A stretch of 64,000 nucleotides of DNA from Hyphomicrobiales bacterium (GTDB taxonomy: Bacteria; Pseudomonadota; Alphaproteobacteria; Rhizobiales; Rhizobiaceae), in contig UCNG01000006.1 of assembly GCA_900473915.1 (NCBI GenBank), positions 1 through 64,000 on the forward strand. The letters are read 5' to 3'. The stretch's first letter is position 1. Each line of letters begins with the position of its first letter. The notes below the pieces were generated by a model. That model made no database searches, was not told where the DNA came from, and was given only the letters and a program-made list of their open reading frames with translations. Of the stretch, positions 1 through 64,000 are shown piece by piece. A program made the position numbers and the translations under genes.

Positions 1-80
1 TATCCATGGAGGTTGGATGGGAGGGGTCCCCCGGCCCCTCCCGCCCGACCAAACGCATTCCAGCCTTGCACGAGGCCCCA

Positions 81-1583
81 ATGAGTGAAAATCTGATCGA
101 ACTGCGCCATATCGGAAAACGCTTCGGTGGCGTCAGGGCGCTGGACGATGTTTCCTTTGCCATCAAGCCCGGCGAAATCCACTGCCTGGCAGGCGAGAAC
201 GGCTCCGGTAAATCCACCATCATCAAGGTCATGTCGGGCGTCTACACGCCGGAGGACGGCGAGATACTGATCGACGGCAAGCCGGTCGGCAAGCTCGATC
301 CGGTCAAGTCCGTTCATCATGGCATTCAGGTGATCTATCAGGATTTCTCGCTGTTCGGAAACCTGACCGTTGCCGAAAATCTGGCCATCAATACTTTTCT
401 CATCGAAGGTCGCAAGGGCGTCGACTGGAAGCGCGTGCGCGAACTGGCGCAGAAGGCGCTGGACAGGCTTGGCGTCAGCATCGACCTCGATGCGGATGTG
501 GACAGCCTGCCGACATCGGGCAAGCAGATCGTGGCGATTGCGCGCGCCGTCATGGCTGACGCCCGCCTCATCATCATGGACGAACCGACAACCGCGCTGA
601 CGCGGCATGAAGTCGACGCGCTGTTCAAGATCGTGCGCGATATTCAGGCGCAGGGCATCGCCGTGCTCTTTGTCAGCCACAAGATGCGCGAGATGCTGGA
701 AATCAGCGAAAGGCTGACCGTCTTCCGCAATGGCAAGAAGGTTGCCGAAGGCCCGATTTCCGATTTCGACGAGCCGTCGATCACCCGCGCCATGACCGGT
801 CAGGAACTTACGTCGGACCATTATCACTGGACCCCGCGCGAGGGCGCTTCGGCCAGTCCGACGCTTGAAATCACCAATCTTTCCGTTCCCGGTTCCGTGG
901 AAAATGCCAGCCTCACCCTGCATGCGGGCGAGATCGTCGGCATATCCGGGCTGATCGGCTCGGGCCGCACGGAACTGGCGCTGGCGCTCTTCGGCATGAA
1001 GCCGGATTTCACCGGCACCGTGCATATCGACGGCAAGCAGGTCCACCCGAAAACCGTGCAGGAAGGGATTGCCTGCGGCGTCGCCTATGTGCCGGAAGAC
1101 CGTCTGACGGAAGGCCTGTTCCTGACGCAATCGATCGAGCGCAACATCATCGTCACCTCGATCGAGAAATTCGTGCGTGGTCTCTTCATCGACCGCAGAC
1201 AAGCCGATGCCACCACCCGCGACATGTTTTCCGCAATGCACATCGTCGCCCCCGGTCCGCATACGCCGGTCAACCACCTCTCAGGCGGCAACGCGCAGCG
1301 CGTGGTGCTGGCGCGCTGGCTTTTGACGGGCGCGAAAGTGCTGATCCTCAACGGGCCGACCGTCGGCGTCGATGTCGGCTCCAAGGCGCAGATCCACAAC
1401 ATCATCCGCAAGCTCGCGCGCGATGAAGGGCTGGCCGTCCTGATGATTTCCGACGATGTGCCCGAGCTGGTGCAGAACTGCAATCGCGTGCTGGTGATGC
1501 ATCGCGGACGTTTCGTCGATGAGCTTTCCGGTGAAACCATGACCGAAGACGCCGTCAACGACCGGCTCAAGACGCTGAATTGA
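81..1583 (+). CDS. Sugar ABC transporter ATPase, two NBDs (deoxyribose/pentose operon)
   Basis: This 500-residue protein is a tandem ATPase of the RbsA/MglA class that would energise sugar uptake through the two permeases that follow. NBD1 has Walker A GENGSGKST at about residues 38-46, a Q-loop near QDFSLF and Walker B IIMDEPTTAL. NBD2 has GLIGSGRTE and a normal LSGGN signature. Two sites are degenerate: the NBD1 signature reads LPTSGKQ and the NBD2 Walker B reads LILNGPT, lacking the usual D-E pair. I chose ATG 81 because it begins the family-typical N-terminus and GAGG precedes it; the frame stays open upstream to base 6. Neighbours (ribokinase, DeoC, aldehyde dehydrogenase) suggest deoxyribose or a related pentose as substrate (inference). 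Confidence 0.9.
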   Translation: MSENLIELRHIGKRFGGVRALDDVSFAIKPGEIHCLAGENGSGKSTIIKVMSGVYTPEDGEILIDGKPVGKLDPVKSVHHGIQVIYQDFSLFGNLTVAENLAINTFLIEGRKGVDWKRVRELAQKALDRLGVSIDLDADVDSLPTSGKQIVAIARAVMADARLIIMDEPTTALTRHEVDALFKIVRDIQAQGIAVLFVSHKMREMLEISERLTVFRNGKKVAEGPISDFDEPSITRAMTGQELTSDHYHWTPREGASASPTLEITNLSVPGSVENASLTLHAGEIVGISGLIGSGRTELALALFGMKPDFTGTVHIDGKQVHPKTVQEGIACGVAYVPEDRLTEGLFLTQSIERNIIVTSIEKFVRGLFIDRRQADATTRDMFSAMHIVAPGPHTPVNHLSGGNAQRVVLARWLLTGAKVLILNGPTVGVDVGSKAQIHNIIRKLARDEGLAVLMISDDVPELVQNCNRVLVMHRGRFVDELSGETMTEDAVNDRLKTLN

Positions 1584-1594
1584 GGAACCGGCAC

Positions 1595-2572
1595 ATGAAA
1601 TTCTTCCGCAGTACCGAATTCATCATTGCCTGCGTTCTGTTCGCGGCGATGGTCATTATCGGCCTCATCAATCCGGCATTCTGGTCGCTGGACAACATCT
1701 TCGGCCTTCTGCGCTCCAATGTCGTGATCGGCATCATGGCGCTTGGCGTTCTGCTGGTGATGATTTCCGGCGGCATCGATGTTTCCTTCACCGCCTTTGC
1801 CATCGCGGCCATGTATCTGACCGTCCGCGCCATGGTCTATCTCGGCTATGACGGCGTGTTCATTCCGTTTGTGGCGGCAACGCTGATCGGCCTGCTGCTC
1901 GGCGCATTCAATGGCTTCATCATCCATCGCTTCAAGATGATCCCGCTGATCGTGACGCTCGGGACCGGCTCCATCGTGCGCGGGCTGGTGCTGGGCCTTG
2001 TCGGCACCAGCATCGTCAACATCAACAAGATGCCGAAGGAACTGATCGAGTTCGGCAAGACGGACGTGATCTCACTGACATCGGCCTCCGGCACGGCATT
2101 CGGCCTGACTGCGATGTTCGTCGTCTATCTGGCGCTGGCGCTGCTGATCCACCTGATCCTCAACCATACGATGATCGGGCGCAGCGTTTATGCCTATGGC
2201 GGATCGCCGGAAGCGGCAAAGCGCGTCGGCTTCAACACCCGCCGCACGATCTTCTTCGTCTACTGCGTCGCCGGGGCGCTCGCAGGCTTCGCGGGCCTTC
2301 TGCATTCCTCGATGATCTGGCTTGCCAATCCGCGCGATTTCGTCGGGCTGGAGCTGGACGTGATCGCAGCCGTGGTTCTGGGTGGCGCATCGATCTTCGG
2401 CGGGCGCGGCACGGTTCTCGGCACGCTGATGGGCGTCTTCATGCTCGTCATGGTCAAGAACTCGCTCATCATCATGAAGGTGGACACCACATGGCAGCGC
2501 GTCGTGGTGGGTCTCATCATCATCGTGGCCACCGCCATCACCGCTTGGCGCGACCGCAAAAGCATAGCCTGA
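1595..2572 (+). CDS. Sugar ABC transporter permease 1 (RbsC/BPD_transp_2 family)
   Basis: An inner-membrane permease of 325 residues, hydrophobic throughout, with the MISGGIDVS segment typical of RbsC/XylH-type sugar permeases and a C-terminal VVLGGASIFGG loop of the kind that contacts the ATPase. The start is ATG 1595, preceded by TGAGGAA at 1581-1587; the in-frame TTG at 1580 is less likely. It follows the ATPase by 11 bases and should form a heterodimeric channel with the next gene, as expected where two different permeases are co-transcribed. Confidence 0.88.
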   Translation: MKFFRSTEFIIACVLFAAMVIIGLINPAFWSLDNIFGLLRSNVVIGIMALGVLLVMISGGIDVSFTAFAIAAMYLTVRAMVYLGYDGVFIPFVAATLIGLLLGAFNGFIIHRFKMIPLIVTLGTGSIVRGLVLGLVGTSIVNINKMPKELIEFGKTDVISLTSASGTAFGLTAMFVVYLALALLIHLILNHTMIGRSVYAYGGSPEAAKRVGFNTRRTIFFVYCVAGALAGFAGLLHSSMIWLANPRDFVGLELDVIAAVVLGGASIFGGRGTVLGTLMGVFMLVMVKNSLIIMKVDTTWQRVVVGLIIIVATAITAWRDRKSIA

Positions 2573-2585
2573 GGAGACAAGCGAC

Positions 2586-3584
2586 ATGAAACAGTCATTC
2601 GACATGCGCCGCATCCTTGGCGGAGACAACAATATCATCCAGCTCATCGTCATCACCGTGCTGGTCTTCGCGCTGATGACCTGGATGAACCCGGACAAGT
2701 TCCTGCGCTACTACAACTTCGAATCCATCAGCTACATCATGCCGGAGCTTGGCATCCTCTCCATTGCCATGATGATTGCCATGCTGACGGGCGGCATCGA
2801 CCTTTCCGTGGTGGGCATCGCCAATCTGGCGGGCATCGTCGCGGGCGTCTATTTCCACTCCTCCATGGTGCAGGCGGCACAAGCTTCCGGCTCGGGAATG
2901 CTGTTCTACACCATCATCGGCATATTGCTTGCCCTGCTGGTCGGGCTGGTGTCGGGGCTGGTCAACGGCCTTCTGATCGCCCGGCTGCGCATCACGCCGA
3001 TCCTCGCCACGCTCGGCACCGGACAGGTGCTGATGGGGCTTGCCCTGGTTCTGACCGGCGGGCCTGCCATCGTCGGTTTTCCCGATGCGTGGAACTGGGT
3101 CGGCAACGGCAAGCTGTTCGGCATCGCCACGCCTTTCCTGCTGTTCATCGCGGTGTGCATCGTCGTGGCAATCCTGCTGACGCGCACGACGCTCGGCATC
3201 AATCTCATGCTGATCGGCACCAACCCGCGGGCGGCCGTCTTTGCCGGTATCCGCAAGGAGCGCATGATCCTCTATTCCTACATGCTGACTGGCGTGCTCG
3301 CCTCCATAGCCGGGATCATCCTTTCGGGCCGCACCAACGCCGCCAAGTCGGACTATGGCGCATCCTACCTGCTGCAAGCCGTGCTGATCGCCGTTCTCGG
3401 CGGCACCAATCCGGCGGGCGGCAAGGGGCGCGTGCTGGGCATCGCCATCGCGCTCGTGGCACTGATGCTGCTTTCCTCCGGCTTCCAGATGATGCGGTTC
3501 TCCAACCACCTCATCGATTTCATCTGGGGCGCTTTCCTCATTCTCGTCATCGCGATCAACGCATCGCGCAATCAGGGCAGGTGA
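2586..3584 (+). CDS. Sugar ABC transporter permease 2 (RbsC/BPD_transp_2 family)
   Basis: Second inner-membrane permease, 332 residues, with the family motif MLTGGIDLSVVG near residue 65 and the conserved ATLGTGQVL and VLGGTNPAGG segments. A GAGGAG Shine-Dalgarno sequence overlaps the upstream stop. It partners with the preceding permease to form the transmembrane pore of the importer. No periplasmic binding protein is visible in the window; it most likely lies just left of base 1 (inference from usual operon composition). Confidence 0.88.
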   Translation: MKQSFDMRRILGGDNNIIQLIVITVLVFALMTWMNPDKFLRYYNFESISYIMPELGILSIAMMIAMLTGGIDLSVVGIANLAGIVAGVYFHSSMVQAAQASGSGMLFYTIIGILLALLVGLVSGLVNGLLIARLRITPILATLGTGQVLMGLALVLTGGPAIVGFPDAWNWVGNGKLFGIATPFLLFIAVCIVVAILLTRTTLGINLMLIGTNPRAAVFAGIRKERMILYSYMLTGVLASIAGIILSGRTNAAKSDYGASYLLQAVLIAVLGGTNPAGGKGRVLGIAIALVALMLLSSGFQMMRFSNHLIDFIWGAFLILVIAINASRNQGR

Positions 3585-3590
3585 TTCCTT

Positions 3591-4673
3591 ATGCAGGACA
3601 TCGAGTTTCATCTTCGCCGTCAGGATTTTGTCCAACAGCCGCATGTGATCGCCAACACCTATGGCCTCAGCGTCACCGCCTTTCGTTATCCAAGCGGCAT
3701 TGAGGCGCTGCTGGTCGAGAACGAACGCGGCAACATCATCGTGCTGCCCTTCATGGGCCAGATGATCTGGGGCGCGGAATTCGATGGCGTGGACCTTACC
3801 ATGGGCAACAGCTTCTCCATGCCGCGCCCGGCAACCACCATCGTCGAGACCTATGGCTGCTTTGCGTTCCACAGCGGCATCCTGCGCAATGGCTGTCCTT
3901 CGCCTCAGGACAATCATCTTCTGCATGGCGAAATGGCCTGTGCGAAAATGGACAAGGCCGGTCTTCTGTTTGGCCAGGACGAGCGCGGCGCCTTTGTCGA
4001 AATCACCGGCGAATATGAATATGTGATGGGCTTCGGCGCGCATTATCTGGCACGGCCAAGCGTGCGGCTTCATGCCGACGAAACGCTGTTCGACATCACC
4101 ATGGACGTGGAAAACCTTTCATCCGCGCCTATGGAACTGATGTATATGTGCCACGTCAATTTCGCCTATGCGGAAGGCGCGCGGATCGTGCAGCCGGTGC
4201 CCTATACGCCGGATCATGTGCAGGTGCGCACCGCCGTTCCGGGCCATGTTACGCCCAACGACGATTACCTTTCGCTGATCGATGAACTGGCCGCCGATCC
4301 GGCCGCGATGGAAGTGCTGGACGAGCCGGAGCGCTACGATCCCGAGCAGGTCTTCTATATTCGCGGCCTGCCGAAAGATGCCGACGGCAACACGCATCTG
4401 ATGATGCAGCTTCCCGAGGGTGACGGTTTTGGCATTTCCTACCCGACCGACATCTTCCTCAAGACCGTGCGCTGGATTCTCGTGAACGGGGACGCTCAGG
4501 TTGCAGCCTTCGCCCTCCCCTCGACCTGCGAGCCGGAAGGCTATCTGGCCGAAAAAGCCAAGAACAATGTGCGGCTGCTGGCGTCGGGCGAGCGCGCCGT
4601 TTTCCCCGTGCGCGTCGGCTATCTCGATACGACAGCCGCCGAACGGTTTGAAGCCACGATCAAGGCACTCTGA
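3591..4673 (+). CDS. DUF4432 aldose epimerase/mutarotase-like protein
   Basis: A 360-residue cytosolic protein with the galactose-mutarotase fold pattern of the DUF4432 group: GNIIVLPFMGQMIWGAEF near residue 45, HGEMAC near 110, and a C-terminal ALPSTCEPEGY segment. Known relatives occur in deoxyribose operons (DeoX/DeoM type), where a mutarotase supplies the sugar anomer used by the kinase. It starts 7 bases after the permease and is followed by a ribokinase-family kinase and DeoC, so interconversion of sugar anomers in the same pathway is the best guess. The activity is inferred, not shown. Confidence 0.75.
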   Translation: MQDIEFHLRRQDFVQQPHVIANTYGLSVTAFRYPSGIEALLVENERGNIIVLPFMGQMIWGAEFDGVDLTMGNSFSMPRPATTIVETYGCFAFHSGILRNGCPSPQDNHLLHGEMACAKMDKAGLLFGQDERGAFVEITGEYEYVMGFGAHYLARPSVRLHADETLFDITMDVENLSSAPMELMYMCHVNFAYAEGARIVQPVPYTPDHVQVRTAVPGHVTPNDDYLSLIDELAADPAAMEVLDEPERYDPEQVFYIRGLPKDADGNTHLMMQLPEGDGFGISYPTDIFLKTVRWILVNGDAQVAAFALPSTCEPEGYLAEKAKNNVRLLASGERAVFPVRVGYLDTTAAERFEATIKAL

Positions 4674-4692
4674 CATTTCAAAGGAACGTCTC

Positions 4693-5637
4693 ATGACCAG
4701 AAAGATCGGAGTGGTCGGCTCCAACATGGTGGACCTCATCACCTATGTGAACCGCATGCCCGGCCCCGGCGAAACGCTGGAAGCGCCGACATTTGAAATC
4801 GGCTGCGGCGGCAAGGGCGCCAATCAGGCGGTAGCTGCCGCGCGCCTTGGCGCGGATGTAATGATGGTCACGCGTGTGGGCGACGATATTTTCGCCGACA
4901 ACACCATCCGCAACCTGAACGAGTTCGGTGTCGATACGCGCCATGTGCGCAAGGTTCCCGGCAAGTCGAGCGGCGTCGCCCCCATCTTTGTCGAACCGTC
5001 CGGCGAAAACTCGATCCTGATCGTCAAGGGCGCCAATGCCGATCTTCTGCCCGCCGAAGTCGACAAGGCGGCCGACGATCTGAAAGCTTGCGGCCTCATC
5101 CTGATGCAGATGGAAGTTCCGGTCGAGACCGTCTACCATACCATCGCCTTTGCCGCCGAAAACGGCATTGAAACCATTTTGAATCCTGCGCCTGCTGCTG
5201 CCGATCTCGATCCCGAGCTGATCCGGCAGGTGACTTTTCTCGTGCCGAACGAGAGCGAACTGGCAATTCTCTCCGGCCTGCCGACCGGCACGGACGACGA
5301 AATCGTTACCGCAGCGCGTTCGCTCATCGCGCGCGGCATCCGCACCGTCATCGTTACGCTTGGCGGGCGCGGCGCGCGGATGATTACGGCAAGCGAAATC
5401 GTCAATATTCCGCCGGTCAAGGTCACGCCGAAGGACACGACCGGCGCAGGCGACGCCTTTATCGGCTCCTTTGCCCGCTTTTATGCCGAAACCGGCGATG
5501 TGGAAGCCTCGCTTCGCAAAGCGGCCCTTTATGCAGCCCATTCCATCACCCGACCCGGCACGCAGAAGGCCTATGCCAGCCGGGAAGAATTCGAAACGTT
5601 CTGCCGCGATCACGCCCCCTTGACCGAACGCGCCTGA
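4693..5637 (+). CDS. Ribokinase-family sugar kinase (probable deoxyribokinase/ribokinase)
   Basis: A PfkB/ribokinase-family kinase of 314 residues. It has the N-terminal GSNMVDL and GGKGANQAVAAARLG motifs and the C-terminal ATP-binding/catalytic motif DTTGAGDAF with catalytic Asp about residue 254. ATG 4693 follows AAGGAACG at 4681-4688; the frame is open far upstream inside the previous gene, which is not meaningful. Phosphorylation of the imported sugar at C5 would feed DeoC two genes away, as DeoK does in enteric deoxyribose operons. Ribose as substrate cannot be excluded. Confidence 0.85.
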   Translation: MTRKIGVVGSNMVDLITYVNRMPGPGETLEAPTFEIGCGGKGANQAVAAARLGADVMMVTRVGDDIFADNTIRNLNEFGVDTRHVRKVPGKSSGVAPIFVEPSGENSILIVKGANADLLPAEVDKAADDLKACGLILMQMEVPVETVYHTIAFAAENGIETILNPAPAAADLDPELIRQVTFLVPNESELAILSGLPTGTDDEIVTAARSLIARGIRTVIVTLGGRGARMITASEIVNIPPVKVTPKDTTGAGDAFIGSFARFYAETGDVEASLRKAALYAAHSITRPGTQKAYASREEFETFCRDHAPLTERA

Positions 5638-5667
5638 TCGCAACTGAACCCATGAACGGACAATGAA

Positions 5668-6627
5668 ATGACCGAAGCCCTCCCCCGCAATAACGGGACA
5701 CCGCTCAAGCCGGAATGGTTTGAGGACGTGTCCGTCAATCGCAGCGCGTCCGAGCGCCGCGCCGCCACGATCAGCGCTCGCCGTTCGGTGAAGAAGGAAT
5801 ATCAGGCCGCGTGGCTCATCCGCGCCATTCAGTGCATCGACCTGACGACGCTTGCGGGCGATGATACGGCGGGCCGCGTACGCAGGCTCTGCGCCAAGGC
5901 GCGCCGCCCGGTGCGCGAGGATATTCTGGAAGCGCTGGGCCTCGCGGATGCAGGCATCACCACCGGCGCGGTCTGCGTTTATCCGACCATGGTTCCGCAC
6001 GCTGTCAAGGCGCTTGAAGGTTCCGGCATTCCGGTCGCCTCGGTAGCGACCGGCTTTCCCGCCGGTCTGACGCCGTTGCCGCTTCGCCTTGCCGAAATCA
6101 CCTATGCGGTGGGTGAGGGCGCGCATGAAATCGACATTGTGATTACCCGCGAGCATGTGCTGACGCAGAACTGGTCAGCCCTCTATGACGAGATTGCAGC
6201 CATGCGCGAAGCCTGCGGCGACGCGCATATGAAGGCGATCCTTGCCACCGGCGATCTCAACACGCTGACCAATGTCTATCGCGCTTCGATGGTGGCGATG
6301 CAGGCAGGTTCGGATTTCATCAAGACCTCGACCGGCAAGGAAGACGTCAACGCCACCTTGCCCGTAAGCCTGACCATGGTGCGGGCACTACGCGATTATG
6401 GCGAGCTTTCCGGCCAGAGCGTCGGCTTCAAGCCTGCGGGCGGGCTCAAGACCGCCAAGGATGCGCTCGCCTGGCTGACGCTGATGAAGGAAGAACTTGG
6501 GCTTCGCTGGCTGGAGCCTGATCTGTTCCGCATCGGCGCATCGTCGATGCTCGGCGATATCGAACGGCAATTGGAGCACTTCGTGACCGGACGCTACTCC
6601 GCCGCCAACCGTCACGCTGCTGCATAA
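5668..6627 (+). CDS. deoC: Deoxyribose-phosphate aldolase
   Basis: Class I aldolase that cleaves 2-deoxyribose 5-phosphate to acetaldehyde and glyceraldehyde 3-phosphate. The conserved FIKTSTGK motif places the Schiff-base lysine at about residue 219, and the second active-site lysine lies in GFKPAGG near 255. At 319 residues it is longer than the ~250-residue E. coli enzyme because of an N-terminal extension of about 50 residues, as in rhizobial homologues. It sits between the kinase and an aldehyde dehydrogenase that could remove the acetaldehyde, giving a coherent pathway. Confidence 0.93.
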   Translation: MTEALPRNNGTPLKPEWFEDVSVNRSASERRAATISARRSVKKEYQAAWLIRAIQCIDLTTLAGDDTAGRVRRLCAKARRPVREDILEALGLADAGITTGAVCVYPTMVPHAVKALEGSGIPVASVATGFPAGLTPLPLRLAEITYAVGEGAHEIDIVITREHVLTQNWSALYDEIAAMREACGDAHMKAILATGDLNTLTNVYRASMVAMQAGSDFIKTSTGKEDVNATLPVSLTMVRALRDYGELSGQSVGFKPAGGLKTAKDALAWLTLMKEELGLRWLEPDLFRIGASSMLGDIERQLEHFVTGRYSAANRHAAA

Positions 6628-6638
6628 GGAATTCCAGA

Positions 6639-9035
6639 ATGCGACCCATCAAGGACATTCTCAAGACCATGGAATACGGACCTTCCCCCGAAGCAAACGG
6701 CGATGTGAACCTGTGGCTGGAACAGCATGGCCGCTCTTTCGGCCACTATATCAACGGTGCATTCGTCAAACCGGAAGGCCGCAAGGCGATTGCCGTCGCC
6801 AATCCGGCCAGCGGCGACAAGCTCGCTGAAATCATCTGCGGCAATGCGGAAGATGTCGATCAGGCCGTGAAAGCCGCGCGCGCGGCTTTCGGCAAATGGT
6901 CGAAACTCTCCGGCTATGAGCGCGCCAAATATCTCTATGCCATCGCCCGCCACATCCAGAAGCGCGAACGCTTTCTGGCCGTGCTGGAAACCATGGACAA
7001 TGGCAAGCCGATCCGCGAAACCCGCGATATCGACATTCCGCTCGCCGCCCGCCATTTCTACCATCATGCAGGCTGGGCCGAGATGGTGGAAGATGAGTTC
7101 AAGGGCTTTTCGCCGGTCGGCGTCTGCGGTCAGGTGATCCCGTGGAACTTTCCGCTTCTCATGCTTGCCTGGAAGATCGCGCCAGCACTTGCCGCCGGTA
7201 ACACGGTGGTGCTGAAGCCTGCCGATCTGACGCCGCTTTCGGCCATCGCCTTTGCTGAAATCTGCCATGAAGTCGGACTGCCTGCCGGTGTCGTCAACAT
7301 CGTGCAGGGCGACGGCACCACCGGCGCGGAAATCTGCGGCCATGACGGCGTGGACAAGGTGGCCTTCACCGGTTCGACGCAAGTTGGCCGCGTCATCCGC
7401 GAACAGATTGCAGGATCGGGCAAAAAGCTGTCGCTGGAACTGGGCGGAAAATCGCCCTTCATCGTGTTTGAAGACGCCGATCTCGATGCCGCCGTCGAAG
7501 GCGTGGTCGATGCGATCTGGTTCAATCAGGGCGAAGTGTGTTGCGCCGGTTCGCGCCTGCTGGTGCAGGAAGGCATTGCCGACCGCTTCTATGCCAAGCT
7601 CAGAAAGCGCCTCGAAAGCTTGCGTGTTGGCGATCCGCTCGACAAATCCACCGATGTCGGCGCTATCGTCTCCCCCGGTCAGGTGAGGCGCATTTCCGAT
7701 CTGGTCCGGAAGGGCATCGAGGAAGGCGGCGAACTGTGGCAGACGCCGAACCCGCTTCCGACAAAGGGCAATTATATTGCACCCGGCTTCTTCACCGGGG
7801 TGGATCAGGCCTCGACTGTCTGTCAGGTGGAAATCTTCGGGCCGATTGCGGCAGCGACGACCTTCCGCACACCGGATGAAGCCGTCTCCCTCGCAAACAA
7901 TACGCGCTACGGGCTGGCCGCGTCGATCTGGTCTGAAAACATCAATGTCGCGCTTGATCTTGCAGCACGGGTGAAGGCTGGTGTCGTCTGGATCAACTGC
8001 ACCAATATGCTGGATGCGGGCGCAGGCTTCGGCGGCTACCGCGAAAGCGGTTTCGGTCGCGAAGGCGCGCGCGAGGGCATGTACGAATACCTTGTTTCCG
8101 ATTGGGAAAAGGCACTCCCTTCGGCCAAGGTTGCGGAAACCTTCGTGCCATCGGCATCGCCCGCCGGTGATGACAAGATCGCCGTCGACGGCATCGACCG
8201 GACAATGAAGAACTATATTGGCGGCAAGCAGGCGCGCCCGGACGGCGGCTACAGCTATTCGGTCATCGGCAAGGGCGGCGCGGTCATCGGTCAGGCTGGC
8301 ATCGGCAACCGCAAGGACATCCGCAACGCAGTGGAAGCGGCGACCAAGGCTGGAAGCTGGGGCGCAGCAACAGCCCATAACCGGGCGCAGGTGCTCTATT
8401 ATCTTGGCGAAAACCTTGATGCCCGCCGCGCACAATTCGTGGCACAGCTGATCGAAAGCACCGGCGTCAACGAGAAAAAGGCGGAAGAGGAATTTGAAGC
8501 CTCACTGCGTCGTATCTTCTATTATGCCGCGCAGGCCGACAAGTTCGACGGTGCGGTGCACTCCACCAAATCGCGCCATGTAACGCTGGCGATGAATGAA
8601 CCGTGGGGCGTGATGGGCGTCGTCTGCCCGGACGAAGCGCCGCTTCTCTCCCTCGTTTCGCTCGTGCTTCCCGCCATCGCCATGGGCAACCGGACTGTGG
8701 TGGTGCCCTCAAGCCGCCATCCGCTGATCGCAGGCGATTTCTATCAGGTGCTCGACACGTCAGACGTGCCGGGCGGCGTGGTCAACATTGTCACCGGAGA
8801 GCGCGACCTTCTGACGAAGACGCTGGCCGAACACGACGATGTTGCCGCTATCTGGTATTTTGGCTCACGCGAGGGCAGCGCGATGGTCGAGAAGGCTTCT
8901 GCCGGAAATCTCAAGGCCACCTGGGTCAGCAATGGCCGTGCCCCCAACTGGCTTAACCAAGCCGACGGACAGGGCCGTGATTATCTGCGCCGGGCCATTC
9001 AGGTGAAGAATATCTGGGTGCCTTACGGAGCATAA
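6639..9035 (+). CDS. Double-domain aldehyde dehydrogenase (ALDH16-type)
   Basis: A 798-residue NAD(P)-dependent aldehyde dehydrogenase. Residues about 25-490 form a complete ALDH domain with LELGGKSP (general-base Glu about 267) and QGEVCCAG (catalytic Cys about 301). Residues about 520-798 repeat the cofactor-binding part of the fold but contain no second catalytic-cysteine module. This is the architecture of ALDH16 proteins, in which bacterial members keep the active cysteine. Eleven bases after deoC, it probably oxidises the acetaldehyde released by DeoC (inference). A strong terminator follows at once, so it ends the operon. Confidence 0.88.
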   Translation: MRPIKDILKTMEYGPSPEANGDVNLWLEQHGRSFGHYINGAFVKPEGRKAIAVANPASGDKLAEIICGNAEDVDQAVKAARAAFGKWSKLSGYERAKYLYAIARHIQKRERFLAVLETMDNGKPIRETRDIDIPLAARHFYHHAGWAEMVEDEFKGFSPVGVCGQVIPWNFPLLMLAWKIAPALAAGNTVVLKPADLTPLSAIAFAEICHEVGLPAGVVNIVQGDGTTGAEICGHDGVDKVAFTGSTQVGRVIREQIAGSGKKLSLELGGKSPFIVFEDADLDAAVEGVVDAIWFNQGEVCCAGSRLLVQEGIADRFYAKLRKRLESLRVGDPLDKSTDVGAIVSPGQVRRISDLVRKGIEEGGELWQTPNPLPTKGNYIAPGFFTGVDQASTVCQVEIFGPIAAATTFRTPDEAVSLANNTRYGLAASIWSENINVALDLAARVKAGVVWINCTNMLDAGAGFGGYRESGFGREGAREGMYEYLVSDWEKALPSAKVAETFVPSASPAGDDKIAVDGIDRTMKNYIGGKQARPDGGYSYSVIGKGGAVIGQAGIGNRKDIRNAVEAATKAGSWGAATAHNRAQVLYYLGENLDARRAQFVAQLIESTGVNEKKAEEEFEASLRRIFYYAAQADKFDGAVHSTKSRHVTLAMNEPWGVMGVVCPDEAPLLSLVSLVLPAIAMGNRTVVVPSSRHPLIAGDFYQVLDTSDVPGGVVNIVTGERDLLTKTLAEHDDVAAIWYFGSREGSAMVEKASAGNLKATWVSNGRAPNWLNQADGQGRDYLRRAIQVKNIWVPYGA

Positions 9036-9041
9036 AAGCTG

Positions 9042-9066
9042 AAAGGCCCGCTTCGGCGGGCCTTTT
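9042..9066 (+). terminator. Rho-independent terminator of the deoxyribose operon
   Basis: A stem AAGGCCCG paired with CGGGCCTT around a CTTCGG-type loop, followed by TTTTG. It lies 6 bases after the aldehyde dehydrogenase stop. The complementary strand also shows a short U-run, so it may serve the convergent lipocalin gene too. Confidence 0.9.
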
Positions 9067-9075
9067 GCTGAGCAT

Positions 9076-9612
9076 TTACTGTGGCACCCACAGAATGGCG
9101 TCCGGGTTGATCCCGAGCAGCAGCGCCTGCGCAACCGCGCGCGTCTTCAACTCTTGGCTTGCTTCTGGATCGCGCGACAGCACCCAGAAGTAACTGCGCG
9201 TAGAACCGACGAGAATCGACCACTGATAGCCCCCTTCGTCGATATCAACGATATTGTAGCCGCCATAGAACGGCCCGAAGAAGGAAACTTTCAGCGCGCC
9301 TTCGTCGGGAGACCGGACAAAACGCGCGGTCCCGGTGGCTTGCGTCCAGCGTCCTTTCCACGGATCGAATCCGCGATTGACCACTTTGACCGTTTGATCG
9401 GGATTCAACGAATATTCCGCAGTCGTGCGTGTCAGGCCGCGTTCAAAACGGTTTTCAAGCCGCCCCACTTCGTACCACTTGCCGAGATAGCGTGTGAGAT
9501 CGAAGGGTTTAACAGGAACTATTCCCGGCGGAATTTGCGGCGAACTTGCCCGTGTCAGCGCGTATCCCACTGCCAATCCCGTCAGGCCGAGGGCGAGTTT
9601 TCCAAATCTCAT
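9076..9612 (-). CDS. Lipocalin family protein (Blc-like)
   Basis: A 178-residue protein with an N-terminal hydrophobic segment (residues 4-20) and the lipocalin first-strand motif YLGKWYEVGRLENRFERG, then the conserved NRGFD and SYFWVLSRDP segments. Bacterial lipocalins such as E. coli Blc bind fatty acids or lysophospholipids at the envelope. Unlike Blc there is no lipobox cysteine after the hydrophobic segment, so membrane anchoring would be by signal-anchor or not at all. The start at 9612 follows AAGGGAAG. It is a single gene, convergent with the aldehyde dehydrogenase. Confidence 0.88.
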   Translation of the reverse strand: MRFGKLALGLTGLAVGYALTRASSPQIPPGIVPVKPFDLTRYLGKWYEVGRLENRFERGLTRTTAEYSLNPDQTVKVVNRGFDPWKGRWTQATGTARFVRSPDEGALKVSFFGPFYGGYNIVDIDEGGYQWSILVGSTRSYFWVLSRDPEASQELKTRAVAQALLLGINPDAILWVPQ

Positions 9613-9752
9613 CGTCTTCCCTTCCTTTTCGCATGAAGAGAAAAACCGATGCCCGGGCGATTGGTTCCCACAGCAGGCAGGACGCCCCGCAACGTCATCC
9701 AACTGTCACGCAATCCGAATAAAAGCTCCCAAGTCATTTGGATTGCGGGAAA

Positions 9753-10832
9753 ATGTTACACTCCTCTAATATAAAAGCGGATATTGCCGTTCGGGCAGAG
9801 GGGCTGAATCTTGCCTACGGTCCGGCCACGATATTGAAAAATATCGATCTTTCCCTGCCGCGCGGACAGACACTCGCCCTGCTGGGGCCGTCTGGTTGCG
9901 GCAAGACCACCTTGCTTCGTCTCGTCGCCGGTCTTCTCGCTCCAACGAAGGGATCGATCACAATCAACGGCATCACCGTCGCAGACGCCGCGACGGGCAC
10001 CTTCGTCCCGCCTGAAAAGCGGCATCTCGGCATGGTGTTTCAGGATTATGCGCTCTGGCCGCATATGACCGTTTTCGGCAATGTGTCCTTTCCGCTCGAA
10101 ATGCGCGGACTTGGCCGCGCCGAGCGGGAAAAGCGCGTTGCCTCAGCGCTCGACCGCGTTGGCCTCGCCGGGTTCGGCGAGCGTGCGATCAGCGATATGT
10201 CGGGCGGCCAGCAGCAGCGTGTCGCCATTGCCCGCGCCATCGTTGCCGAACCGGGACTGGTCCTGTTCGACGAGCCGCTTTCCAATCTCGACCGGGAACT
10301 GCGCGAAAACATGGTCACCGAGATCGGACAGCTTGTGGCCAATCTGGGCCTGACCGCCATCTATGTCACCCACGACCAGAGCGAGGCCTTTTCGCTCGCA
10401 GATCAGGTGGCTGTCATGCGCGCCGGTGTGATCGAGCAACTGGCGGCACCTGAGGCGCTTGTCGCCGAACCCGCCACGCCGGAGGTTGCCGATTTCCTGC
10501 GGCTCGGTTGTGTCGTGCCAGTCGAACAGCGCGACAATGCCTACAAGATCGCGCGCACCGAAATCCACATCGCCCACGGGTCCGCCGCTGGACAGGCAAC
10601 GCATGTGCTGTTGCCGTCACGCTCCGTGCGCAGCGTTCCCCTTCACGAAGCTGCAATTCCCGCGACTGTGCTGCGCTCGCAGTTTCGCGGTGACGGTCAT
10701 CTGACCACGGTACGCATCGGCTCTGAGCAGGACGGTCACGAACTGACGTATCTCGACAGCATCCGCCTTTCACCCGGCGTTCCGGTCGGTATTTCGGTCG
10801 ATGCCAATCAGCTCCGCTGGTTCTCGAAATAA
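9753..10832 (+). CDS. ABC transporter ATPase, FbpC/PotA-like
   Basis: A 359-residue ATPase with Walker A GPSGCGKTT (about 45-53), signature MSGGQQQRVAIARA, Walker B VLFDEPLSNLD and H-loop VTHDQSEAFS, followed by a C-terminal regulatory TOBE-like region. This arrangement is typical of importers for ferric iron, phosphonate, thiamine or polyamines. ATG 9753 is preceded by GCGGGA; an in-frame TTG 15 bases upstream is less likely. Its downstream partners are a periplasmic binding protein and a fused double permease, giving a complete importer. Confidence 0.88.
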   Translation: MLHSSNIKADIAVRAEGLNLAYGPATILKNIDLSLPRGQTLALLGPSGCGKTTLLRLVAGLLAPTKGSITINGITVADAATGTFVPPEKRHLGMVFQDYALWPHMTVFGNVSFPLEMRGLGRAEREKRVASALDRVGLAGFGERAISDMSGGQQQRVAIARAIVAEPGLVLFDEPLSNLDRELRENMVTEIGQLVANLGLTAIYVTHDQSEAFSLADQVAVMRAGVIEQLAAPEALVAEPATPEVADFLRLGCVVPVEQRDNAYKIARTEIHIAHGSAAGQATHVLLPSRSVRSVPLHEAAIPATVLRSQFRGDGHLTTVRIGSEQDGHELTYLDSIRLSPGVPVGISVDANQLRWFSK

Positions 10833-10867
10833 GACCATTCCATCAGGCAACATCTCAGGAGACACAG

Positions 10868-11830
10868 ATGAAAAAATCCATCCTCGGCGCGGGGCTTGCG
10901 CTTGTCACCGCTTTGCTGGCCAGCACGGCGGCGCATGCAGACATCACCGTCTATTCGGCTGGTCCCGGCAGCCTGATCGAAAAGCTTGCTGCAGGCTTCA
11001 CGGCCAAGACCGGCGCGAAGGTCAACGTCTTCCAGGCCACAACCGGCAAGGTGATGGCGCGCATCGAAGCGGAAGCCGCCAATCCGGTTGTCGATGTTCT
11101 GATTTCGGCATCCTGGGACACGGCAACCGACTTCGCCAAGCGCGACTGGCTGGTGGCCTATACCAGCCCGAACGCCGAGAAAGTGCCGGACTTCCTCAAG
11201 AATGAAACCGCTGTCGCGCAGGGCGTTTCGGCCCTCGGCATCGCCTGGAACCCGGCCAGCAAGACGCCAAAGCCTGCCGAGTGGGCCGATCTCGCCAAGC
11301 CCGAATACAAGGATCTGGTCAATCTGCCGGACCCGGCACAGTCGGGTGCAACCTTCGAGCTCATCGCCGCCCTTCAAGCCCAGCAGGGCTGGGACCTGTT
11401 CAAGAACCTGCATGAAAACGGCGCGACTGTCGCCGGTGCCAATGCGGAAGCCTTGAACCCCGTCCTTCAGGGCGCGAAGGCCGCCGTGTTCGGTGCCGTT
11501 GACTACATCTCGCTCGCAGGCAAGGCGAAGGGTGAATCCATCGACGTCATTTTCCCGACGTCGGGCACCGTGATCGCGCCGCGCCCGGCCATGATCCTCA
11601 AATGGTCGAAGAACCAGGATGAGGCCAAGCAGTTCATCGACTACATGCTGTCCGATGAAGGCCAGAAGATGGTTGCCGACACCTATCTGATGCCTTCGCG
11701 CACCGACGTTCCGGCCAATCGCCCGCTGATCGGCGATCTGAAAATCCTGCCGATCGACGCGAAGGAAGTCTACGGCAAGCGCAACGAGACGCTGAAGGAA
11801 TTCGGCGCCACCTTCGCAGCCAGCAACTGA
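10868..11830 (+). CDS. Periplasmic binding protein, FbpA/PhnS-like (substrate unresolved)
   Basis: A 320-residue protein with a clear Sec signal peptide ending STAAHA before DITVYSAG, and a class II periplasmic binding fold. The conserved PAMILKWSKNQDEAKQF and YLMPSRTDVP C-terminal segments match the ferric/phosphonate binding-protein group. Classical FbpA proteins bind iron through two adjacent tyrosines; in the corresponding stretch here I see only AVDYIS with one tyrosine. I therefore leave the substrate open: iron, 2-aminoethylphosphonate or another small anion. It begins with SD AGGAGACAC at 10857. Confidence 0.8.
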   Translation: MKKSILGAGLALVTALLASTAAHADITVYSAGPGSLIEKLAAGFTAKTGAKVNVFQATTGKVMARIEAEAANPVVDVLISASWDTATDFAKRDWLVAYTSPNAEKVPDFLKNETAVAQGVSALGIAWNPASKTPKPAEWADLAKPEYKDLVNLPDPAQSGATFELIAALQAQQGWDLFKNLHENGATVAGANAEALNPVLQGAKAAVFGAVDYISLAGKAKGESIDVIFPTSGTVIAPRPAMILKWSKNQDEAKQFIDYMLSDEGQKMVADTYLMPSRTDVPANRPLIGDLKILPIDAKEVYGKRNETLKEFGATFAASN

Positions 11831-11850
11831 TATTTGAGGGGCAGAAAGAC

Positions 11851-13530
11851 ATGACGACAGGCAGTACGGCGGCTCGCAATCCGCTCGGGTTCGTAGCGGT
11901 TGCCGGGCTCGCATTCATCGTCGCGGTGCCGTTTGTCTTCATCGTTCTTCAGGCTGTCTTTCCGCAACTGGGGAGAGGCTCGCTGGCCGAGCCTTTCCTG
12001 CACCTCCCGGCTCTGTTTGAAGACCCCAAGCTTTTGCGCATGAGCGGCAACACTGTGCTGCTGGGGCTTTCGGTGGTCGTGCTTTCCGCCTTCATCGCAG
12101 TTCCGCTCGCCGTTTTCCGCGCGCTCTACAAGGTGCCTTTTGCGGTGCTGTGGGATGTGCTGATGCTCGTGCCTTTCATGATCCCGCCCTATATCGCCAC
12201 GCTTGGCTGGATCATGACACTGCAACCGCGCGGCTATCTGGAGCAGCTCGCCGGTTTCAATCTGGCATCCTTCCTGTTCTCGATCGCGGGCATGAGCTTC
12301 GTCATGGCGCTGAACACGTTTCCGCTCGTCTATTTTGCGGTGTCGCGCACGATTGAAGCGGTTGGTGCGCGCTATTCCGATGTCGGTCGCGTATTCGGCG
12401 CTTCGCCGTGGCGATCCTTCTTCCGCATCACCCTGCCGCTGGCGACACCGGGACTTGCGGCAAGCCTTCTTCTGGTTTTCGCCGCAGCCATCGAGGAATA
12501 TGGCACGCCAGCAGCCCTTGGACGCCGTTCCGGCTTTGAAGTTCTGGTGACGGAGATCGATCTGCGCATTTCCGACTGGCCCATTGACCTGGCAGGTGCT
12601 GCCGTCTTTTCGCTGGCGCTTGTCTGCTTGTCGCTGGCGGCTTTTCTGGTCCAGCGCTGGATATTGACGCGCCGCTCCTATGTGACGACCGGCGGCAAGC
12701 CGCAGGCGAAGGACAAACGCCCGCTCGGAGCGCTCACCATTCCTGTGGTGGCTCTCTTCGCCCTCGTCGCCTTTGCTGCCACGGGCGTTCCCCTTTTGGC
12801 CATTCTAGCGACTGCTCTTTCCAAAACGGTGTCCGGCGGGCTGGTAGCGTCGAACCTCGGCTTCGATAATTTTGCCGCCATTGCCGAAAACAGCGCGGGC
12901 GGTATGCGTGCGCTCGCCAACAGCCTGTCACTTGGCGTTGCAAGCGCCCTGCTGACTGGACTGCTCGGCGCGGTTGCTGCCTATGCCGTCGTGAAGATGC
13001 GTTTTCGCGGGCGCTTCTGGCTCGACATACTGACCGTGCTGCCCAATGCCTTGCCCGGCGTCGTCGTCGCGGTCGGCCTCATTCTGGCCTGGAACCAGCC
13101 CGCCCTGCCCGTCTCGCCCTACAACACACCGCTGATCCTGCTGCTTGCTTATTGCTGCATTCTTCTGCCGCAGCCGATCCGCTATGCATCGGCCGCCTTC
13201 CACCAGATCGGCGACAATCTGGAAGCTGCAGCACGTGTTTGCGGCGCAAACAGCTTCACCGCTTTCCGCCGCATCATGCTGCCGCTGATCGCCCCGAGCC
13301 TCATAACGGCGATGCTGCTGGTCTTTGCCGTTGCCACGCGCGAACTGGTCGCTTCCATTCTGGTTGCGCCGGTTGGAATGCAGACCATTTCGATCTTCAT
13401 CTGGCGGCAGTTTGAACAGGGATCTGTCGGCCTCGGCATGGCCATGGCATTCATCGCCATCCTCATCACCACGCTTCTGCCGCTCGTCCTGATGGGCTTG
13501 TTGAAGCGCTCCGGCCTCGTTAGAATTTGA
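11851..13530 (+). CDS. ABC transporter permease, fused double domain (FbpB-like)
   Basis: A 559-residue inner-membrane permease with about twelve hydrophobic segments, consisting of two BPD_transp_1 halves separated around residue 280 by a charged linker (TGGKPQAKDKRP). Each half has an EAA-type loop: GRVFGASPWRSFFRITLPL in the first and CGANSFTAFRRIMLPLI in the second, which dock on the ATPase. A single fused permease paired with one FbpC-like ATPase and a class II binding protein is standard for FbpABC or PhnSTUV-type systems. Confidence 0.87.
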   Translation: MTTGSTAARNPLGFVAVAGLAFIVAVPFVFIVLQAVFPQLGRGSLAEPFLHLPALFEDPKLLRMSGNTVLLGLSVVVLSAFIAVPLAVFRALYKVPFAVLWDVLMLVPFMIPPYIATLGWIMTLQPRGYLEQLAGFNLASFLFSIAGMSFVMALNTFPLVYFAVSRTIEAVGARYSDVGRVFGASPWRSFFRITLPLATPGLAASLLLVFAAAIEEYGTPAALGRRSGFEVLVTEIDLRISDWPIDLAGAAVFSLALVCLSLAAFLVQRWILTRRSYVTTGGKPQAKDKRPLGALTIPVVALFALVAFAATGVPLLAILATALSKTVSGGLVASNLGFDNFAAIAENSAGGMRALANSLSLGVASALLTGLLGAVAAYAVVKMRFRGRFWLDILTVLPNALPGVVVAVGLILAWNQPALPVSPYNTPLILLLAYCCILLPQPIRYASAAFHQIGDNLEAAARVCGANSFTAFRRIMLPLIAPSLITAMLLVFAVATRELVASILVAPVGMQTISIFIWRQFEQGSVGLGMAMAFIAILITTLLPLVLMGLLKRSGLVRI

Positions 13531-13604
13531 CCTTCCGTTCCCAATCGGGAAATGCCAACAGTAGGGTCGAAATTCCAGTGCCTTGAAAAGCCGGGAGAAC
13601 CGTT

Positions 13605-13958
13605 TTGACGAAACAAGCCGTTGTCTTGAAAAGAGAAGAATGGGCGAGGCGTGATGATGCCTGGTCTGGGCGCGTCGAAGGTAAGAGATTTGGTACCGAT
13701 ACGTCGATCATATTCTTCTCGACCGATATTGTAGGGCATGGTCCCAAACTGCACCGGCACCCTTATGATGAAATTTTTATCATCCGTCAGGGAAATGCCC
13801 TGTTCATTGTTGGCGATGAACAGATCAAAGTGACCGAGGGACAAGTCGTCTTCAGTCCGGCAAACATACCGCACAAGTTCATCAATCTGGGCCCTGGGCG
13901 ACTGGAGACAACCGACATTCACGTGAGCCAGCATTTTGAGCAGGAAGATCTCGAGTGA
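13605..13958 (+). CDS. Small single-domain cupin protein
   Basis: A 117-residue cupin with the metal-site pattern HRHPYDEIFIIRQG and PANIPHKFINLG. The start appears to be TTG at 13605, supported by GGGAGA at 13593-13598 six bases upstream; no better start is near. It lies 74 bases after the permease and upstream of an AraC regulator. Its role is not predictable; stand-alone cupins of this size act as small-molecule binding or isomerase/dioxygenase-like enzymes. Confidence 0.72.
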   Translation: MTKQAVVLKREEWARRDDAWSGRVEGKRFGTDTSIIFFSTDIVGHGPKLHRHPYDEIFIIRQGNALFIVGDEQIKVTEGQVVFSPANIPHKFINLGPGRLETTDIHVSQHFEQEDLE

Positions 13959-14134
13959 AACGGGGCACAATGCCTCCCCCCCTGCATTTTGGCCGAATTG
14001 TCTTGTCTTAACGCTCAAAGATGATAGATTTAGTCATATTAATGCGACGATATCCCGACGCATTTCTCACGAAACATGTCTGGCAATGAAGCCGGAATTT
14101 CAATGAAACGCTGTCACATACGGATCGGAACGTT

Positions 14135-15028
14135 TTGGGCTTCTGGCATTCGATGATCTGGCAAGCCGAAGGCATCCAGGTGGTTGCGCCGGTTCAGTGG
14201 CGCGTGCTGGACGGGTTGGTCAGTGTCTACTGGGAGGCTGAAAGCCAGACGGGGGCCAATGGCTATTTCCTGTCGCATGATCCCCGTATCATGATCTTTT
14301 TCCAGGATGTATCGTCCAATATTCGCATATCGAACGATAGCGGCGTCGTTGCCCGGCATCACCGCCCGATGACGCGCGCAATCTATATACCCGCCGGCGT
14401 ACCAATGTGGACGAATACGGTTTCGCTCCACCGGTTTTCGCACCTGAACCTGCATTTCCATAAGGATCGGCTGCTCAGATATCTAAGCCCGGCGCTCGGC
14501 ACTTCCAGGGCCATGGTCGCCATGCGCAGTCCGGTAGAAATTCAGGACCTTGGCGCCATAGAAACGCTTGCCCGTCTGATCGCCGATGAAACAGCCAGTC
14601 CGAAGAAACATGGGCTTTATGCGGAAAACCTCATCGGCAGCATTCTGACCGGACTTCTCGATATACCAGGTGAGGACAACAAACAGGGATATGGCCGCCT
14701 CACAATGGCGCAGATGAACAAGCTGAACGCACGGTTCGACAGCTGTGGTGATCGCCGGTTGAGTGTCGCCGAAATGGCAGCAGCGGTGGGCCTGTCGGAA
14801 AGCTGGTTCGCCAATGTCTTCAAGCAGACAACCGGAAAGACGCCGCTGCAATGGCAAATGGCGAAGCGCATCGATCTGGCGCAACAATTGCTGGCGGACA
14901 GCGACCTGACCGTCGCTGGCATCGCAGCCCAGCTCGGCTTCACCGATCAGGCCCATCTGACCAAGGCTTTCCGTCAGGTAGTGGGGGAAACGCCAGCAGC
15001 ATGGCGGCGTTTCCAGTCGAACCGCTGA
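14135..15028 (+). CDS. AraC-family transcriptional regulator
   Basis: A regulator of up to 297 residues with a divergent N-terminal effector domain and a C-terminal double helix-turn-helix: LSVAEMAAAVGLSESWFANVFKQTTG and LTVAGIAAQLGFTDQAHLTKAFRQ, ending GETPAAWRR. AraC proteins beside TonB receptors in proteobacteria often activate siderophore uptake genes, and a siderophore receptor lies immediately downstream on the other strand, so this is a plausible target (inference). The start is uncertain: TTG 14135 has GGAA just upstream, while ATG 14153 is the next option. Confidence 0.85.
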   Translation: MGFWHSMIWQAEGIQVVAPVQWRVLDGLVSVYWEAESQTGANGYFLSHDPRIMIFFQDVSSNIRISNDSGVVARHHRPMTRAIYIPAGVPMWTNTVSLHRFSHLNLHFHKDRLLRYLSPALGTSRAMVAMRSPVEIQDLGAIETLARLIADETASPKKHGLYAENLIGSILTGLLDIPGEDNKQGYGRLTMAQMNKLNARFDSCGDRRLSVAEMAAAVGLSESWFANVFKQTTGKTPLQWQMAKRIDLAQQLLADSDLTVAGIAAQLGFTDQAHLTKAFRQVVGETPAAWRRFQSNR

Positions 15029-15045
15029 CCAGTTTCGAATCATGC

Positions 15046-15071
15046 GCTCCGCCGCCTGTTTCCGGCGGAGC
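15046..15071. terminator. Hairpin between convergent AraC and TonB-receptor genes
   Basis: A perfect 9-bp inverted repeat, GCTCCGCCG and CGGCGGAGC, separated by 8 bases. It sits in the 51-base gap between two convergent genes. The U-run is poor on both strands, so it may be a weak bidirectional terminator. Confidence 0.5.
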
Positions 15072-15079
15072 TGCTCATC

Positions 15080-17206
15080 TTACCATGTGCGGCGAAGCGT
15101 TGCCGTGATCTTGCGGCCGGGATTGTAGAAATCCGCTCCGAAACCGCCATAGGCGACGTACTTCTTGTCGAACAGATTGCTGACATTAACCTGAAGCGCC
15201 GAGTTGTCTAGGAACTCGTAGGTGAATGCGGCATCGAACACGACATTGCCGCTGGTGCCCGATGTATTGGCCGGCGTAAAGTAATACGCACCGATATAGC
15301 GACCGCCAACACTGATTGTCATGTCGCCACGACGACCGCTGCCCTCGATCTTGTAGTTCGCCCAAAGCGACGCAAGGTGTTTGGAAACAAACTGCGGACG
15401 GTTGCCCTCATTGCCGCCAGTGCCGTTCTCGACGATCTCCGGGTCCATATAGGAATAGGCCGCGATCAGGTTGAGATTGTTCGTCAGCTCGGCCTTGGCT
15501 TCCAGATCGATACCGCGAACGCGAACTTCGCCAATCGTGGATGGCTGAAGCGTAATGGGATCGTTGACCGAAATATTGTTCTTGGTCAGGTCGTAAACAG
15601 AGGCGGTGAACAGGGCCGGAAATGCGGTCGGCTGGTATTTCACGCCGACTTCGATCTGTTCACCCCGCTCAGGATCGACGCCGATGGCCGGGGGAGCGAC
15701 CGATTCAGCATAGCTCGTATAAACCGCCCATTCATCGGTCACCCGATAGGTGAGGCCGAAGCGGCTGGTGAACTCGCTCAGATCACCATCTGTCGTTTTG
15801 CTGCTGAGATCGTTCGTCTGCGACAGGTCGAGCCAATCATTGCGCAGGCCAACACTGGCGATCAGCTTTTCCGCGAATGTCAGATCCTGCTGGAAATAAA
15901 TCGCCTTGGTTTTCTGCCTGGTAGACGTGCTGCCGATAAGAGGCAGATTGACCGGAGCACCGGTAAACACCGGATTGGTCCAGTCGATGCCCGGTGCCGG
16001 GCCCCAGAGTGTCTTGTTGGGGGCCGAATAGTTGTTGTATTCGACGCCCGCCATCGTTCGGCTTTCGAACCGGTCAAAACTCGTCTCATATTTCAGGTTC
16101 ACATCACCCAGGAAATTCTCGGCTGAAGCTTCATTGCCGAAGAAGTCGCGCTTAGCAATCGTGGAGCCATCGGTCGGTGTGTCCGAAATATAGGCATAGC
16201 CGAAATCGGTGTCCTGCTTGCTGTAACGCCCGTTGGCGCTCATGCTCAAACCATTGCCAAAATCATGATCGAACATGGCACTGATAGTATTTCTGTCAGT
16301 GCCGCGATAGTTGAAATCCGGCTCTCCGAAAAAGCGGCTTCGGTTGAAATCGGTGCCGACCGGATGACCGCCGCTTCCGGGCACGCCATTGCGGTGAAGA
16401 TGATCGAAGATCACCGTCAAATTGGTCGCATCGCTCGGGCGCCACGTCAGCCCGCCCATGATAAACTTTTCGTCGTCGCGCGAATAATCATATTCGGCGT
16501 CGGAATCCTTGAACTTGCCGGTGAGGCGATAGGACAGTGTTTCGTCGCCGGTCAGGTTATCACCGAAATCGAAGCCGACTTCCTTGTGGTTGAACGAACC
16601 GCCCGTGACATAAGCTTCGCCAAAGCGTTCGCGCTTCGGCCGCTTCGTCACGTAATGGACCATACCACCCGGATCGGAGACGCCGAAAGCCGTGGAACTC
16701 GCGCCTTTCAGAACTTCAATCCGTTCAAACGCATAGGGTTCCTCGCGTATACCGCCAAAGGGGCGGCCAAGGGACAGCCCGTCGCGATAGGTGTTGGCAT
16801 CGAAACTGCGGATCTGGAAAAAGTCAAACCGGTCATCCGACCCGTAAAAATTGGTTGAAACACCTGCCGTATATTGCAGCACCTGCTCGACGGTCTGGGC
16901 GTTGCGCTCCTGTATTTCCTTGGCGGTGATCACCGATACGGAGGCTGCCGTATCCATGATGTCCGTCGCCATCTTGCCGCCGCCGGTGGTTCTCGTTGCG
17001 ACAATCGACCTGGAATCGTCGTCGCGTCCACCAGACCCATCAACCGTAATAGTCTTGAGCACTGTCGGCTCTTCCGTTGTTGTCGCCTGCTGCGACAAAG
17101 CCAGATCCGGCATGGATACGACAAGCGCCGTGCACCCCAGAAGAATTGCCCTGCGGTAGCGAATCCGGGTGGTTCTCTTCATCTCAGCAGTCTTTTCAGT
17201 ATCCAT
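15080..17206 (-). CDS. TonB-dependent ferric-siderophore receptor
   Basis: An outer-membrane receptor of about 708 residues. A signal peptide ends near DLALS-QQ, followed by a plug domain with MDTAASVSVIT, QTVEQVLQYTAGV and IRSFD motifs, then a 22-strand barrel pattern and a C-terminal NLFDKKYVAYGG and terminal RRTW aromatic end. These match FhuA/FpvA-like siderophore receptors. The start is uncertain among codons at 17257, 17206 and 17182; 17206 is chosen, and 17182 would start exactly at the signal peptide. It is divergent from a siderophore ABC importer, so the two form one ferric-siderophore uptake route. Confidence 0.9.
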   Translation of the reverse strand: MDTEKTAEMKRTTRIRYRRAILLGCTALVVSMPDLALSQQATTTEEPTVLKTITVDGSGGRDDDSRSIVATRTTGGGKMATDIMDTAASVSVITAKEIQERNAQTVEQVLQYTAGVSTNFYGSDDRFDFFQIRSFDANTYRDGLSLGRPFGGIREEPYAFERIEVLKGASSTAFGVSDPGGMVHYVTKRPKRERFGEAYVTGGSFNHKEVGFDFGDNLTGDETLSYRLTGKFKDSDAEYDYSRDDEKFIMGGLTWRPSDATNLTVIFDHLHRNGVPGSGGHPVGTDFNRSRFFGEPDFNYRGTDRNTISAMFDHDFGNGLSMSANGRYSKQDTDFGYAYISDTPTDGSTIAKRDFFGNEASAENFLGDVNLKYETSFDRFESRTMAGVEYNNYSAPNKTLWGPAPGIDWTNPVFTGAPVNLPLIGSTSTRQKTKAIYFQQDLTFAEKLIASVGLRNDWLDLSQTNDLSSKTTDGDLSEFTSRFGLTYRVTDEWAVYTSYAESVAPPAIGVDPERGEQIEVGVKYQPTAFPALFTASVYDLTKNNISVNDPITLQPSTIGEVRVRGIDLEAKAELTNNLNLIAAYSYMDPEIVENGTGGNEGNRPQFVSKHLASLWANYKIEGSGRRGDMTISVGGRYIGAYYFTPANTSGTSGNVVFDAAFTYEFLDNSALQVNVSNLFDKKYVAYGGFGADFYNPGRKITATLRRTW

Positions 17207-17508
17207 GGTCAGGTCCGACAAACAGTTTGCGGCGATCGCTTTTAGCGACGGTTTCAAATCGTGGAGACATCGACAGCGTTGCGATCAACGACCGGATGAG
17301 CCCGATCATCGAAGCAATCAAGAAACTAAAACGGTCCCCGGATCGCCATTAACTTGATAACTTTTGTCCAGTATTGTAGAAAACTGCTTATTTGTAGGAA
17401 ATCACGGTTAATTCGCAACGCCTTTATCAAGGTGTGAGCTTCGGCCTTGACGCGATGGGTTTAACTTGACAGTGAAAGGACACTTTATACACAAGGAGAA
17501 TGCGCCGG
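17207..17508. promoter_or_regulatory. Divergent intergenic region of the siderophore uptake genes
   Basis: About 300 bases separate the TonB receptor (-) from the siderophore binding-protein operon (+). It must hold both promoters. It is locally AT-rich around 17350-17410. I could not recognise a convincing Fur, RirA or Irr operator by eye, so iron control is only expected from gene content. Confidence 0.5.
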
Positions 17509-18507
17509 ATGACTTGGTCCATTCGCTCTCTCGTTCTCGCTGTCCTGTACTGCTTGGCGACGATTGCGCCGCAAGCGGTTCTAGCTGGTGAAAAAACAAC
17601 CTATCCGATTGTTATAAAACATGCTTTTGGAACGACAACGATAGAAAAAAAGCCGGAACGGATAGTCACCGTTGCCTGGGCGAACCACGAGGTTCCCCTT
17701 GCACTCGGCGTGGTTCCGTTTGGGTTTGCGCGCGCCAATTTCGGCGATGACGACAATGATGGTCTCTTGCCATGGGTAGCCGCAAAGTTGAAGGAACTCG
17801 GCACCGATGCGCCTGTGCTTTTCGATGAAGGGGACGGGATCGATTTCGAGGCGGTGGCGGAAACGCAGCCTGACGTCATCCTCGCATCCTATTCAGGCCT
17901 GAGCCAGTCCGACTACGATACACTCAGCCAGATCGCCCCTGTCGTTGCCTATCCCGAAGCGCCCTGGTCCACCGACTGGCGCGACATGATCCGTCTCAAC
18001 AGCGTCGGCATGGGCATGACGGAAGAAGGTGAAGCGCTGATTGCAAAGATCGAAGGCGAGATTGCCGAGGCGGTCAGCCAGTATCCGCAACTCAAAGACA
18101 AGTCGGCTATGTTCGTCACGCATCTCGATACGACGGATCTGAGCATGGTCAATTTCTACACTACTAACGACACGCGGGTGAGATTCTTCACGGACCTTGG
18201 CCTGAACTCACCCAAAAGTGTGGTCGACGCCTCCAAACCGGGCCAGTTCTCCGGCTCCATCAGCGCCGAGCGTGTCGACATGTTCGATGACGTGGACATC
18301 GTCGTAACCTATGGCAGTGAGGAATTGCTGGATGCCATGAAGCGCAATCCACTTCTCGCCAGCATGCCAGTGGTCGAAAACAATGCAGTGGTCATGCTGG
18401 GCAGAGACCCTCTCGGGACAGCGGCCAATCCCACACCGCTTTCCCTTTCCTGGGTGTTGAAGGACTATGTCGCCCTTCTTGCCGGCGCGGCCGATAAAGC
18501 AAAATGA
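17509..18507 (+). CDS. Siderophore ABC transporter periplasmic binding protein (FecB/FhuD-like)
   Basis: A 332-residue class III periplasmic binding protein with signal peptide ending APQAVLA-GEKT, an N-terminal HAFGTTTIEKKPERIVTV strand typical of the family, and PDVILASYSGLSQSDYDTL in the hinge region. It would carry a ferric siderophore from the TonB receptor to the permeases. ATG 17509 is preferred to ATG 17500 because the AAGGAG at 17493-17498 is only one base from the latter but 10 bases from the former. It overlaps the first permease by ATGA. Confidence 0.9.
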   Translation: MTWSIRSLVLAVLYCLATIAPQAVLAGEKTTYPIVIKHAFGTTTIEKKPERIVTVAWANHEVPLALGVVPFGFARANFGDDDNDGLLPWVAAKLKELGTDAPVLFDEGDGIDFEAVAETQPDVILASYSGLSQSDYDTLSQIAPVVAYPEAPWSTDWRDMIRLNSVGMGMTEEGEALIAKIEGEIAEAVSQYPQLKDKSAMFVTHLDTTDLSMVNFYTTNDTRVRFFTDLGLNSPKSVVDASKPGQFSGSISAERVDMFDDVDIVVTYGSEELLDAMKRNPLLASMPVVENNAVVMLGRDPLGTAANPTPLSLSWVLKDYVALLAGAADKAK

Positions 18508-19547
18508 CCGTCGCCCGCGTCCGGCGTTCAAGCCAGCCAATCACCATATATCGGTCCAACAGCGCGAGAGCCGGCTGGCTCGGCGCTGTCGCCCTTCTTT
18601 TCGTGATCCTTTGCATTCTATCCGTGTCGCTTGGCACGCGTGAAGTGCCGTGGTCTGACATTGTCGCGGCGCTGCGTGGTCATATGGACACTGTCGGACA
18701 AGCCGCTGTCGCCATGCGCATTCCGCGCACCTTGCTCGCGCTTCTCGCCGGAGCGGCACTTGGGCTAGCAGGCGCAATCATGCAGGGTATTACCCGCAAT
18801 CCGCTGGCAGACCCTGGTATTCTGGGCGTCAATATGGGCGCATCGCTTGCTGTCGTCATCGGCGTTGCCTGGTTCAACTTAGTTTCTGCACCGGCTTATA
18901 TCTGGGCAGCAATATTCGGTGCCGGTTGTGCTGCGGTCTTCGTCTATCTGATCGGATCACTTGGCCGTGGCGGCACGACACCGCTCAAACTTGCACTGGC
19001 AGGGGCGGCCACGTCGGTCGCATTTTCCTCGCTGGTTATCGCCATCGTGCTGCCTCGCAACGACATTGCCGGTGGCATTCGCGCCTGGCAGATCGGCGGC
19101 GTCGGAGGTGCGACTTTCGACCGGATTTATTATGTGCTGCCCTTTATCGCTGTCGGTTTCATCGTCAGCCTTCTGTCGGCCCGCAAGCTGAACTCGCTCG
19201 CACTCGGCGATGAACTCGCAGCCGGATTGGGTGAACGGGTGGCCGTCGCACGCGCCATCGCAGCGTTCGGCGCAATCCTGCTGTGTGGTGCAACAACCGC
19301 CATCTGCGGCCCTATTGGATTTGTGGGCCTGGTTGTACCGCATCTCTGTCGCCTGTTGGTAGGCGTAGATCACCGTTGGCTGTCGCCGTTCTCAGCCCTC
19401 AGCGGAGCCTGTCTCCTGCTTGCTGCTGATATTGTCGGACGCCTCATTGCCCGCCCTGCCGAACTTGATGTCGGGATTGTCACCGCCCTGATCGGCGCGC
19501 CGTTCTTCATCTGGATCGTCAGACGCCAACGGGTTCGCGAGTTGTGA
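18504..19547 (+). CDS. Siderophore ABC permease 1 (FecCD family)
   Basis: A 347-residue inner-membrane protein with about ten hydrophobic helices and the FecCD motifs RIPRTLLALLAGAALGLAG, NPLADPGILG and GPIGFVGLVVPH. It overlaps the binding protein by four bases and the next permease by four bases, indicating translational coupling. With its neighbour it forms a BtuC-type heterodimeric pore for ferric siderophore uptake. Confidence 0.92.
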   Translation: MTVARVRRSSQPITIYRSNSARAGWLGAVALLFVILCILSVSLGTREVPWSDIVAALRGHMDTVGQAAVAMRIPRTLLALLAGAALGLAGAIMQGITRNPLADPGILGVNMGASLAVVIGVAWFNLVSAPAYIWAAIFGAGCAAVFVYLIGSLGRGGTTPLKLALAGAATSVAFSSLVIAIVLPRNDIAGGIRAWQIGGVGGATFDRIYYVLPFIAVGFIVSLLSARKLNSLALGDELAAGLGERVAVARAIAAFGAILLCGATTAICGPIGFVGLVVPHLCRLLVGVDHRWLSPFSALSGACLLLAADIVGRLIARPAELDVGIVTALIGAPFFIWIVRRQRVREL

Positions 19548-20584
19548 CCATGCTTCATTCCACCATCAATCTTATCGCCCGAAACCGTCGCAGCCGCACC
19601 TGTAAGCGCAATCTTGTCATCGGCCTTCTTGCGGTCATTCTCGTCGCCCTCTTCCTCCTCACTTTGATGCTGGGACAATCTTTCACGCCGCCGAAAGATG
19701 TCGTACAGGTGCTTCTTGGCGAAGACCTTCAGGGAGTAAGCTTCACGGTCGGGAAGTTGCGCCTGCCGCGTGCCGTCCTGTCCGTATTGGCAGGGCTGAG
19801 CTTCGGCCTCGGCGGCGTCGCATTCCAGCTCATGCTGCGCAATTCGCTCGCAAGCCCTGACATTATCGGCATCAGTTCCGGTGCAAGTGCTGCAGCTGTT
19901 TTTGCAATCGTTGTGCTCTCGCTGAGCGGCCCCATTGTTTCGATCTTTGCCGTTGTGGCTGGGCTTGCTGTAGCGCTTACCGTCTACGGTCTTTCCTTCA
20001 GGAACGGGGTTGCCGGAACCCGTCTTATCCTCGTTGGCATCGGTGTGTCGGCGATGCTCGAAAGCGTAATTGCCTATATTCTTTCAAACGCACCCGCCTG
20101 GAGCCTGCAAGAGGCCATGCGTTGGTTGACCGGTAGCGTCAACGGAGCAAGGCTGGACCAGATGCTTCCGCTTCTGATCGCCCTGATCGTTTTCGGCGGT
20201 TTGCTTTTGAGCCGGTCGCGCGATCTCGAAGCATTGCGGCTGGGCGACGACACCGCTGCAGCATTGGGAACCAATGTCGGGCGAACCCGAATTGTCATCA
20301 TCATTGCCGCCGTCGGTATGATAGCCTTCGCCACAGCCGTCTCAGGCCCCATTGCCTTCGTCACCTTTCTGTCCGGCCCCATTGCAGCACGTATCATCGG
20401 CAGTAACGGTTCCCTGCTCGTCCCATCTGCGCTGATCGGAGCCATACTTCTTCTCGCTGGCGATTATTGCGGACAATTCCTGCTGCCGGGCCGCTATCCG
20501 GTTGGCGTCGTCACCGGAGCTCTGGGCGCTCCCTATCTCATCTACCTTATCATACGCGCCAATCTCAACGGGGCATCCCTATGA
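19544..20584 (+). CDS. Siderophore ABC permease 2 (FecCD family)
   Basis: Second FecCD permease, 346 residues, with LRLPRAVLSVLAGLSFGLGG, NSLASPDIIGISSGASAAA and a variant of the conserved loop, GPIAFVTFLSGPIAARI. GTG at 19544 overlaps the previous stop; an ATG six bases later is an equally possible start. It partners with the preceding permease and the downstream ATPase. Confidence 0.92.
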   Translation: MTMLHSTINLIARNRRSRTCKRNLVIGLLAVILVALFLLTLMLGQSFTPPKDVVQVLLGEDLQGVSFTVGKLRLPRAVLSVLAGLSFGLGGVAFQLMLRNSLASPDIIGISSGASAAAVFAIVVLSLSGPIVSIFAVVAGLAVALTVYGLSFRNGVAGTRLILVGIGVSAMLESVIAYILSNAPAWSLQEAMRWLTGSVNGARLDQMLPLLIALIVFGGLLLSRSRDLEALRLGDDTAAALGTNVGRTRIVIIIAAVGMIAFATAVSGPIAFVTFLSGPIAARIIGSNGSLLVPSALIGAILLLAGDYCGQFLLPGRYPVGVVTGALGAPYLIYLIIRANLNGASL

Positions 20585-21417
20585 CCGATCACACTCTCAT
20601 CGTGCGTGAGCTGACCACCGGCTATGGCGACAGGCTTGTGCTGGACAGTCTCGATCTTAAAGTGTTCTCGGGCAAGGTGACTGCGATAGTCGGGGCGAAT
20701 GCCTGCGGGAAGTCTACCTTGCTGCGCACCATGTCGCGGCTTCTGGTACCGCGTCAGGGGCAAGTGCTGCTTGACGGCAGGTCGATCCACACCCTCCCCT
20801 CCCGGCAACTGGCACAGACCCTCGGTCTGCTGCCGCAATCGCCGGTAGCGCCAGAAGGCATATTGGTCGCCGATCTCGTCAGCCGAGGTCGAAACCCCTA
20901 TCACGGCGTTTTCTCGCAATGGACGCGGGTGGATGACGAAGCAATCGCAGCGGCACTTGAAGCAACCAGGACAACCGAACTGGCTGACAGACCGGTAGAC
21001 GAACTTTCCGGCGGCCAGCGCCAGCGCGTGTGGATTGCGATGGCACTGGCGCAGCAGACCGACATCCTCCTGTTGGACGAGCCGACGACCTTTCTCGACA
21101 TCAGTCACCAGGTTGAGGTTCTGGACCTCCTCACTGACCTCAACCGGGAGCGCGGAACCACAATTGTCATGGTTCTGCACGATCTCAATCTTGCCGCCCG
21201 CTATGCGGATTTTCTGGTCGCAATGGCTAACGGACGACTACACGTAGCCGGAACACCCGACGAAGTGCTGACAGAACAAAATGTTCGTGAGGTCTTTCAT
21301 CTCGACAGCCGTATCATGACCGATCCAACTTCCGGCCGACCGATCATGCTGCCTTTGGGACGTCATCGCCTCCGTCAAGAACGTCTTGAAGCCCCACTCA
21401 AGCCTTCGGACCGATAA
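20581..21417 (+). CDS. Siderophore ABC transporter ATPase (FecE/FepC-like)
   Basis: A 278-residue ATPase with Walker A GANACGKST (38-46), LGLLPQSPVAPEG at the Q-loop, signature LSGGQRQRVWIAMAL, Walker B ILLLDEPTTFLD and H-loop VLHDLNLAARYAD. These are diagnostic of the iron-siderophore/B12 group. ATG 20581 overlaps the permease stop (ATGA). It is the last gene of the uptake operon, followed by a terminator hairpin at 21472. Confidence 0.93.
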   Translation: MTDHTLIVRELTTGYGDRLVLDSLDLKVFSGKVTAIVGANACGKSTLLRTMSRLLVPRQGQVLLDGRSIHTLPSRQLAQTLGLLPQSPVAPEGILVADLVSRGRNPYHGVFSQWTRVDDEAIAAALEATRTTELADRPVDELSGGQRQRVWIAMALAQQTDILLLDEPTTFLDISHQVEVLDLLTDLNRERGTTIVMVLHDLNLAARYADFLVAMANGRLHVAGTPDEVLTEQNVREVFHLDSRIMTDPTSGRPIMLPLGRHRLRQERLEAPLKPSDR

Positions 21418-21471
21418 CCGCCTGCGCCGCAACAGGCTTTTGCTGACTTCTCTGCCCTGCTGATTTTATAG

Positions 21472-21500
21472 CGCCGTGATCCGTTGATCGCGGCGATTTT
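21472..21500 (+). terminator. Rho-independent terminator after the siderophore operon
   Basis: A 10-bp stem (CGCCGTGATC with GATCGCGGCG, one G-U pair) closes a four-base loop and is followed by ATTTTCG. A weaker GCCTG/CAGGC hairpin with TTTT lies just upstream at about 21420-21440. Together they separate the siderophore operon from the biotin operon. Confidence 0.7.
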
Positions 21501-21548
21501 CGTTCTGGCGCAGTCACAATGCAGTGCGTCATTTAACACGCCTTTTAA

Positions 21549-21558
21549 TTATCTATAA
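21549..21558. promoter_or_regulatory. BioR box 1 (TTATCTATAA)
   Basis: A perfect match to the published alphaproteobacterial BioR consensus TTATMKATAA, 86 bases upstream of bioB. BioR is a GntR-family repressor of biotin genes in Brucella, Agrobacterium and relatives; its gene is not in this window. The site lies in an AT-rich stretch that should contain the bio promoter. Confidence 0.85.
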
Positions 21559-21621
21559 TAATTTCACTTGAGTCACCGTAATGCGTGTGAATAATCTCTA
21601 TTTCATAGATTCTTTCTGTTT

Positions 21622-21631
21622 TTATAGATAA
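21622..21631. promoter_or_regulatory. BioR box 2 (TTATAGATAA)
   Basis: A second perfect TTATMKATAA palindrome, ending three bases before the GGAGAAGG ribosome-binding site of bioB. With box 1, 73 bases upstream, it suggests cooperative or double-point repression of the operon by BioR (inference). Confidence 0.85.
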
Positions 21632-21643
21632 AATGGAGAAGGC

Positions 21644-22654
21644 ATGCTCAGTATGGTGCAATCGAACCTACAAGCCATTGAGAAAACGGCTTCCAAATCG
21701 GAACAAGATACATGGACGCTCGTAAGCGCGCGTCTGCTCTACGATCTTCCGTTCAACGATCTTCTTTTCGAGGCACAGAACGTTCATCGTGCCAATTTCG
21801 ATCCGAACCGCGTTCAGCTCAGTAAACTGCTCAACATCAAAACCGGCGGCTGCCCCGAAGATTGTGGCTATTGCAGCCAGTCGGCGCATCATGCTTCGGG
21901 TCTGAAAGCCTCCAAATTGATGAGCCTGGATGCGGTTCTCGACGAGGCACAGAAGGCAAAGGAAGGAGGCGCAACCCGCTATTGCATGGGGGCGGCCTGG
22001 CGGAGCCCAAAGCCGCGTGATGAAACGGCGATTGCCGAAATGGTCAAACAGGTGAAAACACTTGGTTTGGAAACCTGCATGACGCTTGGCATGTTGAGCC
22101 TAGATCAGGCGCAGACCTTTGCGAAAGCGGGACTTGATTATTACAACCACAATATCGATACGTCGGAGCGGTTTTATCCGCAGGTCATCACGACGCGCAG
22201 TTTCGATGATCGGGTGGAAACACTCGCCAATGTTCGTGAAGCCGGAATCAAGGTTTGCAGCGGCGGCATTCTCGGCCTTGGAGAAACCGAGGACGACCGC
22301 ATCGACATGCTGGTGACGCTGGCAAATTTGCCCATCCCACCGGAAAGCGTGCCAATCAATATGCTGATTCCGATGCCCGGATCGCGGCTGGAGAAGGCAT
22401 CGCCCGTCGATCCTATCGCCTTTGTCCGCATTATCGCGCTTGCCCGCTTGATGATGCCGCAATCACATGTGCGACTGACAGCCGGGCGCAATTCGATGAG
22501 CGATGAAATGCAGGCTCTGTGCTTTTTCGCAGGCGCAAATTCGATCTTTATCGGTGACACGCTGCTGACCGCCGCCAATCCAGGCGAAGACCGCGACACA
22601 AGTCTTATGCGGCGGCTTGGCCTGACCGCCGATAGGCTGGACAACCATGCATAA
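21644..22654 (+). CDS. bioB: Biotin synthase
   Basis: Radical-SAM enzyme that inserts sulfur into dethiobiotin, the last step of biotin synthesis. The [4Fe-4S] motif [13 protein letters not shown] gives Cys 70, 74 and 77, and the conserved [15 protein letters not shown] and [15 protein letters not shown] segments are present. Length 336 residues is normal. GGAGAAGG lies just before ATG 21644. First gene of bioBFDAZ; it overlaps bioF by eight bases and sits behind two BioR boxes. Confidence 0.97.
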
Positions 22655-23795
22655 CACGGATCCATTGGCCCGCTACGCCGCCAAGCTGAAAAACCTTGAG
22701 CGGCGGCGGCATCTGCGCACGCTTTCGGACAATAAGGGCGCAGACTTCAGTTCGAACGACTATCTGGGCCTTGCCGCATCACCGTCGATCCGCAATGCTT
22801 TGATTGCCGAGCTGGAAAACGGTCTTGCCACTGGGTCTGGCGGCGCCCGGCTGTTACGCGGCAATCACCCGGAACACGAGTTTCTGGAGGCTGAATCTGC
22901 GGCCTATTTTCGTACTCCGTCGATGCTTTATTTCAGCAATGGTTATGCGGCAAACCTCGCAGTTCTCTCGACTTTGCCGCAACGCGGGGATCTGATTGTC
23001 TATGACGAACTGATCCATGCCAGCGCGCATGAAGGCATGCGGGCCGGAAAGGCCGACATCGTCTCCGTCCCGCATAACGATGCAAATGCATTCGAGAGAG
23101 CCATCCGCACATGGCGCGAGAAGGGAGGAATTGGCACCCCTTGGATTGTGGTGGAAAGCCTCTATTCGATGGATGGTGATTGCGCATCGCTTTCCGACCT
23201 CATTGAGATAGCAGACCACCACGATGCGTTTCTTTTTATCGACGAAGCCCATGCGACGGGCGTGCATGGACCGGACGGGCGCGGCTTTGCCGCTGACCTG
23301 AAAGGCCGACAGAACGTCATCACACTACATACCTGCGGCAAAGCGATGGGCAGCGCCGGCGGGTTGGTTGGGGCAGATCCAATCCTTCACGATTTTCTCG
23401 TCAATCGCGCACGGCCATTCATCTATTCGACCGCGCCCTCACTCTTGCAAGTATCCGCAACGCGGCTTGCGTTGAAAACCATGAACGCCGAACAACATCG
23501 TCGGCTCGAATTGTTTCGGCTGATAGACTTCGCCAACGTGCAATTCGCCAATCGCTTCGGAAAACCCGGCAGCGGAACACAGATATTGCCGCTCGTCATT
23601 GGCGATGCCGACCAAGCCTTGCGCATCGCGCATCGCATGCAGACCGAGGGCTTCGACATACGCGCCATACGCCCCCCGACAGTTCCTGCTGGCACGGCGC
23701 GATTGCGCATCACCATCACGCTCAATGTCGACGAACCCACGATAACGCGCATGTTCGAGCACCTTGCCGCGATCATGGCAGAGGAAATGATATGA
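22647..23795 (+). CDS. bioF: 8-amino-7-oxononanoate synthase
   Basis: PLP enzyme joining pimeloyl-ACP (or -CoA) and L-alanine. The signature [10 protein letters not shown] lies near residue 35, [11 protein letters not shown] near 57, and the PLP lysine is about residue 232 in [12 protein letters not shown]. 382 residues is typical. It overlaps bioB at the start and bioD at the end (ATGA), so translation is coupled across the operon. Confidence 0.96.
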
Positions 23796-24430
23796 ACCGC
23801 ACCTTCATCATTACTGGCACCGATACGGGTATCGGCAAGACTGTGTTTTCTGCAGCTCTCGCGGATGCGCTCAATGCCTATTACTGGAAGCCGGTTCAGT
23901 CGGGACTGGAAGAAGCAACCGACAGCGAAACGGTTGTCCAGCTTGCCGGGCTTTCACACCAGAACATCATCCCGGAAAGCTGGCGCTTGAATACGCCTGT
24001 TTCGCCGCATCTTGCAGCACAGATCGATGGAGTGGAAATTGATGCGGATGCACTCGAAGTGCCATCAGTCGATGCGCCTCTCGTGATTGAAGGCGCAGGC
24101 GGATTGCACGTGCCGTTGACGCGGCGAACGACATTCATCGATGTTTTTGCGCGCTGGCAGAAGCCGGTCGTCCTCTGTGCAAGAACCGGCCTCGGCACCA
24201 TCAATCACACATTGCTTTCGCTTGAGGCATTGAACCGGCGCAATATTCCTGTGCTCGGCATTGCCTTCATCGGCGATCATCAACCGGATACCGAGAAGAT
24301 CATCTCGGAACTCAGCGGTGTGCGCAGACTGGGGCGGCTGCCCCGCCTTGCGAAACTTGATCCGGACACACTCTTCCACGCCTTTCGCGGGCATTTCAAT
24401 ATGAACGTTTTTAACGAGACTTCTCAATGA
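23792..24430 (+). CDS. bioD: Dethiobiotin synthetase
   Basis: ATP-dependent carboxylase that closes the ureido ring of dethiobiotin. The P-loop GTDTGIGKT at residues 9-17 and KPVQSG near 31 match BioD, as do [12 protein letters not shown] near 90 and the 212-residue length. It begins in the bioF stop codon and ends in the bioA start. Confidence 0.95.
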
Positions 24431-25701
24431 CCGGGCATTCGTCTCCTGTCTGGCATCCCTTCACCCAGCACGCCACCGAACCGGTTTTCCGCAGGATCGT
24501 CAAAACCGACGGTGCCTATCTGCAGGATGATACCGGCCGTTCCGTGCTGGATGCCATATCGTCATGGTGGGTGATTACCCATGGGCACCGCCATCCGACA
24601 ATCATGACGGCGATTCAGAACGCGCTAGAAAACTTCGATCAGATCATCTTTGCCGAGTTCACTCACGAACCGGCAGAAAGGCTGGCGCGAGAACTGGTCA
24701 AACTCGCCCCGCAAGGCCTCGCCCATGTGTTCTATTCCGACAGCGGTTCCACAGCGGTCGAAGTCGCGATCAAGATGGCGCTCGGCTTCTATCACAACAG
24801 AAACAAACCGCGTTCACGCATCGCGGTAATGGAACATAGCTATCACGGCGATACGATTGGCACCATGTCCACTGGCGCGCGCAGCGTTTTCAACGCGGCT
24901 TATGAGCCGCTGCTGTTTCAAGTCGATACCATTCCGTTTCCATCAGCGGAGCGGGAGCAGGAAACACTTGATGCGCTGGAGCGCTTCTGCCGGAGCGGCG
25001 AGGTTGCAGCCCTGTTGATCGAACCACTTGTTCTGGGCGCCGGCGGAATGAAAATCTATCCGGCCCACCTGCTCGCCGAATTCCAGCGGATCACGCAACA
25101 AAACGGAACCCTTCTGATCGCCGATGAAGTGATGACGGGGTGGGGCCGCACGGGCACCATGTTTGCCTGCGAGCAGGCTTCCATCACACCAGATATTTTG
25201 TGCCTTTCCAAAGGTATTACTGGCGGTGCTCTTCCGCTGGCTGCAACGCTCAGCACTGCTGAAATCTTCGATGCGCATTTTTCGAAAAATCGCAGCCGCA
25301 CGTTCTTTCATTCCAGTTCCTATACGGCCAATCCGATTGCCTGCGCGGCAGCATGTGCGAATATTGAGGTCTGGCAAACGGAACCCGTTGCGGATCGCAT
25401 CAAGACATTGGGGCAATTGCACTCGGAAAGGCTATCGCACTTTCAGGGTGATCTTCGTTTTACCAATCTGCACCAGCAAGGAACCATTGCTGCCCTTGAT
25501 CTCGCGGTCGAACAAACCGGCTATCTCTCCGATGCGGGGCCGAAACTGAAAGCCTTCTTCCGGGAACGGGGTGTGCTTCTGCGCCCGCTCGGCAATGTGA
25601 TCTATCTAATGCCGCCCTATTGCGTGACGCCAGCTGATCTGGACCTCGCCTATGACGCGATCGACGCGGCAGCGGACATGATAAGGGGCGGAGCGCGATG
25701 A
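24427..25701 (+). CDS. bioA: Adenosylmethionine-8-amino-7-oxononanoate aminotransferase
   Basis: PLP-dependent class III aminotransferase converting KAPA to DAPA with SAM as amino donor. The N-terminal WHPFTQH, the [13 protein letters not shown] and [12 protein letters not shown] segments and the PLP lysine about residue 262 in [14 protein letters not shown] are diagnostic. 424 residues is usual. It overlaps both neighbours, bioD and bioZ, by ATGA. Confidence 0.95.
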
Positions 25702-26651
25702 GCATTTCGAGCCGTATGGCGGGTTTCGGCCATTACGTGCCAGACGACCGAGTTATAAATGATGAACTGGAGCAGCGTCTCGGACTGGATGCTGGCTGGA
25801 TCGAAAGGCGCACCGGCATTCGCGAACGGCGTTGGGCGGCACCGGATGAAACTCTGACTGACATGGCTATGAAGGCGGGAGAAATGGCTCTCCAGGATGC
25901 CGGTGTTCCGCACAATTCGGTGGCGCTTGTCATTCTCGCAACATCAACGCCCGATCATCTCCTGCCACCTTCCGCGCCGCTTCTCGCTCACAAGCTCGGG
26001 TTGGAAAACTGCGGCGGGATCGATCTTGCAGGCGCTTGCTCCGGGTTTCTTTATGCGCTTGTTCTGGCAGACGGCTTTGTCAAAAACTTCCGCAAGCCAG
26101 TTCTGGTCGTGGCAGCCAACATATTGAGCCGCCGGATCAGTATGGAGGAGCGCAACACAGCAATTCTCTTTGCCGACGCCGCCGGTTCAGTCCTGCTTGC
26201 ACCATCGAACGATTCACATGCTGGACTGCGTGGGTCGGCGCTCATGTCCGATGGAGGAAATTACGGGCTGATTTCCATTCCCGCTGGCGAGGCAAGAATG
26301 ACCATGCGAGACGGCAAGGCCGTCTTTACGCAAGCCGTTCGTATGATGTTGCGTTGTGCAACCGACGCGCTTGAACAGGCAAAACTTGCTACCTCCGATG
26401 TGAACAGATTCTTTCCCCATCAGGCCAATGCGCGGATCATCGACACGGTTTGCGACCAGTTGCACCTGCCTGCCTCAATTGCCGCCAGATCGATTAGCGT
26501 GTTCGGCAACTCGTCGGCGGCGACGATCCCACTTTCGCTATCGCTGGCATCGAAATCGCAGCCTTTTCAGTCAGGCGAACGGCTACTTCTTTCAGCCGCC
26601 GGTGCCGGCATGCTTGCCGGCGCTGCAGTCTGGGAAATTGGCGATGGTTGA
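25698..26651 (+). CDS. bioZ: BioZ, KAS III-like enzyme for pimeloyl-ACP precursor
   Basis: A FabH-like condensing enzyme of 317 residues with the complete Cys-His-Asn triad: Cys 114 (DLAGACSGF), His 241 (FFPHQANAR) and Asn 271 (VFGNSSAATIP). In alphaproteobacteria, BioZ in the biotin operon makes the pimeloyl precursor (3-oxopimeloyl-ACP from glutaryl-CoA and malonyl-ACP), replacing BioC/BioH. Its place as last, overlapping gene of bioBFDA, with no bioC or bioH nearby, supports this over a housekeeping FabH. Confidence 0.92.
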   Translation: MSISSRMAGFGHYVPDDRVINDELEQRLGLDAGWIERRTGIRERRWAAPDETLTDMAMKAGEMALQDAGVPHNSVALVILATSTPDHLLPPSAPLLAHKLGLENCGGIDLAGACSGFLYALVLADGFVKNFRKPVLVVAANILSRRISMEERNTAILFADAAGSVLLAPSNDSHAGLRGSALMSDGGNYGLISIPAGEARMTMRDGKAVFTQAVRMMLRCATDALEQAKLATSDVNRFFPHQANARIIDTVCDQLHLPASIAARSISVFGNSSAATIPLSLSLASKSQPFQSGERLLLSAAGAGMLAGAAVWEIGDG

Positions 26652-27007
26652 AATCCAGCCATGGCTTGAACTGAAATCGGCATTTCCGTCCTGCCTTAGA
26701 TGGCCACCAGCGCAGTATCCTCGTCAAACATCTCCGAGAAGCTTCGCAGCGAAGCCATCCTTGAAACGCTTTCGTATCTCAAGAAGATTGTTCAGCCCCT
26801 TGGCAATGCGCCTGGCATAGCCAAGATCATTGAGAAGCGACCTGAGTTGCACAAGCAGCCCCGCAAGACGGACAGCCTGCCGTCGAAGCCCTGAACATGA
26901 GGAAGCATCCATTTCTGCGTGTACAGTCTTCAATGTTCGCTGTCGTCCGGGCTGTCAGACCCGGCCGCAGATCATGCAACCCGAACTCCCTACGTGCCGG
27001 GAACAAT
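26652..27007. other. Gap between bioZ and the ribulokinase gene; no convincing gene
   Basis: 356 bases between convergent genes. Short open frames exist on both strands (for example 69 codons at 26724-26933 minus), but none has a clear ribosome-binding site or a recognisable motif. I see no strong terminator hairpin. It could hold gene debris. Confidence 0.4.
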
Positions 27008-28621
27008 CTAGCTCAGTTGAACCACGCGGATTTTCCGGGCGGTTGCCTGCAACAGCGTGAACGCCTCGAAACGCCTGTCGTGCCATTTGGCGCGTTCGGC
27101 ATCCGGCCTGTTCACCGCACCGAGTTCCGACATGGCGTGCATGGCGGCGGCAAGATCGGGATACGCGCCAGACGCGACCGCACCCAGCATGGCCGAACCG
27201 AGCAGAACCGGCTCCGGCGACGTAGACGCGGCAATGACGAGGCCCGTCGTATCGGCAAGCACCTGCCGCACGAGATTGGAACGCGCCGCGCCGCCGGAAA
27301 CCACGATAGTATCGGTTTCGATGCCCTTGGCTGTCTGCGCCTCCACAATCTGCCGCGCGCCATAGCCAAGCCCGCACAGACCGGCGAGATAAAGCGCTGT
27401 CAGGCTGTCGAGCCCAGCATCGAGATCGAGCCCGGCAATGATCGCGCGCGCATCGGGATCAGCGAACGGCGCCCGGTTGCCGAGAAATTCCGGCACGACA
27501 TGAAGGTCACCGATAATCGCAGCCGTGTTTTCAACACCACCCCTTGCTTCCACTTCGGCAGCGAGGCTGTCGGCCAAGCTCTTGCCCTGCGTAGCCGCCT
27601 GCTTTTCGGCTTCCGCAGCGAAAGGATGCATGTGGATCAGGTGATCGATCGCGGCACCCGCCGCCGACTGCCCGCCTTCATTGAGCCACAGGCCCGGCAC
27701 CATGGCCGAATAGTACGGCCCCCAGACACCATCCACGAAAACCGGCTGTTCGGTTGTGGTCATGGTGCAGGCCGACGTGCCGAAGACATAGGCCATGCGC
27801 GACAATATCCGGCCTTCCGAACCGCGCGCGCCCACCGTTCCGATACCGCCCGCATGGGCGTCGATCAGACCGGCGGCAATCGCTGTGCCCGGCACGAGAC
27901 CAAGCTCGGCCGCTGCCTCTGCGCTCAGGCCACCAAGCTTTTCGCCGCCAGCACGAACGTCGGTACCGATGCGGGCGAAATTTTCGTCCGCCAGTTCGCC
28001 GAGGCCAACTTGCCGGAAATAGGCTTCATCCCAGCGCTTTTCATGGCTGAGATAAGTCCATTTGCAGGTGACTGTGCAGGCGGAGCGCGCCAGACTGCCG
28101 CAGGATTTCCACGTCAGGAAATCGGTCAGATCGAAAAACTGCCAGGCAGCGGCGAAGGTTTCCGGCTTGTTTTCCTTCAGCCACAACAGCTTCGGCGTTT
28201 CCATTTCGGGCGAAATAGTGCCGCCAACATAGTCGAGAACCTTGGCCTTCGTCGCATTGATGCGCTCGGCCTGAGCAACTGCGCGATGATCCATCCACAC
28301 GATGATATCACGCACGGGATCGTTGGACGGACCGACGGCGAGCGGCTTGCCGCCCTCGCCCAGCACCACCAGCGAGCATGTGGCGTCATAGCCGATACCG
28401 GCTATTCGTGCTGGATCAACACCCGCAATCTTGACGGCCTCACGCACGCTTTCGCACACCGCCTGCCATATATTGGCGCTCGACTGTTCGACAATGCTGC
28501 CCGCCTCGCGCCAGATGGTAATGTCGCGCTTGGCCGAAGCAAGCATGGTGCCGCTGCCATCGAAAAGACCGGCGCGGGCGCTGCCGGTGCCGACATCGAC
28601 GCCCAGATAATAGCTGGTCAT
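27008..28621 (-). CDS. FGGY-family pentulose kinase, probable D-ribulokinase
   Basis: A 537-residue sugar kinase with GVDVGTGSARAG at the N-terminus, NDPVRDIIVWMDHRA near 90, AAGLIDAHAGGIG around 255 containing the catalytic Asp, and the C-terminal VVSGGAARSNLVRQ nucleotide site. The sequence pattern is that of the FGGY ribulokinase (YDR109C/RbtK-like) group. Start 28621 is chosen because GGGAG stands five bases upstream; an in-frame ATG at 28633 is possible. It directly follows a ribitol dehydrogenase, so phosphorylation of D-ribulose to D-ribulose 5-phosphate is the likely role. Confidence 0.85.
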   Translation of the reverse strand: MTSYYLGVDVGTGSARAGLFDGSGTMLASAKRDITIWREAGSIVEQSSANIWQAVCESVREAVKIAGVDPARIAGIGYDATCSLVVLGEGGKPLAVGPSNDPVRDIIVWMDHRAVAQAERINATKAKVLDYVGGTISPEMETPKLLWLKENKPETFAAAWQFFDLTDFLTWKSCGSLARSACTVTCKWTYLSHEKRWDEAYFRQVGLGELADENFARIGTDVRAGGEKLGGLSAEAAAELGLVPGTAIAAGLIDAHAGGIGTVGARGSEGRILSRMAYVFGTSACTMTTTEQPVFVDGVWGPYYSAMVPGLWLNEGGQSAAGAAIDHLIHMHPFAAEAEKQAATQGKSLADSLAAEVEARGGVENTAAIIGDLHVVPEFLGNRAPFADPDARAIIAGLDLDAGLDSLTALYLAGLCGLGYGARQIVEAQTAKGIETDTIVVSGGAARSNLVRQVLADTTGLVIAASTSPEPVLLGSAMLGAVASGAYPDLAAAMHAMSELGAVNRPDAERAKWHDRRFEAFTLLQATARKIRVVQLS

Positions 28622-28633
28622 GGTCGCTCCCAT

Positions 28634-29362
28634 CTACAGATCAAGGCTTTGCGGGAGAATGACCAGATCACGAATGGTGATGTTGCGCGGGCGCGTCAGC
28701 ATGAACATCACCGATTCCGCAACTTCTTTCGCTTCCATAAGGCTGCCATTGGCCAGCGCCTCGTCCAGCTTGGCCTTGGGCCAATCGCTGATGAGAGCGG
28801 TGACGACCGGCCCCGGCAGGACGCCGCCGACGCGGATACCATGCGGGGCGACCTGACGGCGCACGGTATGCACAAAGGCCTGAACGGCATGCTTCGACGC
28901 CGTATAGATCGGCTCCCAGATCACCGGCACGACACCGGCGACGGAGCTTGTCATGATGATATCGCCGGTCTTGCGCTCCATCATATGCGGCAGCACCGCA
29001 TGGATGGTGCGAAAGGCTGCATTGATGTTGAGGTTCAACATGCGGTCCCATGCATCCGGGTCGCCTTCCCACAAGGGGCCGCCGATATAGGCACCGGCAT
29101 TGGCGTGAAACACGTCGAGCTGGCCAGCCTGTTCGAGAATCTGCGGCATCATGGTGGCGACCGACGCCGGATTGAGCAGATCGATGACCAGCGGCTTCGC
29201 CTTGTCGCCGAGTTCGGCGCATTTTTCGGCCAGTGCCTTCTCGTCACGGTCGACGAGAAACACCGTCATGCCCGCTTCGATCATATGCTTTGCACATTCA
29301 AAGCCGATACCGGAGGCGGCACCGGTGACGGCGCCCACTTTTCCATTGAGATCCTGAGCCAT
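28634..29362 (-). CDS. rbtD: Ribitol 2-dehydrogenase (short-chain dehydrogenase)
   Basis: A 242-residue classical SDR oxidising ribitol to D-ribulose with [11 protein letters not shown] (about 13-20) binds cofactor, the active site includes YTASK near 152, and the distinctive segments [25 protein letters not shown] and [14 protein letters not shown] closely resemble Klebsiella ribitol dehydrogenase as I remember it. The start at 29362 follows AAGGAC. It lies between the transporter permease and ribulokinase, giving a ribitol to ribulose 5-phosphate pathway. Confidence 0.88.
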
Positions 29363-29381
29363 TTTTTCAGTCCTTAGCGGT

Positions 29382-30626
29382 TTAGGCGCGGCCGTGCGAC
29401 TGGCGCGAGCGGCGGGCAAGAGAATCGACGATCACGGCGATGGCAAGCACAGCACCTGTAATCATGTAGCGAAGCGAAGAGGACAGATCGAGCAGCGTCA
29501 AACCGCTGGCAATCGACTGGATGACGATAATGCCGAGCAAGGCCGACCACGCACTGCCGCGTCCGCCGAAAAGGCTGGTGCCGCCTATGACGGCTGCCGC
29601 GATGGCGTTGAGATTGACGTCACCGGTACCGGCCTGCTGGCTGGAGGAGGCAAGGCGCGACGCTGCGAGAATGCCACCGGCTGCGGCGAGAACCGAACAG
29701 GTCATGAAGGCCGACATATAGATGAACTTCACATTGATGCCGGCACGGCGTGCGGCCTCGCGGTTGCCGCCGACGGCCTGCATGGCACGTCCCCATTTGG
29801 TGCGGGTGAGCGCGTAATTCATCGCGATCACCAGCGCCACGAACAGGCCGAACATCCACGGCACGCCGCGCGACTGGTTGAGATAGAACACCGCGCCACC
29901 GACAATAACGGTGATGACAATGGCCTTGAGCGCGATCCCGGCTGACGACGGTGCCGACAGACCGGCTTCACGGCGGCGCTGGGCGGAGCGAAACCCGGTG
30001 AAGAAGATGGAAAGTCCGGCAATCAGCACCAGCGCATAGGAAAGCGGACGTGGCATGACCAGAAGCTGGCCGAAGCTCACGAGCCAGGAGCCGTAAGGCA
30101 GGTTGATCGAGCCGGTATTGCCGAGCAGATAAAGCTGAAGGCCGAGCGCTGCCAGCAGGCCAGCCAGCGTGGAGACGAAGCTTGGCATGCTGAAACGGTT
30201 ATAGAGAAAGGCGTAAAGCAGCCCGATCAGCGCGCCGGTGCAAAGTGCCGCCAGCATCGCGACCCCGACAGGCCAGCCATGATTGACCCAGAGAACGCCG
30301 ACGATGGCCGACGCCAGACCGCTGACCGAACCGACCGAGAGGTCGATTTCGCCAAGCATCAGGATGCAGACGATGCCGAGTGAAATCACGCCGATGGTCG
30401 AGCAGTCGAACAGCAGGTTGACGAGGTTGTTGCTCGACAGAAAGACCGGATTCAACGTCTGGAAGACGGTCCAGATGATGACGAGGCCGACGATAACCGG
30501 CAGCGATCCAAGATCGCCCGAACGAACACGGTCGAAGAAATTGCGCAGCGCGCCTGAAACGCCTTCGTCATGGCGCACGCGTGTATCCTGGCGGTCGAGA
30601 GGGGTATTTCCGGTTGCCTGGTTCAT
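29382..30626 (-). CDS. Ribitol ABC transporter permease (XylH/FrcC-like)
   Basis: A 414-residue permease with a cytosolic N-terminal extension of about 40 residues, then about ten to twelve hydrophobic segments. [39 protein letters not shown] and [13 protein letters not shown] are family motifs. The single long permease of XylH type is a homodimer, unlike the permease pairs elsewhere in this window. Its start overlaps the ATPase stop (TAATG). Confidence 0.88.
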
Positions 30627-31456
30627 TATGCTTCTCCCCGATCATGGGCCTGACCGGCTTCATGCTGCGCCTGCCGCCGTTCAGCGCGGCGGGAAACGGA
30701 ATTGCTGCTCGCGCCAGTAATGGCTGCGACCAGTTCCTCATTCGAGGAATCCGGATAGAAAACACCGTTGTTGCGGCCAAGGCGCAACACGACGATGCGG
30801 TCTGCCACGGCGCGCACGTCTTCCATATTGTGGCTGATCATCAGGACGCCGAGCCCGCGGTCGCGGACGCGCTCGATAAGATCGAGAACTTCAGCCGTCT
30901 GCGCAACGCCCAGCGCTGCCGTCGGTTCATCGAGCATGATGAGCTTCGGATCGAGCAGCAGCGAACGCGAGATCGCAACCGTCTGGCGCTGGCCACCGGA
31001 CAGCGAAGCCACCGGCTCGCGCACGCTTGGAATGCGCGCCGACAACTCGTTCAGAAGCTTCCACGCCTTGATTTCCATCGACACTTCGTCGAGGCGATAA
31101 GGGCTCATTTCGCGGCCAAGAAAAATATTGGCGACGACATCGAGATTCTCGCACAGCGCCAGATCCTGAAAGACCGTCGCGATGCCGAGATCAAGCGCTA
31201 CGCCGGGCGAGGAAAGCACCACCTTCTCGCCGTTGAACTCGATGGTGCCGGATGTCGGCTGATGCACGCCTGCCAGCGTCTTGATGAGGGTGGACTTTCC
31301 CGCCCCATTATCGCCGACAAGCGCGACAACCTCGCCCGGAAAGACTTCCAGATCGATATCGGTCAGCGCTGAAACAGCGCCGAAATTCTTGGATATGCCG
31401 CTGAGGCGCAACACTGGTTGCCGCGACGATGCGGTTGGTTTGTTTTCCTGGGACAT
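30626..31456 (-). CDS. Ribitol ABC transporter ATPase, single NBD (FrcA-like)
   Basis: A 276-residue single-domain sugar ATPase: Walker A GDNGAGKST near residue 50, signature LSGGQRQTVAISRSL, Walker B LIMLDEPTAALG and H-loop ISHNMEDVRAV. Half-length ATPases are characteristic of the FrcBCA group, contrasting with the double-domain ATPases in the other three sugar systems here. The C-terminus is Arg/Ala/Gln-rich. GGGGAAAG precedes the chosen start. Confidence 0.88.
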   Translation of the reverse strand: MSQENKPTASSRQPVLRLSGISKNFGAVSALTDIDLEVFPGEVVALVGDNGAGKSTLIKTLAGVHQPTSGTIEFNGEKVVLSSPGVALDLGIATVFQDLALCENLDVVANIFLGREMSPYRLDEVSMEIKAWKLLNELSARIPSVREPVASLSGGQRQTVAISRSLLLDPKLIMLDEPTAALGVAQTAEVLDLIERVRDRGLGVLMISHNMEDVRAVADRIVVLRLGRNNGVFYPDSSNEELVAAITGASSNSVSRRAERRQAQHEAGQAHDRGEA

Positions 31457-31540
31457 GGTTCGCTTTCCCCGGCATATCGTACGATATGCCATTATCGCAT
31501 GAACTCGCCCGACCAGAATACTGGCCGGGCGTATCGTTGC

Positions 31541-32596
31541 TTACTTGGTGATGCCGAGCTTCTTGCAGCCTTCGGCATAGCGGTCGACACACAGCGTATC
31601 AGCGGAAACGATGTTCTTGTCGATGATCTCCGCCTTGAGGTTTTCAGCCGTCACGACCACCGGAACGAAGAGCTTCGACGGCGTGTTGTAGAGCGTGGCT
31701 TCGGCCTTCGGGGTTTCGCCGTTCAAAAGCTGACCCGCAACGCGTGCAGCTTCCGCAGCGACAATTTCAGACGGCTTGTTGATCGTGTTGTACTGATCGC
31801 CCGAAATGATGAGCTGAAGTGCTGCAATCGTCGCATCATTGCCGGTAACCGGCGGAAGCGGATCGATACCGGCGGCCTTCATGGCTGCAATCGCGCCGCC
31901 TGCGGTGCCGTCATTGGCAGCCACCACTCCGACGATCTGGTCGTTGAAGCGAGTGATCTGGCCGCTGGCCCATTGCTGGGCCTTGCTCGGCGCCCATTCC
32001 GGCGTGTCATATTCGGCAAGCGTCTTGTAGCCGCTATCCTTAAGTCCGGCATGAATGCCGTTCTTGATGAGACCGGCTGCGGCATCGGTCGGCGAACCGT
32101 TGATTTGCAGAACGCCGCCCTTGTCGCCCGGCACGCCCTTGTCCTTCAGGTTCTTGACCAGCGATTCCGCAATCGACTTGCCAATGGCTTCATTGTCGAA
32201 CGACACGTAGAAATCCGACGTCGCATCCGGGATCGGGCGGTCATAGGCGATGACCTTGATATCCTGCGACTGGGCGAGCTTGACCAGCGAAGCTGCCGCT
32301 GCCGTGTCAACCGCATCGAGCACGATCACCTTCGCGCCCTGCGAAATAACCGAGTTGAACTGCTGCTGCTGCTTGCTCGCATCGCCATCGGCGTTGAGAT
32401 AAAGCACCTTGCAGCTTTCGCAGATTTTCTTCATCTCTGCGGCAAAGCCCGGATAATCGCGCTCCTCGTAACGTGTCGATGCCTGATCCGGCATCAAAAA
32501 GCCGACCACCGCATCCTTCACTTCCGCCTGCGCATTGCTTGCGAAAGACGACAGCATCACCGCAGCGAAAGCTGCCTTACCAAACATATTCTTCAT
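31541..32596 (-). CDS. Ribitol ABC transporter periplasmic binding protein (XylF-like)
   Basis: A 351-residue class I periplasmic binding protein with signal peptide ending SNAQA-EVKD, an N-terminal VVGFLMPDQASTRYEERDYPGF strand, NADGDASKQQQQFNSVISQG and VVAANDGTAGGAIAA. These match the XylF/ChvE side of the sugar-binding family. It is first in the operon, 84 bases before the ATPase gene, and divergent from a LacI regulator. Ribitol as ligand is inferred from the downstream dehydrogenase. Confidence 0.87.
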   Translation of the reverse strand: MKNMFGKAAFAAVMLSSFASNAQAEVKDAVVGFLMPDQASTRYEERDYPGFAAEMKKICESCKVLYLNADGDASKQQQQFNSVISQGAKVIVLDAVDTAAAASLVKLAQSQDIKVIAYDRPIPDATSDFYVSFDNEAIGKSIAESLVKNLKDKGVPGDKGGVLQINGSPTDAAAGLIKNGIHAGLKDSGYKTLAEYDTPEWAPSKAQQWASGQITRFNDQIVGVVAANDGTAGGAIAAMKAAGIDPLPPVTGNDATIAALQLIISGDQYNTINKPSEIVAAEAARVAGQLLNGETPKAEATLYNTPSKLFVPVVVTAENLKAEIIDKNIVSADTLCVDRYAEGCKKLGITK

Positions 32597-32748
32597 GTCT
32601 CACTCCCACTGTTCTTCAGCTCCGGTTCGCACAACCTGGCAAGCGGATTCCAATCCCGCCCGGCTCCGTATTTCTCAGGTAGTGGCCTCCCACTCCATGA
32701 TCCCGCTCCCTCGATAGCCTTCGCATTGCGGCCTATCAGAGCAAAATC

Positions 32749-32774
32749 ATGTTGCACCATCGATAGTGCAACAT
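32749..32774. promoter_or_regulatory. 26-bp palindromic operator candidate for the ribitol operon
   Basis: Perfect 9-bp arms ATGTTGCAC and GTGCAACAT flank CATCGATA, whose core ATCGAT is itself palindromic, so only one base pair of 13 breaks symmetry. It has a central CG as LacI operators do and lies between the divergent binding-protein gene and the LacI gene, in a 314-base gap with no other recognised element. Confidence 0.7.
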
Positions 32775-32910
32775 CACCATTGCTTAACATCCCCATCCGG
32801 TCAAGAGGGAAATGATGACGAAACAGGGCCGATTGCCACCCGTCCCACTTGCAGCCAGCGGTCTCGACCCGCTAAGATCATGCTTCCATTCCAACGGATA
32901 AGCATGTTTG

Positions 32911-33921
32911 ATGAGTGTTTCCCGCAAAGTAACCATTTATGATATATCGGAGAGAGCGGGCGTATCCGCCTCTACAGTTGCTTCGGTCATGAATGGGTCT
33001 TGGGAAAACCGAAGAATTACCAAAGCAACCGCGGACAAGGTCAGAGTAATAGCCGGCGAGCTCGGCTATACAATCAACCTTCAGGCGCGAGGGCTGCGCA
33101 TATCGAATTCCGGCCTGATCGGCATGATCTTGCCTATGCTGGACAATCGCTATTTCAGTTCGATGGCGGCCTCGTTCGAAACGGTGGCACGTTCAAGGAA
33201 TCTTATTCCCGTTGTGGCCAGCACATTGCGCGACCCGCAGCAGGAACGCAGTACTGTGGAAACATTGATTGCCCATAATATCGATGCCCTGCTGATCGCA
33301 GGTGCTACAGACCCCGACAGTGTCGCCAAACTCTGCGAAAAGGCCCACCTGAAGCATATCAATGTAGACCTGCCGGGCAAACACGGCGCCTCCGTAATCA
33401 GCGACAATTACGATGGCGCTCGCCAGCTTACCCGTCACATTGCCGAACGCAGATCACGTCGCAAGGAAAACAGCTTCTATTTTATTGGTGGCGTCGACAG
33501 CGACCACAACACGCGTGCGCGCGTGCGGGGCTATCAGGATGAGCTGGCCGCGCAGAACCTTCCGGTTCACGCCGGCACGATCATGACAAATGGCTACGGC
33601 CCCGATATCGCTGCAAAAACGATCCGGGATATCTACAACGAATTGAACGGACTGCCCGAGGCATTGTTCGTCAACTCGACGAGCCCCTTTGAAGGCATCG
33701 TGAGCTTTCTAAAAACGCTTCCGGTTGACGAGGTTCGAGAATGTTCCATCGGATGCTTCGACTGGGACCCCTTCATCGAAGTTCTCCACTTCCCGGTCGT
33801 TATGGCGCGGCAGAATGTTCAGGCAATGATCGAACGCGCCTTTGAACTTCTCGACGAACCCGCCCAAACAACCGATCTGCCGGAAATGATACCTACGGAA
33901 CTGATCGTTCCAAGGCTGTAG
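32911..33921 (+). CDS. LacI-family transcriptional regulator
   Basis: A 336-residue regulator: the N-terminal headpiece VTIYDISERAGVSASTVASVMNG is a LacI helix-turn-helix, followed by a hinge with QARGLR and a periplasmic-binding-like effector domain. It is divergent from the ribitol transporter operon and is the obvious candidate repressor, with ribitol or ribulose as inducer (inference). ATG 32911 is chosen; a TTG directly before it is also in frame. Confidence 0.9.
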   Translation: MSVSRKVTIYDISERAGVSASTVASVMNGSWENRRITKATADKVRVIAGELGYTINLQARGLRISNSGLIGMILPMLDNRYFSSMAASFETVARSRNLIPVVASTLRDPQQERSTVETLIAHNIDALLIAGATDPDSVAKLCEKAHLKHINVDLPGKHGASVISDNYDGARQLTRHIAERRSRRKENSFYFIGGVDSDHNTRARVRGYQDELAAQNLPVHAGTIMTNGYGPDIAAKTIRDIYNELNGLPEALFVNSTSPFEGIVSFLKTLPVDEVRECSIGCFDWDPFIEVLHFPVVMARQNVQAMIERAFELLDEPAQTTDLPEMIPTELIVPRL

Positions 33922-33949
33922 CCCATTCGGCGGAAAATGGCTGCGGCAC

Positions 33950-35125
33950 TCATGCAGAGCATTCCGTAAAATTCTCTGGAATGAGAATGGATACGATAGC
34001 GCCGCCGCCTGCCCGGTTACGGAGTTCAAGTTTGCCACCATGAGCCGCCGCTATCGCCTGTACGACAGACAGGCCAAGCCCCGTTCCGCCAGTTGCCCTT
34101 GAACGAGATGCATCTCCGCGCCAGAACGGAGCAACGCTTATATCGCCTATATTTTCGGGAAGCCCCGGACCACGGTCGAGAATGCGGATGGCGATGAAAC
34201 CATCGGCGGCCAGTTCCGTCTGGCATCGCAATATTCCGCCGTCCGCAGCATATCGGCAGGCATTTTCGAGAAGCGCGAGTATGGCCTGGCGGATGCGTTG
34301 GCGGTCAGCGACCGCTGTCCTTGGTGACAAATCCCTTTCAACGACAAGCTTGCTTGCCTCAAGCATGGGCTTGGCTGCGTCGAGCACGGTCTCCACCAGC
34401 TCCGACAGCACAAAATGCTCGCGATCCATGACGAGTTTCTGTCCTATTGCCAGCGAGAGGGTTCGCAGGTCTTCGACAAGTCGCGACAAACCCTCAACCT
34501 GCAGCAAAAGGCTTGCCACCGTTTTCGTATCCATAGGGAAAACGCAATCCACCATACCCTGCATCGATCCGCGCAATATGGTAAGCGGTGTGCGCAACTC
34601 GTGTGCGACAGCCATATTGTTGAAGCGCAGCCTCTCCTCCATAGTTTCGAGGCTGGTTGCCAAGGCGTTGAAGCTTTCAATGAGGCTTTTAACCTCCACC
34701 GTACTTGTGTGCGACTCCTTCAGCCGGACGGAAAAATCTCCGGACTTCAGCCCTTCCGCTACCAGCGTCAGCTGCTCCAGAGGCTGTGCGATCCTCCTGG
34801 CCAGATATATTCCGATGATGCTGCAAATAAGCGCAGAGACCAATCCGCAGACGAGTACGGAAATATAGAGTTGAAAATCGACCGGATCGGAAAGGCTATC
34901 GAGATGCGCGAACAATTCCTTTATCGCTGCCGGTTCGGGCACGATGCCGGAATTCATGTCCCGATAGGCTTGGGCGGCATTGGCGGGCAGACTTTTGATC
35001 ACCCCTTCTTCAAGATAGGCGGCGTAGGAGGTTACTCCCAGATAAGCCAGACCGACGCTGAGCAGAAGCATGGCAGCGATTATGATCGCGGTCAGTGTGG
35101 CAAGCGGCAGCGTGGGTAGTTTCAT
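33950..35125 (-). CDS. Sensor histidine kinase (BaeS/AdeS-like)
   Basis: A 391-residue inner-membrane kinase: transmembrane segments at about 7-29 and 86-108 enclose a short periplasmic sensor of about 55 residues, then a HAMP region, phospho-acceptor His about residue 175 in VAHELRTPL, N-box LLENACRYA and G-box GGTGLGLSVV. It overlaps its response regulator by four bases. Short-loop kinases of this class often sense envelope or membrane-active stress. Convergent with the LacI gene. Confidence 0.9.
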   Translation of the reverse strand: MKLPTLPLATLTAIIIAAMLLLSVGLAYLGVTSYAAYLEEGVIKSLPANAAQAYRDMNSGIVPEPAAIKELFAHLDSLSDPVDFQLYISVLVCGLVSALICSIIGIYLARRIAQPLEQLTLVAEGLKSGDFSVRLKESHTSTVEVKSLIESFNALATSLETMEERLRFNNMAVAHELRTPLTILRGSMQGMVDCVFPMDTKTVASLLLQVEGLSRLVEDLRTLSLAIGQKLVMDREHFVLSELVETVLDAAKPMLEASKLVVERDLSPRTAVADRQRIRQAILALLENACRYAADGGILRCQTELAADGFIAIRILDRGPGLPENIGDISVAPFWRGDASRSRATGGTGLGLSVVQAIAAAHGGKLELRNRAGGGAIVSILIPENFTECSA

Positions 35126-35826
35126 TTGGGATCCGCCAGACGGTAACCGATGCCGCGAACTGCGGGGAAGAAATCTTTCTGCCCGAGCGTTTCAAGCTTC
35201 TTTCGCAGATTGGATATATGCGTGTCCACCGTGCGGACCAGCGCATCGCTTTCCGGCAGGCAGGCATCGAGAATATCAGCGCGGTCGAAGGCGTGCGTGG
35301 GGCGGCGGACCATATAAGCAAGGATTCTGAACTCGCTGAGGGTGAGCTGGAGAGCAATCCGCTCCCCGTCGCGGTTGACGAAAGCCGCGTAGGCATTGAA
35401 GTCAACTTCAATTGCGCCGAACCGCCGCAGCGTTTCCTCCTGATCGCCCTTTGTACGCCGCAGCACCGCCTTGACGCGCGCAACCACTTCCTGGGGATTG
35501 AATGGTTTGACGACATAATCATCGGCACCAAGACGCAGACCGCTGAGCCGGTCGATATCTTCGGCCAATGCTGTCACCATGATAACGGGTGTATTTCGGG
35601 TCTGCCGCAAGCGCGCAAGCACTGCAAAACCATCCAGCTTGGGAATGCGGACATCGAGCAGAACGATATCCGGCGACAGCAGCGCATGATGTTGCAACGC
35701 CGTTTCGCCATCAGACGCACGCACCGTGCGATAGCCTTCACGCACCAGATAGGCATCCAAAATCTGCGCAATTTCCGGCTCATCCTCCACAATAAGAACG
35801 AGGCTGTTATCCACGAGCGGCTCCAA
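35122..35826 (-). CDS. OmpR-family response regulator (BaeR/AdeR-like)
   Basis: A 234-residue regulator with receiver domain (acidic pocket VEDEPE, phosphorylation site Asp 58 in VLLDVRIP, Lys in DDYVVKPFNP) and a winged-helix DNA-binding domain ending RGIGYRLADPK. Cognate partner of the overlapping kinase. No efflux pump gene is next to it, unlike in classical BaeSR/AdeRS loci; the closest divergent gene is a PAP2 phosphatase at 36016. Confidence 0.92.
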   Translation of the reverse strand: MEPLVDNSLVLIVEDEPEIAQILDAYLVREGYRTVRASDGETALQHHALLSPDIVLLDVRIPKLDGFAVLARLRQTRNTPVIMVTALAEDIDRLSGLRLGADDYVVKPFNPQEVVARVKAVLRRTKGDQEETLRRFGAIEVDFNAYAAFVNRDGERIALQLTLSEFRILAYMVRRPTHAFDRADILDACLPESDALVRTVDTHISNLRKKLETLGQKDFFPAVRGIGYRLADPK

Positions 35827-36015
35827 ATGTTCTTGAGATCGTTATCTTGGGCAAAACCTGCACAGACTATGACCGGCAAATTCTCAACGTGCAATTTCCA
35901 AACAATACTCGCACCATCCAGAGACCGGTTTTAAACACAGTGCCGGTTCGATCTTCGCAGAGTCTTGATAAACGGCCTTCAAATCGCAGTCGTTCAACTC
36001 TTTCGAGGTGTCGGC

Positions 36016-36879
36016 ATGCAAGAAACCGTCCTAGGCTCAAGCGAATCCCATTCGGCGGTCGGCGTCACCAGACGTTACAAAACCGCCTCATGGCAAACGC
36101 AGCTGCTGGTTCCTTCCGTTCTGGCTGCAAGCTTCGTCCTCGTGGTGTTTCCGTCAGTCGATCTGACCATTTCCCGTCTCTTTGCTGACGGACATGGCTT
36201 CCCGCTATCCGAAAATCCAATTCTGAAGGGCGTGCGCGACATAAACCGGCAGGGTTTGGTCTATCTTCTGCCGCTCATGGTCTTCGCCATCGGGCTTCAT
36301 GCTTTCCTGCCAAAAAAATATGCCTTCTGCCCGCCGCACAAGGCCCTGTTCGTGCTGCTGAGCTTTCTGCTCGGCCCATTGATTGCCGTACAGTCTCTGA
36401 AGAACATCATCGGAAGGGCCCGGCCGCGCAACATTGTCGAGTTTGGCGGGACAGCCGATTTTTCTCCCGTTTGGCAATATGCTGCGGCCTGCAGGCATAG
36501 TTGCTCCTTTCCTTCCGGCGAGGCCGCCGTGGCCGCCGCAACACTGTCGGTAATCGTCTTCGTGCCTGTGCGGTGGCGCTCCACCGCAACCGCTATTGCG
36601 GTCCCGATCCTGTTCTTTGTGTCCTTCAACCGGGTTATCTTCGGCGCCCACTTCCTATCCGATGTCATCGTCGCATGGGGGCTGGTCCTGTGTGTGATGA
36701 TGTGGCTCTGGCGAAGGATCTCCAGCCAGGCGGAGTCGATAGACGCCAGCGTGAGCCATTTCGGCACACGAATTTCCATGCGGCGTAGCGCTCGCCGAGC
36801 ACACGGAAATTCTCCACAAAATCTTGACATAGCTGACGAAAAGTCCGGCCCGCTATCTCCCAGCCGCAACGGACCATGA
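36016..36879 (+). CDS. PAP2-family membrane phosphatase (possible lipid phosphatase)
   Basis: A 287-residue integral membrane protein with six hydrophobic segments and the three-part PAP2 signature: KNIIGRARPR (about 129-138), SFPSGE (about 165-169) and NRVIFGAHFLSD (about 205-216). The usual PSGH is PSGE here, a variant I recall from rhizobial lipid A phosphatase-like proteins, and the S of SRxxxxxH is N. Substrates could be lipid A, phosphatidic acid or undecaprenyl pyrophosphate. ATG 36016 follows GAGGTG. It overlaps the VirK gene. Confidence 0.85.
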   Translation: MQETVLGSSESHSAVGVTRRYKTASWQTQLLVPSVLAASFVLVVFPSVDLTISRLFADGHGFPLSENPILKGVRDINRQGLVYLLPLMVFAIGLHAFLPKKYAFCPPHKALFVLLSFLLGPLIAVQSLKNIIGRARPRNIVEFGGTADFSPVWQYAAACRHSCSFPSGEAAVAAATLSVIVFVPVRWRSTATAIAVPILFFVSFNRVIFGAHFLSDVIVAWGLVLCVMMWLWRRISSQAESIDASVSHFGTRISMRRSARRAHGNSPQNLDIADEKSGPLSPSRNGP

Positions 36880-37886
36880 TCATGCTTGCAGAACAGATTT
36901 CCCATTCCGCGCCCAGCCAAAGGCAACCAGAACCGGGTTCGGCCAGCCATGCGGAAACAAACCATCAGAATGTGCCCCTGAAACATCTGGCAGCTTCCCA
37001 TTCGATGTTGCGGCAGACTATCGGCATTGCTTCACGGCTGAAGTTTCGCAAAACCCTGGCTTTCCTGTCGAGAAGCATGCTGTCGCCGTGGCTGACCTTC
37101 CGCTGGCTCCGGTTCCTCGACGAGTTCACGGAACAGCACACTTTCGCTCCGCCTCACGATGATCTTATCCGGAAGTCCCTGTCATCATTTCTCGTGCACC
37201 GGCTTGCATGGCGAACCCGGCTCAACATTCTTACCCAGCACTTCGAACTGGCGCGCCAGCTATTGTGCCCGCATCTATTGCAGGCACTGTGGCAGGGGGA
37301 AATAATCGAACTTGGAACCATTTGCGGCAGGGATCATCGTTATCGGCTCCAGCTATTGCTTTCCGATCAATGCGGCAGCCGGCACGAAGGCGTTTTTACC
37401 GTGCGTCTGGTGGACGCGGCAGATCAGGCGCTGCTGTGCATGGCGAGCTTCGTATTTGTGCGCCGTCCCGGCGATTCATACAGTCTCATTGTCGGTGGAT
37501 TGCAAGGGTCCGCTCATCCGGACGCCAAACGTACGGTCATATCCGCGACCCGCGATCTCGGAGGGTTGCGGCCGAAAGATGCAGTCATGCTAGTTCTGAA
37601 AGGATTGATAGCGCACAGCGCCACCGCCTATTTGATTGCCGTCGGCAACTCCAGCCACGTGATCAATTACCGTGCCTCCAAGCGGCGTAAAATGAAACTG
37701 CCTAACCTGGATGCGTATTGGCTGGATCGCGGCGGCGTTCCTTTTCCGCCTTTCGGCTTTCGAATCCCCGCAGATCCGGCCATCAATGACAGTTGTGGCA
37801 GCCGCCGCAGTAACACAAAAATCGCGTTCTGGAAGATTGGGGCGAAACTGATCATTCATCGGGGTGATAATCGGCAGCCCAGCTGA
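36876..37886 (+). CDS. VirK/YbjX family protein (DUF535)
   Basis: A 336-residue protein of the VirK/YbjX group: the RPGDSYSLIVGGLQG segment near 200, ATRDLGGLRPKDAVMLVLKGL near 235 and VGNSSHVINYR near 255 are family hallmarks. VirK proteins in enteric and Campylobacter pathogens are linked to resistance to antimicrobial peptides and to outer-membrane lipid changes; the biochemical function is unknown. It is translationally coupled to the PAP2 phosphatase and ends at a terminator, so the two work as a pair. Confidence 0.82.
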   Translation: MIMLAEQISHSAPSQRQPEPGSASHAETNHQNVPLKHLAASHSMLRQTIGIASRLKFRKTLAFLSRSMLSPWLTFRWLRFLDEFTEQHTFAPPHDDLIRKSLSSFLVHRLAWRTRLNILTQHFELARQLLCPHLLQALWQGEIIELGTICGRDHRYRLQLLLSDQCGSRHEGVFTVRLVDAADQALLCMASFVFVRRPGDSYSLIVGGLQGSAHPDAKRTVISATRDLGGLRPKDAVMLVLKGLIAHSATAYLIAVGNSSHVINYRASKRRKMKLPNLDAYWLDRGGVPFPPFGFRIPADPAINDSCGSRRSNTKIAFWKIGAKLIIHRGDNRQPS

Positions 37887-37903
37887 TGGCTCTCAATCCG
37901 TGC

Positions 37904-37930
37904 AGGGCGATTGCTTCTGGCGCCCTTTTT
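37904..37930 (+). terminator. Rho-independent terminator after virK-like gene
   Basis: A 6-bp stem, AGGGCG with CGCCCT, an 11-base loop, then five Ts. It lies 18 bases after the stop codon and before the convergent histidine kinase gene. Confidence 0.75.
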
Positions 37931-37961
37931 ACGATCCCACGTTTGAAGGGTGCAGGCCAAT

Positions 37962-39344
37962 TCACAGGTTCGGACCATCTGTCGGCATTGCACCAATTGG
38001 GTGGAAGACAAGCCTCATCCGTGTTCCGCCCGAATGACTTTCGCCCACCTCAACGCTTCCACCGTGAAGCACCATGATCTGCTGCACAAGATTAAGACCA
38101 AGGCCAGCGCCAGGACCTTGATCCTCAAGGCGGGTGAACGGTTCGAATATGCTTTGGCGCATATCTGGAGGAATACCGTTACCCTCATCGGTCACTTCAA
38201 TCACAGCCGGTTTCATAACGCTTATCGCAATTGTTCCTCTCTTGCCCCCATGGTCAATCGCGTTTTGGAACAGGTTGGTGATGGCGCGCTCGATCGACTG
38301 GCTATCGCCGAGGACGTTGATGACTTCAGCATCATTATCGAAAGTCACATCATAGCCAGCGGCGAAAGCAAGGGGCGCCAGATCAGAAATTACCTGCCGT
38401 GCAGCGGAGACTATATCCACGGTATGAAACCTGCTCGCCTGCCCTTCCAGACGCTGGAGGTCAAGAAGCTGGCCCGCCAGGGTTCCCAGCCGGGACACGT
38501 CACGCGTGAGGCCAGATTTCAACTCGCTTTCCGGCAGGGCATGCAGTCGGGCAGAGAGAATAGCGATAGGAGTTCTCAACTCATGGGCTGCCTGCGCCAA
38601 AAAACGCTGCTGGCGGGAATATCCTTTATCGAGGCGCTCCAGAGCGCCGTTGAAAGCCTCCACTAACGGAGAAAGCTCGACTGGAACAGTCTTTGCGGAC
38701 AGGCGAATTCCACGCCGCTCAGGCTCAATCTGTGCAGCTTTGAGAGCAACTTCGGATGTTCCTCTCAAGGTAATACGCACGACCAGCGGTATGACCAGCA
38801 ACGCTCCCAGCGCGGCGAGAAGAAGGCCGGGAAGAATGAGCGCCTTGAACCCTTCCCCGACCGTTTCCGCCAGCCGTCCAAAGGTCAGCCGGCCTCCCGT
38901 ACCTGCCATGATCTGGACGCGCCCAACGGGTGTATCTTCCCACATTATGAGGGCATATGGCCGGAGTGATCCAGCTTTGTCGTCGCCAAGCCGGGCTTCA
39001 AGCACATCCGGCATGGCCGCACGAAATGGCCGGTAGGCGTCGGGCACAGTACCTTCCGCAAGCTGGTTGCCAGAAGCATCGTGAATAACAAACCAGAGGG
39101 ATTTTTCCTCTCGACGCAATACCGCCAGTTCGGGCGTATTGTTCAAGGCCAGATGCCCTTCCGGATCGCGGGCTATTGCCCCCTTCAAGACATCGATTAT
39201 GCCTCGATCATAACGTTCGTGAACAAAGCCAGACAGCCAGAGAAATGCAACAAAGAGCGCCAGCGCGCATAGAACGATCGCTGCCTGCGCGAGAACGATA
39301 CGCGTAATCAGCTGCCACTTTAAGGAAAAAGGAGTCTTTCTCAA
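37962..39344 (-). CDS. Sensor histidine kinase (QseC/PmrB-like)
   Basis: A 460-residue kinase with transmembrane segments at about 14-36 and 172-195 around a ~135-residue periplasmic domain, phospho-acceptor His about 254 in QAAHELRTP, N-box NLFQNAIDHG, and G-boxes EGNGIPP and GAGLGLNLV. It overlaps the response regulator gene by four bases and is transcribed second. With the BaeSR-like pair it brackets the PAP2/VirK genes, so control of envelope lipid genes is a reasonable guess. Confidence 0.9.
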   Translation of the reverse strand: MRKTPFSLKWQLITRIVLAQAAIVLCALALFVAFLWLSGFVHERYDRGIIDVLKGAIARDPEGHLALNNTPELAVLRREEKSLWFVIHDASGNQLAEGTVPDAYRPFRAAMPDVLEARLGDDKAGSLRPYALIMWEDTPVGRVQIMAGTGGRLTFGRLAETVGEGFKALILPGLLLAALGALLVIPLVVRITLRGTSEVALKAAQIEPERRGIRLSAKTVPVELSPLVEAFNGALERLDKGYSRQQRFLAQAAHELRTPIAILSARLHALPESELKSGLTRDVSRLGTLAGQLLDLQRLEGQASRFHTVDIVSAARQVISDLAPLAFAAGYDVTFDNDAEVINVLGDSQSIERAITNLFQNAIDHGGKRGTIAISVMKPAVIEVTDEGNGIPPDMRQSIFEPFTRLEDQGPGAGLGLNLVQQIMVLHGGSVEVGESHSGGTRMRLVFHPIGAMPTDGPNL

Positions 39345-40018
39345 TTAGGGGTCTCACGCAAGAGATAGCCGACACCGCGTACGCCGTTCAGTGTAACCCC
39401 TGCCGCCGCCGCTGCCAGCTTGCGGCGCACCCGGGAAACATGTGTGTCGAGTGCGTTCGGTTCCACCTCATCGTTCATCCCGAAAACTGCTTCCATCAAA
39501 ACCGGCCTTTGCACCATGCGCCCCTTTCGTCGCATCAAGGCTTCAAGCACGAGCAATTCACGGCGTGGCATGGTGAGTGGAACATCGCCGACAAAAGCCT
39601 GACGCGCAGTGAAATCGAAAGATACACGACCAAGCCGGACAATGTCTGGACGAAGATCGCCATTGCGACGCAAAATGGCCCGCAACCGAGCCATCAGCTC
39701 ATCGAAGGCGAAGGGCTTGCCAAGATAGTCGTCTGCACCGCTATTGAGGCCGTGGATGCGATCGGGCAGGTCGCCGTGGGCCGTCAGAACAAGAACCGGA
39801 ACCGAATTGCCGCGCCCACGCAGGCTCCGCAGCACGGACAATCCATCCCCGTCAGGCAGGCGACGATCAAGAATAACCGCATCGTAGCAATCTTCTGAAA
39901 GCATATGTTCAGCTTCGCCGCAGGTGGCGACGATATCCGCGACCATGTTTTGGGATGTCAGAACTTGTTCTAATATCGATGCCAGTTCGCTTTCATCCTC
40001 CACCACCAGAATTCGCAT
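39341..40018 (-). CDS. OmpR-family response regulator (QseB/PmrA-like)
   Basis: A 225-residue regulator: MRILVVEDE start, phosphorylation Asp 51 in VILDRRLPDGDG, Lys in DDYLGKPF and a winged-helix C-terminal domain with LDTHVSRVRRKL and GVRGVGYLL. The start at 40018 is taken at the canonical MRILVVED; 18 further codons are open upstream. Partner of the kinase at 37962. Confidence 0.92.
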   Translation of the reverse strand: MRILVVEDESELASILEQVLTSQNMVADIVATCGEAEHMLSEDCYDAVILDRRLPDGDGLSVLRSLRGRGNSVPVLVLTAHGDLPDRIHGLNSGADDYLGKPFAFDELMARLRAILRRNGDLRPDIVRLGRVSFDFTARQAFVGDVPLTMPRRELLVLEALMRRKGRMVQRPVLMEAVFGMNDEVEPNALDTHVSRVRRKLAAAAAGVTLNGVRGVGYLLRETPN

Positions 40019-40224
40019 CCAACGTGCCTTTTCTTGCCAAGATTTGCTCAACGTAACATTTGTGGCTGGCATGAGACTGGCATCAGCCAGCCCAGTAGAA
40101 TTTCTGAACCTGATTTATTGGTGGCGAACAGCCGGAGCGACAGGCTTTTGACAGGTGGTGCTTGGAAATTTCAGCGGTTCTGCCGGGCAGACCGGAGAAC
40201 AATTTCCTTGGAGGAGCCGCTGAA

Positions 40225-40806
40225 ATGCCAATCGCCGATTTCGTTCCCTTCTTTGCAGCCTGGTTGCGCAACCCGCTGCTGACTGCCGCAATTGCCCCGT
40301 CGGGACCGTCCATTTCACGCTTGATCACACGTGAAATCAAACCAGGCACGGGGCCCATCATCGAACTGGGACCAGGAACCGGCGTATTCACTTATGCTCT
40401 CCTCAAGCGCGGCATCGATCCCCGCGATCTGATCCTGATCGAATTCAATCCAGATTTCGTAAGCATATTGCGCAAGCGCTTTCCGCGTTCAACGATCATC
40501 CAGGCAGACGCGACCCGGCTCACCAGCCTCAACCTTTTACCGCCTGCATCCTGTAAAAGCATCATCAGCGGACTGGGCCTTCTTGCAATGAACCCCATGC
40601 AAGTGGAAGCTATCTTGCGCGGCAGTTTTCACTATCTGGCTCAATCCGGTTCATTCTACCAGTTTACCTATGCGATGCGTTGTCCAGTCAAGACGGAACT
40701 GCTCGCGAAGCTTGGTCTGATATCCGAAGAGATGGGCCGGACTTTCTTCAATATCCCACCGGCATCCGTGCACAAGATTCAAAGACGAAGAACTGATGTT
40801 TGCTAG
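40225..40806 (+). CDS. SAM-dependent methyltransferase, phospholipid N-methyltransferase-like
   Basis: A 193-residue methyltransferase with SAM motif I ELGPGTGVFT (47-56), AAIAPSG near 22-27, and a C-terminal SFYQFTYAMRCPVK segment followed by PPASVHKIQRRR. This pattern matches the compact Rhizobium-type phospholipid methyltransferase (PmtA)-like group, which methylates phosphatidylethanolamine; rRNA methyltransferase-like relatives also exist. GAGGAG lies eight bases before ATG 40225. Divergent from the QseB-like regulator. Confidence 0.75.
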   Translation: MPIADFVPFFAAWLRNPLLTAAIAPSGPSISRLITREIKPGTGPIIELGPGTGVFTYALLKRGIDPRDLILIEFNPDFVSILRKRFPRSTIIQADATRLTSLNLLPPASCKSIISGLGLLAMNPMQVEAILRGSFHYLAQSGSFYQFTYAMRCPVKTELLAKLGLISEEMGRTFFNIPPASVHKIQRRRTDVC

Positions 40807-40825
40807 TCCTTTCATTTCACGGCTT

Positions 40826-40880
40826 CTTCCGCATCAATGCGGAAGAGGAAATCAGTACGGTGATCAGAGAGCAATCACCG
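40826..40880. terminator. Two hairpins between convergent genes
   Basis: CTTCCGCAT/ATGCGGAAG at 40826-40845 and CGGTGAT/ATCACCG at 40858-40880 fill the 78-base gap between the methyltransferase and the aldolase/dehydrogenase gene. Neither has a strong U-run, so function as terminators is likely from position but not certain. Confidence 0.5.
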
Positions 40881-40884
40881 TTGA

Positions 40885-42942
40885 TTATCTCAGCATTGCA
40901 GCCACATTGCCCCCGTCAACAGTAACGACGGCTCCAGTTGACGTGCGTGCTTGCACCAGATGCAGAACCGCTTCGGCAACATCATCGCCAGAGACTTCCC
41001 GCTTCAGCAGATTGCCTCGCATATAGACCTCTGGTGTCACGCCTCTCGCACGCGCTCGTTCTTCGACCATCTCGTCAGTCATTAGCCCTGTGCGTATCCG
41101 GTCGGGATTGACCGCGTTTACCGTGATGCCATCGGCAGCGTGTTCCAGAGAGTATTGACGCATCAGGGCCATCAATGCCGCCTTCGATGTGCCATACGGG
41201 CCGAAATCAGGCCCCGGGTTTACTGCCTGCTTGCTGACATTGAACACGATCGCGCCGCCAGTTGCCTGCTTCTGCATGACCTTGACTGCCGCTCGCGCAA
41301 TATAATGATGGCTCCAGAAATTGAGATCGAACGCAGCCTTGAACAGATCGTCGTCGACAGAGGTCAAAGCGCCCTGAAAGGCTGCGCCCGCATTGGAAAC
41401 CAGTATGTCGACCCCACCGAATTTTGCCGCGATCTGTGCAAGCGCATCATCCGCCGCAACGGGATCGGTCAGGTCGCATGCAATGGCAAAGCCGCCGAGC
41501 CGCTTGGCTTCCGCAGCAACCCGCTCCGCATCAATATCGATCAATGCGAGTTCCGCGCCCTGGTTTTTCAGTTGCTCCGCAATGGCGAGACCAAGGCCAC
41601 CTGCGCCACCTGTCACCACCGCCACCTGTCGCGTCAGCGGCTTTTCCGTCAGCTTGGTAAGCTTTGCCTGCTCCAGCGACCAATATTCGATGTCGAAAAG
41701 GTCTTCTTCGGAAAGTGCTTCAAACCGGTCGATACCTTCAGCGCCGCGAATGACCTCAATCGTCGCTTCGGCGACGTCCGCGCAGATGCGAGCGGATTTC
41801 TGAGTGTTGCCGGCAGCAAACAGCCCGACGCCATCGACATAGAAAACGCGCGGCATCGGATCGAGCATCTTCTTGCCACCTCCCACCCGGGCATTGTTAC
41901 GTTCGAAATAGGCCGTGTAGTCTGCCGCATAAGCGGCGACAGCCGCCTTGACGCTGGCTGTCCATGCCTCAAGGTCATCCGCTTCCGGCGCTGGCAACGC
42001 AACGCCAAAACGCTTGATGTGAATGACGTGTTCCGGTGTCGCATTTCCACGCCGCACCAGATCCGCGACATTCGGGGCCCCGCAAAAATCAAGAATATCG
42101 TCATTGACGCGGTGCTCCAGAATGAAGCGGCGCGGCCTTCCCTCTTCCTTTCCGGGAAGCGCGATTGCGCCACGCAATATCGGCGCGATATCCGCGACCG
42201 AAGCCATGGCTTTAACCGGTTGCGCAGCGCTCGCCGTCCCGAAGGGGCGAGGCTTGCCTTGGGCAATACGCTTTTCGGCACGATCAATCGCGGCGATCAT
42301 GTTCTCATAGGCTTCACGCGGGTCCTCCGACCAGGTGAAGATGCCATGCTTCAGCAGGATCATTCCGGGGGCATCCGGCCTTGCGGAGAATGCCTTCAGG
42401 CACGCCTTCGAAAGATCAAAGCCGGGCATGACATAAGGCACGATAATCATCTCCGGAAAAACGTCCCGGATGATCTCTTCGCCGCCTGGCTGATTGGTGA
42501 GCGCCACGATTGCGTTTGCGTGTGTGTGATCCACATGCTTGAACGGCAGGATGGCGTGAAGAATGGCTTCCACAGACGGGTTCGGTGAAGCCGGATCAAG
42601 CAGCAGGCGGCGCTGCAACATGACCATATCGTCATCGGACAAGGTCTCGTAATTTACCATGGCCTTCAACGGTTCCAGATGCAGGGCGGGGAGACCGGCT
42701 GGCTCTATCTTGCCCATATCCCAGCCGCTGCCCTTGACACAGAGCACCGAAACTTCGCTCCCGTCGTGATCGATCAGCTTGGTTTTGACCGATGTATTGC
42801 CGCCGCCGTGCAAGACCAGCTTCGGCTCGGAACCCAGGAGACGCGTTGTATAGGTGCGGATCGCTACATCGCGGTTCACGCCAGCCTTTTCATATGCGCC
42901 GACGATCCTGTCGAAATCCGCCTGTGACCAATTTGATTTCAT
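40885..42942 (-). CDS. Bifunctional class II aldolase / short-chain dehydrogenase
   Basis: A 685-residue fusion of the RhaD type. Residues about 10-400 form a class II (zinc) aldolase with LHGGGNTSVK and the HVDHTHANAIV metal-site segment. Residues about 435-685 form an NAD-dependent SDR with TGGAGGLG (about 442-449) and YGTSK (about 580). In rhizobial L-rhamnose catabolism such a protein cleaves the ketose 1-phosphate and oxidises the lactaldehyde formed. Here there is no rhamnose isomerase, kinase RhaK or mutarotase nearby, so the substrate may be a different ketose phosphate. Divergent from a SorC regulator. Confidence 0.85.
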   Translation of the reverse strand: MKSNWSQADFDRIVGAYEKAGVNRDVAIRTYTTRLLGSEPKLVLHGGGNTSVKTKLIDHDGSEVSVLCVKGSGWDMGKIEPAGLPALHLEPLKAMVNYETLSDDDMVMLQRRLLLDPASPNPSVEAILHAILPFKHVDHTHANAIVALTNQPGGEEIIRDVFPEMIIVPYVMPGFDLSKACLKAFSARPDAPGMILLKHGIFTWSEDPREAYENMIAAIDRAEKRIAQGKPRPFGTASAAQPVKAMASVADIAPILRGAIALPGKEEGRPRRFILEHRVNDDILDFCGAPNVADLVRRGNATPEHVIHIKRFGVALPAPEADDLEAWTASVKAAVAAYAADYTAYFERNNARVGGGKKMLDPMPRVFYVDGVGLFAAGNTQKSARICADVAEATIEVIRGAEGIDRFEALSEEDLFDIEYWSLEQAKLTKLTEKPLTRQVAVVTGGAGGLGLAIAEQLKNQGAELALIDIDAERVAAEAKRLGGFAIACDLTDPVAADDALAQIAAKFGGVDILVSNAGAAFQGALTSVDDDLFKAAFDLNFWSHHYIARAAVKVMQKQATGGAIVFNVSKQAVNPGPDFGPYGTSKAALMALMRQYSLEHAADGITVNAVNPDRIRTGLMTDEMVEERARARGVTPEVYMRGNLLKREVSGDDVAEAVLHLVQARTSTGAVVTVDGGNVAAMLR

Positions 42943-43081
42943 CTGCCGTTCCCTTAGCTTCTGTTCTGCGCATCGACGCGCAGACACAAAGGCGCCTTCA
43001 TGGAAAACCGGGCATTTTCCATGGCGCAACAAAGACTTGTGGAGATTCCTCTTCCGCTCCTGTACAATTGACACCATTAAC

Positions 43082-43093
43082 TGACATTAGTCA
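43082..43093. promoter_or_regulatory. SorC-operator candidate A (TGACATTAGTCA)
   Basis: A 12-bp palindrome TGAC-N4-GTCA in the divergent region between the aldolase fusion gene and the SorC regulator gene. The same core occurs twice at 50044 and 50156 between the two transporter operons. A further TTGAC half-site lies at 43068. Confidence 0.65.
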
Positions 43094-43168
43094 ACTCGAT
43101 TGATTGCCGAGTTGATCGAAAGGCATTTCTGTGCAACTCAGGCACAACAGAGACAACAGGAAACGAGT

Positions 43169-44149
43169 ATGACATCGGGCGATCGAACAACGTCTGCGCA
43201 TGCCATCCCGGCCGAGTTCGATGACGCCGTCGTCTGGGCGGCATGGCTCTATTACGAGAACCAGCTGACCCAGAACGAAATTGCGCAGATGATCGGGGTT
43301 TCCCGCGCAACCATCGTCAACTATCTGCAGGAAGCACGACAAAGAGGCGTGGTGCGCATCCTGATGGATTCCGAGATCGCGACGCGCACACATATCGCCC
43401 GCAAATTGGCGGCGCGGTTTGGACTATCGGAAGCGCTCGTCATTCCATCGGAAAAATCGTTTACCACCGAAACGCGCCTGAAAGCACTCGGAGCTGGCGG
43501 CGCGCGATTGATGGAACGCATGGTGAAGCCCGGCGACACCATCTGTGTTTCGTGGGGGCGCACGGTACTCGCCATCGCCGACGCAATTTCATTGCCCCAG
43601 CCCATGGAAGGGTTGACCGTCGTGCAGGTTACCGGCTCCTCCATCGGCAAAAGGGAATTTTCCGCCGAGCTTTGCACGTCAATCATGGCACGCAACATGG
43701 GGGCCACCAGCGTCAACATGCTGGCTCCTGCAGTGCTCAGCACGGCTGAACTGCGTGACGCCCTGATGGGAGAGCCTGTGCTCCAGCGGCAGTTTGAACT
43801 GATCGCCCACGCCAGCATGATCGTGTTCGGAGTCGGCGGTCTTGCTGCCGAAAGCACAATGCGCATCGCCGACGTCACCAGCAAAGAGGAAATCGATGCT
43901 TATGCTCGCGAAGGGGCAGCGGCAGTTCTGATTTGCCGCTTTCTCGATAGCGAAGGCAAACAGATTGTCCGCGAGCTTGACCGCCGCGTCATCGGCATCG
44001 AACTGGATGAACTGCGCGGTGTGCCAAAGAGGCTTTGCGTTGCGGGTGGCGCGCAGAAGGTGGAAGCGATCCGCGCTGTTCTGGCAGGTGGTTACGCCAC
44101 ACATCTGGTGACCGACATGGATGCGGCCGAGAGGCTGCTTGCTGAATAG
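43169..44149 (+). CDS. SorC-family transcriptional regulator (stand-alone)
   Basis: A 326-residue regulator: an N-terminal helix-turn-helix at about 32-57 (LTQNEIAQMIGVSRATIVNYL) and a C-terminal SorC sugar-phosphate-binding domain with GDTICVSWGRTVLAIAD and CVAGGAQKVEAIRAVL. It is clearly paralogous to the N-terminal half of the fused protein at 56673; both have the WLYYE...Q.EIA...G.SRAT.. region. ATG 43169 follows CAGGAAACGAG. Likely controls the divergent aldolase gene and the transporters through the shared TGAC-N4-GTCA site. Confidence 0.9.
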   Translation: MTSGDRTTSAHAIPAEFDDAVVWAAWLYYENQLTQNEIAQMIGVSRATIVNYLQEARQRGVVRILMDSEIATRTHIARKLAARFGLSEALVIPSEKSFTTETRLKALGAGGARLMERMVKPGDTICVSWGRTVLAIADAISLPQPMEGLTVVQVTGSSIGKREFSAELCTSIMARNMGATSVNMLAPAVLSTAELRDALMGEPVLQRQFELIAHASMIVFGVGGLAAESTMRIADVTSKEEIDAYAREGAAAVLICRFLDSEGKQIVRELDRRVIGIELDELRGVPKRLCVAGGAQKVEAIRAVLAGGYATHLVTDMDAAERLLAE

Positions 44150-44190
44150 AAGGCGAGGCAGGCCTTCTAACCCGCCCGCCTTCGATTGGA

Positions 44191-45135
44191 TTATTGCCGG
44201 ACAGGCACAGTGTTCATGAATGCAAGCGTTTCGTCAAAGGAGCGAATGCCAGCATCCGAGCCAAGGCCGGTTGCGACCAGCGCGGCAGACGCCTGAGCGA
44301 AATTCAGGGCCGTTTTCAAATCCATCTTGCGATGCAGAGCCGTGATGAAACCAGCATCGAAAGCATCTCCGCAGCCGGTCGTGTCCACGACCTCGATTTG
44401 GAAGGCAGGCTGGCGCACGATCTCGCCCGATGCATCCATGAAACAGACGCCATCGCCGCCCAGCGTGAACACGCAATGCTTCACGCCGCGCTCAAGAAAG
44501 AATGTTCCGGCGCCTTCGACATCCGCCGCACCCGAAATCTGTTTCGCTTCCTCGATGGAAGGCATGAAGTAGTCGATATGCGGGAAAAGCGGAGCGATCA
44601 GGTCCAGCGTCCCATCATTTGCGCCAAGGAGGTCGAAGGTTGTCGTTCTTCCGCGCGCCTTCGCTTCGGCAAGGAGCTTCCGGCTTGGTTCGCCATCGAG
44701 CTTGGCCAGAAGGCCCGTTCCGCCAAGATGGATTATCGGCGGCGCCAGTACCGCGTCGAGAGCATTGTCGGCGATCTCGAAATGATCCGAAGCCCCACGC
44801 GCATGCAAGGCCGGGCGATCACCGTTGCGACGGATATTCAGGATTGTCGACGATGTCGGCACGCCGTTGAGGCGCTGCATCTGCGCCGTATCGACACCGA
44901 ACTTCTGCAGCGTCGCAATCACGAAATCGGCCTTCTCATCATCCCCAACCGCACCCACGGCCAGGCAATTCAGGCCGAGCTTGGCCAGATCGACCACCGT
45001 GCCGCCAGCGGTGCCTGCAACGGTCAACCGGATTTCATCGATAAATTCAACATTTCCGCCCGGCGGAATTGCATCGACTGGCCGCCCCAGCACGTCAAGA
45101 ATATAAAGCCCTACGACCGACACGTCGTGTGACAT
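44191..45135 (-). CDS. PfkB-family carbohydrate kinase
   Basis: A 314-residue ribokinase-like kinase with a nonstandard N-terminus (VVGLYILDVLGRPVD), GGTVVDLAKLG near 40, and the catalytic DTTGCGDAFDAG with Asp about 257. The start at 45135 follows GGGGAGG. Last gene of the operon running from 49954; it is expected to phosphorylate the imported sugar or an intermediate before aldol cleavage. The exact substrate is not predictable. Confidence 0.87.
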   Translation of the reverse strand: MSHDVSVVGLYILDVLGRPVDAIPPGGNVEFIDEIRLTVAGTAGGTVVDLAKLGLNCLAVGAVGDDEKADFVIATLQKFGVDTAQMQRLNGVPTSSTILNIRRNGDRPALHARGASDHFEIADNALDAVLAPPIIHLGGTGLLAKLDGEPSRKLLAEAKARGRTTTFDLLGANDGTLDLIAPLFPHIDYFMPSIEEAKQISGAADVEGAGTFFLERGVKHCVFTLGGDGVCFMDASGEIVRQPAFQIEVVDTTGCGDAFDAGFITALHRKMDLKTALNFAQASAALVATGLGSDAGIRSFDETLAFMNTVPVRQ

Positions 45136-45200
45136 GGAAACCTCCCCAAATATATGAGGCCGCACCACAGCGCATTGACGCCAGGGCGGCCAATTTGATT

Positions 45201-46232
45201 TCAGCTGCGATTGCGCAAGGCGAAGATCGTGCCGGCCAGCAGGATGAAAATACCCACAATGGCAAGCTGCAACGTGCTTGGAATTCCCACGAAAATCAGC
45301 ACATTGCTGACGATCGTGATTAGAAGCACGCCCAACAGCGTCCCAATCACGGAGCCCGAACCGCCTGTAATCCGGGCACCGCCCAAAACGACGGCCGCGA
45401 TGATTTCAAGCTCCATACCGGCAAGGTCGAAGGGATTGGCGAGACGGTTGCTCGAGACGTGAACGACACCCGCGATACCGGCCAGAAGCCCCGCATAGGC
45501 GAAGACGAAAATACGGACGCGAAAGAGGTTGATGCCAAGGCGCTCGGCAATACCTGGATTGCCTCCGACGGCGAAGATCGCCCGCCCCATCAGCGTCCGT
45601 TCAAGGATGAACCACGTCACCAAAGCGGCAACAACGAGAACCAGAACGGTTGCAGGCAGAACCGAGACGACACCGTTCGATGCATGATGCGTAAAAAGCG
45701 ATGCCTTGCCGAAAGCATCCATCGCCACCGGAATATTCATGAACAATGCGGTTCCGACGAAGGTCAGCAGAAAGCTGCGGATCACATACTGCGTGCCGAT
45801 AGTGACGATCAGCGATGGCGCTTGCAGCTTCTGGACAAGCAGACCATTCAGAGCCCCAAAGGCGGCGCCACCCGATGCAGCGAGGATCAAAATGATCGTC
45901 ATCGGCATTTCGGGGAACCAGTTCGTGACCAGCATGGTAAGAGCATACATCACGAAGGCTGCAATCGCCGTGAACGAAACGTCGATGCCGCCCGAAGCGA
46001 GCACGACCAGAACACCCATCGCGAACAATCCTCGCACGACAGAAGCGCGCAGAATATCCACGATATTGCTCATCTGAAGGAAATCGGGATTGGCACCGAT
46101 AACCACCAGACAGGTCGCAATAATCAGCAGTAGCGTAAAGATTTCAGGTCGACGGCCCAACAGATCCCAAAGGCGCGACCCGACGCTGCGTTGGCCTTTA
46201 TCCGCAACGCTGGCAGATATGATCTCGGTCAT
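45201..46232 (-). CDS. Sugar ABC transporter permease (RhaP-like)
   Basis: A 343-residue BPD_transp_2 permease with LASGGIDVSFTAIAAF, APSLIVTIGTQYVIRS and VVLGGARITGGSGSV. It resembles permease 1 of the first operon (1595-2572) in these motifs. The start overlaps the stop of the upstream ATPase gene (ATGA). It pairs with the second permease at 48965. Confidence 0.88.
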   Translation of the reverse strand: MTEIISASVADKGQRSVGSRLWDLLGRRPEIFTLLLIIATCLVVIGANPDFLQMSNIVDILRASVVRGLFAMGVLVVLASGGIDVSFTAIAAFVMYALTMLVTNWFPEMPMTIILILAASGGAAFGALNGLLVQKLQAPSLIVTIGTQYVIRSFLLTFVGTALFMNIPVAMDAFGKASLFTHHASNGVVSVLPATVLVLVVAALVTWFILERTLMGRAIFAVGGNPGIAERLGINLFRVRIFVFAYAGLLAGIAGVVHVSSNRLANPFDLAGMELEIIAAVVLGGARITGGSGSVIGTLLGVLLITIVSNVLIFVGIPSTLQLAIVGIFILLAGTIFALRNRS

Positions 46233-47797
46233 TGCGTCACCTCTTTCGACATGCTGGCCATGGATTGGTAGATGGCATCTTCGGTCAACCCATCGGTAGC
46301 ATGCGCTGCAACGATGCGCCCCTGACGCATGACGAGAATGCGGTCACAGTTCTGCAAAAGCTCCGGCAAATCATCACTGATGATGATAACGCCCATGCCA
46401 TCATCAGCCAGACGCTGGATGATACGGAAGATCGTGTCCTTCGAGCCGACATCGACCCCAACGGTCGGCCCGTGCAGGATCAGAAGCTGCGGGTTGATCG
46501 TCAGCCATCGGCCGATCAGAACGCGCTGCTGATTGCCCCCCGAAAGGGACTGCACCGGGATGGTCACATCCGGCGCAACAATCTGGAGATCGGCTACGCT
46601 CTGCTCAGCAACTCGCCGCGCACGCCTAGCGCTGATGACACCGAGCGCATTGCGCAACCGGTCGAGGATCGGCAGGGTGATGTTGTCCTGAATCGGTTTC
46701 TCGAGGAAAAGACCTTCAGTCAACCGGTCTTCCGGTACGTAACCGATCCCCTGCTCGATGGCTTGCGCTGTCGACTGCGGTGCGATCGCCTGCCCGTTCA
46801 GGCGCACCGTGCCGCTCGTTGCAGGCTTGACGGCGGCAAGCGCAAGCGCGAGTTCGTTGCGACCGGAATCCAGCAGTCCCGTAACACCCAGAATTTCACC
46901 CTTTCTGAGCGTAAGTGAAACATCCCTGAATGCTTTGCCATCTCCAAGCTTTTCAACCTCAAGCATGACTTCGCCCAGTTTGGGATCGGTGCGATAGCGT
47001 GTTTCACTGATTTCGCGGCCGGTCATCCAACGGCTGAACTCTGCCTTGCTGTGCAAGGCGACATCAAGCTCGGCAACCTTTAGCCCGTCGCGCATGATGA
47101 TGGCACGTCCGCCAAGCGATTTACATTCATCAAGCTTGTGCGTGACGAAGAGGACTGCGACGCCTTTGCTGCGCAGGCGCTCAACCACATGCAGCAGATT
47201 TTCAACTTCCTGCCGGGTAAGCGATGTCGTCGGCTCGTCCATGATGACGAGGCGCGCCTCGGAAGCGACCGCGCGCGCAATGGCGATCAGCTGACGGGTG
47301 GCCAGCGGCAGCGTGTCAGTCCGACGTGCAAGAAATCCGTTGTCAGTCGGCAGATGCACTTCGGCAAGCGCACGCCTCGCGGTTTCGTTCAGAAGGGAAA
47401 TATTCAGCCGACGGGCAAGGCGCCCGGAAGCTTCAACGAGCTGTTCGGTAAATGCCACATTTTCAGCCACGGAGAGATTGGGAAGCAGCGACAAATCCTG
47501 ATAAACGGTTTCTATCCCTGCACGCAGCGCTCCAATAGCACCCAGATCGCCGGCTCGCGCCCCGGTCACCTCGCCGTCAATCAGTATCTGCCCCTCATCG
47601 GCTGGTTGTGCGCCTGAGAGAATTTTTATCAGCGTGCTCTTGCCGCAACCGTTTTCTCCCATCAGATGGTAGATTTGTCCGGCCTCGATCGTCAGGCTGA
47701 CGTCTTTGAGTGCTTTCACGCCGCCAAAGGATTTCCTGACGTTTCTGACCTCGAGAAACGGTGGCGCAGAATGGGTCGTGGTATCAATGGCAAGCAT
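46229..47797 (-). CDS. Sugar ABC transporter ATPase, two NBDs, degenerate motifs
   Basis: A 522-residue tandem ATPase: NBD1 Walker A GENGCGKST near 50, Walker B LVIMDEPTTSL; NBD2 GLLDSGRNE and LSGGNQQRVLIGRWL. As in the ATPase at 81-1583, the NBD1 signature is altered (LPLATRQ) and the NBD2 Walker B reads LLILHGPT, without the D-E pair. The start at 47797 follows AGGAATTC; 43 more codons are open upstream. It serves the permeases at 45201 and 48965. Confidence 0.88.
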   Translation of the reverse strand: MLAIDTTTHSAPPFLEVRNVRKSFGGVKALKDVSLTIEAGQIYHLMGENGCGKSTLIKILSGAQPADEGQILIDGEVTGARAGDLGAIGALRAGIETVYQDLSLLPNLSVAENVAFTEQLVEASGRLARRLNISLLNETARRALAEVHLPTDNGFLARRTDTLPLATRQLIAIARAVASEARLVIMDEPTTSLTRQEVENLLHVVERLRSKGVAVLFVTHKLDECKSLGGRAIIMRDGLKVAELDVALHSKAEFSRWMTGREISETRYRTDPKLGEVMLEVEKLGDGKAFRDVSLTLRKGEILGVTGLLDSGRNELALALAAVKPATSGTVRLNGQAIAPQSTAQAIEQGIGYVPEDRLTEGLFLEKPIQDNITLPILDRLRNALGVISARRARRVAEQSVADLQIVAPDVTIPVQSLSGGNQQRVLIGRWLTINPQLLILHGPTVGVDVGSKDTIFRIIQRLADDGMGVIIISDDLPELLQNCDRILVMRQGRIVAAHATDGLTEDAIYQSMASMSKEVTQ

Positions 47798-47885
47798 GGC
47801 GAATTCCTGAGACTTCCAGATAGCTCCCCCGGGGCCGCTGTGGTGTGACGGCCCCGGAAGCTGGCTTCGGCGCATTATGTCGCGA

Positions 47886-48884
47886 TCAGAACGGGAAGTT
47901 CTTATAGTTGGACTTGTCCGCATCAACCCAGGCCTGACCCTGGATGATGATGCCCTTGCCCGGACCCTTGATGACGGTCATCTTCTCGTAACCCGGTACG
48001 CCCAGATCCATACCGTCCTTGATTTCCTCGCCCTTCAGAACGAGATCGGAAACCTTGTTCATGACGTAGCCGGCATCCTTCGGATCCCAGAAGAAAATCT
48101 GGTCAACCGCACCGCTTTCGAGATACGGACCGGTATCCTTCGGCAGGCCAAGACCATACACGCAGGTCTTTTCCTGCAACCCGGCTTCCTCGACAGCGCG
48201 GCCGATGCCGATCACGTCAATCGCGGACGATCCCTGGAAACCCTTGATGTCCGGATATTTGCGGAGAATTTCCTTGGCCTTTTCATAAGCGCGGTTGGCG
48301 TCGTTGAACGACTCGTTCTTCTCCGCCACCAGTTCCATGTCCGGATATTGCTTGGCGTTTTCCGCTCCGGCATCGACCCACTGGTTATGCGTAAGGCTGC
48401 CAAGCGATCCAACGAAGGATGTCCACTTGCCGGACTTACCCATGCATTCGGCGAGTTTTTCATTGATGCGGGCACCGAATGCCTTGTTGTCGAAGGCTTC
48501 GATATCGACGTCGGCATTCACCAGGCTGTCGCCCTCATGGGTGATGACCTTGATGCCACGCTGGGAAGCGCGACGCAGGACGCCTTCAAGCGCAGACGGG
48601 TCCATCGGTACAACCGCAATCGCCGAGACATTCTTGGCGACGAGATCTTCGATGATGCGAGTTTGCTGGGCGGCATCAGCCTTTGCCGGGCCGACCTGGC
48701 TGGTGCTTACGTTGGCATTATCCTTGCCATAGGCATCAACGCCTTCATTCATGCGGGTAAACCAGTTTTCACCGGTAACCTTGACCACCGTCACGATGGT
48801 TGGCTTGTCCTGGGCAACAGCGGCCCCCGCCATGACCGTACCCGCAAGCATCGTGCCAGCTATCAATTTGGAAAACATGCTCAT
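47886..48884 (-). CDS. Sugar ABC transporter periplasmic binding protein (RhaS/LsrB-like)
   Basis: A 332-residue binding protein with signal peptide ending GAAVA-QDKP, then TIVTVVKVTGENWFTRMNEGV, VVPMDPSALEGVLRRA, ITHEGDSL and FQGSSAIDVIGIGRAVEEAG. These match the rhamnose/autoinducer-2 binding branch rather than the RbsB branch. It is second in the operon, after the permease at 48965. Ligand unknown. Confidence 0.87.
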   Translation of the reverse strand: MSMFSKLIAGTMLAGTVMAGAAVAQDKPTIVTVVKVTGENWFTRMNEGVDAYGKDNANVSTSQVGPAKADAAQQTRIIEDLVAKNVSAIAVVPMDPSALEGVLRRASQRGIKVITHEGDSLVNADVDIEAFDNKAFGARINEKLAECMGKSGKWTSFVGSLGSLTHNQWVDAGAENAKQYPDMELVAEKNESFNDANRAYEKAKEILRKYPDIKGFQGSSAIDVIGIGRAVEEAGLQEKTCVYGLGLPKDTGPYLESGAVDQIFFWDPKDAGYVMNKVSDLVLKGEEIKDGMDLGVPGYEKMTVIKGPGKGIIIQGQAWVDADKSNYKNFPF

Positions 48885-48964
48885 ATGACTCCTCCATTAA
48901 TATAAGCAGATTGTTTTTTCGGTCGTCCGCCAGCGGCTTCATCCCCAAGCCGTTGGCCTTGTCT

Positions 48965-49954
48965 CTATTGTCGTCTTGGCCGCAGCCAGTAGCCGAAGTG
49001 CATGCGCGCCGATGCGAGAAGCGCAAGCAGCAGAACACCCCAGGCAAGATCGCGGAAGAAATTCGAAATATTCATGAAATTGAACAGGCTCGAGAGGATT
49101 TGCAGAGCGGTCGCGGCCAAGAGCACGCAGACAATCTTGCCGTATCCACCCTCCGGTTTGACACCGCCCAGAACGGCAATCAGGATCGCAATCAGCACGT
49201 AGGACCCGCCGTAATCCCATTTCACCGAGGAGTTGCGCGCCGCAATGATGATCCCCGCGACCGAAGCAAGCAGGCCGCACAAGGTATAGGTGATCAGAAG
49301 CATGCGCTTCTCGTTGATGCCGCCGTAGCGAGCAGCCTTGGCATTGCTGCCGAGAAGCATCAGCTTCACGCCGAAAGGCGTATATTTCAGCAGGAAAGAC
49401 AGCGCCAGCGCAATCGCGAGAAACAATGCAAAACACATCGGAATGCCAAGAACGGGCATATTGCCGAAATTATCGAGCGGCTCGATAAAACCCATGCTCA
49501 CGGCGGAGCCGTTGGTCAGGAAGACGGCAATGCCGGTAAACAGAAGCTGGGTTCCGAGCGTCGCGATCAGCGGCGTCAGGCGGGCATAAGCGATCACGAT
49601 CCCGTTGATGATGCCGCCGATCAAGCCCACGACGAGCGCCAGACCGGCAAACACCCACGAGAACAGCAAAGGCGCATCGGCAGCAGGAATGTAATAGCGC
49701 GTCAGCAGGAACGCGACAATGCCGGAGAGATTTGCCAGTGCTATGCCTGAAAGATCAATGCCGCCATTGCCGGAAATCATTGCAAGCATGACACCGAAGG
49801 CAAGAAGCCCCAGCTCCGGAACCTGCGAAGCCATCGATTGCAGATTATAGCTGTCCATGAAATTTGAACCAGCCAGAAAGCCGCCTGCCGCCAGCACAGC
49901 GACATTGATCAACGCCAGAAATAGCGTCTGTCGATCCAGGCTATTCGATGACAC
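48965..49954 (-). CDS. Sugar ABC transporter permease (RhaQ-like)
   Basis: A 329-residue permease, first gene of the operon that runs permease, binding protein, ATPase, permease, PfkB kinase. Motifs: MISGNGGIDLSGIALANL, TPLIATLGTQLLFTG, NAKAARYGGIN and AVLGGVKPEGGYG. It corresponds to permease 2 of the first operon (2586-3584). Its promoter lies in the divergent region with two TGAC-N4-GTC palindromes. Confidence 0.88.
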   Translation of the reverse strand: MSSNSLDRQTLFLALINVAVLAAGGFLAGSNFMDSYNLQSMASQVPELGLLAFGVMLAMISGNGGIDLSGIALANLSGIVAFLLTRYYIPAADAPLLFSWVFAGLALVVGLIGGIINGIVIAYARLTPLIATLGTQLLFTGIAVFLTNGSAVSMGFIEPLDNFGNMPVLGIPMCFALFLAIALALSFLLKYTPFGVKLMLLGSNAKAARYGGINEKRMLLITYTLCGLLASVAGIIIAARNSSVKWDYGGSYVLIAILIAVLGGVKPEGGYGKIVCVLLAATALQILSSLFNFMNISNFFRDLAWGVLLLALLASARMHFGYWLRPRRQ

Positions 49955-50043
49955 GTCAATCCTCCCGCTATCGAAGCACCTCTTTGCTCTTCAAACCCTG
50001 CCGCCTCCAGACAGTTCTATGGTTTGAAGCTCATCTCCGATTT

Positions 50044-50055
50044 TGACATTTGTCA
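50044..50055. promoter_or_regulatory. SorC-operator candidate B (TGACATTTGTCA)
   Basis: A perfect TGACA-TT-TGTCA palindrome in the divergent region 49955-50250 between two ABC transporter operons, 90 bases before the start of the minus-strand operon. It matches the site at 43082 in 11 of 12 bases. An 11-base TGTTGTCAACA palindrome at 50068 may be an additional half-site. Confidence 0.68.
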
Positions 50056-50155
50056 GACACTTCTGTCTGTTGTCAACATAAATCCCTCAGTGACTGAAAT
50101 GTTCGACGCCTGACAGGCGCGACACTGCCTCTTTTCTTCCTCATACATCATATGT

Positions 50156-50167
50156 TGACATTTGTCG
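50156..50167. promoter_or_regulatory. SorC-operator candidate C (TGACATTTGTCG)
   Basis: Third copy of the core, 11 of 12 bases identical to site B and centred 112 bases from it. It lies in the leader of the plus-strand transporter operon, upstream of the TTG start at 50251. Confidence 0.65.
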
Positions 50168-50250
50168 ATCATTTGCCGAATATTGTCAAAACGACGGCTC
50201 GATCGTCGAAACCGGCGACAACACTGATTGTCGCCAGCGGAGGAAATACG

Positions 50251-51729
50251 TTGGAATTTCTGCTGGATGTGGAGGGGCTCAAGAAGTCCTTTGGCGGTGT
50301 TGCCGCCTTGCGGAACGGACGGCTGCAATTGCGCGCCGGCTCGGTGCACGCACTTTGCGGCGGCAACGGCGCGGGCAAATCCACATTTCTGAAAATCCTG
50401 ATGGGCATCCACGCCCGCGACGAGGGGCACATCCGGCGACGCGGGAAGGAAGTTACATATTCGAGCCCCGCTGAAGCGCTACAGGCGGGAATTGCCATCA
50501 TCGAGCAGGAGCTGAGTCCCGTCCCCCACATGACGGTGGCGGAGAATATTTATCTCGGCAGAGAACCACTCCGCCGGTTCGGCGGCATCGACTTCAAGAC
50601 AATGAACCGGAACGCCCAAAAGCTTCTGGATCAGCTTGAGTTCAAAATTCGCGCTAGTCAGTTCATGATGAATCTGTCTGTTGCCCAGATTCAGCTCGTG
50701 GAAATCGCCAAGGCGCTCAGTCACGACGCCGAAGTCATTTTCATGGACGAGCCAACCTCGGCCATTGGCGAAAAAGAAGCGCAGCAGCTTTTTGCAGCGA
50801 TTGAGCGGTTGAAGGCGAGCGGCAAAGGCATCGTCTATGTCTCGCATCGCCTGTCGGAAATTTTTCAGATCGCCGATACCTATACCGTGTTTCGCGACGG
50901 CAGCTATATCGATAGCGGCAACCTTGATGGCATCACGCGCGCGGAGTTGATCCGTATGATCGTCGGACGGGAACTGGGCGAGGAATACATCAAGACGAAT
51001 GCGCCGACAGAAATACCAGGCATTGAAGTCTCAGGCCTCAGCGCGCCCGGCAAGATAACCGACATTTCCTTTACCGCGCACAAGGGCGAGATTTTCGGCA
51101 TTTATGGTTTGATGGGGTCAGGCCGTTCCGAAATATTCAACTGCCTTTTCGGACTGGATAAGGCTTCCGAAGGCACAATCCGGCTTGAAGGCGAGCCAAT
51201 TACCATTCGCCGCCCCTCCGACGCCATGGCACTCGGTCTGGCCTTCGTGACGGAAGATCGCAAACTCACCGGCCTCAATCTGGGCGACAGCGTTCGCAAC
51301 AATATCTGCCTTGCCAGCCTTCCCGAGATGAGCCCGCATTTTGCGATGAACCGACGCGAGGAAACGACAGCCTGCCGGGAAATGATCGAGCGCTTCAGGA
51401 TCAAGGTCGCGCATGACACGATGGCCGTTTCCGGCCTTTCAGGCGGCAACCAGCAGAAGGTCGTGCTCGGAAAATGGTTTCTGCGGAAGCCGCGTGTTCT
51501 GCTGCTTGATGAACCAACGCGTGGTGTCGATGTCGGCGCAAAACAGGAAATTTACCGCATCATCTGCGAGTTTGCCGCCGAAGGCGGGACTGTCGTCATG
51601 GTCTCTTCCGAGATCGATGAAGTTCTCGGCATGTCCGACCGCATCATGGTCATGCGCGGCGGGCAATCGGTCGGCATTTATCGCAGGGCGGAAACGGATG
51701 CGCAGTCGCTGGTGCATCTTTCGACATGA
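50251..51729 (+). CDS. Sugar ABC transporter ATPase, two NBDs (RbsA-like)
   Basis: A 492-residue tandem ATPase: NBD1 Walker A GGNGAGKST near 36, Walker B VIFMDEPTSAIG; NBD2 GLMGSGRSE, LSGGNQQKVVLGKWF and canonical LLLDEPTRGVD. Unlike the ATPases at 81 and 46229, NBD2 keeps the D-E pair. I place the start at TTG 50251: GGAGG lies seven bases upstream and the protein then begins like RbsA. An in-frame ATG at 50152 would put an operator-like palindrome inside the gene. First gene of the plus-strand polyol operon. Confidence 0.88.
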   Translation: MEFLLDVEGLKKSFGGVAALRNGRLQLRAGSVHALCGGNGAGKSTFLKILMGIHARDEGHIRRRGKEVTYSSPAEALQAGIAIIEQELSPVPHMTVAENIYLGREPLRRFGGIDFKTMNRNAQKLLDQLEFKIRASQFMMNLSVAQIQLVEIAKALSHDAEVIFMDEPTSAIGEKEAQQLFAAIERLKASGKGIVYVSHRLSEIFQIADTYTVFRDGSYIDSGNLDGITRAELIRMIVGRELGEEYIKTNAPTEIPGIEVSGLSAPGKITDISFTAHKGEIFGIYGLMGSGRSEIFNCLFGLDKASEGTIRLEGEPITIRRPSDAMALGLAFVTEDRKLTGLNLGDSVRNNICLASLPEMSPHFAMNRREETTACREMIERFRIKVAHDTMAVSGLSGGNQQKVVLGKWFLRKPRVLLLDEPTRGVDVGAKQEIYRIICEFAAEGGTVVMVSSEIDEVLGMSDRIMVMRGGQSVGIYRRAETDAQSLVHLST

Positions 51730-51825
51730 AGGCAGACCGGGAAAGCATCGCGTTTCGTCCGAGACCAACGAAAAAGAGCAGTCGCCTGCAACAACAGATG
51801 CGGTCGGTTCTGGAGAGGTAGAACA

Positions 51826-52830
51826 GTGTCCACCACAGAAAACAATTCATCGACAAGCTGGTTTGGCTCCGAGCGCCGCAGACTGGTTATCCAGGAATAC
51901 GGTATATTCATCGCCTTCCTGCTTTTGGCCACAATCCTCTCTTTCTCCAACGAATATTTCCTCACAGCAGGCAATATTTCGAACGTTCTATTGCAGACTT
52001 CCATCAACGGCATTCTCGCCATCGGCATGACCTTCGTCATTCTGACGCGGGGCATCGACCTTTCCGTTGGCTCCGTGGTCGCGTTGGCTGGCATCGTCAG
52101 CGCCAGCTTTGCCACTACGTCGGCGACGGCGGGCATTGCAGGCGCGCCATATTCGCCATTCATAGCCATTCCCATCGGCTTGCTGGTGGGTATCGGTTGC
52201 GGCGCTCTGGTCGGCACGATTGTCTCGCGCTTTGCGGTTCCAGCCTTCGTGGCGACGCTGGGTATGCTTTCCGCCGCGCGCGGACTGACGCTCATCTATG
52301 GCGGCGGCAAGCCGGTGCCTGCTCTTGTTCCTGATTTCCGCTGGATCGGAACCGGCAACATACTGGGCATTCCCGTGCCGGTCATTCTGCTCGCAATCGT
52401 GTTTCTGGTCTCATGGTGGATTCTGAATCGCTCACGGTTCGGACGCTATATCTACGCCGTTGGCGGCAATCCCCATGCTGCGAATACGTCGGGCATCAAT
52501 ATCTCACGGGTACGCTTTTCGGTGTACGTCATCTCCGGCGGACTGGCAGGCCTCGCAGGCATGATCCTGTCCGCCCGCACCGGTTCCGCCCTCCCGCAAG
52601 CGGGTATCAGCTATGAACTCGACGCCATCGCAGCCGTTGTCATTGGCGGCACCAGCCTGTCGGGCGGCGTGGGCCGTATCACCGGAACACTCATCGGCGC
52701 GCTCATCATCGGCGTCATGAACAACGGTCTCGATCTGATGGGCATCCAATCCTACTACCAGCAGGTCCTCAAGGGCGCGCTCATCGTGGGCGCGGTCATG
52801 CTCGACCAGAAACGTAACCAAGGCGCCTAG
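51826..52830 (+). CDS. Sugar ABC transporter permease (RbsC-like)
   Basis: A 334-residue permease with [49 protein letters not shown] and VVIGGTSLSGGVGR, the RbsC hallmarks. The start is GTG 51826, well supported by GGAGAGGT at 51812-51819. It lies 96 bases after the ATPase gene and is the only permease of this operon, so it should act as a homodimer. Confidence 0.88.
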   Translation: MSTTENNSSTSWFGSERRRLVIQEYGIFIAFLLLATILSFSNEYFLTAGNISNVLLQTSINGILAIGMTFVILTRGIDLSVGSVVALAGIVSASFATTSATAGIAGAPYSPFIAIPIGLLVGIGCGALVGTIVSRFAVPAFVATLGMLSAARGLTLIYGGGKPVPALVPDFRWIGTGNILGIPVPVILLAIVFLVSWWILNRSRFGRYIYAVGGNPHAANTSGINISRVRFSVYVISGGLAGLAGMILSARTGSALPQAGISYELDAIAAVVIGGTSLSGGVGRITGTLIGALIIGVMNNGLDLMGIQSYYQQVLKGALIVGAVMLDQKRNQGA

Positions 52831-52932
52831 AGCGGTTCCAGTTAAAACGGAGCTGCCGGAACCGCTCTAACCTTTTGTTTTTATCGCATTACCCAATGCA
52901 AAACCGCTTCGCACTTTTACTGGAAATGCTCT
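52829..52932. repeat. ~104-bp palindromic intergenic repeat, copy A (complete)
   Basis: Begins TAGAGCGGTTCCA and has an inverted GGAACCGCTCTA at about 52857, then an AT-rich TTTGTTTTTATCGCATTA stretch, an AAACCGCTTCGCAC segment and a terminal CTGGAAATGCTCT. Related pieces occur at 59455, 61945 and 62988. Length and palindromic form recall the Bru-RS repeats described in Brucella (from memory, not checked). It sits inside an operon, between permease and binding-protein genes. Confidence 0.7.
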
Positions 52933-52958
52933 GGTCGCCCACTCTCATTTTTAGGAAC

Positions 52959-52978
52959 GGCATACTGATCGGTATGCC
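52959..52978. promoter_or_regulatory. Inverted repeat GGCATAC-N6-GTATGCC before the binding-protein gene
   Basis: Perfect 7-bp arms with a six-base spacer, 24 bases upstream of the start at 53002 and just before its GGAGGAG ribosome-binding site. It could be an operator for an internal promoter or an mRNA hairpin that stabilises the abundant binding-protein transcript. Confidence 0.5.
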
Positions 52979-53001
52979 AGATCAACACGGAGGAGATTAC
53001 A

Positions 53002-53991
53002 ATGAAAAAACTATTGATCGCGCTCGCTGCGGCATCCGCACTGATCGCTACCCCGTCGCTCGCCCAGGACAAGAAGCTGAAGATCGGCGCCGCCCCTTAC
53101 GGGTTGAATGCCGAATTCATGCAAGTCTGGTCCGAAGCTCTGAAGAAGCACCCGGCGGTCAAGAACGGCGAGGTTGAACTGACCGTATTCGACGGCCGTT
53201 ATGATGCGCTGGTTCAGCAGGAACAGTTCAACACGATGATTACGCAGAAATTCGATGCGATCATCTTTGTTCCCATCGACATCGAGGCGGGTGCCACCGC
53301 AGTTCAGGCTGCCAGCGACGCCGGCATCCCGGTTGTGGGCTCGAACACCCGTGTCAATTCCGATCTGCTCGCGGCCTATGTCGGCTCCGACGATACGGTT
53401 TCCGGCTATATGGAAGCCAAGGACGTCCTCGATAAGATCGGCTGCAAGGGCAATGTTGTCATTCTTGAAGGTCCAATCGGCCAGTCCGCGCAGATTTCCC
53501 GTCTGGAAGGCAACAAGAAAGCTCTGGCCGAATGCCCGGACGTGAAGGTTCTTGAAGACCAGACGGCAAACTGGTCACGCGCGGAAGCCCAGACCCTGAT
53601 GGAAAACTGGCTGACGGCGCATCCCGGCCAGATCAATGGCGTAATCGGTCAGAACGACGAGATGGCGCTTGGCGCGATCGAAGCGATCAAGGCCGCCAAC
53701 CTCAAGGTCGGTGATTTTGCAATTGCCGGCATCGACGGCATTACCGATGCGCTCCATGCGGTCAAGGAAGGCACCATGACCTCCATTCTGCAGGATGCCA
53801 ATGCGCAGGCGCAAGGCGCTCTCGACCTTGCGATCTTCCACGCCAAGAAGGGCGACTACAAGCCTCAGTCCGACATCTGGGCTCAATATCCCGACATGCC
53901 GTTCAATGACGGCAAGGACAAGAACTATAATGTTCCATGGACGCCGGTGACCGCTCAAAACGTCGACAAGCTCCTGGAAAGCCGCAAGTAA
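53002..53991 (+). CDS. Sugar ABC transporter periplasmic binding protein (RbsB-like)
   Basis: A 329-residue protein with a typical signal peptide (MKKLLIALAAASALI...LA-QDKK) and the class I fold of RbsB: YDALVQQEQFNTMITQKFDAII, VPIDIEAGATAV, and GVIGQNDEMALGAIEAI. A strong GGAGGAG precedes the ATG. It completes the transporter of the operon starting at 50251 and directly precedes catabolic genes. The ligand is presumably a short polyol or ketose (inference from the SDR and Dha-kinase genes). Confidence 0.88.
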   Translation: MKKLLIALAAASALIATPSLAQDKKLKIGAAPYGLNAEFMQVWSEALKKHPAVKNGEVELTVFDGRYDALVQQEQFNTMITQKFDAIIFVPIDIEAGATAVQAASDAGIPVVGSNTRVNSDLLAAYVGSDDTVSGYMEAKDVLDKIGCKGNVVILEGPIGQSAQISRLEGNKKALAECPDVKVLEDQTANWSRAEAQTLMENWLTAHPGQINGVIGQNDEMALGAIEAIKAANLKVGDFAIAGIDGITDALHAVKEGTMTSILQDANAQAQGALDLAIFHAKKGDYKPQSDIWAQYPDMPFNDGKDKNYNVPWTPVTAQNVDKLLESRK

Positions 53992-54080
53992 AACTGTCTT
54001 GGCGGCCCGACACCCTTGATGAGAATCAAAATGGATGTGCCGGGCCGTCAGGCTCACAATCCCGACTCCCGAGGCAAAAA

Positions 54081-54854
54081 ATGTCCGAACAAGCTCCCCA
54101 AATTGACCTGAACTTCCCGCTCACCGGAAAAGTCGCCATCGTGACTGGAGGTGCCTCCGGCATCGGTGCCGCAATATCCAGAGCTTTCATCGCCAAAGAC
54201 GCCAAAGTCGCAGTGCTCGACATAAGCGCCGACATCGCCAAAGCCAAGGCCGAGGAACTCGGCGAAAACGCAAAGCCGTTCGTTTGCGATGTTTCGAGCC
54301 AGCTGTCGGTCAATGACGCTATCGCGGCAGTTAAAGATCAGTTCGGTGCAATAGACATTGCGGTCAATAGCGCTGGCGTCGTCTATCTGGCACCTGCAGA
54401 AGAGATTTCGGTTAATGATTGGGACAAGACAATCGCCATCAATCTCAAGGGAAGCTTTCTTGTCACTCAGGCCGTAGGCCGTGCCATGATCGCCGCGGGC
54501 AAAGGTGGCAAGATCATCAATCTCGCCTCTCAGGCTGGTACTGTCGCTATTGAAGAACACGTCGCCTACTGCGCGTCGAAGTTCGGTGTCATCGGCATGT
54601 CGAAGACATTCGCAGCCGAGTGGGGCAAGCATGGCATCTGCGTTAATACGCTTTCCCCGACCATCGTGCTCACGGAACTCGGCAAGAAGGCCTGGGCAGG
54701 TGAAAAGGGCGAAGCCGCAAAGAAGCGCATCCCGGCAGGCCGTTTTGCCTATCCGGAAGAGATCGCCGCTGCAGCTGTGTTCCTCGCATCTGCCGGAGCC
54801 GACATGATTACAGGCGCCGATCTTCTGATCGATGGCGGCTATACCATTCTTTGA
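54081..54854 (+). CDS. Short-chain dehydrogenase (polyol dehydrogenase-like)
   Basis: A 257-residue classical SDR with TGGASGIG near 22-29, NSAGVVYLAP near 92, catalytic YCASK near 158 and a C-terminal GADLLIDGGYTIL. Resembles the SDRs used in tetritol/pentitol pathways, such as threitol dehydrogenase; the substrate cannot be fixed by sequence alone. GAGG six bases before ATG 54081 supports the start. Placed between the transporter and DhaK, it would make the ketose that the kinase phosphorylates. Confidence 0.82.
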   Translation: MSEQAPQIDLNFPLTGKVAIVTGGASGIGAAISRAFIAKDAKVAVLDISADIAKAKAEELGENAKPFVCDVSSQLSVNDAIAAVKDQFGAIDIAVNSAGVVYLAPAEEISVNDWDKTIAINLKGSFLVTQAVGRAMIAAGKGGKIINLASQAGTVAIEEHVAYCASKFGVIGMSKTFAAEWGKHGICVNTLSPTIVLTELGKKAWAGEKGEAAKKRIPAGRFAYPEEIAAAAVFLASAGADMITGADLLIDGGYTIL

Positions 54855-54886
54855 GCCTAGCGCTCATTCATCTTACAGGAGATATC

Positions 54887-55879
54887 ATGCAGCGCTTCAT
54901 CAACAATCCGGACGAAGTTGTCGAGGATACCGTGAAGGGCTTTGTCAAAGCTCATTCCGACATCGTTAGGCTTGCAGAAAACCCGCGCGTCATTGCTGCG
55001 AAAAACGCCCCCGTTGCTGGCAAGGTCGGCGTCGTTACAGGTGGCGGTTCAGGGCACGAACCGGCCTTCATCGGCTATACCGGCAAGAATATGCTTGACG
55101 CGGTGGCCGTTGGCGAACTGTTTTCCTCACCAACCGCCAAGAGCTTTCACGACGCCATACGCGAAGCGAATGGCGGCAAGGGCGTCGTTGTCCTCTATGG
55201 CAACTATGCTGGCGACAACATGAATGTGAAGATGGCGACCAAGCTGGCCGCCAAGGACGGGATTGACGTTGCTACAGTTGTTGCAAATGACGATGTTTGC
55301 TCAGCTCCGGCCGATGAACGCGAAAAGCGTCGCGGTGTTGCTGGCGAGATTTTCATGTGGAAGGTCGGCGGCGCAAAAGCGGCAAGTGGAGCCACGCTTG
55401 AGGAAGTTCGCGCTACAGCGCAGAAGGCCATCGACAATTGCCGTTCGATCGGCGTGGGCTTGGGTCCCTGCACGCTGCCTGCGGTGGGCCACCCGAATTT
55501 CGAAATCGCGCCGGGAACGATGGAAGTCGGCATCGGCCATCACGGCGAGCCGGGTGTTCGCGTCGAACCGTTGAAGCCCGCAGCCGAGGTCGCAAAGGAC
55601 ATGTGCCAGATCGTACTCGACGATCATGGACTGGCTGAAGGAACCGAAGTTGCCGTTCTTATTTCGGGGCTTGGCGCAACGCCGCTTAACGAGCTCTATA
55701 TTCTCAACGACACGATCGAATCCGAAATTCGCGCACGCGGATTGACAATCCATCGCACATATATCGGCAATTACTTCACGTCACTTGAAATGGTCGGAGC
55801 AACGTTGACGGTCATGGCGCTCGACAGCGAGTTGAAGGAATTGCTCGACGTCGAAGTGCAGTGCACCACCATTCTGTAA
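54887..55879 (+). CDS. dhaK: Dihydroxyacetone kinase subunit DhaK
   Basis: A 330-residue ketose-binding subunit. GGGSGHEPAFIGYTG near 48-62 and the active-site His at about residue 219 (GIGHHGEPG) that forms the covalent hemiaminal with the substrate are intact. AGGAG precedes ATG 54887. Together with the adjacent DhaL gene it makes a split kinase for dihydroxyacetone or a related ketose such as erythrulose. No phosphotransfer subunit DhaM is in the window, so ATP is the probable phosphate donor. Confidence 0.92.
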   Translation: MQRFINNPDEVVEDTVKGFVKAHSDIVRLAENPRVIAAKNAPVAGKVGVVTGGGSGHEPAFIGYTGKNMLDAVAVGELFSSPTAKSFHDAIREANGGKGVVVLYGNYAGDNMNVKMATKLAAKDGIDVATVVANDDVCSAPADEREKRRGVAGEIFMWKVGGAKAASGATLEEVRATAQKAIDNCRSIGVGLGPCTLPAVGHPNFEIAPGTMEVGIGHHGEPGVRVEPLKPAAEVAKDMCQIVLDDHGLAEGTEVAVLISGLGATPLNELYILNDTIESEIRARGLTIHRTYIGNYFTSLEMVGATLTVMALDSELKELLDVEVQCTTIL

Positions 55880-55890
55880 GGAAGAGACCT

Positions 55891-56532
55891 GTGCAAACAC
55901 TCAATAATTCAAAAGCCGGGGACATCGTGCTCGCAATGGCCGAGCGGATTGTCGAGAACCGCGCTTATCTCAGCGAAATCGACGGGAAAATCGGTGACGG
56001 CGATCACGGCGTCAACATGGCCAAGGGCTTCAACATGGCCGCCGAACGACTGAAGGGAAAGAACGAGTCTCTGGCCAATTCGCTTGACACGCTTGGCACT
56101 GTGCTCATGACCGAGATCGGAGGCTCCATGGGGCCGCTTTATGGCGTGATGTTCACCGAGTTCGCCGAGAAAATTGACGGCATCGACAATATCGATACGG
56201 CTGCGTTCAGCCATATGCTTCACGCCGGGCTTGAAGGCATCCAGTCAATCGGCTCTGCCAAAGTCGGCGACAAAACCTTGCTGGACACGCTCGTGCCCGC
56301 CGTCGAAGCCTTCGATGAAGCCACTGCCGCCGGAAAGAGCTTTGCCGAGGCACTCGAAGCTCTGGTCGCGGCCGCCGAGAAGGGCCGTGATTCCACGATT
56401 GATCTGGTGGCGAAGATCGGCCGCGCCAGCCGTCTTGGCGAAAGGTCGCTGGGTGTTCTGGATGCCGGGGCGACATCCTGCGCCATTATTCTCAAGGAAC
56501 TGTCCGACGGGACACGGGCCCGGTTGCAATAA
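55891..56532 (+). CDS. dhaL: Dihydroxyacetone kinase subunit DhaL (first copy)
   Basis: A 213-residue nucleotide-binding subunit: IGDGDHG near 34-40 supplies the Mg-binding aspartates (Asp 36, Asp 38), with GGSMGPLYG near 80, GDKTLLDTLVP near 133 and LGERSLGVLDAGATS near 185. The start is GTG 55891, preceded by AAGGAAGAG at 55878-55886; an earlier in-frame GTG at 55861 lies inside dhaK. It is the partner of DhaK at 54887. Confidence 0.9.
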   Translation: MQTLNNSKAGDIVLAMAERIVENRAYLSEIDGKIGDGDHGVNMAKGFNMAAERLKGKNESLANSLDTLGTVLMTEIGGSMGPLYGVMFTEFAEKIDGIDNIDTAAFSHMLHAGLEGIQSIGSAKVGDKTLLDTLVPAVEAFDEATAAGKSFAEALEALVAAAEKGRDSTIDLVAKIGRASRLGERSLGVLDAGATSCAIILKELSDGTRARLQ

Positions 56533-56548
56533 ACAGCATCGACAATCA

Positions 56549-56584
56549 GGCAGGCCCGGTGCACCTTCAGAAACTGGGCCTGCC
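56549..56584. promoter_or_regulatory. Large inverted repeat before the SorC-DhaK gene
   Basis: Perfect 9-bp arms GGCAGGCCC and GGGCCTGCC flank an 18-base loop that itself contains the palindrome GGTGCACC. It lies in the 140-base gap between dhaL and the fused regulator, with no U-run after it. It may be an operator, an attenuator or an mRNA processing hairpin. Confidence 0.5.
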
Positions 56585-56672
56585 AGCTTCGGGACAGAAC
56601 GCCAACAAAAACATTGTATTGCAAGACAACCGGCAGATAGAAAGAAGAAACACGGGGATCAGTGCAGACAAG

Positions 56673-58757
56673 ATGGCGTCAAACGGAAAAACAACCGCAA
56701 GCAAAATCGGACAAGTGGAACCGACTGACGGGATTCCGCTGCGCTATGGCGACGATCCCTATGTCTGGGCTTGCTGGCTTTATTACGAAGACGGTCGCAC
56801 GCAGGGCGAAATCGCCGAGATCATGGGAATTTCGCGGGCTACCGTGAATAGCTATCTTGCGGATGCCCGCAGCCGCGGCATCGTCAATATCTCGATTGAA
56901 CCCGCACGGCTCGGTTCTCTCGCGATCGCCCAGGAACTCAAACGGCATTTCGGGTTGAGCGACTGTCTTGTTGTGCCCAATGACGACGGCACCCAAACCC
57001 TTATCGACCGGCTCGGAACGGCAGCGGCCCAGGCAATCGCCAGACTTCTGAAATCTGGCGATACGCTCGCCGTTGCCTGGGGACGAACAGTCCTCGCCAT
57101 CGCCGAAAATACCCGGATATCCAATCTGCAGGACGTGACCGTGGTACAGGCGACAGGCGGAACGCGTGCCAGTTTCGCTTATACGCCCGAACTGTGTGCA
57201 GCGGCCATGGCCCGGGCGACGAATGCGCATCTCGTCAACATCACAGCACCGGCCATCGTATCCAGCCCTGGCGTAAAAGCAGCCATAGTTGGGGAACCGA
57301 TTATCATCGAGCAGTTCCAGGCGCTGAATAACGCGAACAAGGCGCTGTTTGGCATTTCTTCGCTGCGACCAAATTCGACAATCCATACCAGCGGCTTCTT
57401 TGAGAATGTCTCGATACAGGATTATCTTGCCAAGAATGCAGTTGGGGTCGTGGCGGGACGCTTCATCGATTCTCATGGACAGCCAGTGTCCGGTCCGCTT
57501 GACGACAGGACCATCGGCATCACGCTCGGCAGCCTGCGAAGCATCGACATGCGCATCGCCGTTGCCGGCGGCTTCGACAAGGTACCGGCAATTCTTGCCG
57601 CCTTGCGCGGCGGTTACGTCAACATCCTGATTACCGATGCCGCGACAGGACGCGGCATTCTTAACGCTGACGGCGTGACGGAAATAGACAGCAAGCTTTC
57701 CCAGAAGCTGCGCTCAGAACCGGTAGCCAATCCCTCCAGCCATTATCGTACGCATATCAAGAAATTTCTGAACAGCCCCGATGATGTCGTTGAGGAAATG
57801 CTTGACGGTGCCACCAAAGCGCACCGATCCTATCTCACTCCGATCAACGGATCGAAACGTGCACTCGTCGCCCGCAATGGCCCCCGCTCGGGGAAAGTGG
57901 GATTGGTGATCGGTGGCGGGTCGGGACATGAACCCTGTTTTTTGGGCTATGTCGGCAAGGGGCTTGCCGATGCCGTAGCAATCGGCAATGTCTTTTCCTC
58001 ACCTCCCCCTGCTCCCATCCTCGAATGTGCGAAAGCCGCTTCCGGCGGCGAAGGAGTCCTCTTCGTTTACGGCAACTATGTCGGCGATGTCATGAATTTC
58101 GAAATGGCGGCGGAAATGGCCCAGGAAGCCGACATTCCCACCCGTACCGTTCTGACGACTGACGACATATCTTCTTCTCCCATAGAGGATCGCGACGGTC
58201 GCCGTGGCGTCGCGGGAAACTTCTTTATTTTCAAGGCGGCTGGCGCAGCCTGTGATCGGGGCATGTCGCTCGAGGCATGCGAAGCGGTGACACGCAAGGC
58301 CAACCGGCGCACCTTCACGATGGGCGTTGCGCTGGAGCCCTGTTCGCTACCGCAGACGCGACGCCACAACTTCGAAATTGGTGCCGAAGAGATGGAGATC
58401 GGCATGGGCATCCACGGAGAACGTGGCGTTATCCGCGAAAAAATGATGCCTGCCGATGCGATCGTCGATCATATCATGGACCGGATTTTCAGTGAGATGA
58501 ACGCATCGCCCGGAGACCGGGTAGCGGTACTTGTAAATTCGTTCGGCTCAACACCGCTGATGGAACTCTACATCCTGTTCAGACGCGTCGAGCAACGCCT
58601 GAGCGCCAAGCAAATAACAATCGAAGCAAACTGGGTTGGCCATTACTGCACATCGCTGGACATGAACGGAGCATCCATATCCGTCATGCATCTCGATCAG
58701 GAATTGTCCGATCTCTTGTCGCACCCTTGCGATACGGCTTTTCTTCGGGTCAACTGA
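56673..58757 (+). CDS. SorC transcriptional regulator fused to a DhaK kinase subunit
   Basis: A single 694-residue frame with two complete, unrelated modules. Residues about 18-340 are a SorC regulator: helix-turn-helix about 40-65 (QGEIAEIMGISRATVNSYL), then the effector domain with GDTLAVAWGRTVLAIAE and VAGGFDKVPAILAALRGGY. After a linker (about 342-358), residues 360-694 are a full DhaK: GGGSGHEPCFLGYVG and active-site His about 581 in MGIHGERG. There is no frameshift or stop between them. ATG 56673 has only a weak ribosome-binding site, so the start could differ. A second DhaL follows. See findings for its possible sensory role. Confidence 0.9.
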   Translation: MASNGKTTASKIGQVEPTDGIPLRYGDDPYVWACWLYYEDGRTQGEIAEIMGISRATVNSYLADARSRGIVNISIEPARLGSLAIAQELKRHFGLSDCLVVPNDDGTQTLIDRLGTAAAQAIARLLKSGDTLAVAWGRTVLAIAENTRISNLQDVTVVQATGGTRASFAYTPELCAAAMARATNAHLVNITAPAIVSSPGVKAAIVGEPIIIEQFQALNNANKALFGISSLRPNSTIHTSGFFENVSIQDYLAKNAVGVVAGRFIDSHGQPVSGPLDDRTIGITLGSLRSIDMRIAVAGGFDKVPAILAALRGGYVNILITDAATGRGILNADGVTEIDSKLSQKLRSEPVANPSSHYRTHIKKFLNSPDDVVEEMLDGATKAHRSYLTPINGSKRALVARNGPRSGKVGLVIGGGSGHEPCFLGYVGKGLADAVAIGNVFSSPPPAPILECAKAASGGEGVLFVYGNYVGDVMNFEMAAEMAQEADIPTRTVLTTDDISSSPIEDRDGRRGVAGNFFIFKAAGAACDRGMSLEACEAVTRKANRRTFTMGVALEPCSLPQTRRHNFEIGAEEMEIGMGIHGERGVIREKMMPADAIVDHIMDRIFSEMNASPGDRVAVLVNSFGSTPLMELYILFRRVEQRLSAKQITIEANWVGHYCTSLDMNGASISVMHLDQELSDLLSHPCDTAFLRVN

Positions 58758-58809
58758 TTAATGCCGCCTTGGGCGGCTTCATGAATTCCAGATTATCTGG
58801 GAGGTACAA

Positions 58810-59457
58810 ATGCAGGAAACTGCAGCGCGTCGTCTAAGCCGGATGTTTCAACTTATCGCCTTTTCGATGAAAGAGGAAAAAGAACGGCTGTCCGATCTCG
58901 ACGGCGCAATCGGCGACGCGGATCATGGCATCACCATGGTGTTGGGCTTTTCGGCCGTTAACAGCGCACTTGCCAAAGTCGATCTGGAGCAGACACTTCC
59001 TTCCGAGATTTTCGCTACAGCCGCATCCGCTTTTCTCGACGCCGTGGGCGCCTCGACCGGACCTCTTTATGCGACAGCGTTCCGCCACGCTTCCAAGGCG
59101 TTGAAAGCCCGTGAAACCCTCGATACGGAAGGACAGGCCGCCATCGTTGAGGCGATAACGCGAGGCATTCAGGACCGCGGAAAGGGACAACGCGGGGACA
59201 AAACCATGCTGGATGCCTGGATACCGGCGATGGAAGTGGCCGTCGATGCACGAATACACGGCCTGAGCAGTCTGGAAATGTGGGATGGAATACTCGAAGC
59301 TGCGGAGAAGGGATTAGACTCAACCCGCTCAATGGTGGCGACGCGGGGACGTGCCGCACGATTGGGTGAACGCTCACTGGGACATGTCGATCCCGGCGCT
59401 GCTTCCGCAATCATTATCCTGCGCGCCATGCGGGATAGCTTCGCCGACACCGTGTAG
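58810..59457 (+). CDS. dhaL: Dihydroxyacetone kinase subunit DhaL (second copy)
   Basis: A 215-residue DhaL paralogue with IGDADHGITM near 34-43 (Mg-binding Asp 36 and 38 kept), GASTGPLYATAF near 80, GDKTMLDAWIPAM near 135 and LGERSLGHVDPGAAS near 190. GGGAGG precedes the ATG. It lies 52 bases after the SorC-DhaK fusion and is its natural partner, just as the first DhaL pairs with stand-alone DhaK. Last gene of the operon. Confidence 0.9.
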   Translation: MQETAARRLSRMFQLIAFSMKEEKERLSDLDGAIGDADHGITMVLGFSAVNSALAKVDLEQTLPSEIFATAASAFLDAVGASTGPLYATAFRHASKALKARETLDTEGQAAIVEAITRGIQDRGKGQRGDKTMLDAWIPAMEVAVDARIHGLSSLEMWDGILEAAEKGLDSTRSMVATRGRAARLGERSLGHVDPGAASAIIILRAMRDSFADTV

Positions 59458-59522
59458 AGCGGTCCTGCGTCAGCAGAATTGCAGAACCACTCGGACTATT
59501 TGTTTTACCGCGTTATCCTACA
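59455..59522. repeat. Palindromic repeat, copy B (left part, broken)
   Basis: TAGAGCGGTCC at the end of dhaL, an inverted AGAACCACTC, then TTTGTTTTACCGCGTTATCC, all aligning with copy A at 52829. The match stops at 59520, exactly where an IS-end-like sequence begins. The right part of the element is missing. Confidence 0.6.
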
Positions 59523-59679
59523 GGCTCGGTTGCAACAATCGCTTTGATATTGGAAACATCGGGCCCGGCGCGCTCACCGAGGTTGTGGCAATGCTCGAGC
59601 AGAATCTCGCAGCCAAAACCGCGTGATCGAGGATTGGGAAGGCCTCTTCACAGCCAGTCGGAATTTTTGCAACAGAGCC
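59523..59679. mobile_element. Short IS-derived remnant or MITE candidate (157 bp)
   Basis: Bounded by imperfect 14-base inverted ends: GGCTCGGTTGCAAC at the left and, inverted, GGCTCTGTTGCAAA at the right. Such GGCTCTGTTGCAAA ends are typical of IS6-family elements (IS6100-like) and similar to those of some IS5-family groups. No transposase fits inside, and no target duplication is visible. It abuts a broken palindromic repeat on one side and a direct repeat on the other. Confidence 0.4.
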
Positions 59680-59827
59680 AGCGAGATGCCTTATGGCCTC
59701 TTTCACCATATCGGAAAAAATCATCTTAGCCATGTGTGCGCATCGTCCCAATATTCTTAGACGCCCAGCTCTGAGGCGACAAAACCCCATGAGCAATAAA
59801 ATGGTCGTAAAAATTGGCCCCGGAAGC
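59677..59827. repeat. ~150-bp direct repeat, copy 1
   Basis: Runs from GCCAGCGAGATGCC to GGCCCCGGAAGC and is nearly identical to 61551-61703, differing at a handful of positions including short indels. It begins three bases inside the IS-end-like sequence and ends two bases beyond the stop codon of the minus-strand gene at 59830. Confidence 0.88.
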
Positions 59828-59829
59828 TA

Positions 59830-61503
59830 CTAACCAGAGTCGATCTGGTCGCCGGGAACATAGGCAAAAGGAGGAGCCACTCCCGATGCCGTATTGACCT
59901 TCAAGATCGGCAGAAATCGACGGGTTTGCTGGAAATAATCCCGTTGAATGTATTGGGCACCGGGCAATCTCCCCTCGATATAGAGGATGGCCTCAAGTGG
60001 TAGTTGAGCAGGAATATTCTCAGGCCAAACAGCAATGACGGGTTCGTTCCAGTATTCACTAGCTCTCGCTGGAGGGCTGGTAAAAGTCGAGCGCGCCAAA
60101 ATGCTCAGATCGAAAGCGTCCTTATCCACCCCCAGCGAGCATTGGGACACCAATGTTGTTCGTTCGTATTGGGCTTGCCAGCTTGCGAGGTCGGTGACAG
60201 GTGGACTTTGGTCGATACACGGGCCGCTGGTTGCTGTCCCTAGGTACGTGCCACATTTTTCGGTACGCAGGTTTGTAGCTCCATCGCTCGGATATACACA
60301 CAGCATTGTCAGAGGGTGTTGTGCGGGGGCGGCAAGCTCGCGATGGATTAAACCTACCCCACCACCAGCTTGGTTCCCTAATAAATACAAATCAATATGT
60401 AGATCTGCACGGTAAAAAACGAATGAGACCCCTTTGTGTTCAACGGCTTTTGGGCTCGGATTCCACGAGTGATAGGCTGTGCTATAGCCGGTAAATCGCA
60501 AGAGAACCCCGTTGCACATATAGGCGGCCATGTTGTTGGGACAGTCGGTGGTGTCGAAGTAGCGGGCGTTGACGCGGTTGACGACCGTCTCGCCGTAATA
60601 GAGCTGGTCTGTCTCGTCATAGCCGAACGGTGTGTCTGCGCCGGGCTGGTAGCGCAAGAGCGGCAGCCAGATGCCGGTAGCCTGATAGTAAGCCAGTTGC
60701 CTGGCCTGAGCTTCGGGCAAGAGTGGCTTGCTGCCATCAAGGCTGTAGTAAAGAGCCTCGATTGCTATCGTTTCGGGATGATCCGTATCCCAGGCGACCG
60801 CCTGCAATTGCACATTCCTTCCTCCCTTGCTGCTGCGGACCATCACATTCGCCTGCAATGCTTGATTGAATGGATCAGACAATTGCGCATTGAAAGAGCA
60901 TTGGATTGTCGGTGCCGTTGTCAGATACTCATCTTTCCATTGGCTTGCGTTAATCACCCCGACAGCCGCGCAGGAGGAATTGTCATTGCTGTCCGGATTG
61001 GGAGAAAGCGCAGTGCCGGTCAGATTACAGCCATAGTCTGGATCGGACACTTTGAACGTGGCTTCCTCCGGATACACGCACCGTATGGCATAAGGCTTGC
61101 CTGCCGCCACTGCCGTTGGCAGATCGGCGAGCACCATGCCGATGCGCGGGCCCGAGGCTGTGTCCGCTCCGGGCACGTCCTTGCGCAGATATGTGTGCGC
61201 CACCGACTGTATGGAATTTTCGGTCGTATTGAGTGTCCAGAACTGGTTGGCTGCGGCGGTGATGTCACGCATCAGCAAACCCGAACAATACCAGGCGGGT
61301 TTGTCCACGCCACAACTCTTGACCGTCAGTCCGTAACGACGATTGAGCAGCATCGCCTCGTCTGCACCTGAGACGCCCGGCTGACCTGCCTGCGCCTGTA
61401 CATTCGCGGTCACGCCATTGAAATCGGCATGAACGGTTGTCGCGACGAGGCTTGCGCCCAGGCAGAAAATCAGGATTTTCCATCGCCGCCGGGAAACCGT
61501 CAT
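59830..61503 (-). CDS. Secreted two-domain halovibrin-like protein
   Basis: A 557-residue protein with a signal peptide (MTVSRRRWKILIFCLGASLV... ending VHA-DFNG). Two copies of one ~260-residue domain follow, at about 40-295 and 300-557. Shared landmarks: N.RY, a CNG/CSG-L-R segment, CVYP, Cys pairs, NE.VIAVW..N.P..LPLEAI.Y and GAQ..QRD. The pattern resembles the halovibrin HvnA/HvnC family of secreted proteins (reported as NAD-glycohydrolase or ADP-ribosyltransferase in Vibrio fischeri); this is from memory. The C-terminal copy is closest to the paralogue at 62002. The start is chosen for the signal peptide; no clear ribosome-binding site is visible and the frame is open to 61800. Confidence 0.72.
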   Translation of the reverse strand: MTVSRRRWKILIFCLGASLVATTVHADFNGVTANVQAQAGQPGVSGADEAMLLNRRYGLTVKSCGVDKPAWYCSGLLMRDITAAANQFWTLNTTENSIQSVAHTYLRKDVPGADTASGPRIGMVLADLPTAVAAGKPYAIRCVYPEEATFKVSDPDYGCNLTGTALSPNPDSNDNSSCAAVGVINASQWKDEYLTTAPTIQCSFNAQLSDPFNQALQANVMVRSSKGGRNVQLQAVAWDTDHPETIAIEALYYSLDGSKPLLPEAQARQLAYYQATGIWLPLLRYQPGADTPFGYDETDQLYYGETVVNRVNARYFDTTDCPNNMAAYMCNGVLLRFTGYSTAYHSWNPSPKAVEHKGVSFVFYRADLHIDLYLLGNQAGGGVGLIHRELAAPAQHPLTMLCVYPSDGATNLRTEKCGTYLGTATSGPCIDQSPPVTDLASWQAQYERTTLVSQCSLGVDKDAFDLSILARSTFTSPPARASEYWNEPVIAVWPENIPAQLPLEAILYIEGRLPGAQYIQRDYFQQTRRFLPILKVNTASGVAPPFAYVPGDQIDSG

Positions 61504-61550
61504 CTGCACATGCCGCAGAAATGAGTATCTGTTTTGGGATTGTCCGCGAA

Positions 61551-61703
61551 GCCAGCGAGACTGCCCTATGGCCTCTTTCGCCATATCGGAAAAAATCATC
61601 TTAGCCATGTGTGCGCATCGTCCCAATATTCTGAGACGCCCCAGCTCTGAGGCGACAAAACCCCATGAGCAATAAAATGGTCGTAAAAATTGGCCCCGGA
61701 AGC
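61551..61703. repeat. ~150-bp direct repeat, copy 2
   Basis: Same orientation as copy 1 at 59677-59827 and almost identical. It lies 47 bases upstream of the start of the two-domain secreted protein, so the gene is framed by the two copies. The rest of the gap 61504-62001 holds a fragment of the palindromic repeat (61945-62000) and otherwise nothing I can assign. Confidence 0.88.
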
Positions 61704-61944
61704 GGTACGCACATGGGGCCAAGCCTGATATCGAGCCCGGCAACACAGTTGCATTTTTCCCGACACCGGGCCGCAAAGAGCAGTTTCTGCGCTCAGGCAT
61801 TTACGTATTTTCAGATACGTCCTGCTTGAGGCTCGAAAATCACTCTTCTCAGCGCGACTGGGCGAATGTGCAATTGTGGCGCGAAAAGGGTTCCCGTTGG
61901 GATGCTTCTCGATCTATCAATCCGGATCGAAACACATTCGAACT

Positions 61945-62000
61945 AGTTATATTTTCCGCGTTATCCGACGCAAAGCCGCTTCGTACTTTGCTGGAAAATC
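61945..62000. repeat. Palindromic repeat, copy C (right half)
   Basis: ATATTTTCCGCGTTATCCGA, CAAAGCCGCTTCGTAC and TTTGCTGGAAAAT align with the right half of copy A (52829-52932). It ends at the stop codon of the minus-strand gene at 62002. The left half is absent or too diverged to see. Confidence 0.55.
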
Positions 62001-62001
62001 C

Positions 62002-62895
62002 CTATTTAGCAGTCGCGATCTGGTCCTGGGGGGAAAAGGAGAACAGGCCGTCCGTTTCTGGATTGTTATTGAGCTTTACAATAGGAAGAACCCGGCCTGT
62101 CTGTTCCAAGAAATCCTTCTGCACATATTGTGCACCAGCCAGCTGATCATTCATATAGAAGATGGCTTCGAGCGGCAGCTGGGTCGGGATATCCTGAGCC
62201 CAAACGGCGACGACCGCTTCATTCCAGCTTTCCCAGTCATTTTCGAATGGATCTGGCAGTACAGTGCGCGCCTGAATGCTCAGATCGAAAGCATCCTTGT
62301 CAACTCCCAGCGAACATTGTTGGTCGTCGCCGGTGATCGCGTAGTTGGCTTGCCAACCCGCAAGGGTCGTAATACCCAACTGCGCGCATGGTACGCTTTT
62401 CGGATTGTTGCTTTTATGAATGCCGCACTTGTCCGGGCGTTCGCCTGAATGGCCATCAGTGGGATACACGCAACGCATTTCAAAGGGATGGTCTGCGGGT
62501 GCTCCAAATTCCCGACTGACAAGCCCTACCGGAACGGCATATTTCGCGGCCTGATTTAGATCAATGCGCTGAAGGTCGCTCCGGAGATAGACAAACGAAA
62601 CACCGTTGCGCTCAACGGCTTCCGGGCTGGGATTCCACGCATGGAAATCCGGGCCGTATCCGGTGAAGCGGAGGACAACGCCATTACACTTATAGGCGGC
62701 TTGGCCATCGGGGCATGGCGTGGTGTTGAGATAGCGTGCATTGAGCCGTGTTGCAACGTCAGCACCAGTTTGTGCACTGGCAGGCAAACTCCAAGCGGCT
62801 GCCAGAGCTGCGACGGCGCAAAATACCGAAACACCTCGACGCTGCTGAAAATTCCGCGAAATGAGTTTCATTAAATATCGAGAGAATATTTTCAT
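62002..62895 (-). CDS. Secreted single-domain halovibrin-like protein
   Basis: A 297-residue protein with a signal peptide ending LPASA-QTGA and one copy of the domain found twice in the neighbour at 59830: ARYLNTTPC, CNGVVLRFTGY, WNPSPEAVERNGVSF, CVYPTD, CSLGVDKDAFDLSI and NEAVVAVWAQDIPTQLPLEAIFY. Identity with the C-terminal half of the neighbour is high in these blocks, indicating gene duplication. AAGGAA lies before ATG 62895; an alternative start is ATG 62871. Halovibrin-like assignment is tentative; no catalytic residues are known to me. Confidence 0.7.
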   Translation of the reverse strand: MKIFSRYLMKLISRNFQQRRGVSVFCAVAALAAAWSLPASAQTGADVATRLNARYLNTTPCPDGQAAYKCNGVVLRFTGYGPDFHAWNPSPEAVERNGVSFVYLRSDLQRIDLNQAAKYAVPVGLVSREFGAPADHPFEMRCVYPTDGHSGERPDKCGIHKSNNPKSVPCAQLGITTLAGWQANYAITGDDQQCSLGVDKDAFDLSIQARTVLPDPFENDWESWNEAVVAVWAQDIPTQLPLEAIFYMNDQLAGAQYVQKDFLEQTGRVLPIVKLNNNPETDGLFSFSPQDQIATAK

Positions 62896-63387
62896 TGCTT
62901 ATTCCTTGAATATAAAGCCTTTTCAGCAAAGAAGTAATTTCATGTGACATAATGCGATAAAATATTCAGGATGGGCCGAAAGACTCCATTTTACTGAAAA
63001 CGCTCTAGGTTAACTGCAGGACTTATATCGCCTCTATTTTGAAAATCTGACTACTGTCAATATTGTCACTGTCCTGCTGCGCCAATGCATCCTAGTAATT
63101 TTGCCGACGAGAGGGGAAGCAAACGGGTGAATTCAAAAGGAGCGCTCACTGCCCCAAATGTCATCCTGCAAGCGTTTTTTTGAAGAAGTGCTAGACGGAC
63201 ATAGCAAATTTGCAGGCTAGCGTAGCGGACCCATTGAAACCAAAGGCCAGCGTCTCTGCATCGCGGCAACCGCTATCTTCTGGCTCTGATCAATGAGTCC
63301 CCTTCCAAGGACTCGCTCAAGCCTTTGGTAACAAAAAGCCACGAACGCTCGCGCGTTCGTGGTTATAGTCAGTCCCGGACGCAAAAT
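62896..63387. other. Intergenic region, mostly unassigned
   Basis: 492 bases without a convincing gene. It contains a right-end fragment of the palindromic repeat at 62988-63007 (ATTTTACTGAAAACGCTCTA) and a terminator at 63331-63362. The base composition is more AT-rich than the coding regions, and the only open frames are short without ribosome-binding sites. Confidence 0.5.
63331..63362 (-). terminator. Rho-independent terminator (minus strand)
   Basis: A perfect 10-bp stem, CCACGAACGC with GCGTTCGTGG, a TCGC loop, and on the minus strand a following CTTTTTGTT. It lies 26 bases after the stop of the minus-strand gene ending at 63388. Confidence 0.88.
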
Positions 63388-64000
63388 TTAATCTATCATG
63401 TGTTCTGGGCGATCAGGATCATATGGGGCCTTGCCCCTCAGTCCGCGCACGTCACATATAATATCAGTCTGCGGCGACTTAGCGCTGCCATAATCATTTG
63501 TCGCTATATATGTCAAATGTCCCTTGGCCGTTTGGTACAGATAGAGGAGTCTCTCGGACGGTATTTCGAAGCGCACCCCCCCATTAGCGATGTCTTGATC
63601 AGTAACCCTTTTTGCTTCCACGCTCCCGTCCTGTGGAAATGCCGCCCTCTGAATCGCTGCACCCGAGCCACTAAACCCCCAATTTGCCGTGAAGGTGATC
63701 GATATGAGGTCATTGACCTTCATGTTAATATACTTAGGTACCGTGATCAGCGCTCCGGCCAGAGCAACAGGAGTATTAAGGATCTCGTCAGCAAATATCG
63801 GGTCAGGTAGCGGATCGTCTCCCCCAGGCAGATCTTTTGAACTTTGAACGGCAACGCTTTGCTTTGGCGAGTAGGCCGAGTTTGATAGACCTGGTGCTAC
63901 CTTGCGCGACGCAACGTATTGCGCATCAATTTTACCGCTGCCCGCTCTTTGAAGCACAGTTGCAGGCAAGGTGACAGTGATTTTTTCCTGCTTCGTAACG
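63388..64000 (-). CDS. C-terminal part of a large hypothetical (surface/Ig-like?) protein
   Basis: The frame is open from the right window edge (…EKITVTLPATVLQ) to a stop at 63388, so at least 203 residues of the C-terminal end are visible and the true start lies outside. The sequence is rich in Ser, Asn, Thr and short beta-strand-like stretches (ITVPKYINMKVND, ISITFTANWGFSG, LTYIATNDYGS), like repeats of bacterial surface or Ig-like proteins. I do not recognise a family. A strong terminator follows. Confidence 0.6.
   Translation of the reverse strand, partial: VTKQEKITVTLPATVLQRAGSGKIDAQYVASRKVAPGLSNSAYSPKQSVAVQSSKDLPGGDDPLPDPIFADEILNTPVALAGALITVPKYINMKVNDLISITFTANWGFSGSGAAIQRAAFPQDGSVEAKRVTDQDIANGGVRFEIPSERLLYLYQTAKGHLTYIATNDYGSAKSPQTDIICDVRGLRGKAPYDPDRPEHMID

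What the first reader, a model, noticed from the sequence alone, without database searches (positions are those of the whole stretch)
56673..58757. A transcription factor fused to a kinase subunit: SorC-DhaK
One uninterrupted frame encodes a complete SorC regulator followed by a complete DhaK with active-site His kept. In E. coli, DhaK and DhaL act as co-regulators of DhaR by protein contact. Here the DNA-binding protein and the substrate-binding kinase subunit are one polypeptide, followed by its own DhaL. It could read the ketose (covalently bound at His 581) or kinase turnover and pass this directly to the DNA-binding domain. I know of no described system with this architecture.
Basis: partly seen in the sequence, partly recalled or inferred. 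Interest (0 to 1): 0.87.

Follow-up and report, generated by a model that had tools for sequence, protein, structure and literature searches.

The report
SorC repressor fused to DhaK kinase
This bacterial gene encodes one protein that is both a sugar-sensing gene switch and half of a sugar kinase; the combination is real, kept in many related bacteria and already named in gene databases, but a likely DNA target found here makes its untested function directly testable.

Summary
Window 56673-58757 (+) encodes one open 694-residue protein: HTH, SorC effector domain, disordered linker, complete DhaK. All 44 uncut genome-contig loci matching both halves carry them in one frame; both halves are under purifying selection; DhaK active-site residues are kept.

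The architecture is not unknown. Database records name it [quoted passage not shown]. The listings of my ten literature searches showed no experimental study.

New here is a probable operator: TTGACA-nn-TGTCGA plus a weaker copy 21 bp on, fitting the SorC dimer-of-dimers. The core pattern occurs in 41 of 50 fusion loci, nearly always upstream of an operon gene. In two loci without a second DhaK, a variant lies directly before the fusion gene. In 5 of 15 fusion genomes the exact 14-bp site occurs once, beside the fusion locus; the other ten lack it.

Most likely this is a trigger enzyme: a SorC repressor of a polyol operon (threitol/erythrulose-like), induced by the phospho-ketose that its own DhaK half makes with the adjacent DhaL. 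Kinase activity, inducer and crosstalk are inferred. Interest is moderate.

The parts
56673..58757 (+). SorC-DhaK fusion protein, 694 aa
   Evidence: Single open frame; Pfam Sugar-bind + Dak1; 44 of 44 uncut genome-contig loci matching both halves have them in one frame.
56733..56912 (+). HTH DNA-binding region, residues 21-80
   Evidence: HTH-like Pfam matches; mean column conservation 0.879, 22 of 60 invariant; dN 0.000 against L004 with dS 0.860.
56913..57665 (+). SorC effector (phosphosugar-binding) domain, residues 81-331
   Evidence: PF04198; aligned to DeoR, LsrR and SorC structures; D302 and K303 in 48 of 48 rows.
57666..57755 (+). Variable linker, residues 332-361
   Evidence: Mean conservation 0.578; pLDDT under 50 at 339-359; no widely shared in-frame start codon in it.
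57756..58751 (+). DhaK domain, residues 362-693; His581 at 58413-58415
   Evidence: PF02733; G416, H419, F441, D472, H581 in 48 of 48 rows and S443 in 45 of 48; best fold match E. coli DhaK 3pnk.
58810..59457 (+). DhaL2, kinase subunit presumably paired with the fusion
   Evidence: PF02734, TIGR02365 183.5 bits against cutoff 138.3; a DhaL lies next to the fusion in 51 of 51 loci counted.
54887..55879 (+). DhaK1, unfused second DhaK
   Evidence: PF02733.
55861..56532 (+). DhaL1
   Evidence: PF02734, TIGR02365 177.4 bits.
54081..54854 (+). SDR polyol dehydrogenase, GolD/DthD family
   Evidence: NF005309 411.2 bits against cutoff 286; PDB 4npc 496 bits.
53002..53991 (+). Sugar/polyol ABC transporter substrate-binding protein
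   Evidence: PF13407; best PDB match 4rsm, E 4e-47.
51826..52830 (+). ABC transporter permease
   Evidence: PF02653.
50152..51729 (+). ABC transporter ATPase, first gene of the cluster (true start probably downstream of 50152)
   Evidence: PF00005, two stretches; homologous start placed about 80 bp downstream of the operator.
50155..50190 (+). Predicted bipartite operator of the fusion (TTGACATTTGTCGA plus a second half-site 21 bp on)
   Evidence: Core pattern in 41 of 50 fusion loci; best score in the window, 47.2.
50043..50078 (+). Second, weaker operator-like site in front of the divergent left-hand transporter cluster
   Evidence: Exact TTGACATTTGTC, model score 8.8 although this copy was among the 41 training sites; 95 bp upstream of the left permease gene.

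Best explanation
The protein is a trigger enzyme: a SorC-family regulator whose C-terminus is a working ketose-kinase subunit. SHOWN BY SEQUENCE: an intact, conserved and constrained two-domain protein; a DhaL gene beside it in every locus counted; a conserved bipartite site in front of the gene cluster that encodes transporter, dehydrogenase, kinases and the fusion. INFERRED: as a tetramer the SorC half binds that site, which contains a TTGACA (-35-like) hexamer, and represses the cluster. A polyol is imported and oxidised by the GolD/DthD-type dehydrogenase to a ketose (erythrulose-like). DhaK half plus DhaL2 phosphorylate it, and the resulting ketose phosphate, made on the same polypeptide, binds the SorC effector domain and lifts repression. 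The system would be autoregulated because the fusion gene lies within the cluster.
For: (1) Both halves intact: DhaK active-site positions 48 of 48 rows except S443 45 of 48; D302 and K303 48 of 48; HTH the best conserved part of the SorC half. dN/dS at most 0.105 in HTH, effector domain and DhaK in four comparisons, though dS exceeds 1 in most, so the ratios are rough. (2) A DhaL is adjacent in 51 of 51 loci counted; the Asp motif of DhaL is matched in 61 of 64 DhaL2-type frames, and the other three keep Asps in a shifted or altered motif. (3) Operator: 46 hits in 41 of 50 fusion loci against mean 0.8, max 8 for 100 letter-shuffled patterns. It repeats at 21 bp, fitting the SorC dimer-of-dimers. 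Its place follows the transcription unit: before the ABC genes in most loci, before dhaK1 or the other permease in some, directly before the fusion gene in L041 and L124, which have no second DhaK in the locus. 49 of 50 sites tested, four of them found by the weight model, lie within 450 bp upstream of a homologue of a window operon gene. 5 of 15 fusion genomes have the 14-bp site, once each, all by the fusion locus. (4) In a clustering of frames of 150 aa or more from 47 fusion loci, the recurrent groups in six or more loci were, judged by eye, operon genes, an rpiB-like gene, and out-of-frame or antisense frames; no other regulator. (5) SorC effector domains bind phosphosugars; CggR is released by FBP and DHAP (PMC11229326). 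(6) Substrate: NF005309 GolD/DthD above cutoff; substrate-binding protein nearest 4rsm (its D-threitol ligand is recalled); D-erythrulose-4-phosphate isomerase family NF051858 near 7 fusion loci and 5 of 10 unfused DhaK loci fetched.
Against: No activity, DNA binding or ligand was tested. Of 13 fusion loci not used to build the weight model, 4 score above 25, L037 scores 11.7, and 8 (L023, L028, L029, L031, L033, L125, L127, L128) score below 7; in L031, L033, L125 and L128 the start of the ABC genes is cut off, in the other four it is not an excuse that I can offer. 10 of 15 fusion genomes lack the exact 14-bp site. The 48 rows include near-duplicates and were chosen for having both domains in one frame. 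48 of 51 loci carry a second DhaK (47 of these with at least two DhaL), so the fused kinase may be redundant as an enzyme. The rpiB-like isomerase gene is absent from the window. The linker is variable and predicted disordered and pTM is 0.54, so direct domain-to-domain signalling has no structural support. The DhaK tree does not by itself show one origin (two label changes; one clade not rejected, p-AU 0.288). Regulators under 150 aa were not looked for.
Confidence: 0.45

Rival explanations
1. One reading: the DhaK half is the sensor. Free ketose bound covalently at His581, or the phosphorylation state of DhaL2 docked on it, changes the DNA-binding half directly, as DhaK/DhaL act on DhaR in E. 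coli or DhaQ on DhaS in Lactococcus (recalled).
For: H581, H419 and D472 kept in 48 of 48 rows; a DhaL adjacent in 51 of 51 loci; solved DhaR-DhaK and DhaQ structures show that DhaK-type proteins serve transcription factors (titles; Bachler 2005 title in the reference list seen).
Against: The linker is variable in sequence and length and predicted disordered. The SorC effector domain keeps its own conserved residues, which would then need another role. The DhaK half resembles DhaK (370.6 bits) far more than DhaQ (201.7 bits).
Confidence: 0.2
2. Passive fusion: two independent activities on one chain. SorC regulates with its own ligand, DhaK-DhaL2 is an ordinary second kinase, and the fusion only ties their amounts or location together.
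For: Flexible, fast-changing linker. Close unfused relatives of the DhaK half manage without a SorC gene in the fetched 15 kb in 9 of 10 loci (L112-L121); 5 of these 10 have an rpiB-like gene nearby.
Against: SorC parts of fusions form one group spread over several families of Hyphomicrobiales and two Roseobacteraceae, with the junction open in all 44 uncut loci; thirteen unfused DhaK rows form their own group (95/94). G486 with stops inside its match may be a decayed copy.
Confidence: 0.25
3. The DhaK half has lost kinase activity and is a pure ligand sensor, a fused analogue of DhaQ.
For: A second DhaK with at least two DhaL is present in 47 of 51 loci, so the enzyme could be spared.
Against: Catalytic positions kept, S443 replaced by Ala in 3 of 48 rows; a DhaL stays beside the fusion even in L041 and L124, which have no other DhaK in the locus; closer to the DhaK than the DhaQ model.
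Confidence: 0.1

Closest known systems
SorC/DeoR family repressors (DeoR and CggR of Bacillus, LsrR, SorC)
   Same: HTH plus PF04198 effector domain, alignment along the whole half to DeoR 8r7y, LsrR 4go1 and SorC 2w48; the bipartite site fits their tetramer on DNA (PMC11229326).
   Different: A complete DhaK domain is attached C-terminally; the position of DeoR's Schiff-base lysine (role recalled) is Thr161 in 47 of 48 rows.
DhaK subunit of dihydroxyacetone kinase (E. coli DhaKLM; ATP-type DhaK-DhaL)
   Same: Fold (3pnk, TM-score 0.89 by target length) and active-site residues; DhaL gene adjacent.
   Different: Fused to a repressor; below the TIGR02363 equivalog cutoff (370.6 against 406.25); no DhaM among the genes that I annotated, though it was not searched for.
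DhaR-DhaK/DhaL of E. coli and DhaS-DhaQ of Lactococcus
   Same: A DhaK-type protein serves a transcription factor.
   Different: There the partners are separate proteins and the regulators are of other families (recalled; structure titles).
NCBI-named 'bifunctional sugar-binding transcriptional regulator/dihydroxyacetone kinase subunit DhaK'
   Same: The same kind of protein, as annotated in S. meliloti ABS7 and Ensifer adhaerens plasmids.
   Different: Nothing in architecture; the records seen state no target, ligand or experiment.
Trigger enzymes such as NadR (repressor plus kinase) and PutA (recalled)
   Same: An enzyme and a DNA-binding regulator of the same pathway on one chain.
   Different: Different families (recalled); here the attached part is one subunit of a two-subunit kinase.

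Membership tests
SorC family of transcriptional regulators | N-terminal HTH followed by PF04198 effector domain | tested here: met
   PF04198 at 81-331 with HTH-like matches at 36-71; alignment to DeoR 8r7y, LsrR 4go1, SorC 2w48.
SorC family of transcriptional regulators | Binding to a bipartite operator as a tetramer | tested here: inconclusive
   A conserved two-part site with 21 bp repeat lies upstream of operon genes in most fusion loci; binding itself was not tested.
SorC family of transcriptional regulators | Phosphosugar effector | not testable with these tools
   Conserved effector-domain residues; ligand unknown.
DhaK kinase subunit | Dak1 domain with the substrate-binding and catalytic residues (E. 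coli G53, H56, F78, S80, D109, H218; roles recalled) | tested here: met
   G416, H419, F441, D472, H581 in 48 of 48 rows, S443 in 45 of 48 (mapping).
DhaK kinase subunit | A DhaL partner encoded with it | tested here: met
   51 of 51 loci counted have a DhaL adjacent.
DhaK kinase subunit | NCBIfam equivalog model dhaK1 at its cutoff | tested here: not met
   370.6 bits against 406.25; DhaK1 of the same cluster also falls short (356.5). So it is a Dak1-family DhaK, not shown to be the DHA-specific equivalog.
DhaQ coactivator | Match to the DhaQ model TIGR02362 at its cutoff | tested here: not met
   201.7 bits against 413.25.
Trigger enzyme (bifunctional enzyme-regulator) | Enzyme activity and gene regulation both shown for one protein | not testable with these tools
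   Both halves look intact; neither activity was assayed.

The most novel reading that the evidence does not exclude
A self-metering repressor: the kinase half makes the inducer on the same polypeptide that senses it. DhaK dimers could also bridge SorC dimers on DNA, so that flux through the kinase, not the bulk metabolite level, sets expression of one or very few target operons; a second, unfused DhaK-DhaL pair carries the metabolic load.
Probability: 0.25. Interest if true: 0.75.

Novelty: new variant of a known kind. Interest (0 to 1): 0.5.

Why it matters
How metabolic enzymes and gene switches are coupled is usually studied with separate partners (DhaK/DhaR, LsrK/LsrR; recalled). Here the substrate-binding kinase subunit and a repressor of a phosphosugar-sensing family are one chain, kept over several alphaproteobacterial families, with a probable operator and few predicted targets. 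That makes the question 'does a regulator read substrate, product or turnover?' directly testable in a genetically easy symbiont, Sinorhizobium meliloti. It would also give a function to a protein that databases name but for which my searches found no study.

Tried and rejected
Artefact or readthrough of a stop: rejected, the frame is open in all 44 uncut genome-contig loci that match both halves. Internal start giving free DhaK: not a conserved feature; within residues 332-361 the commonest start codon is GTG at 335, 16 of 48 rows (GTG at 318, 30 of 48, lies inside the effector domain). Recent in-operon duplication of DhaK1 as source of the fused DhaK: rejected, the fused DhaK groups with unfused DhaK of other loci and single-chain DhaK-DhaL proteins, not with DhaK1. 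An operator shared with the nearest unfused loci: 19 unfused loci score at most 8.5 against 47.2 for the window site at 50155; eight shuffled loci reach at most 4.9. Control genomes: 4 of 15 have one exact 14-bp site each; that of G591 is 383 kb from its DhaK and that of G655 2.8 Mb from its DhaK (places); in G391 and G393 one search found no match to the fusion protein at E 1e-60.

Papers: ten searches showed no study of a SorC-DhaK fusion in their listings; several were on neighbouring topics (threitol, DHA kinase in S. meliloti, DhaQ/DhaS, DhaR), and one search returned mostly papers on Dhaka. Three papers asked for by id (threitol pathway in Mycobacterium smegmatis; DhaK-DhaR in E. coli; erythritol isomerases in Brucella) are not held, so what I say of them is recalled. 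The window's own genome is not held. The class sample (385 genomes) held a full fusion only in its centre genome.

Rows left out: L002 (near copy of L001); L083 (same genome as L004) from the trees and; L043, L047 and L048 (cut by contig ends) from the 48-row alignment, which was chosen for frames holding both domains; identical rows from the trees. Only 28 of the fusion rows went into the trees, and the program warned of long branches in both. In one search only loci over 12,000 bases were counted. In one search only the three best candidates of a genome were scored.

Full report
WHAT IS THERE. Window 56673-58757 (+) is one open frame of 694 codons. Pfam finds the SorC sugar-binding domain at residues 81-331 and Dak1 at 379-689, with HTH-like matches at 36-71. 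A structure model gives two well-predicted domains joined by a linker with pLDDT under 50 at 339-359 (mean pLDDT 84.4, pTM 0.54). The DhaK part best matches E. coli DhaK, and the SorC part DeoR, SorC and LsrR structures. The gene sits in a + strand cluster: ABC ATPase, permease, substrate-binding protein, GolD/DthD-type dehydrogenase, DhaK1, DhaL1, the fusion, DhaL2.

IT IS REAL AND CONSERVED. A tblastn against plasmids found 110 records in which one place covers at least 80% of the query. The closest, Brucella daejeonensis, is 92% identical, so the window is probably from that genus or close to it. All 44 loci of that scan that match both halves and are not cut by a contig end carry them in one open frame. 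In an even sample of the order, 14 of 297 genomes have a full-length open fusion; one more, G486, has stops inside its match. In a sample of the class, 1 of 385 has it, the centre genome itself. In an alignment of 48 fusion rows (window, three plasmid loci, 44 genome-contig loci; near-duplicates included) the linker is less conserved (mean 0.578) than HTH (0.879), effector domain (0.791) or DhaK (0.837); only the N-terminal 20 residues vary more (0.414). dN/dS against four relatives is at most 0.105 for HTH, effector domain and DhaK; dS exceeds 1 in most comparisons, so this is a rough figure.

BOTH HALVES LOOK FUNCTIONAL. By the alignment, positions G53, H56, F78, S80, D109 and H218 of E. coli DhaK correspond to G416, H419, F441, S443, D472 and H581. 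All are kept in 48 of 48 rows except S443 (45 of 48, Ala in three). The effector domain keeps G299, G300, D302 and K303 in 48 of 48. The residue aligned with the Schiff-base lysine of DeoR (its role is recalled) is Thr in 47 of 48, so an aldehyde bound as a Schiff base there is unlikely. A DhaL gene lies next to the fusion in 51 of 51 loci counted (45 downstream, 6 only upstream). 48 of 51 hold a second DhaK, and 47 hold a second DhaK and at least two DhaL; L041, L046 and L124 have no second DhaK.

ORIGIN. SorC domains of fusions form one group apart from 25 unfused SorC rows (SH-aLRT 95, quick tree with long-branch warnings; 0.985, where two contig-cut SorC rows also fall inside). The fused DhaK is closest to 13 unfused DhaK rows and then to single-chain DhaK-DhaL proteins, not to DhaK1. 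Whether the 13 are sisters or lost the SorC part is open: the tree needs two label changes, and one clade of fusions is not rejected (p-AU 0.288). In G579 and G467 a separate SorC gene lies directly before a single-chain DhaK-DhaL gene, an arrangement from which such a fusion could arise. In L138 and L139 an unfused SorC (41%) stands beside a transporter-kinase-DhaK1-DhaL1 cluster.

A PROBABLE OPERATOR. The window has two exact copies of TTGACATTTGTC, both between the divergent transporter clusters (50043 and 50155). In 50 fusion loci (three of them contig-cut) the pattern TTGACANNTGTC occurs 46 times in 41 loci; 100 patterns with the same letters shuffled give mean 0.8 and at most 8. The 46 hits include near-palindromes seen on both strands and tandem copies. 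Aligned, the site reads TTGACAnnTGTCGA followed, 21 bp on, by a weaker copy ending in TTGTCAA. SorC proteins bind two half-operators as a dimer of dimers (PMC11229326). Of 50 sites tested, four of them found by the weight model, 49 lie within 450 bp upstream of a homologue of a window operon gene; that of L025 does not. The site follows the transcription unit: before the ABC genes in most loci, before dhaK1 in L030 and L126, between dhaK1 and a divergent permease in L001 and L047, before that permease in L018, before dhaL1 in L046, and directly before the fusion gene in L041 and L124, which have no second DhaK in the locus. In 15 fusion genomes the exact 14-bp form occurs in five, once each, always by the fusion locus (0.9 to 6.7 kb away by the coordinates); ten have none. 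A 36-bp weight model from 41 sites was tried on 13 fusion loci not used to make it: L108 45.2, L124 30.6, L041 25.9, L126 25.4, L037 11.7 at the expected place, and eight below 7 (L023, L028, L029, L127; and L031, L033, L125, L128, whose ABC start is cut off). The window site at 50155 was also not in the model and scores 47.2. Nineteen unfused loci reach at most 8.5. Among frames of 150 aa or more from 47 fusion loci, no other regulator family recurs in six or more, judged by eye; one GntR-like family appears in five. The link between site and fusion is therefore strong but correlative.

WHAT IT PROBABLY HANDLES. The dehydrogenase passes the GolD/DthD cutoff. The substrate-binding protein is nearest to 4rsm, which I recall as a D-threitol complex. 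An rpiB-like gene is found near 7 fusion loci and near 5 of the 10 unfused DhaK loci fetched; of three members tested against the D-erythrulose-4-phosphate isomerase family NF051858, two pass its cutoff and the third misses by half a bit. It is not in the window. So a four-carbon polyol/ketose is the best guess, not proven; DHA remains possible.

HOW IT MOST LIKELY WORKS. See Best explanation: repression at the conserved site, relief by the ketose phosphate made by DhaK half plus DhaL2. The strongest precedent is CggR of the same family, whose DNA complex is disrupted by FBP and by DHAP, the product of DHA kinases (PMC11229326, passages and first part of the Discussion).

NOVELTY. The architecture is named in public annotation, so 'unknown architecture' is wrong. 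The listings of ten literature searches in the open-licence library showed no functional study; subscription papers are mostly not held. The operator and the pathway reading are, as far as those searches go, new.

Noticed in passing
window 40885-49954: Divergent left-hand cluster with a second, unfused SorC regulator (43100-44149 +), a class II aldolase/SDR fusion protein, a PfkB-type kinase and an LsrB/RhaS-like ABC transporter; its transporter is homologous (66-78%) to the one next to the fusion in S. meliloti.
   Followed up: partly
window 50043-50078: A weaker copy of the operator lies 95 bp before the left-hand permease gene; it may belong to the fusion or to the unfused SorC.
   Followed up: partly
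L126, L128, L037, L125, L127: In a more distant branch the order is DhaK1-DhaL1-DhaL2-fusion instead of DhaK1-DhaL1-fusion-DhaL2, yet the four genes stay together.
   Followed up: no
L023, L028, L029: Here DhaK1-DhaL1 is replaced by an unfused close relative of the fused DhaK with its own DhaL, directly before the fusion, and no operator of the described kind was found.
   Followed up: no
window 59830-63969 (-): Three consecutive minus-strand reading frames, the first two sharing sequence stretches by eye (e.g. FTGY, WNPSP), with no Pfam match.
   Followed up: no
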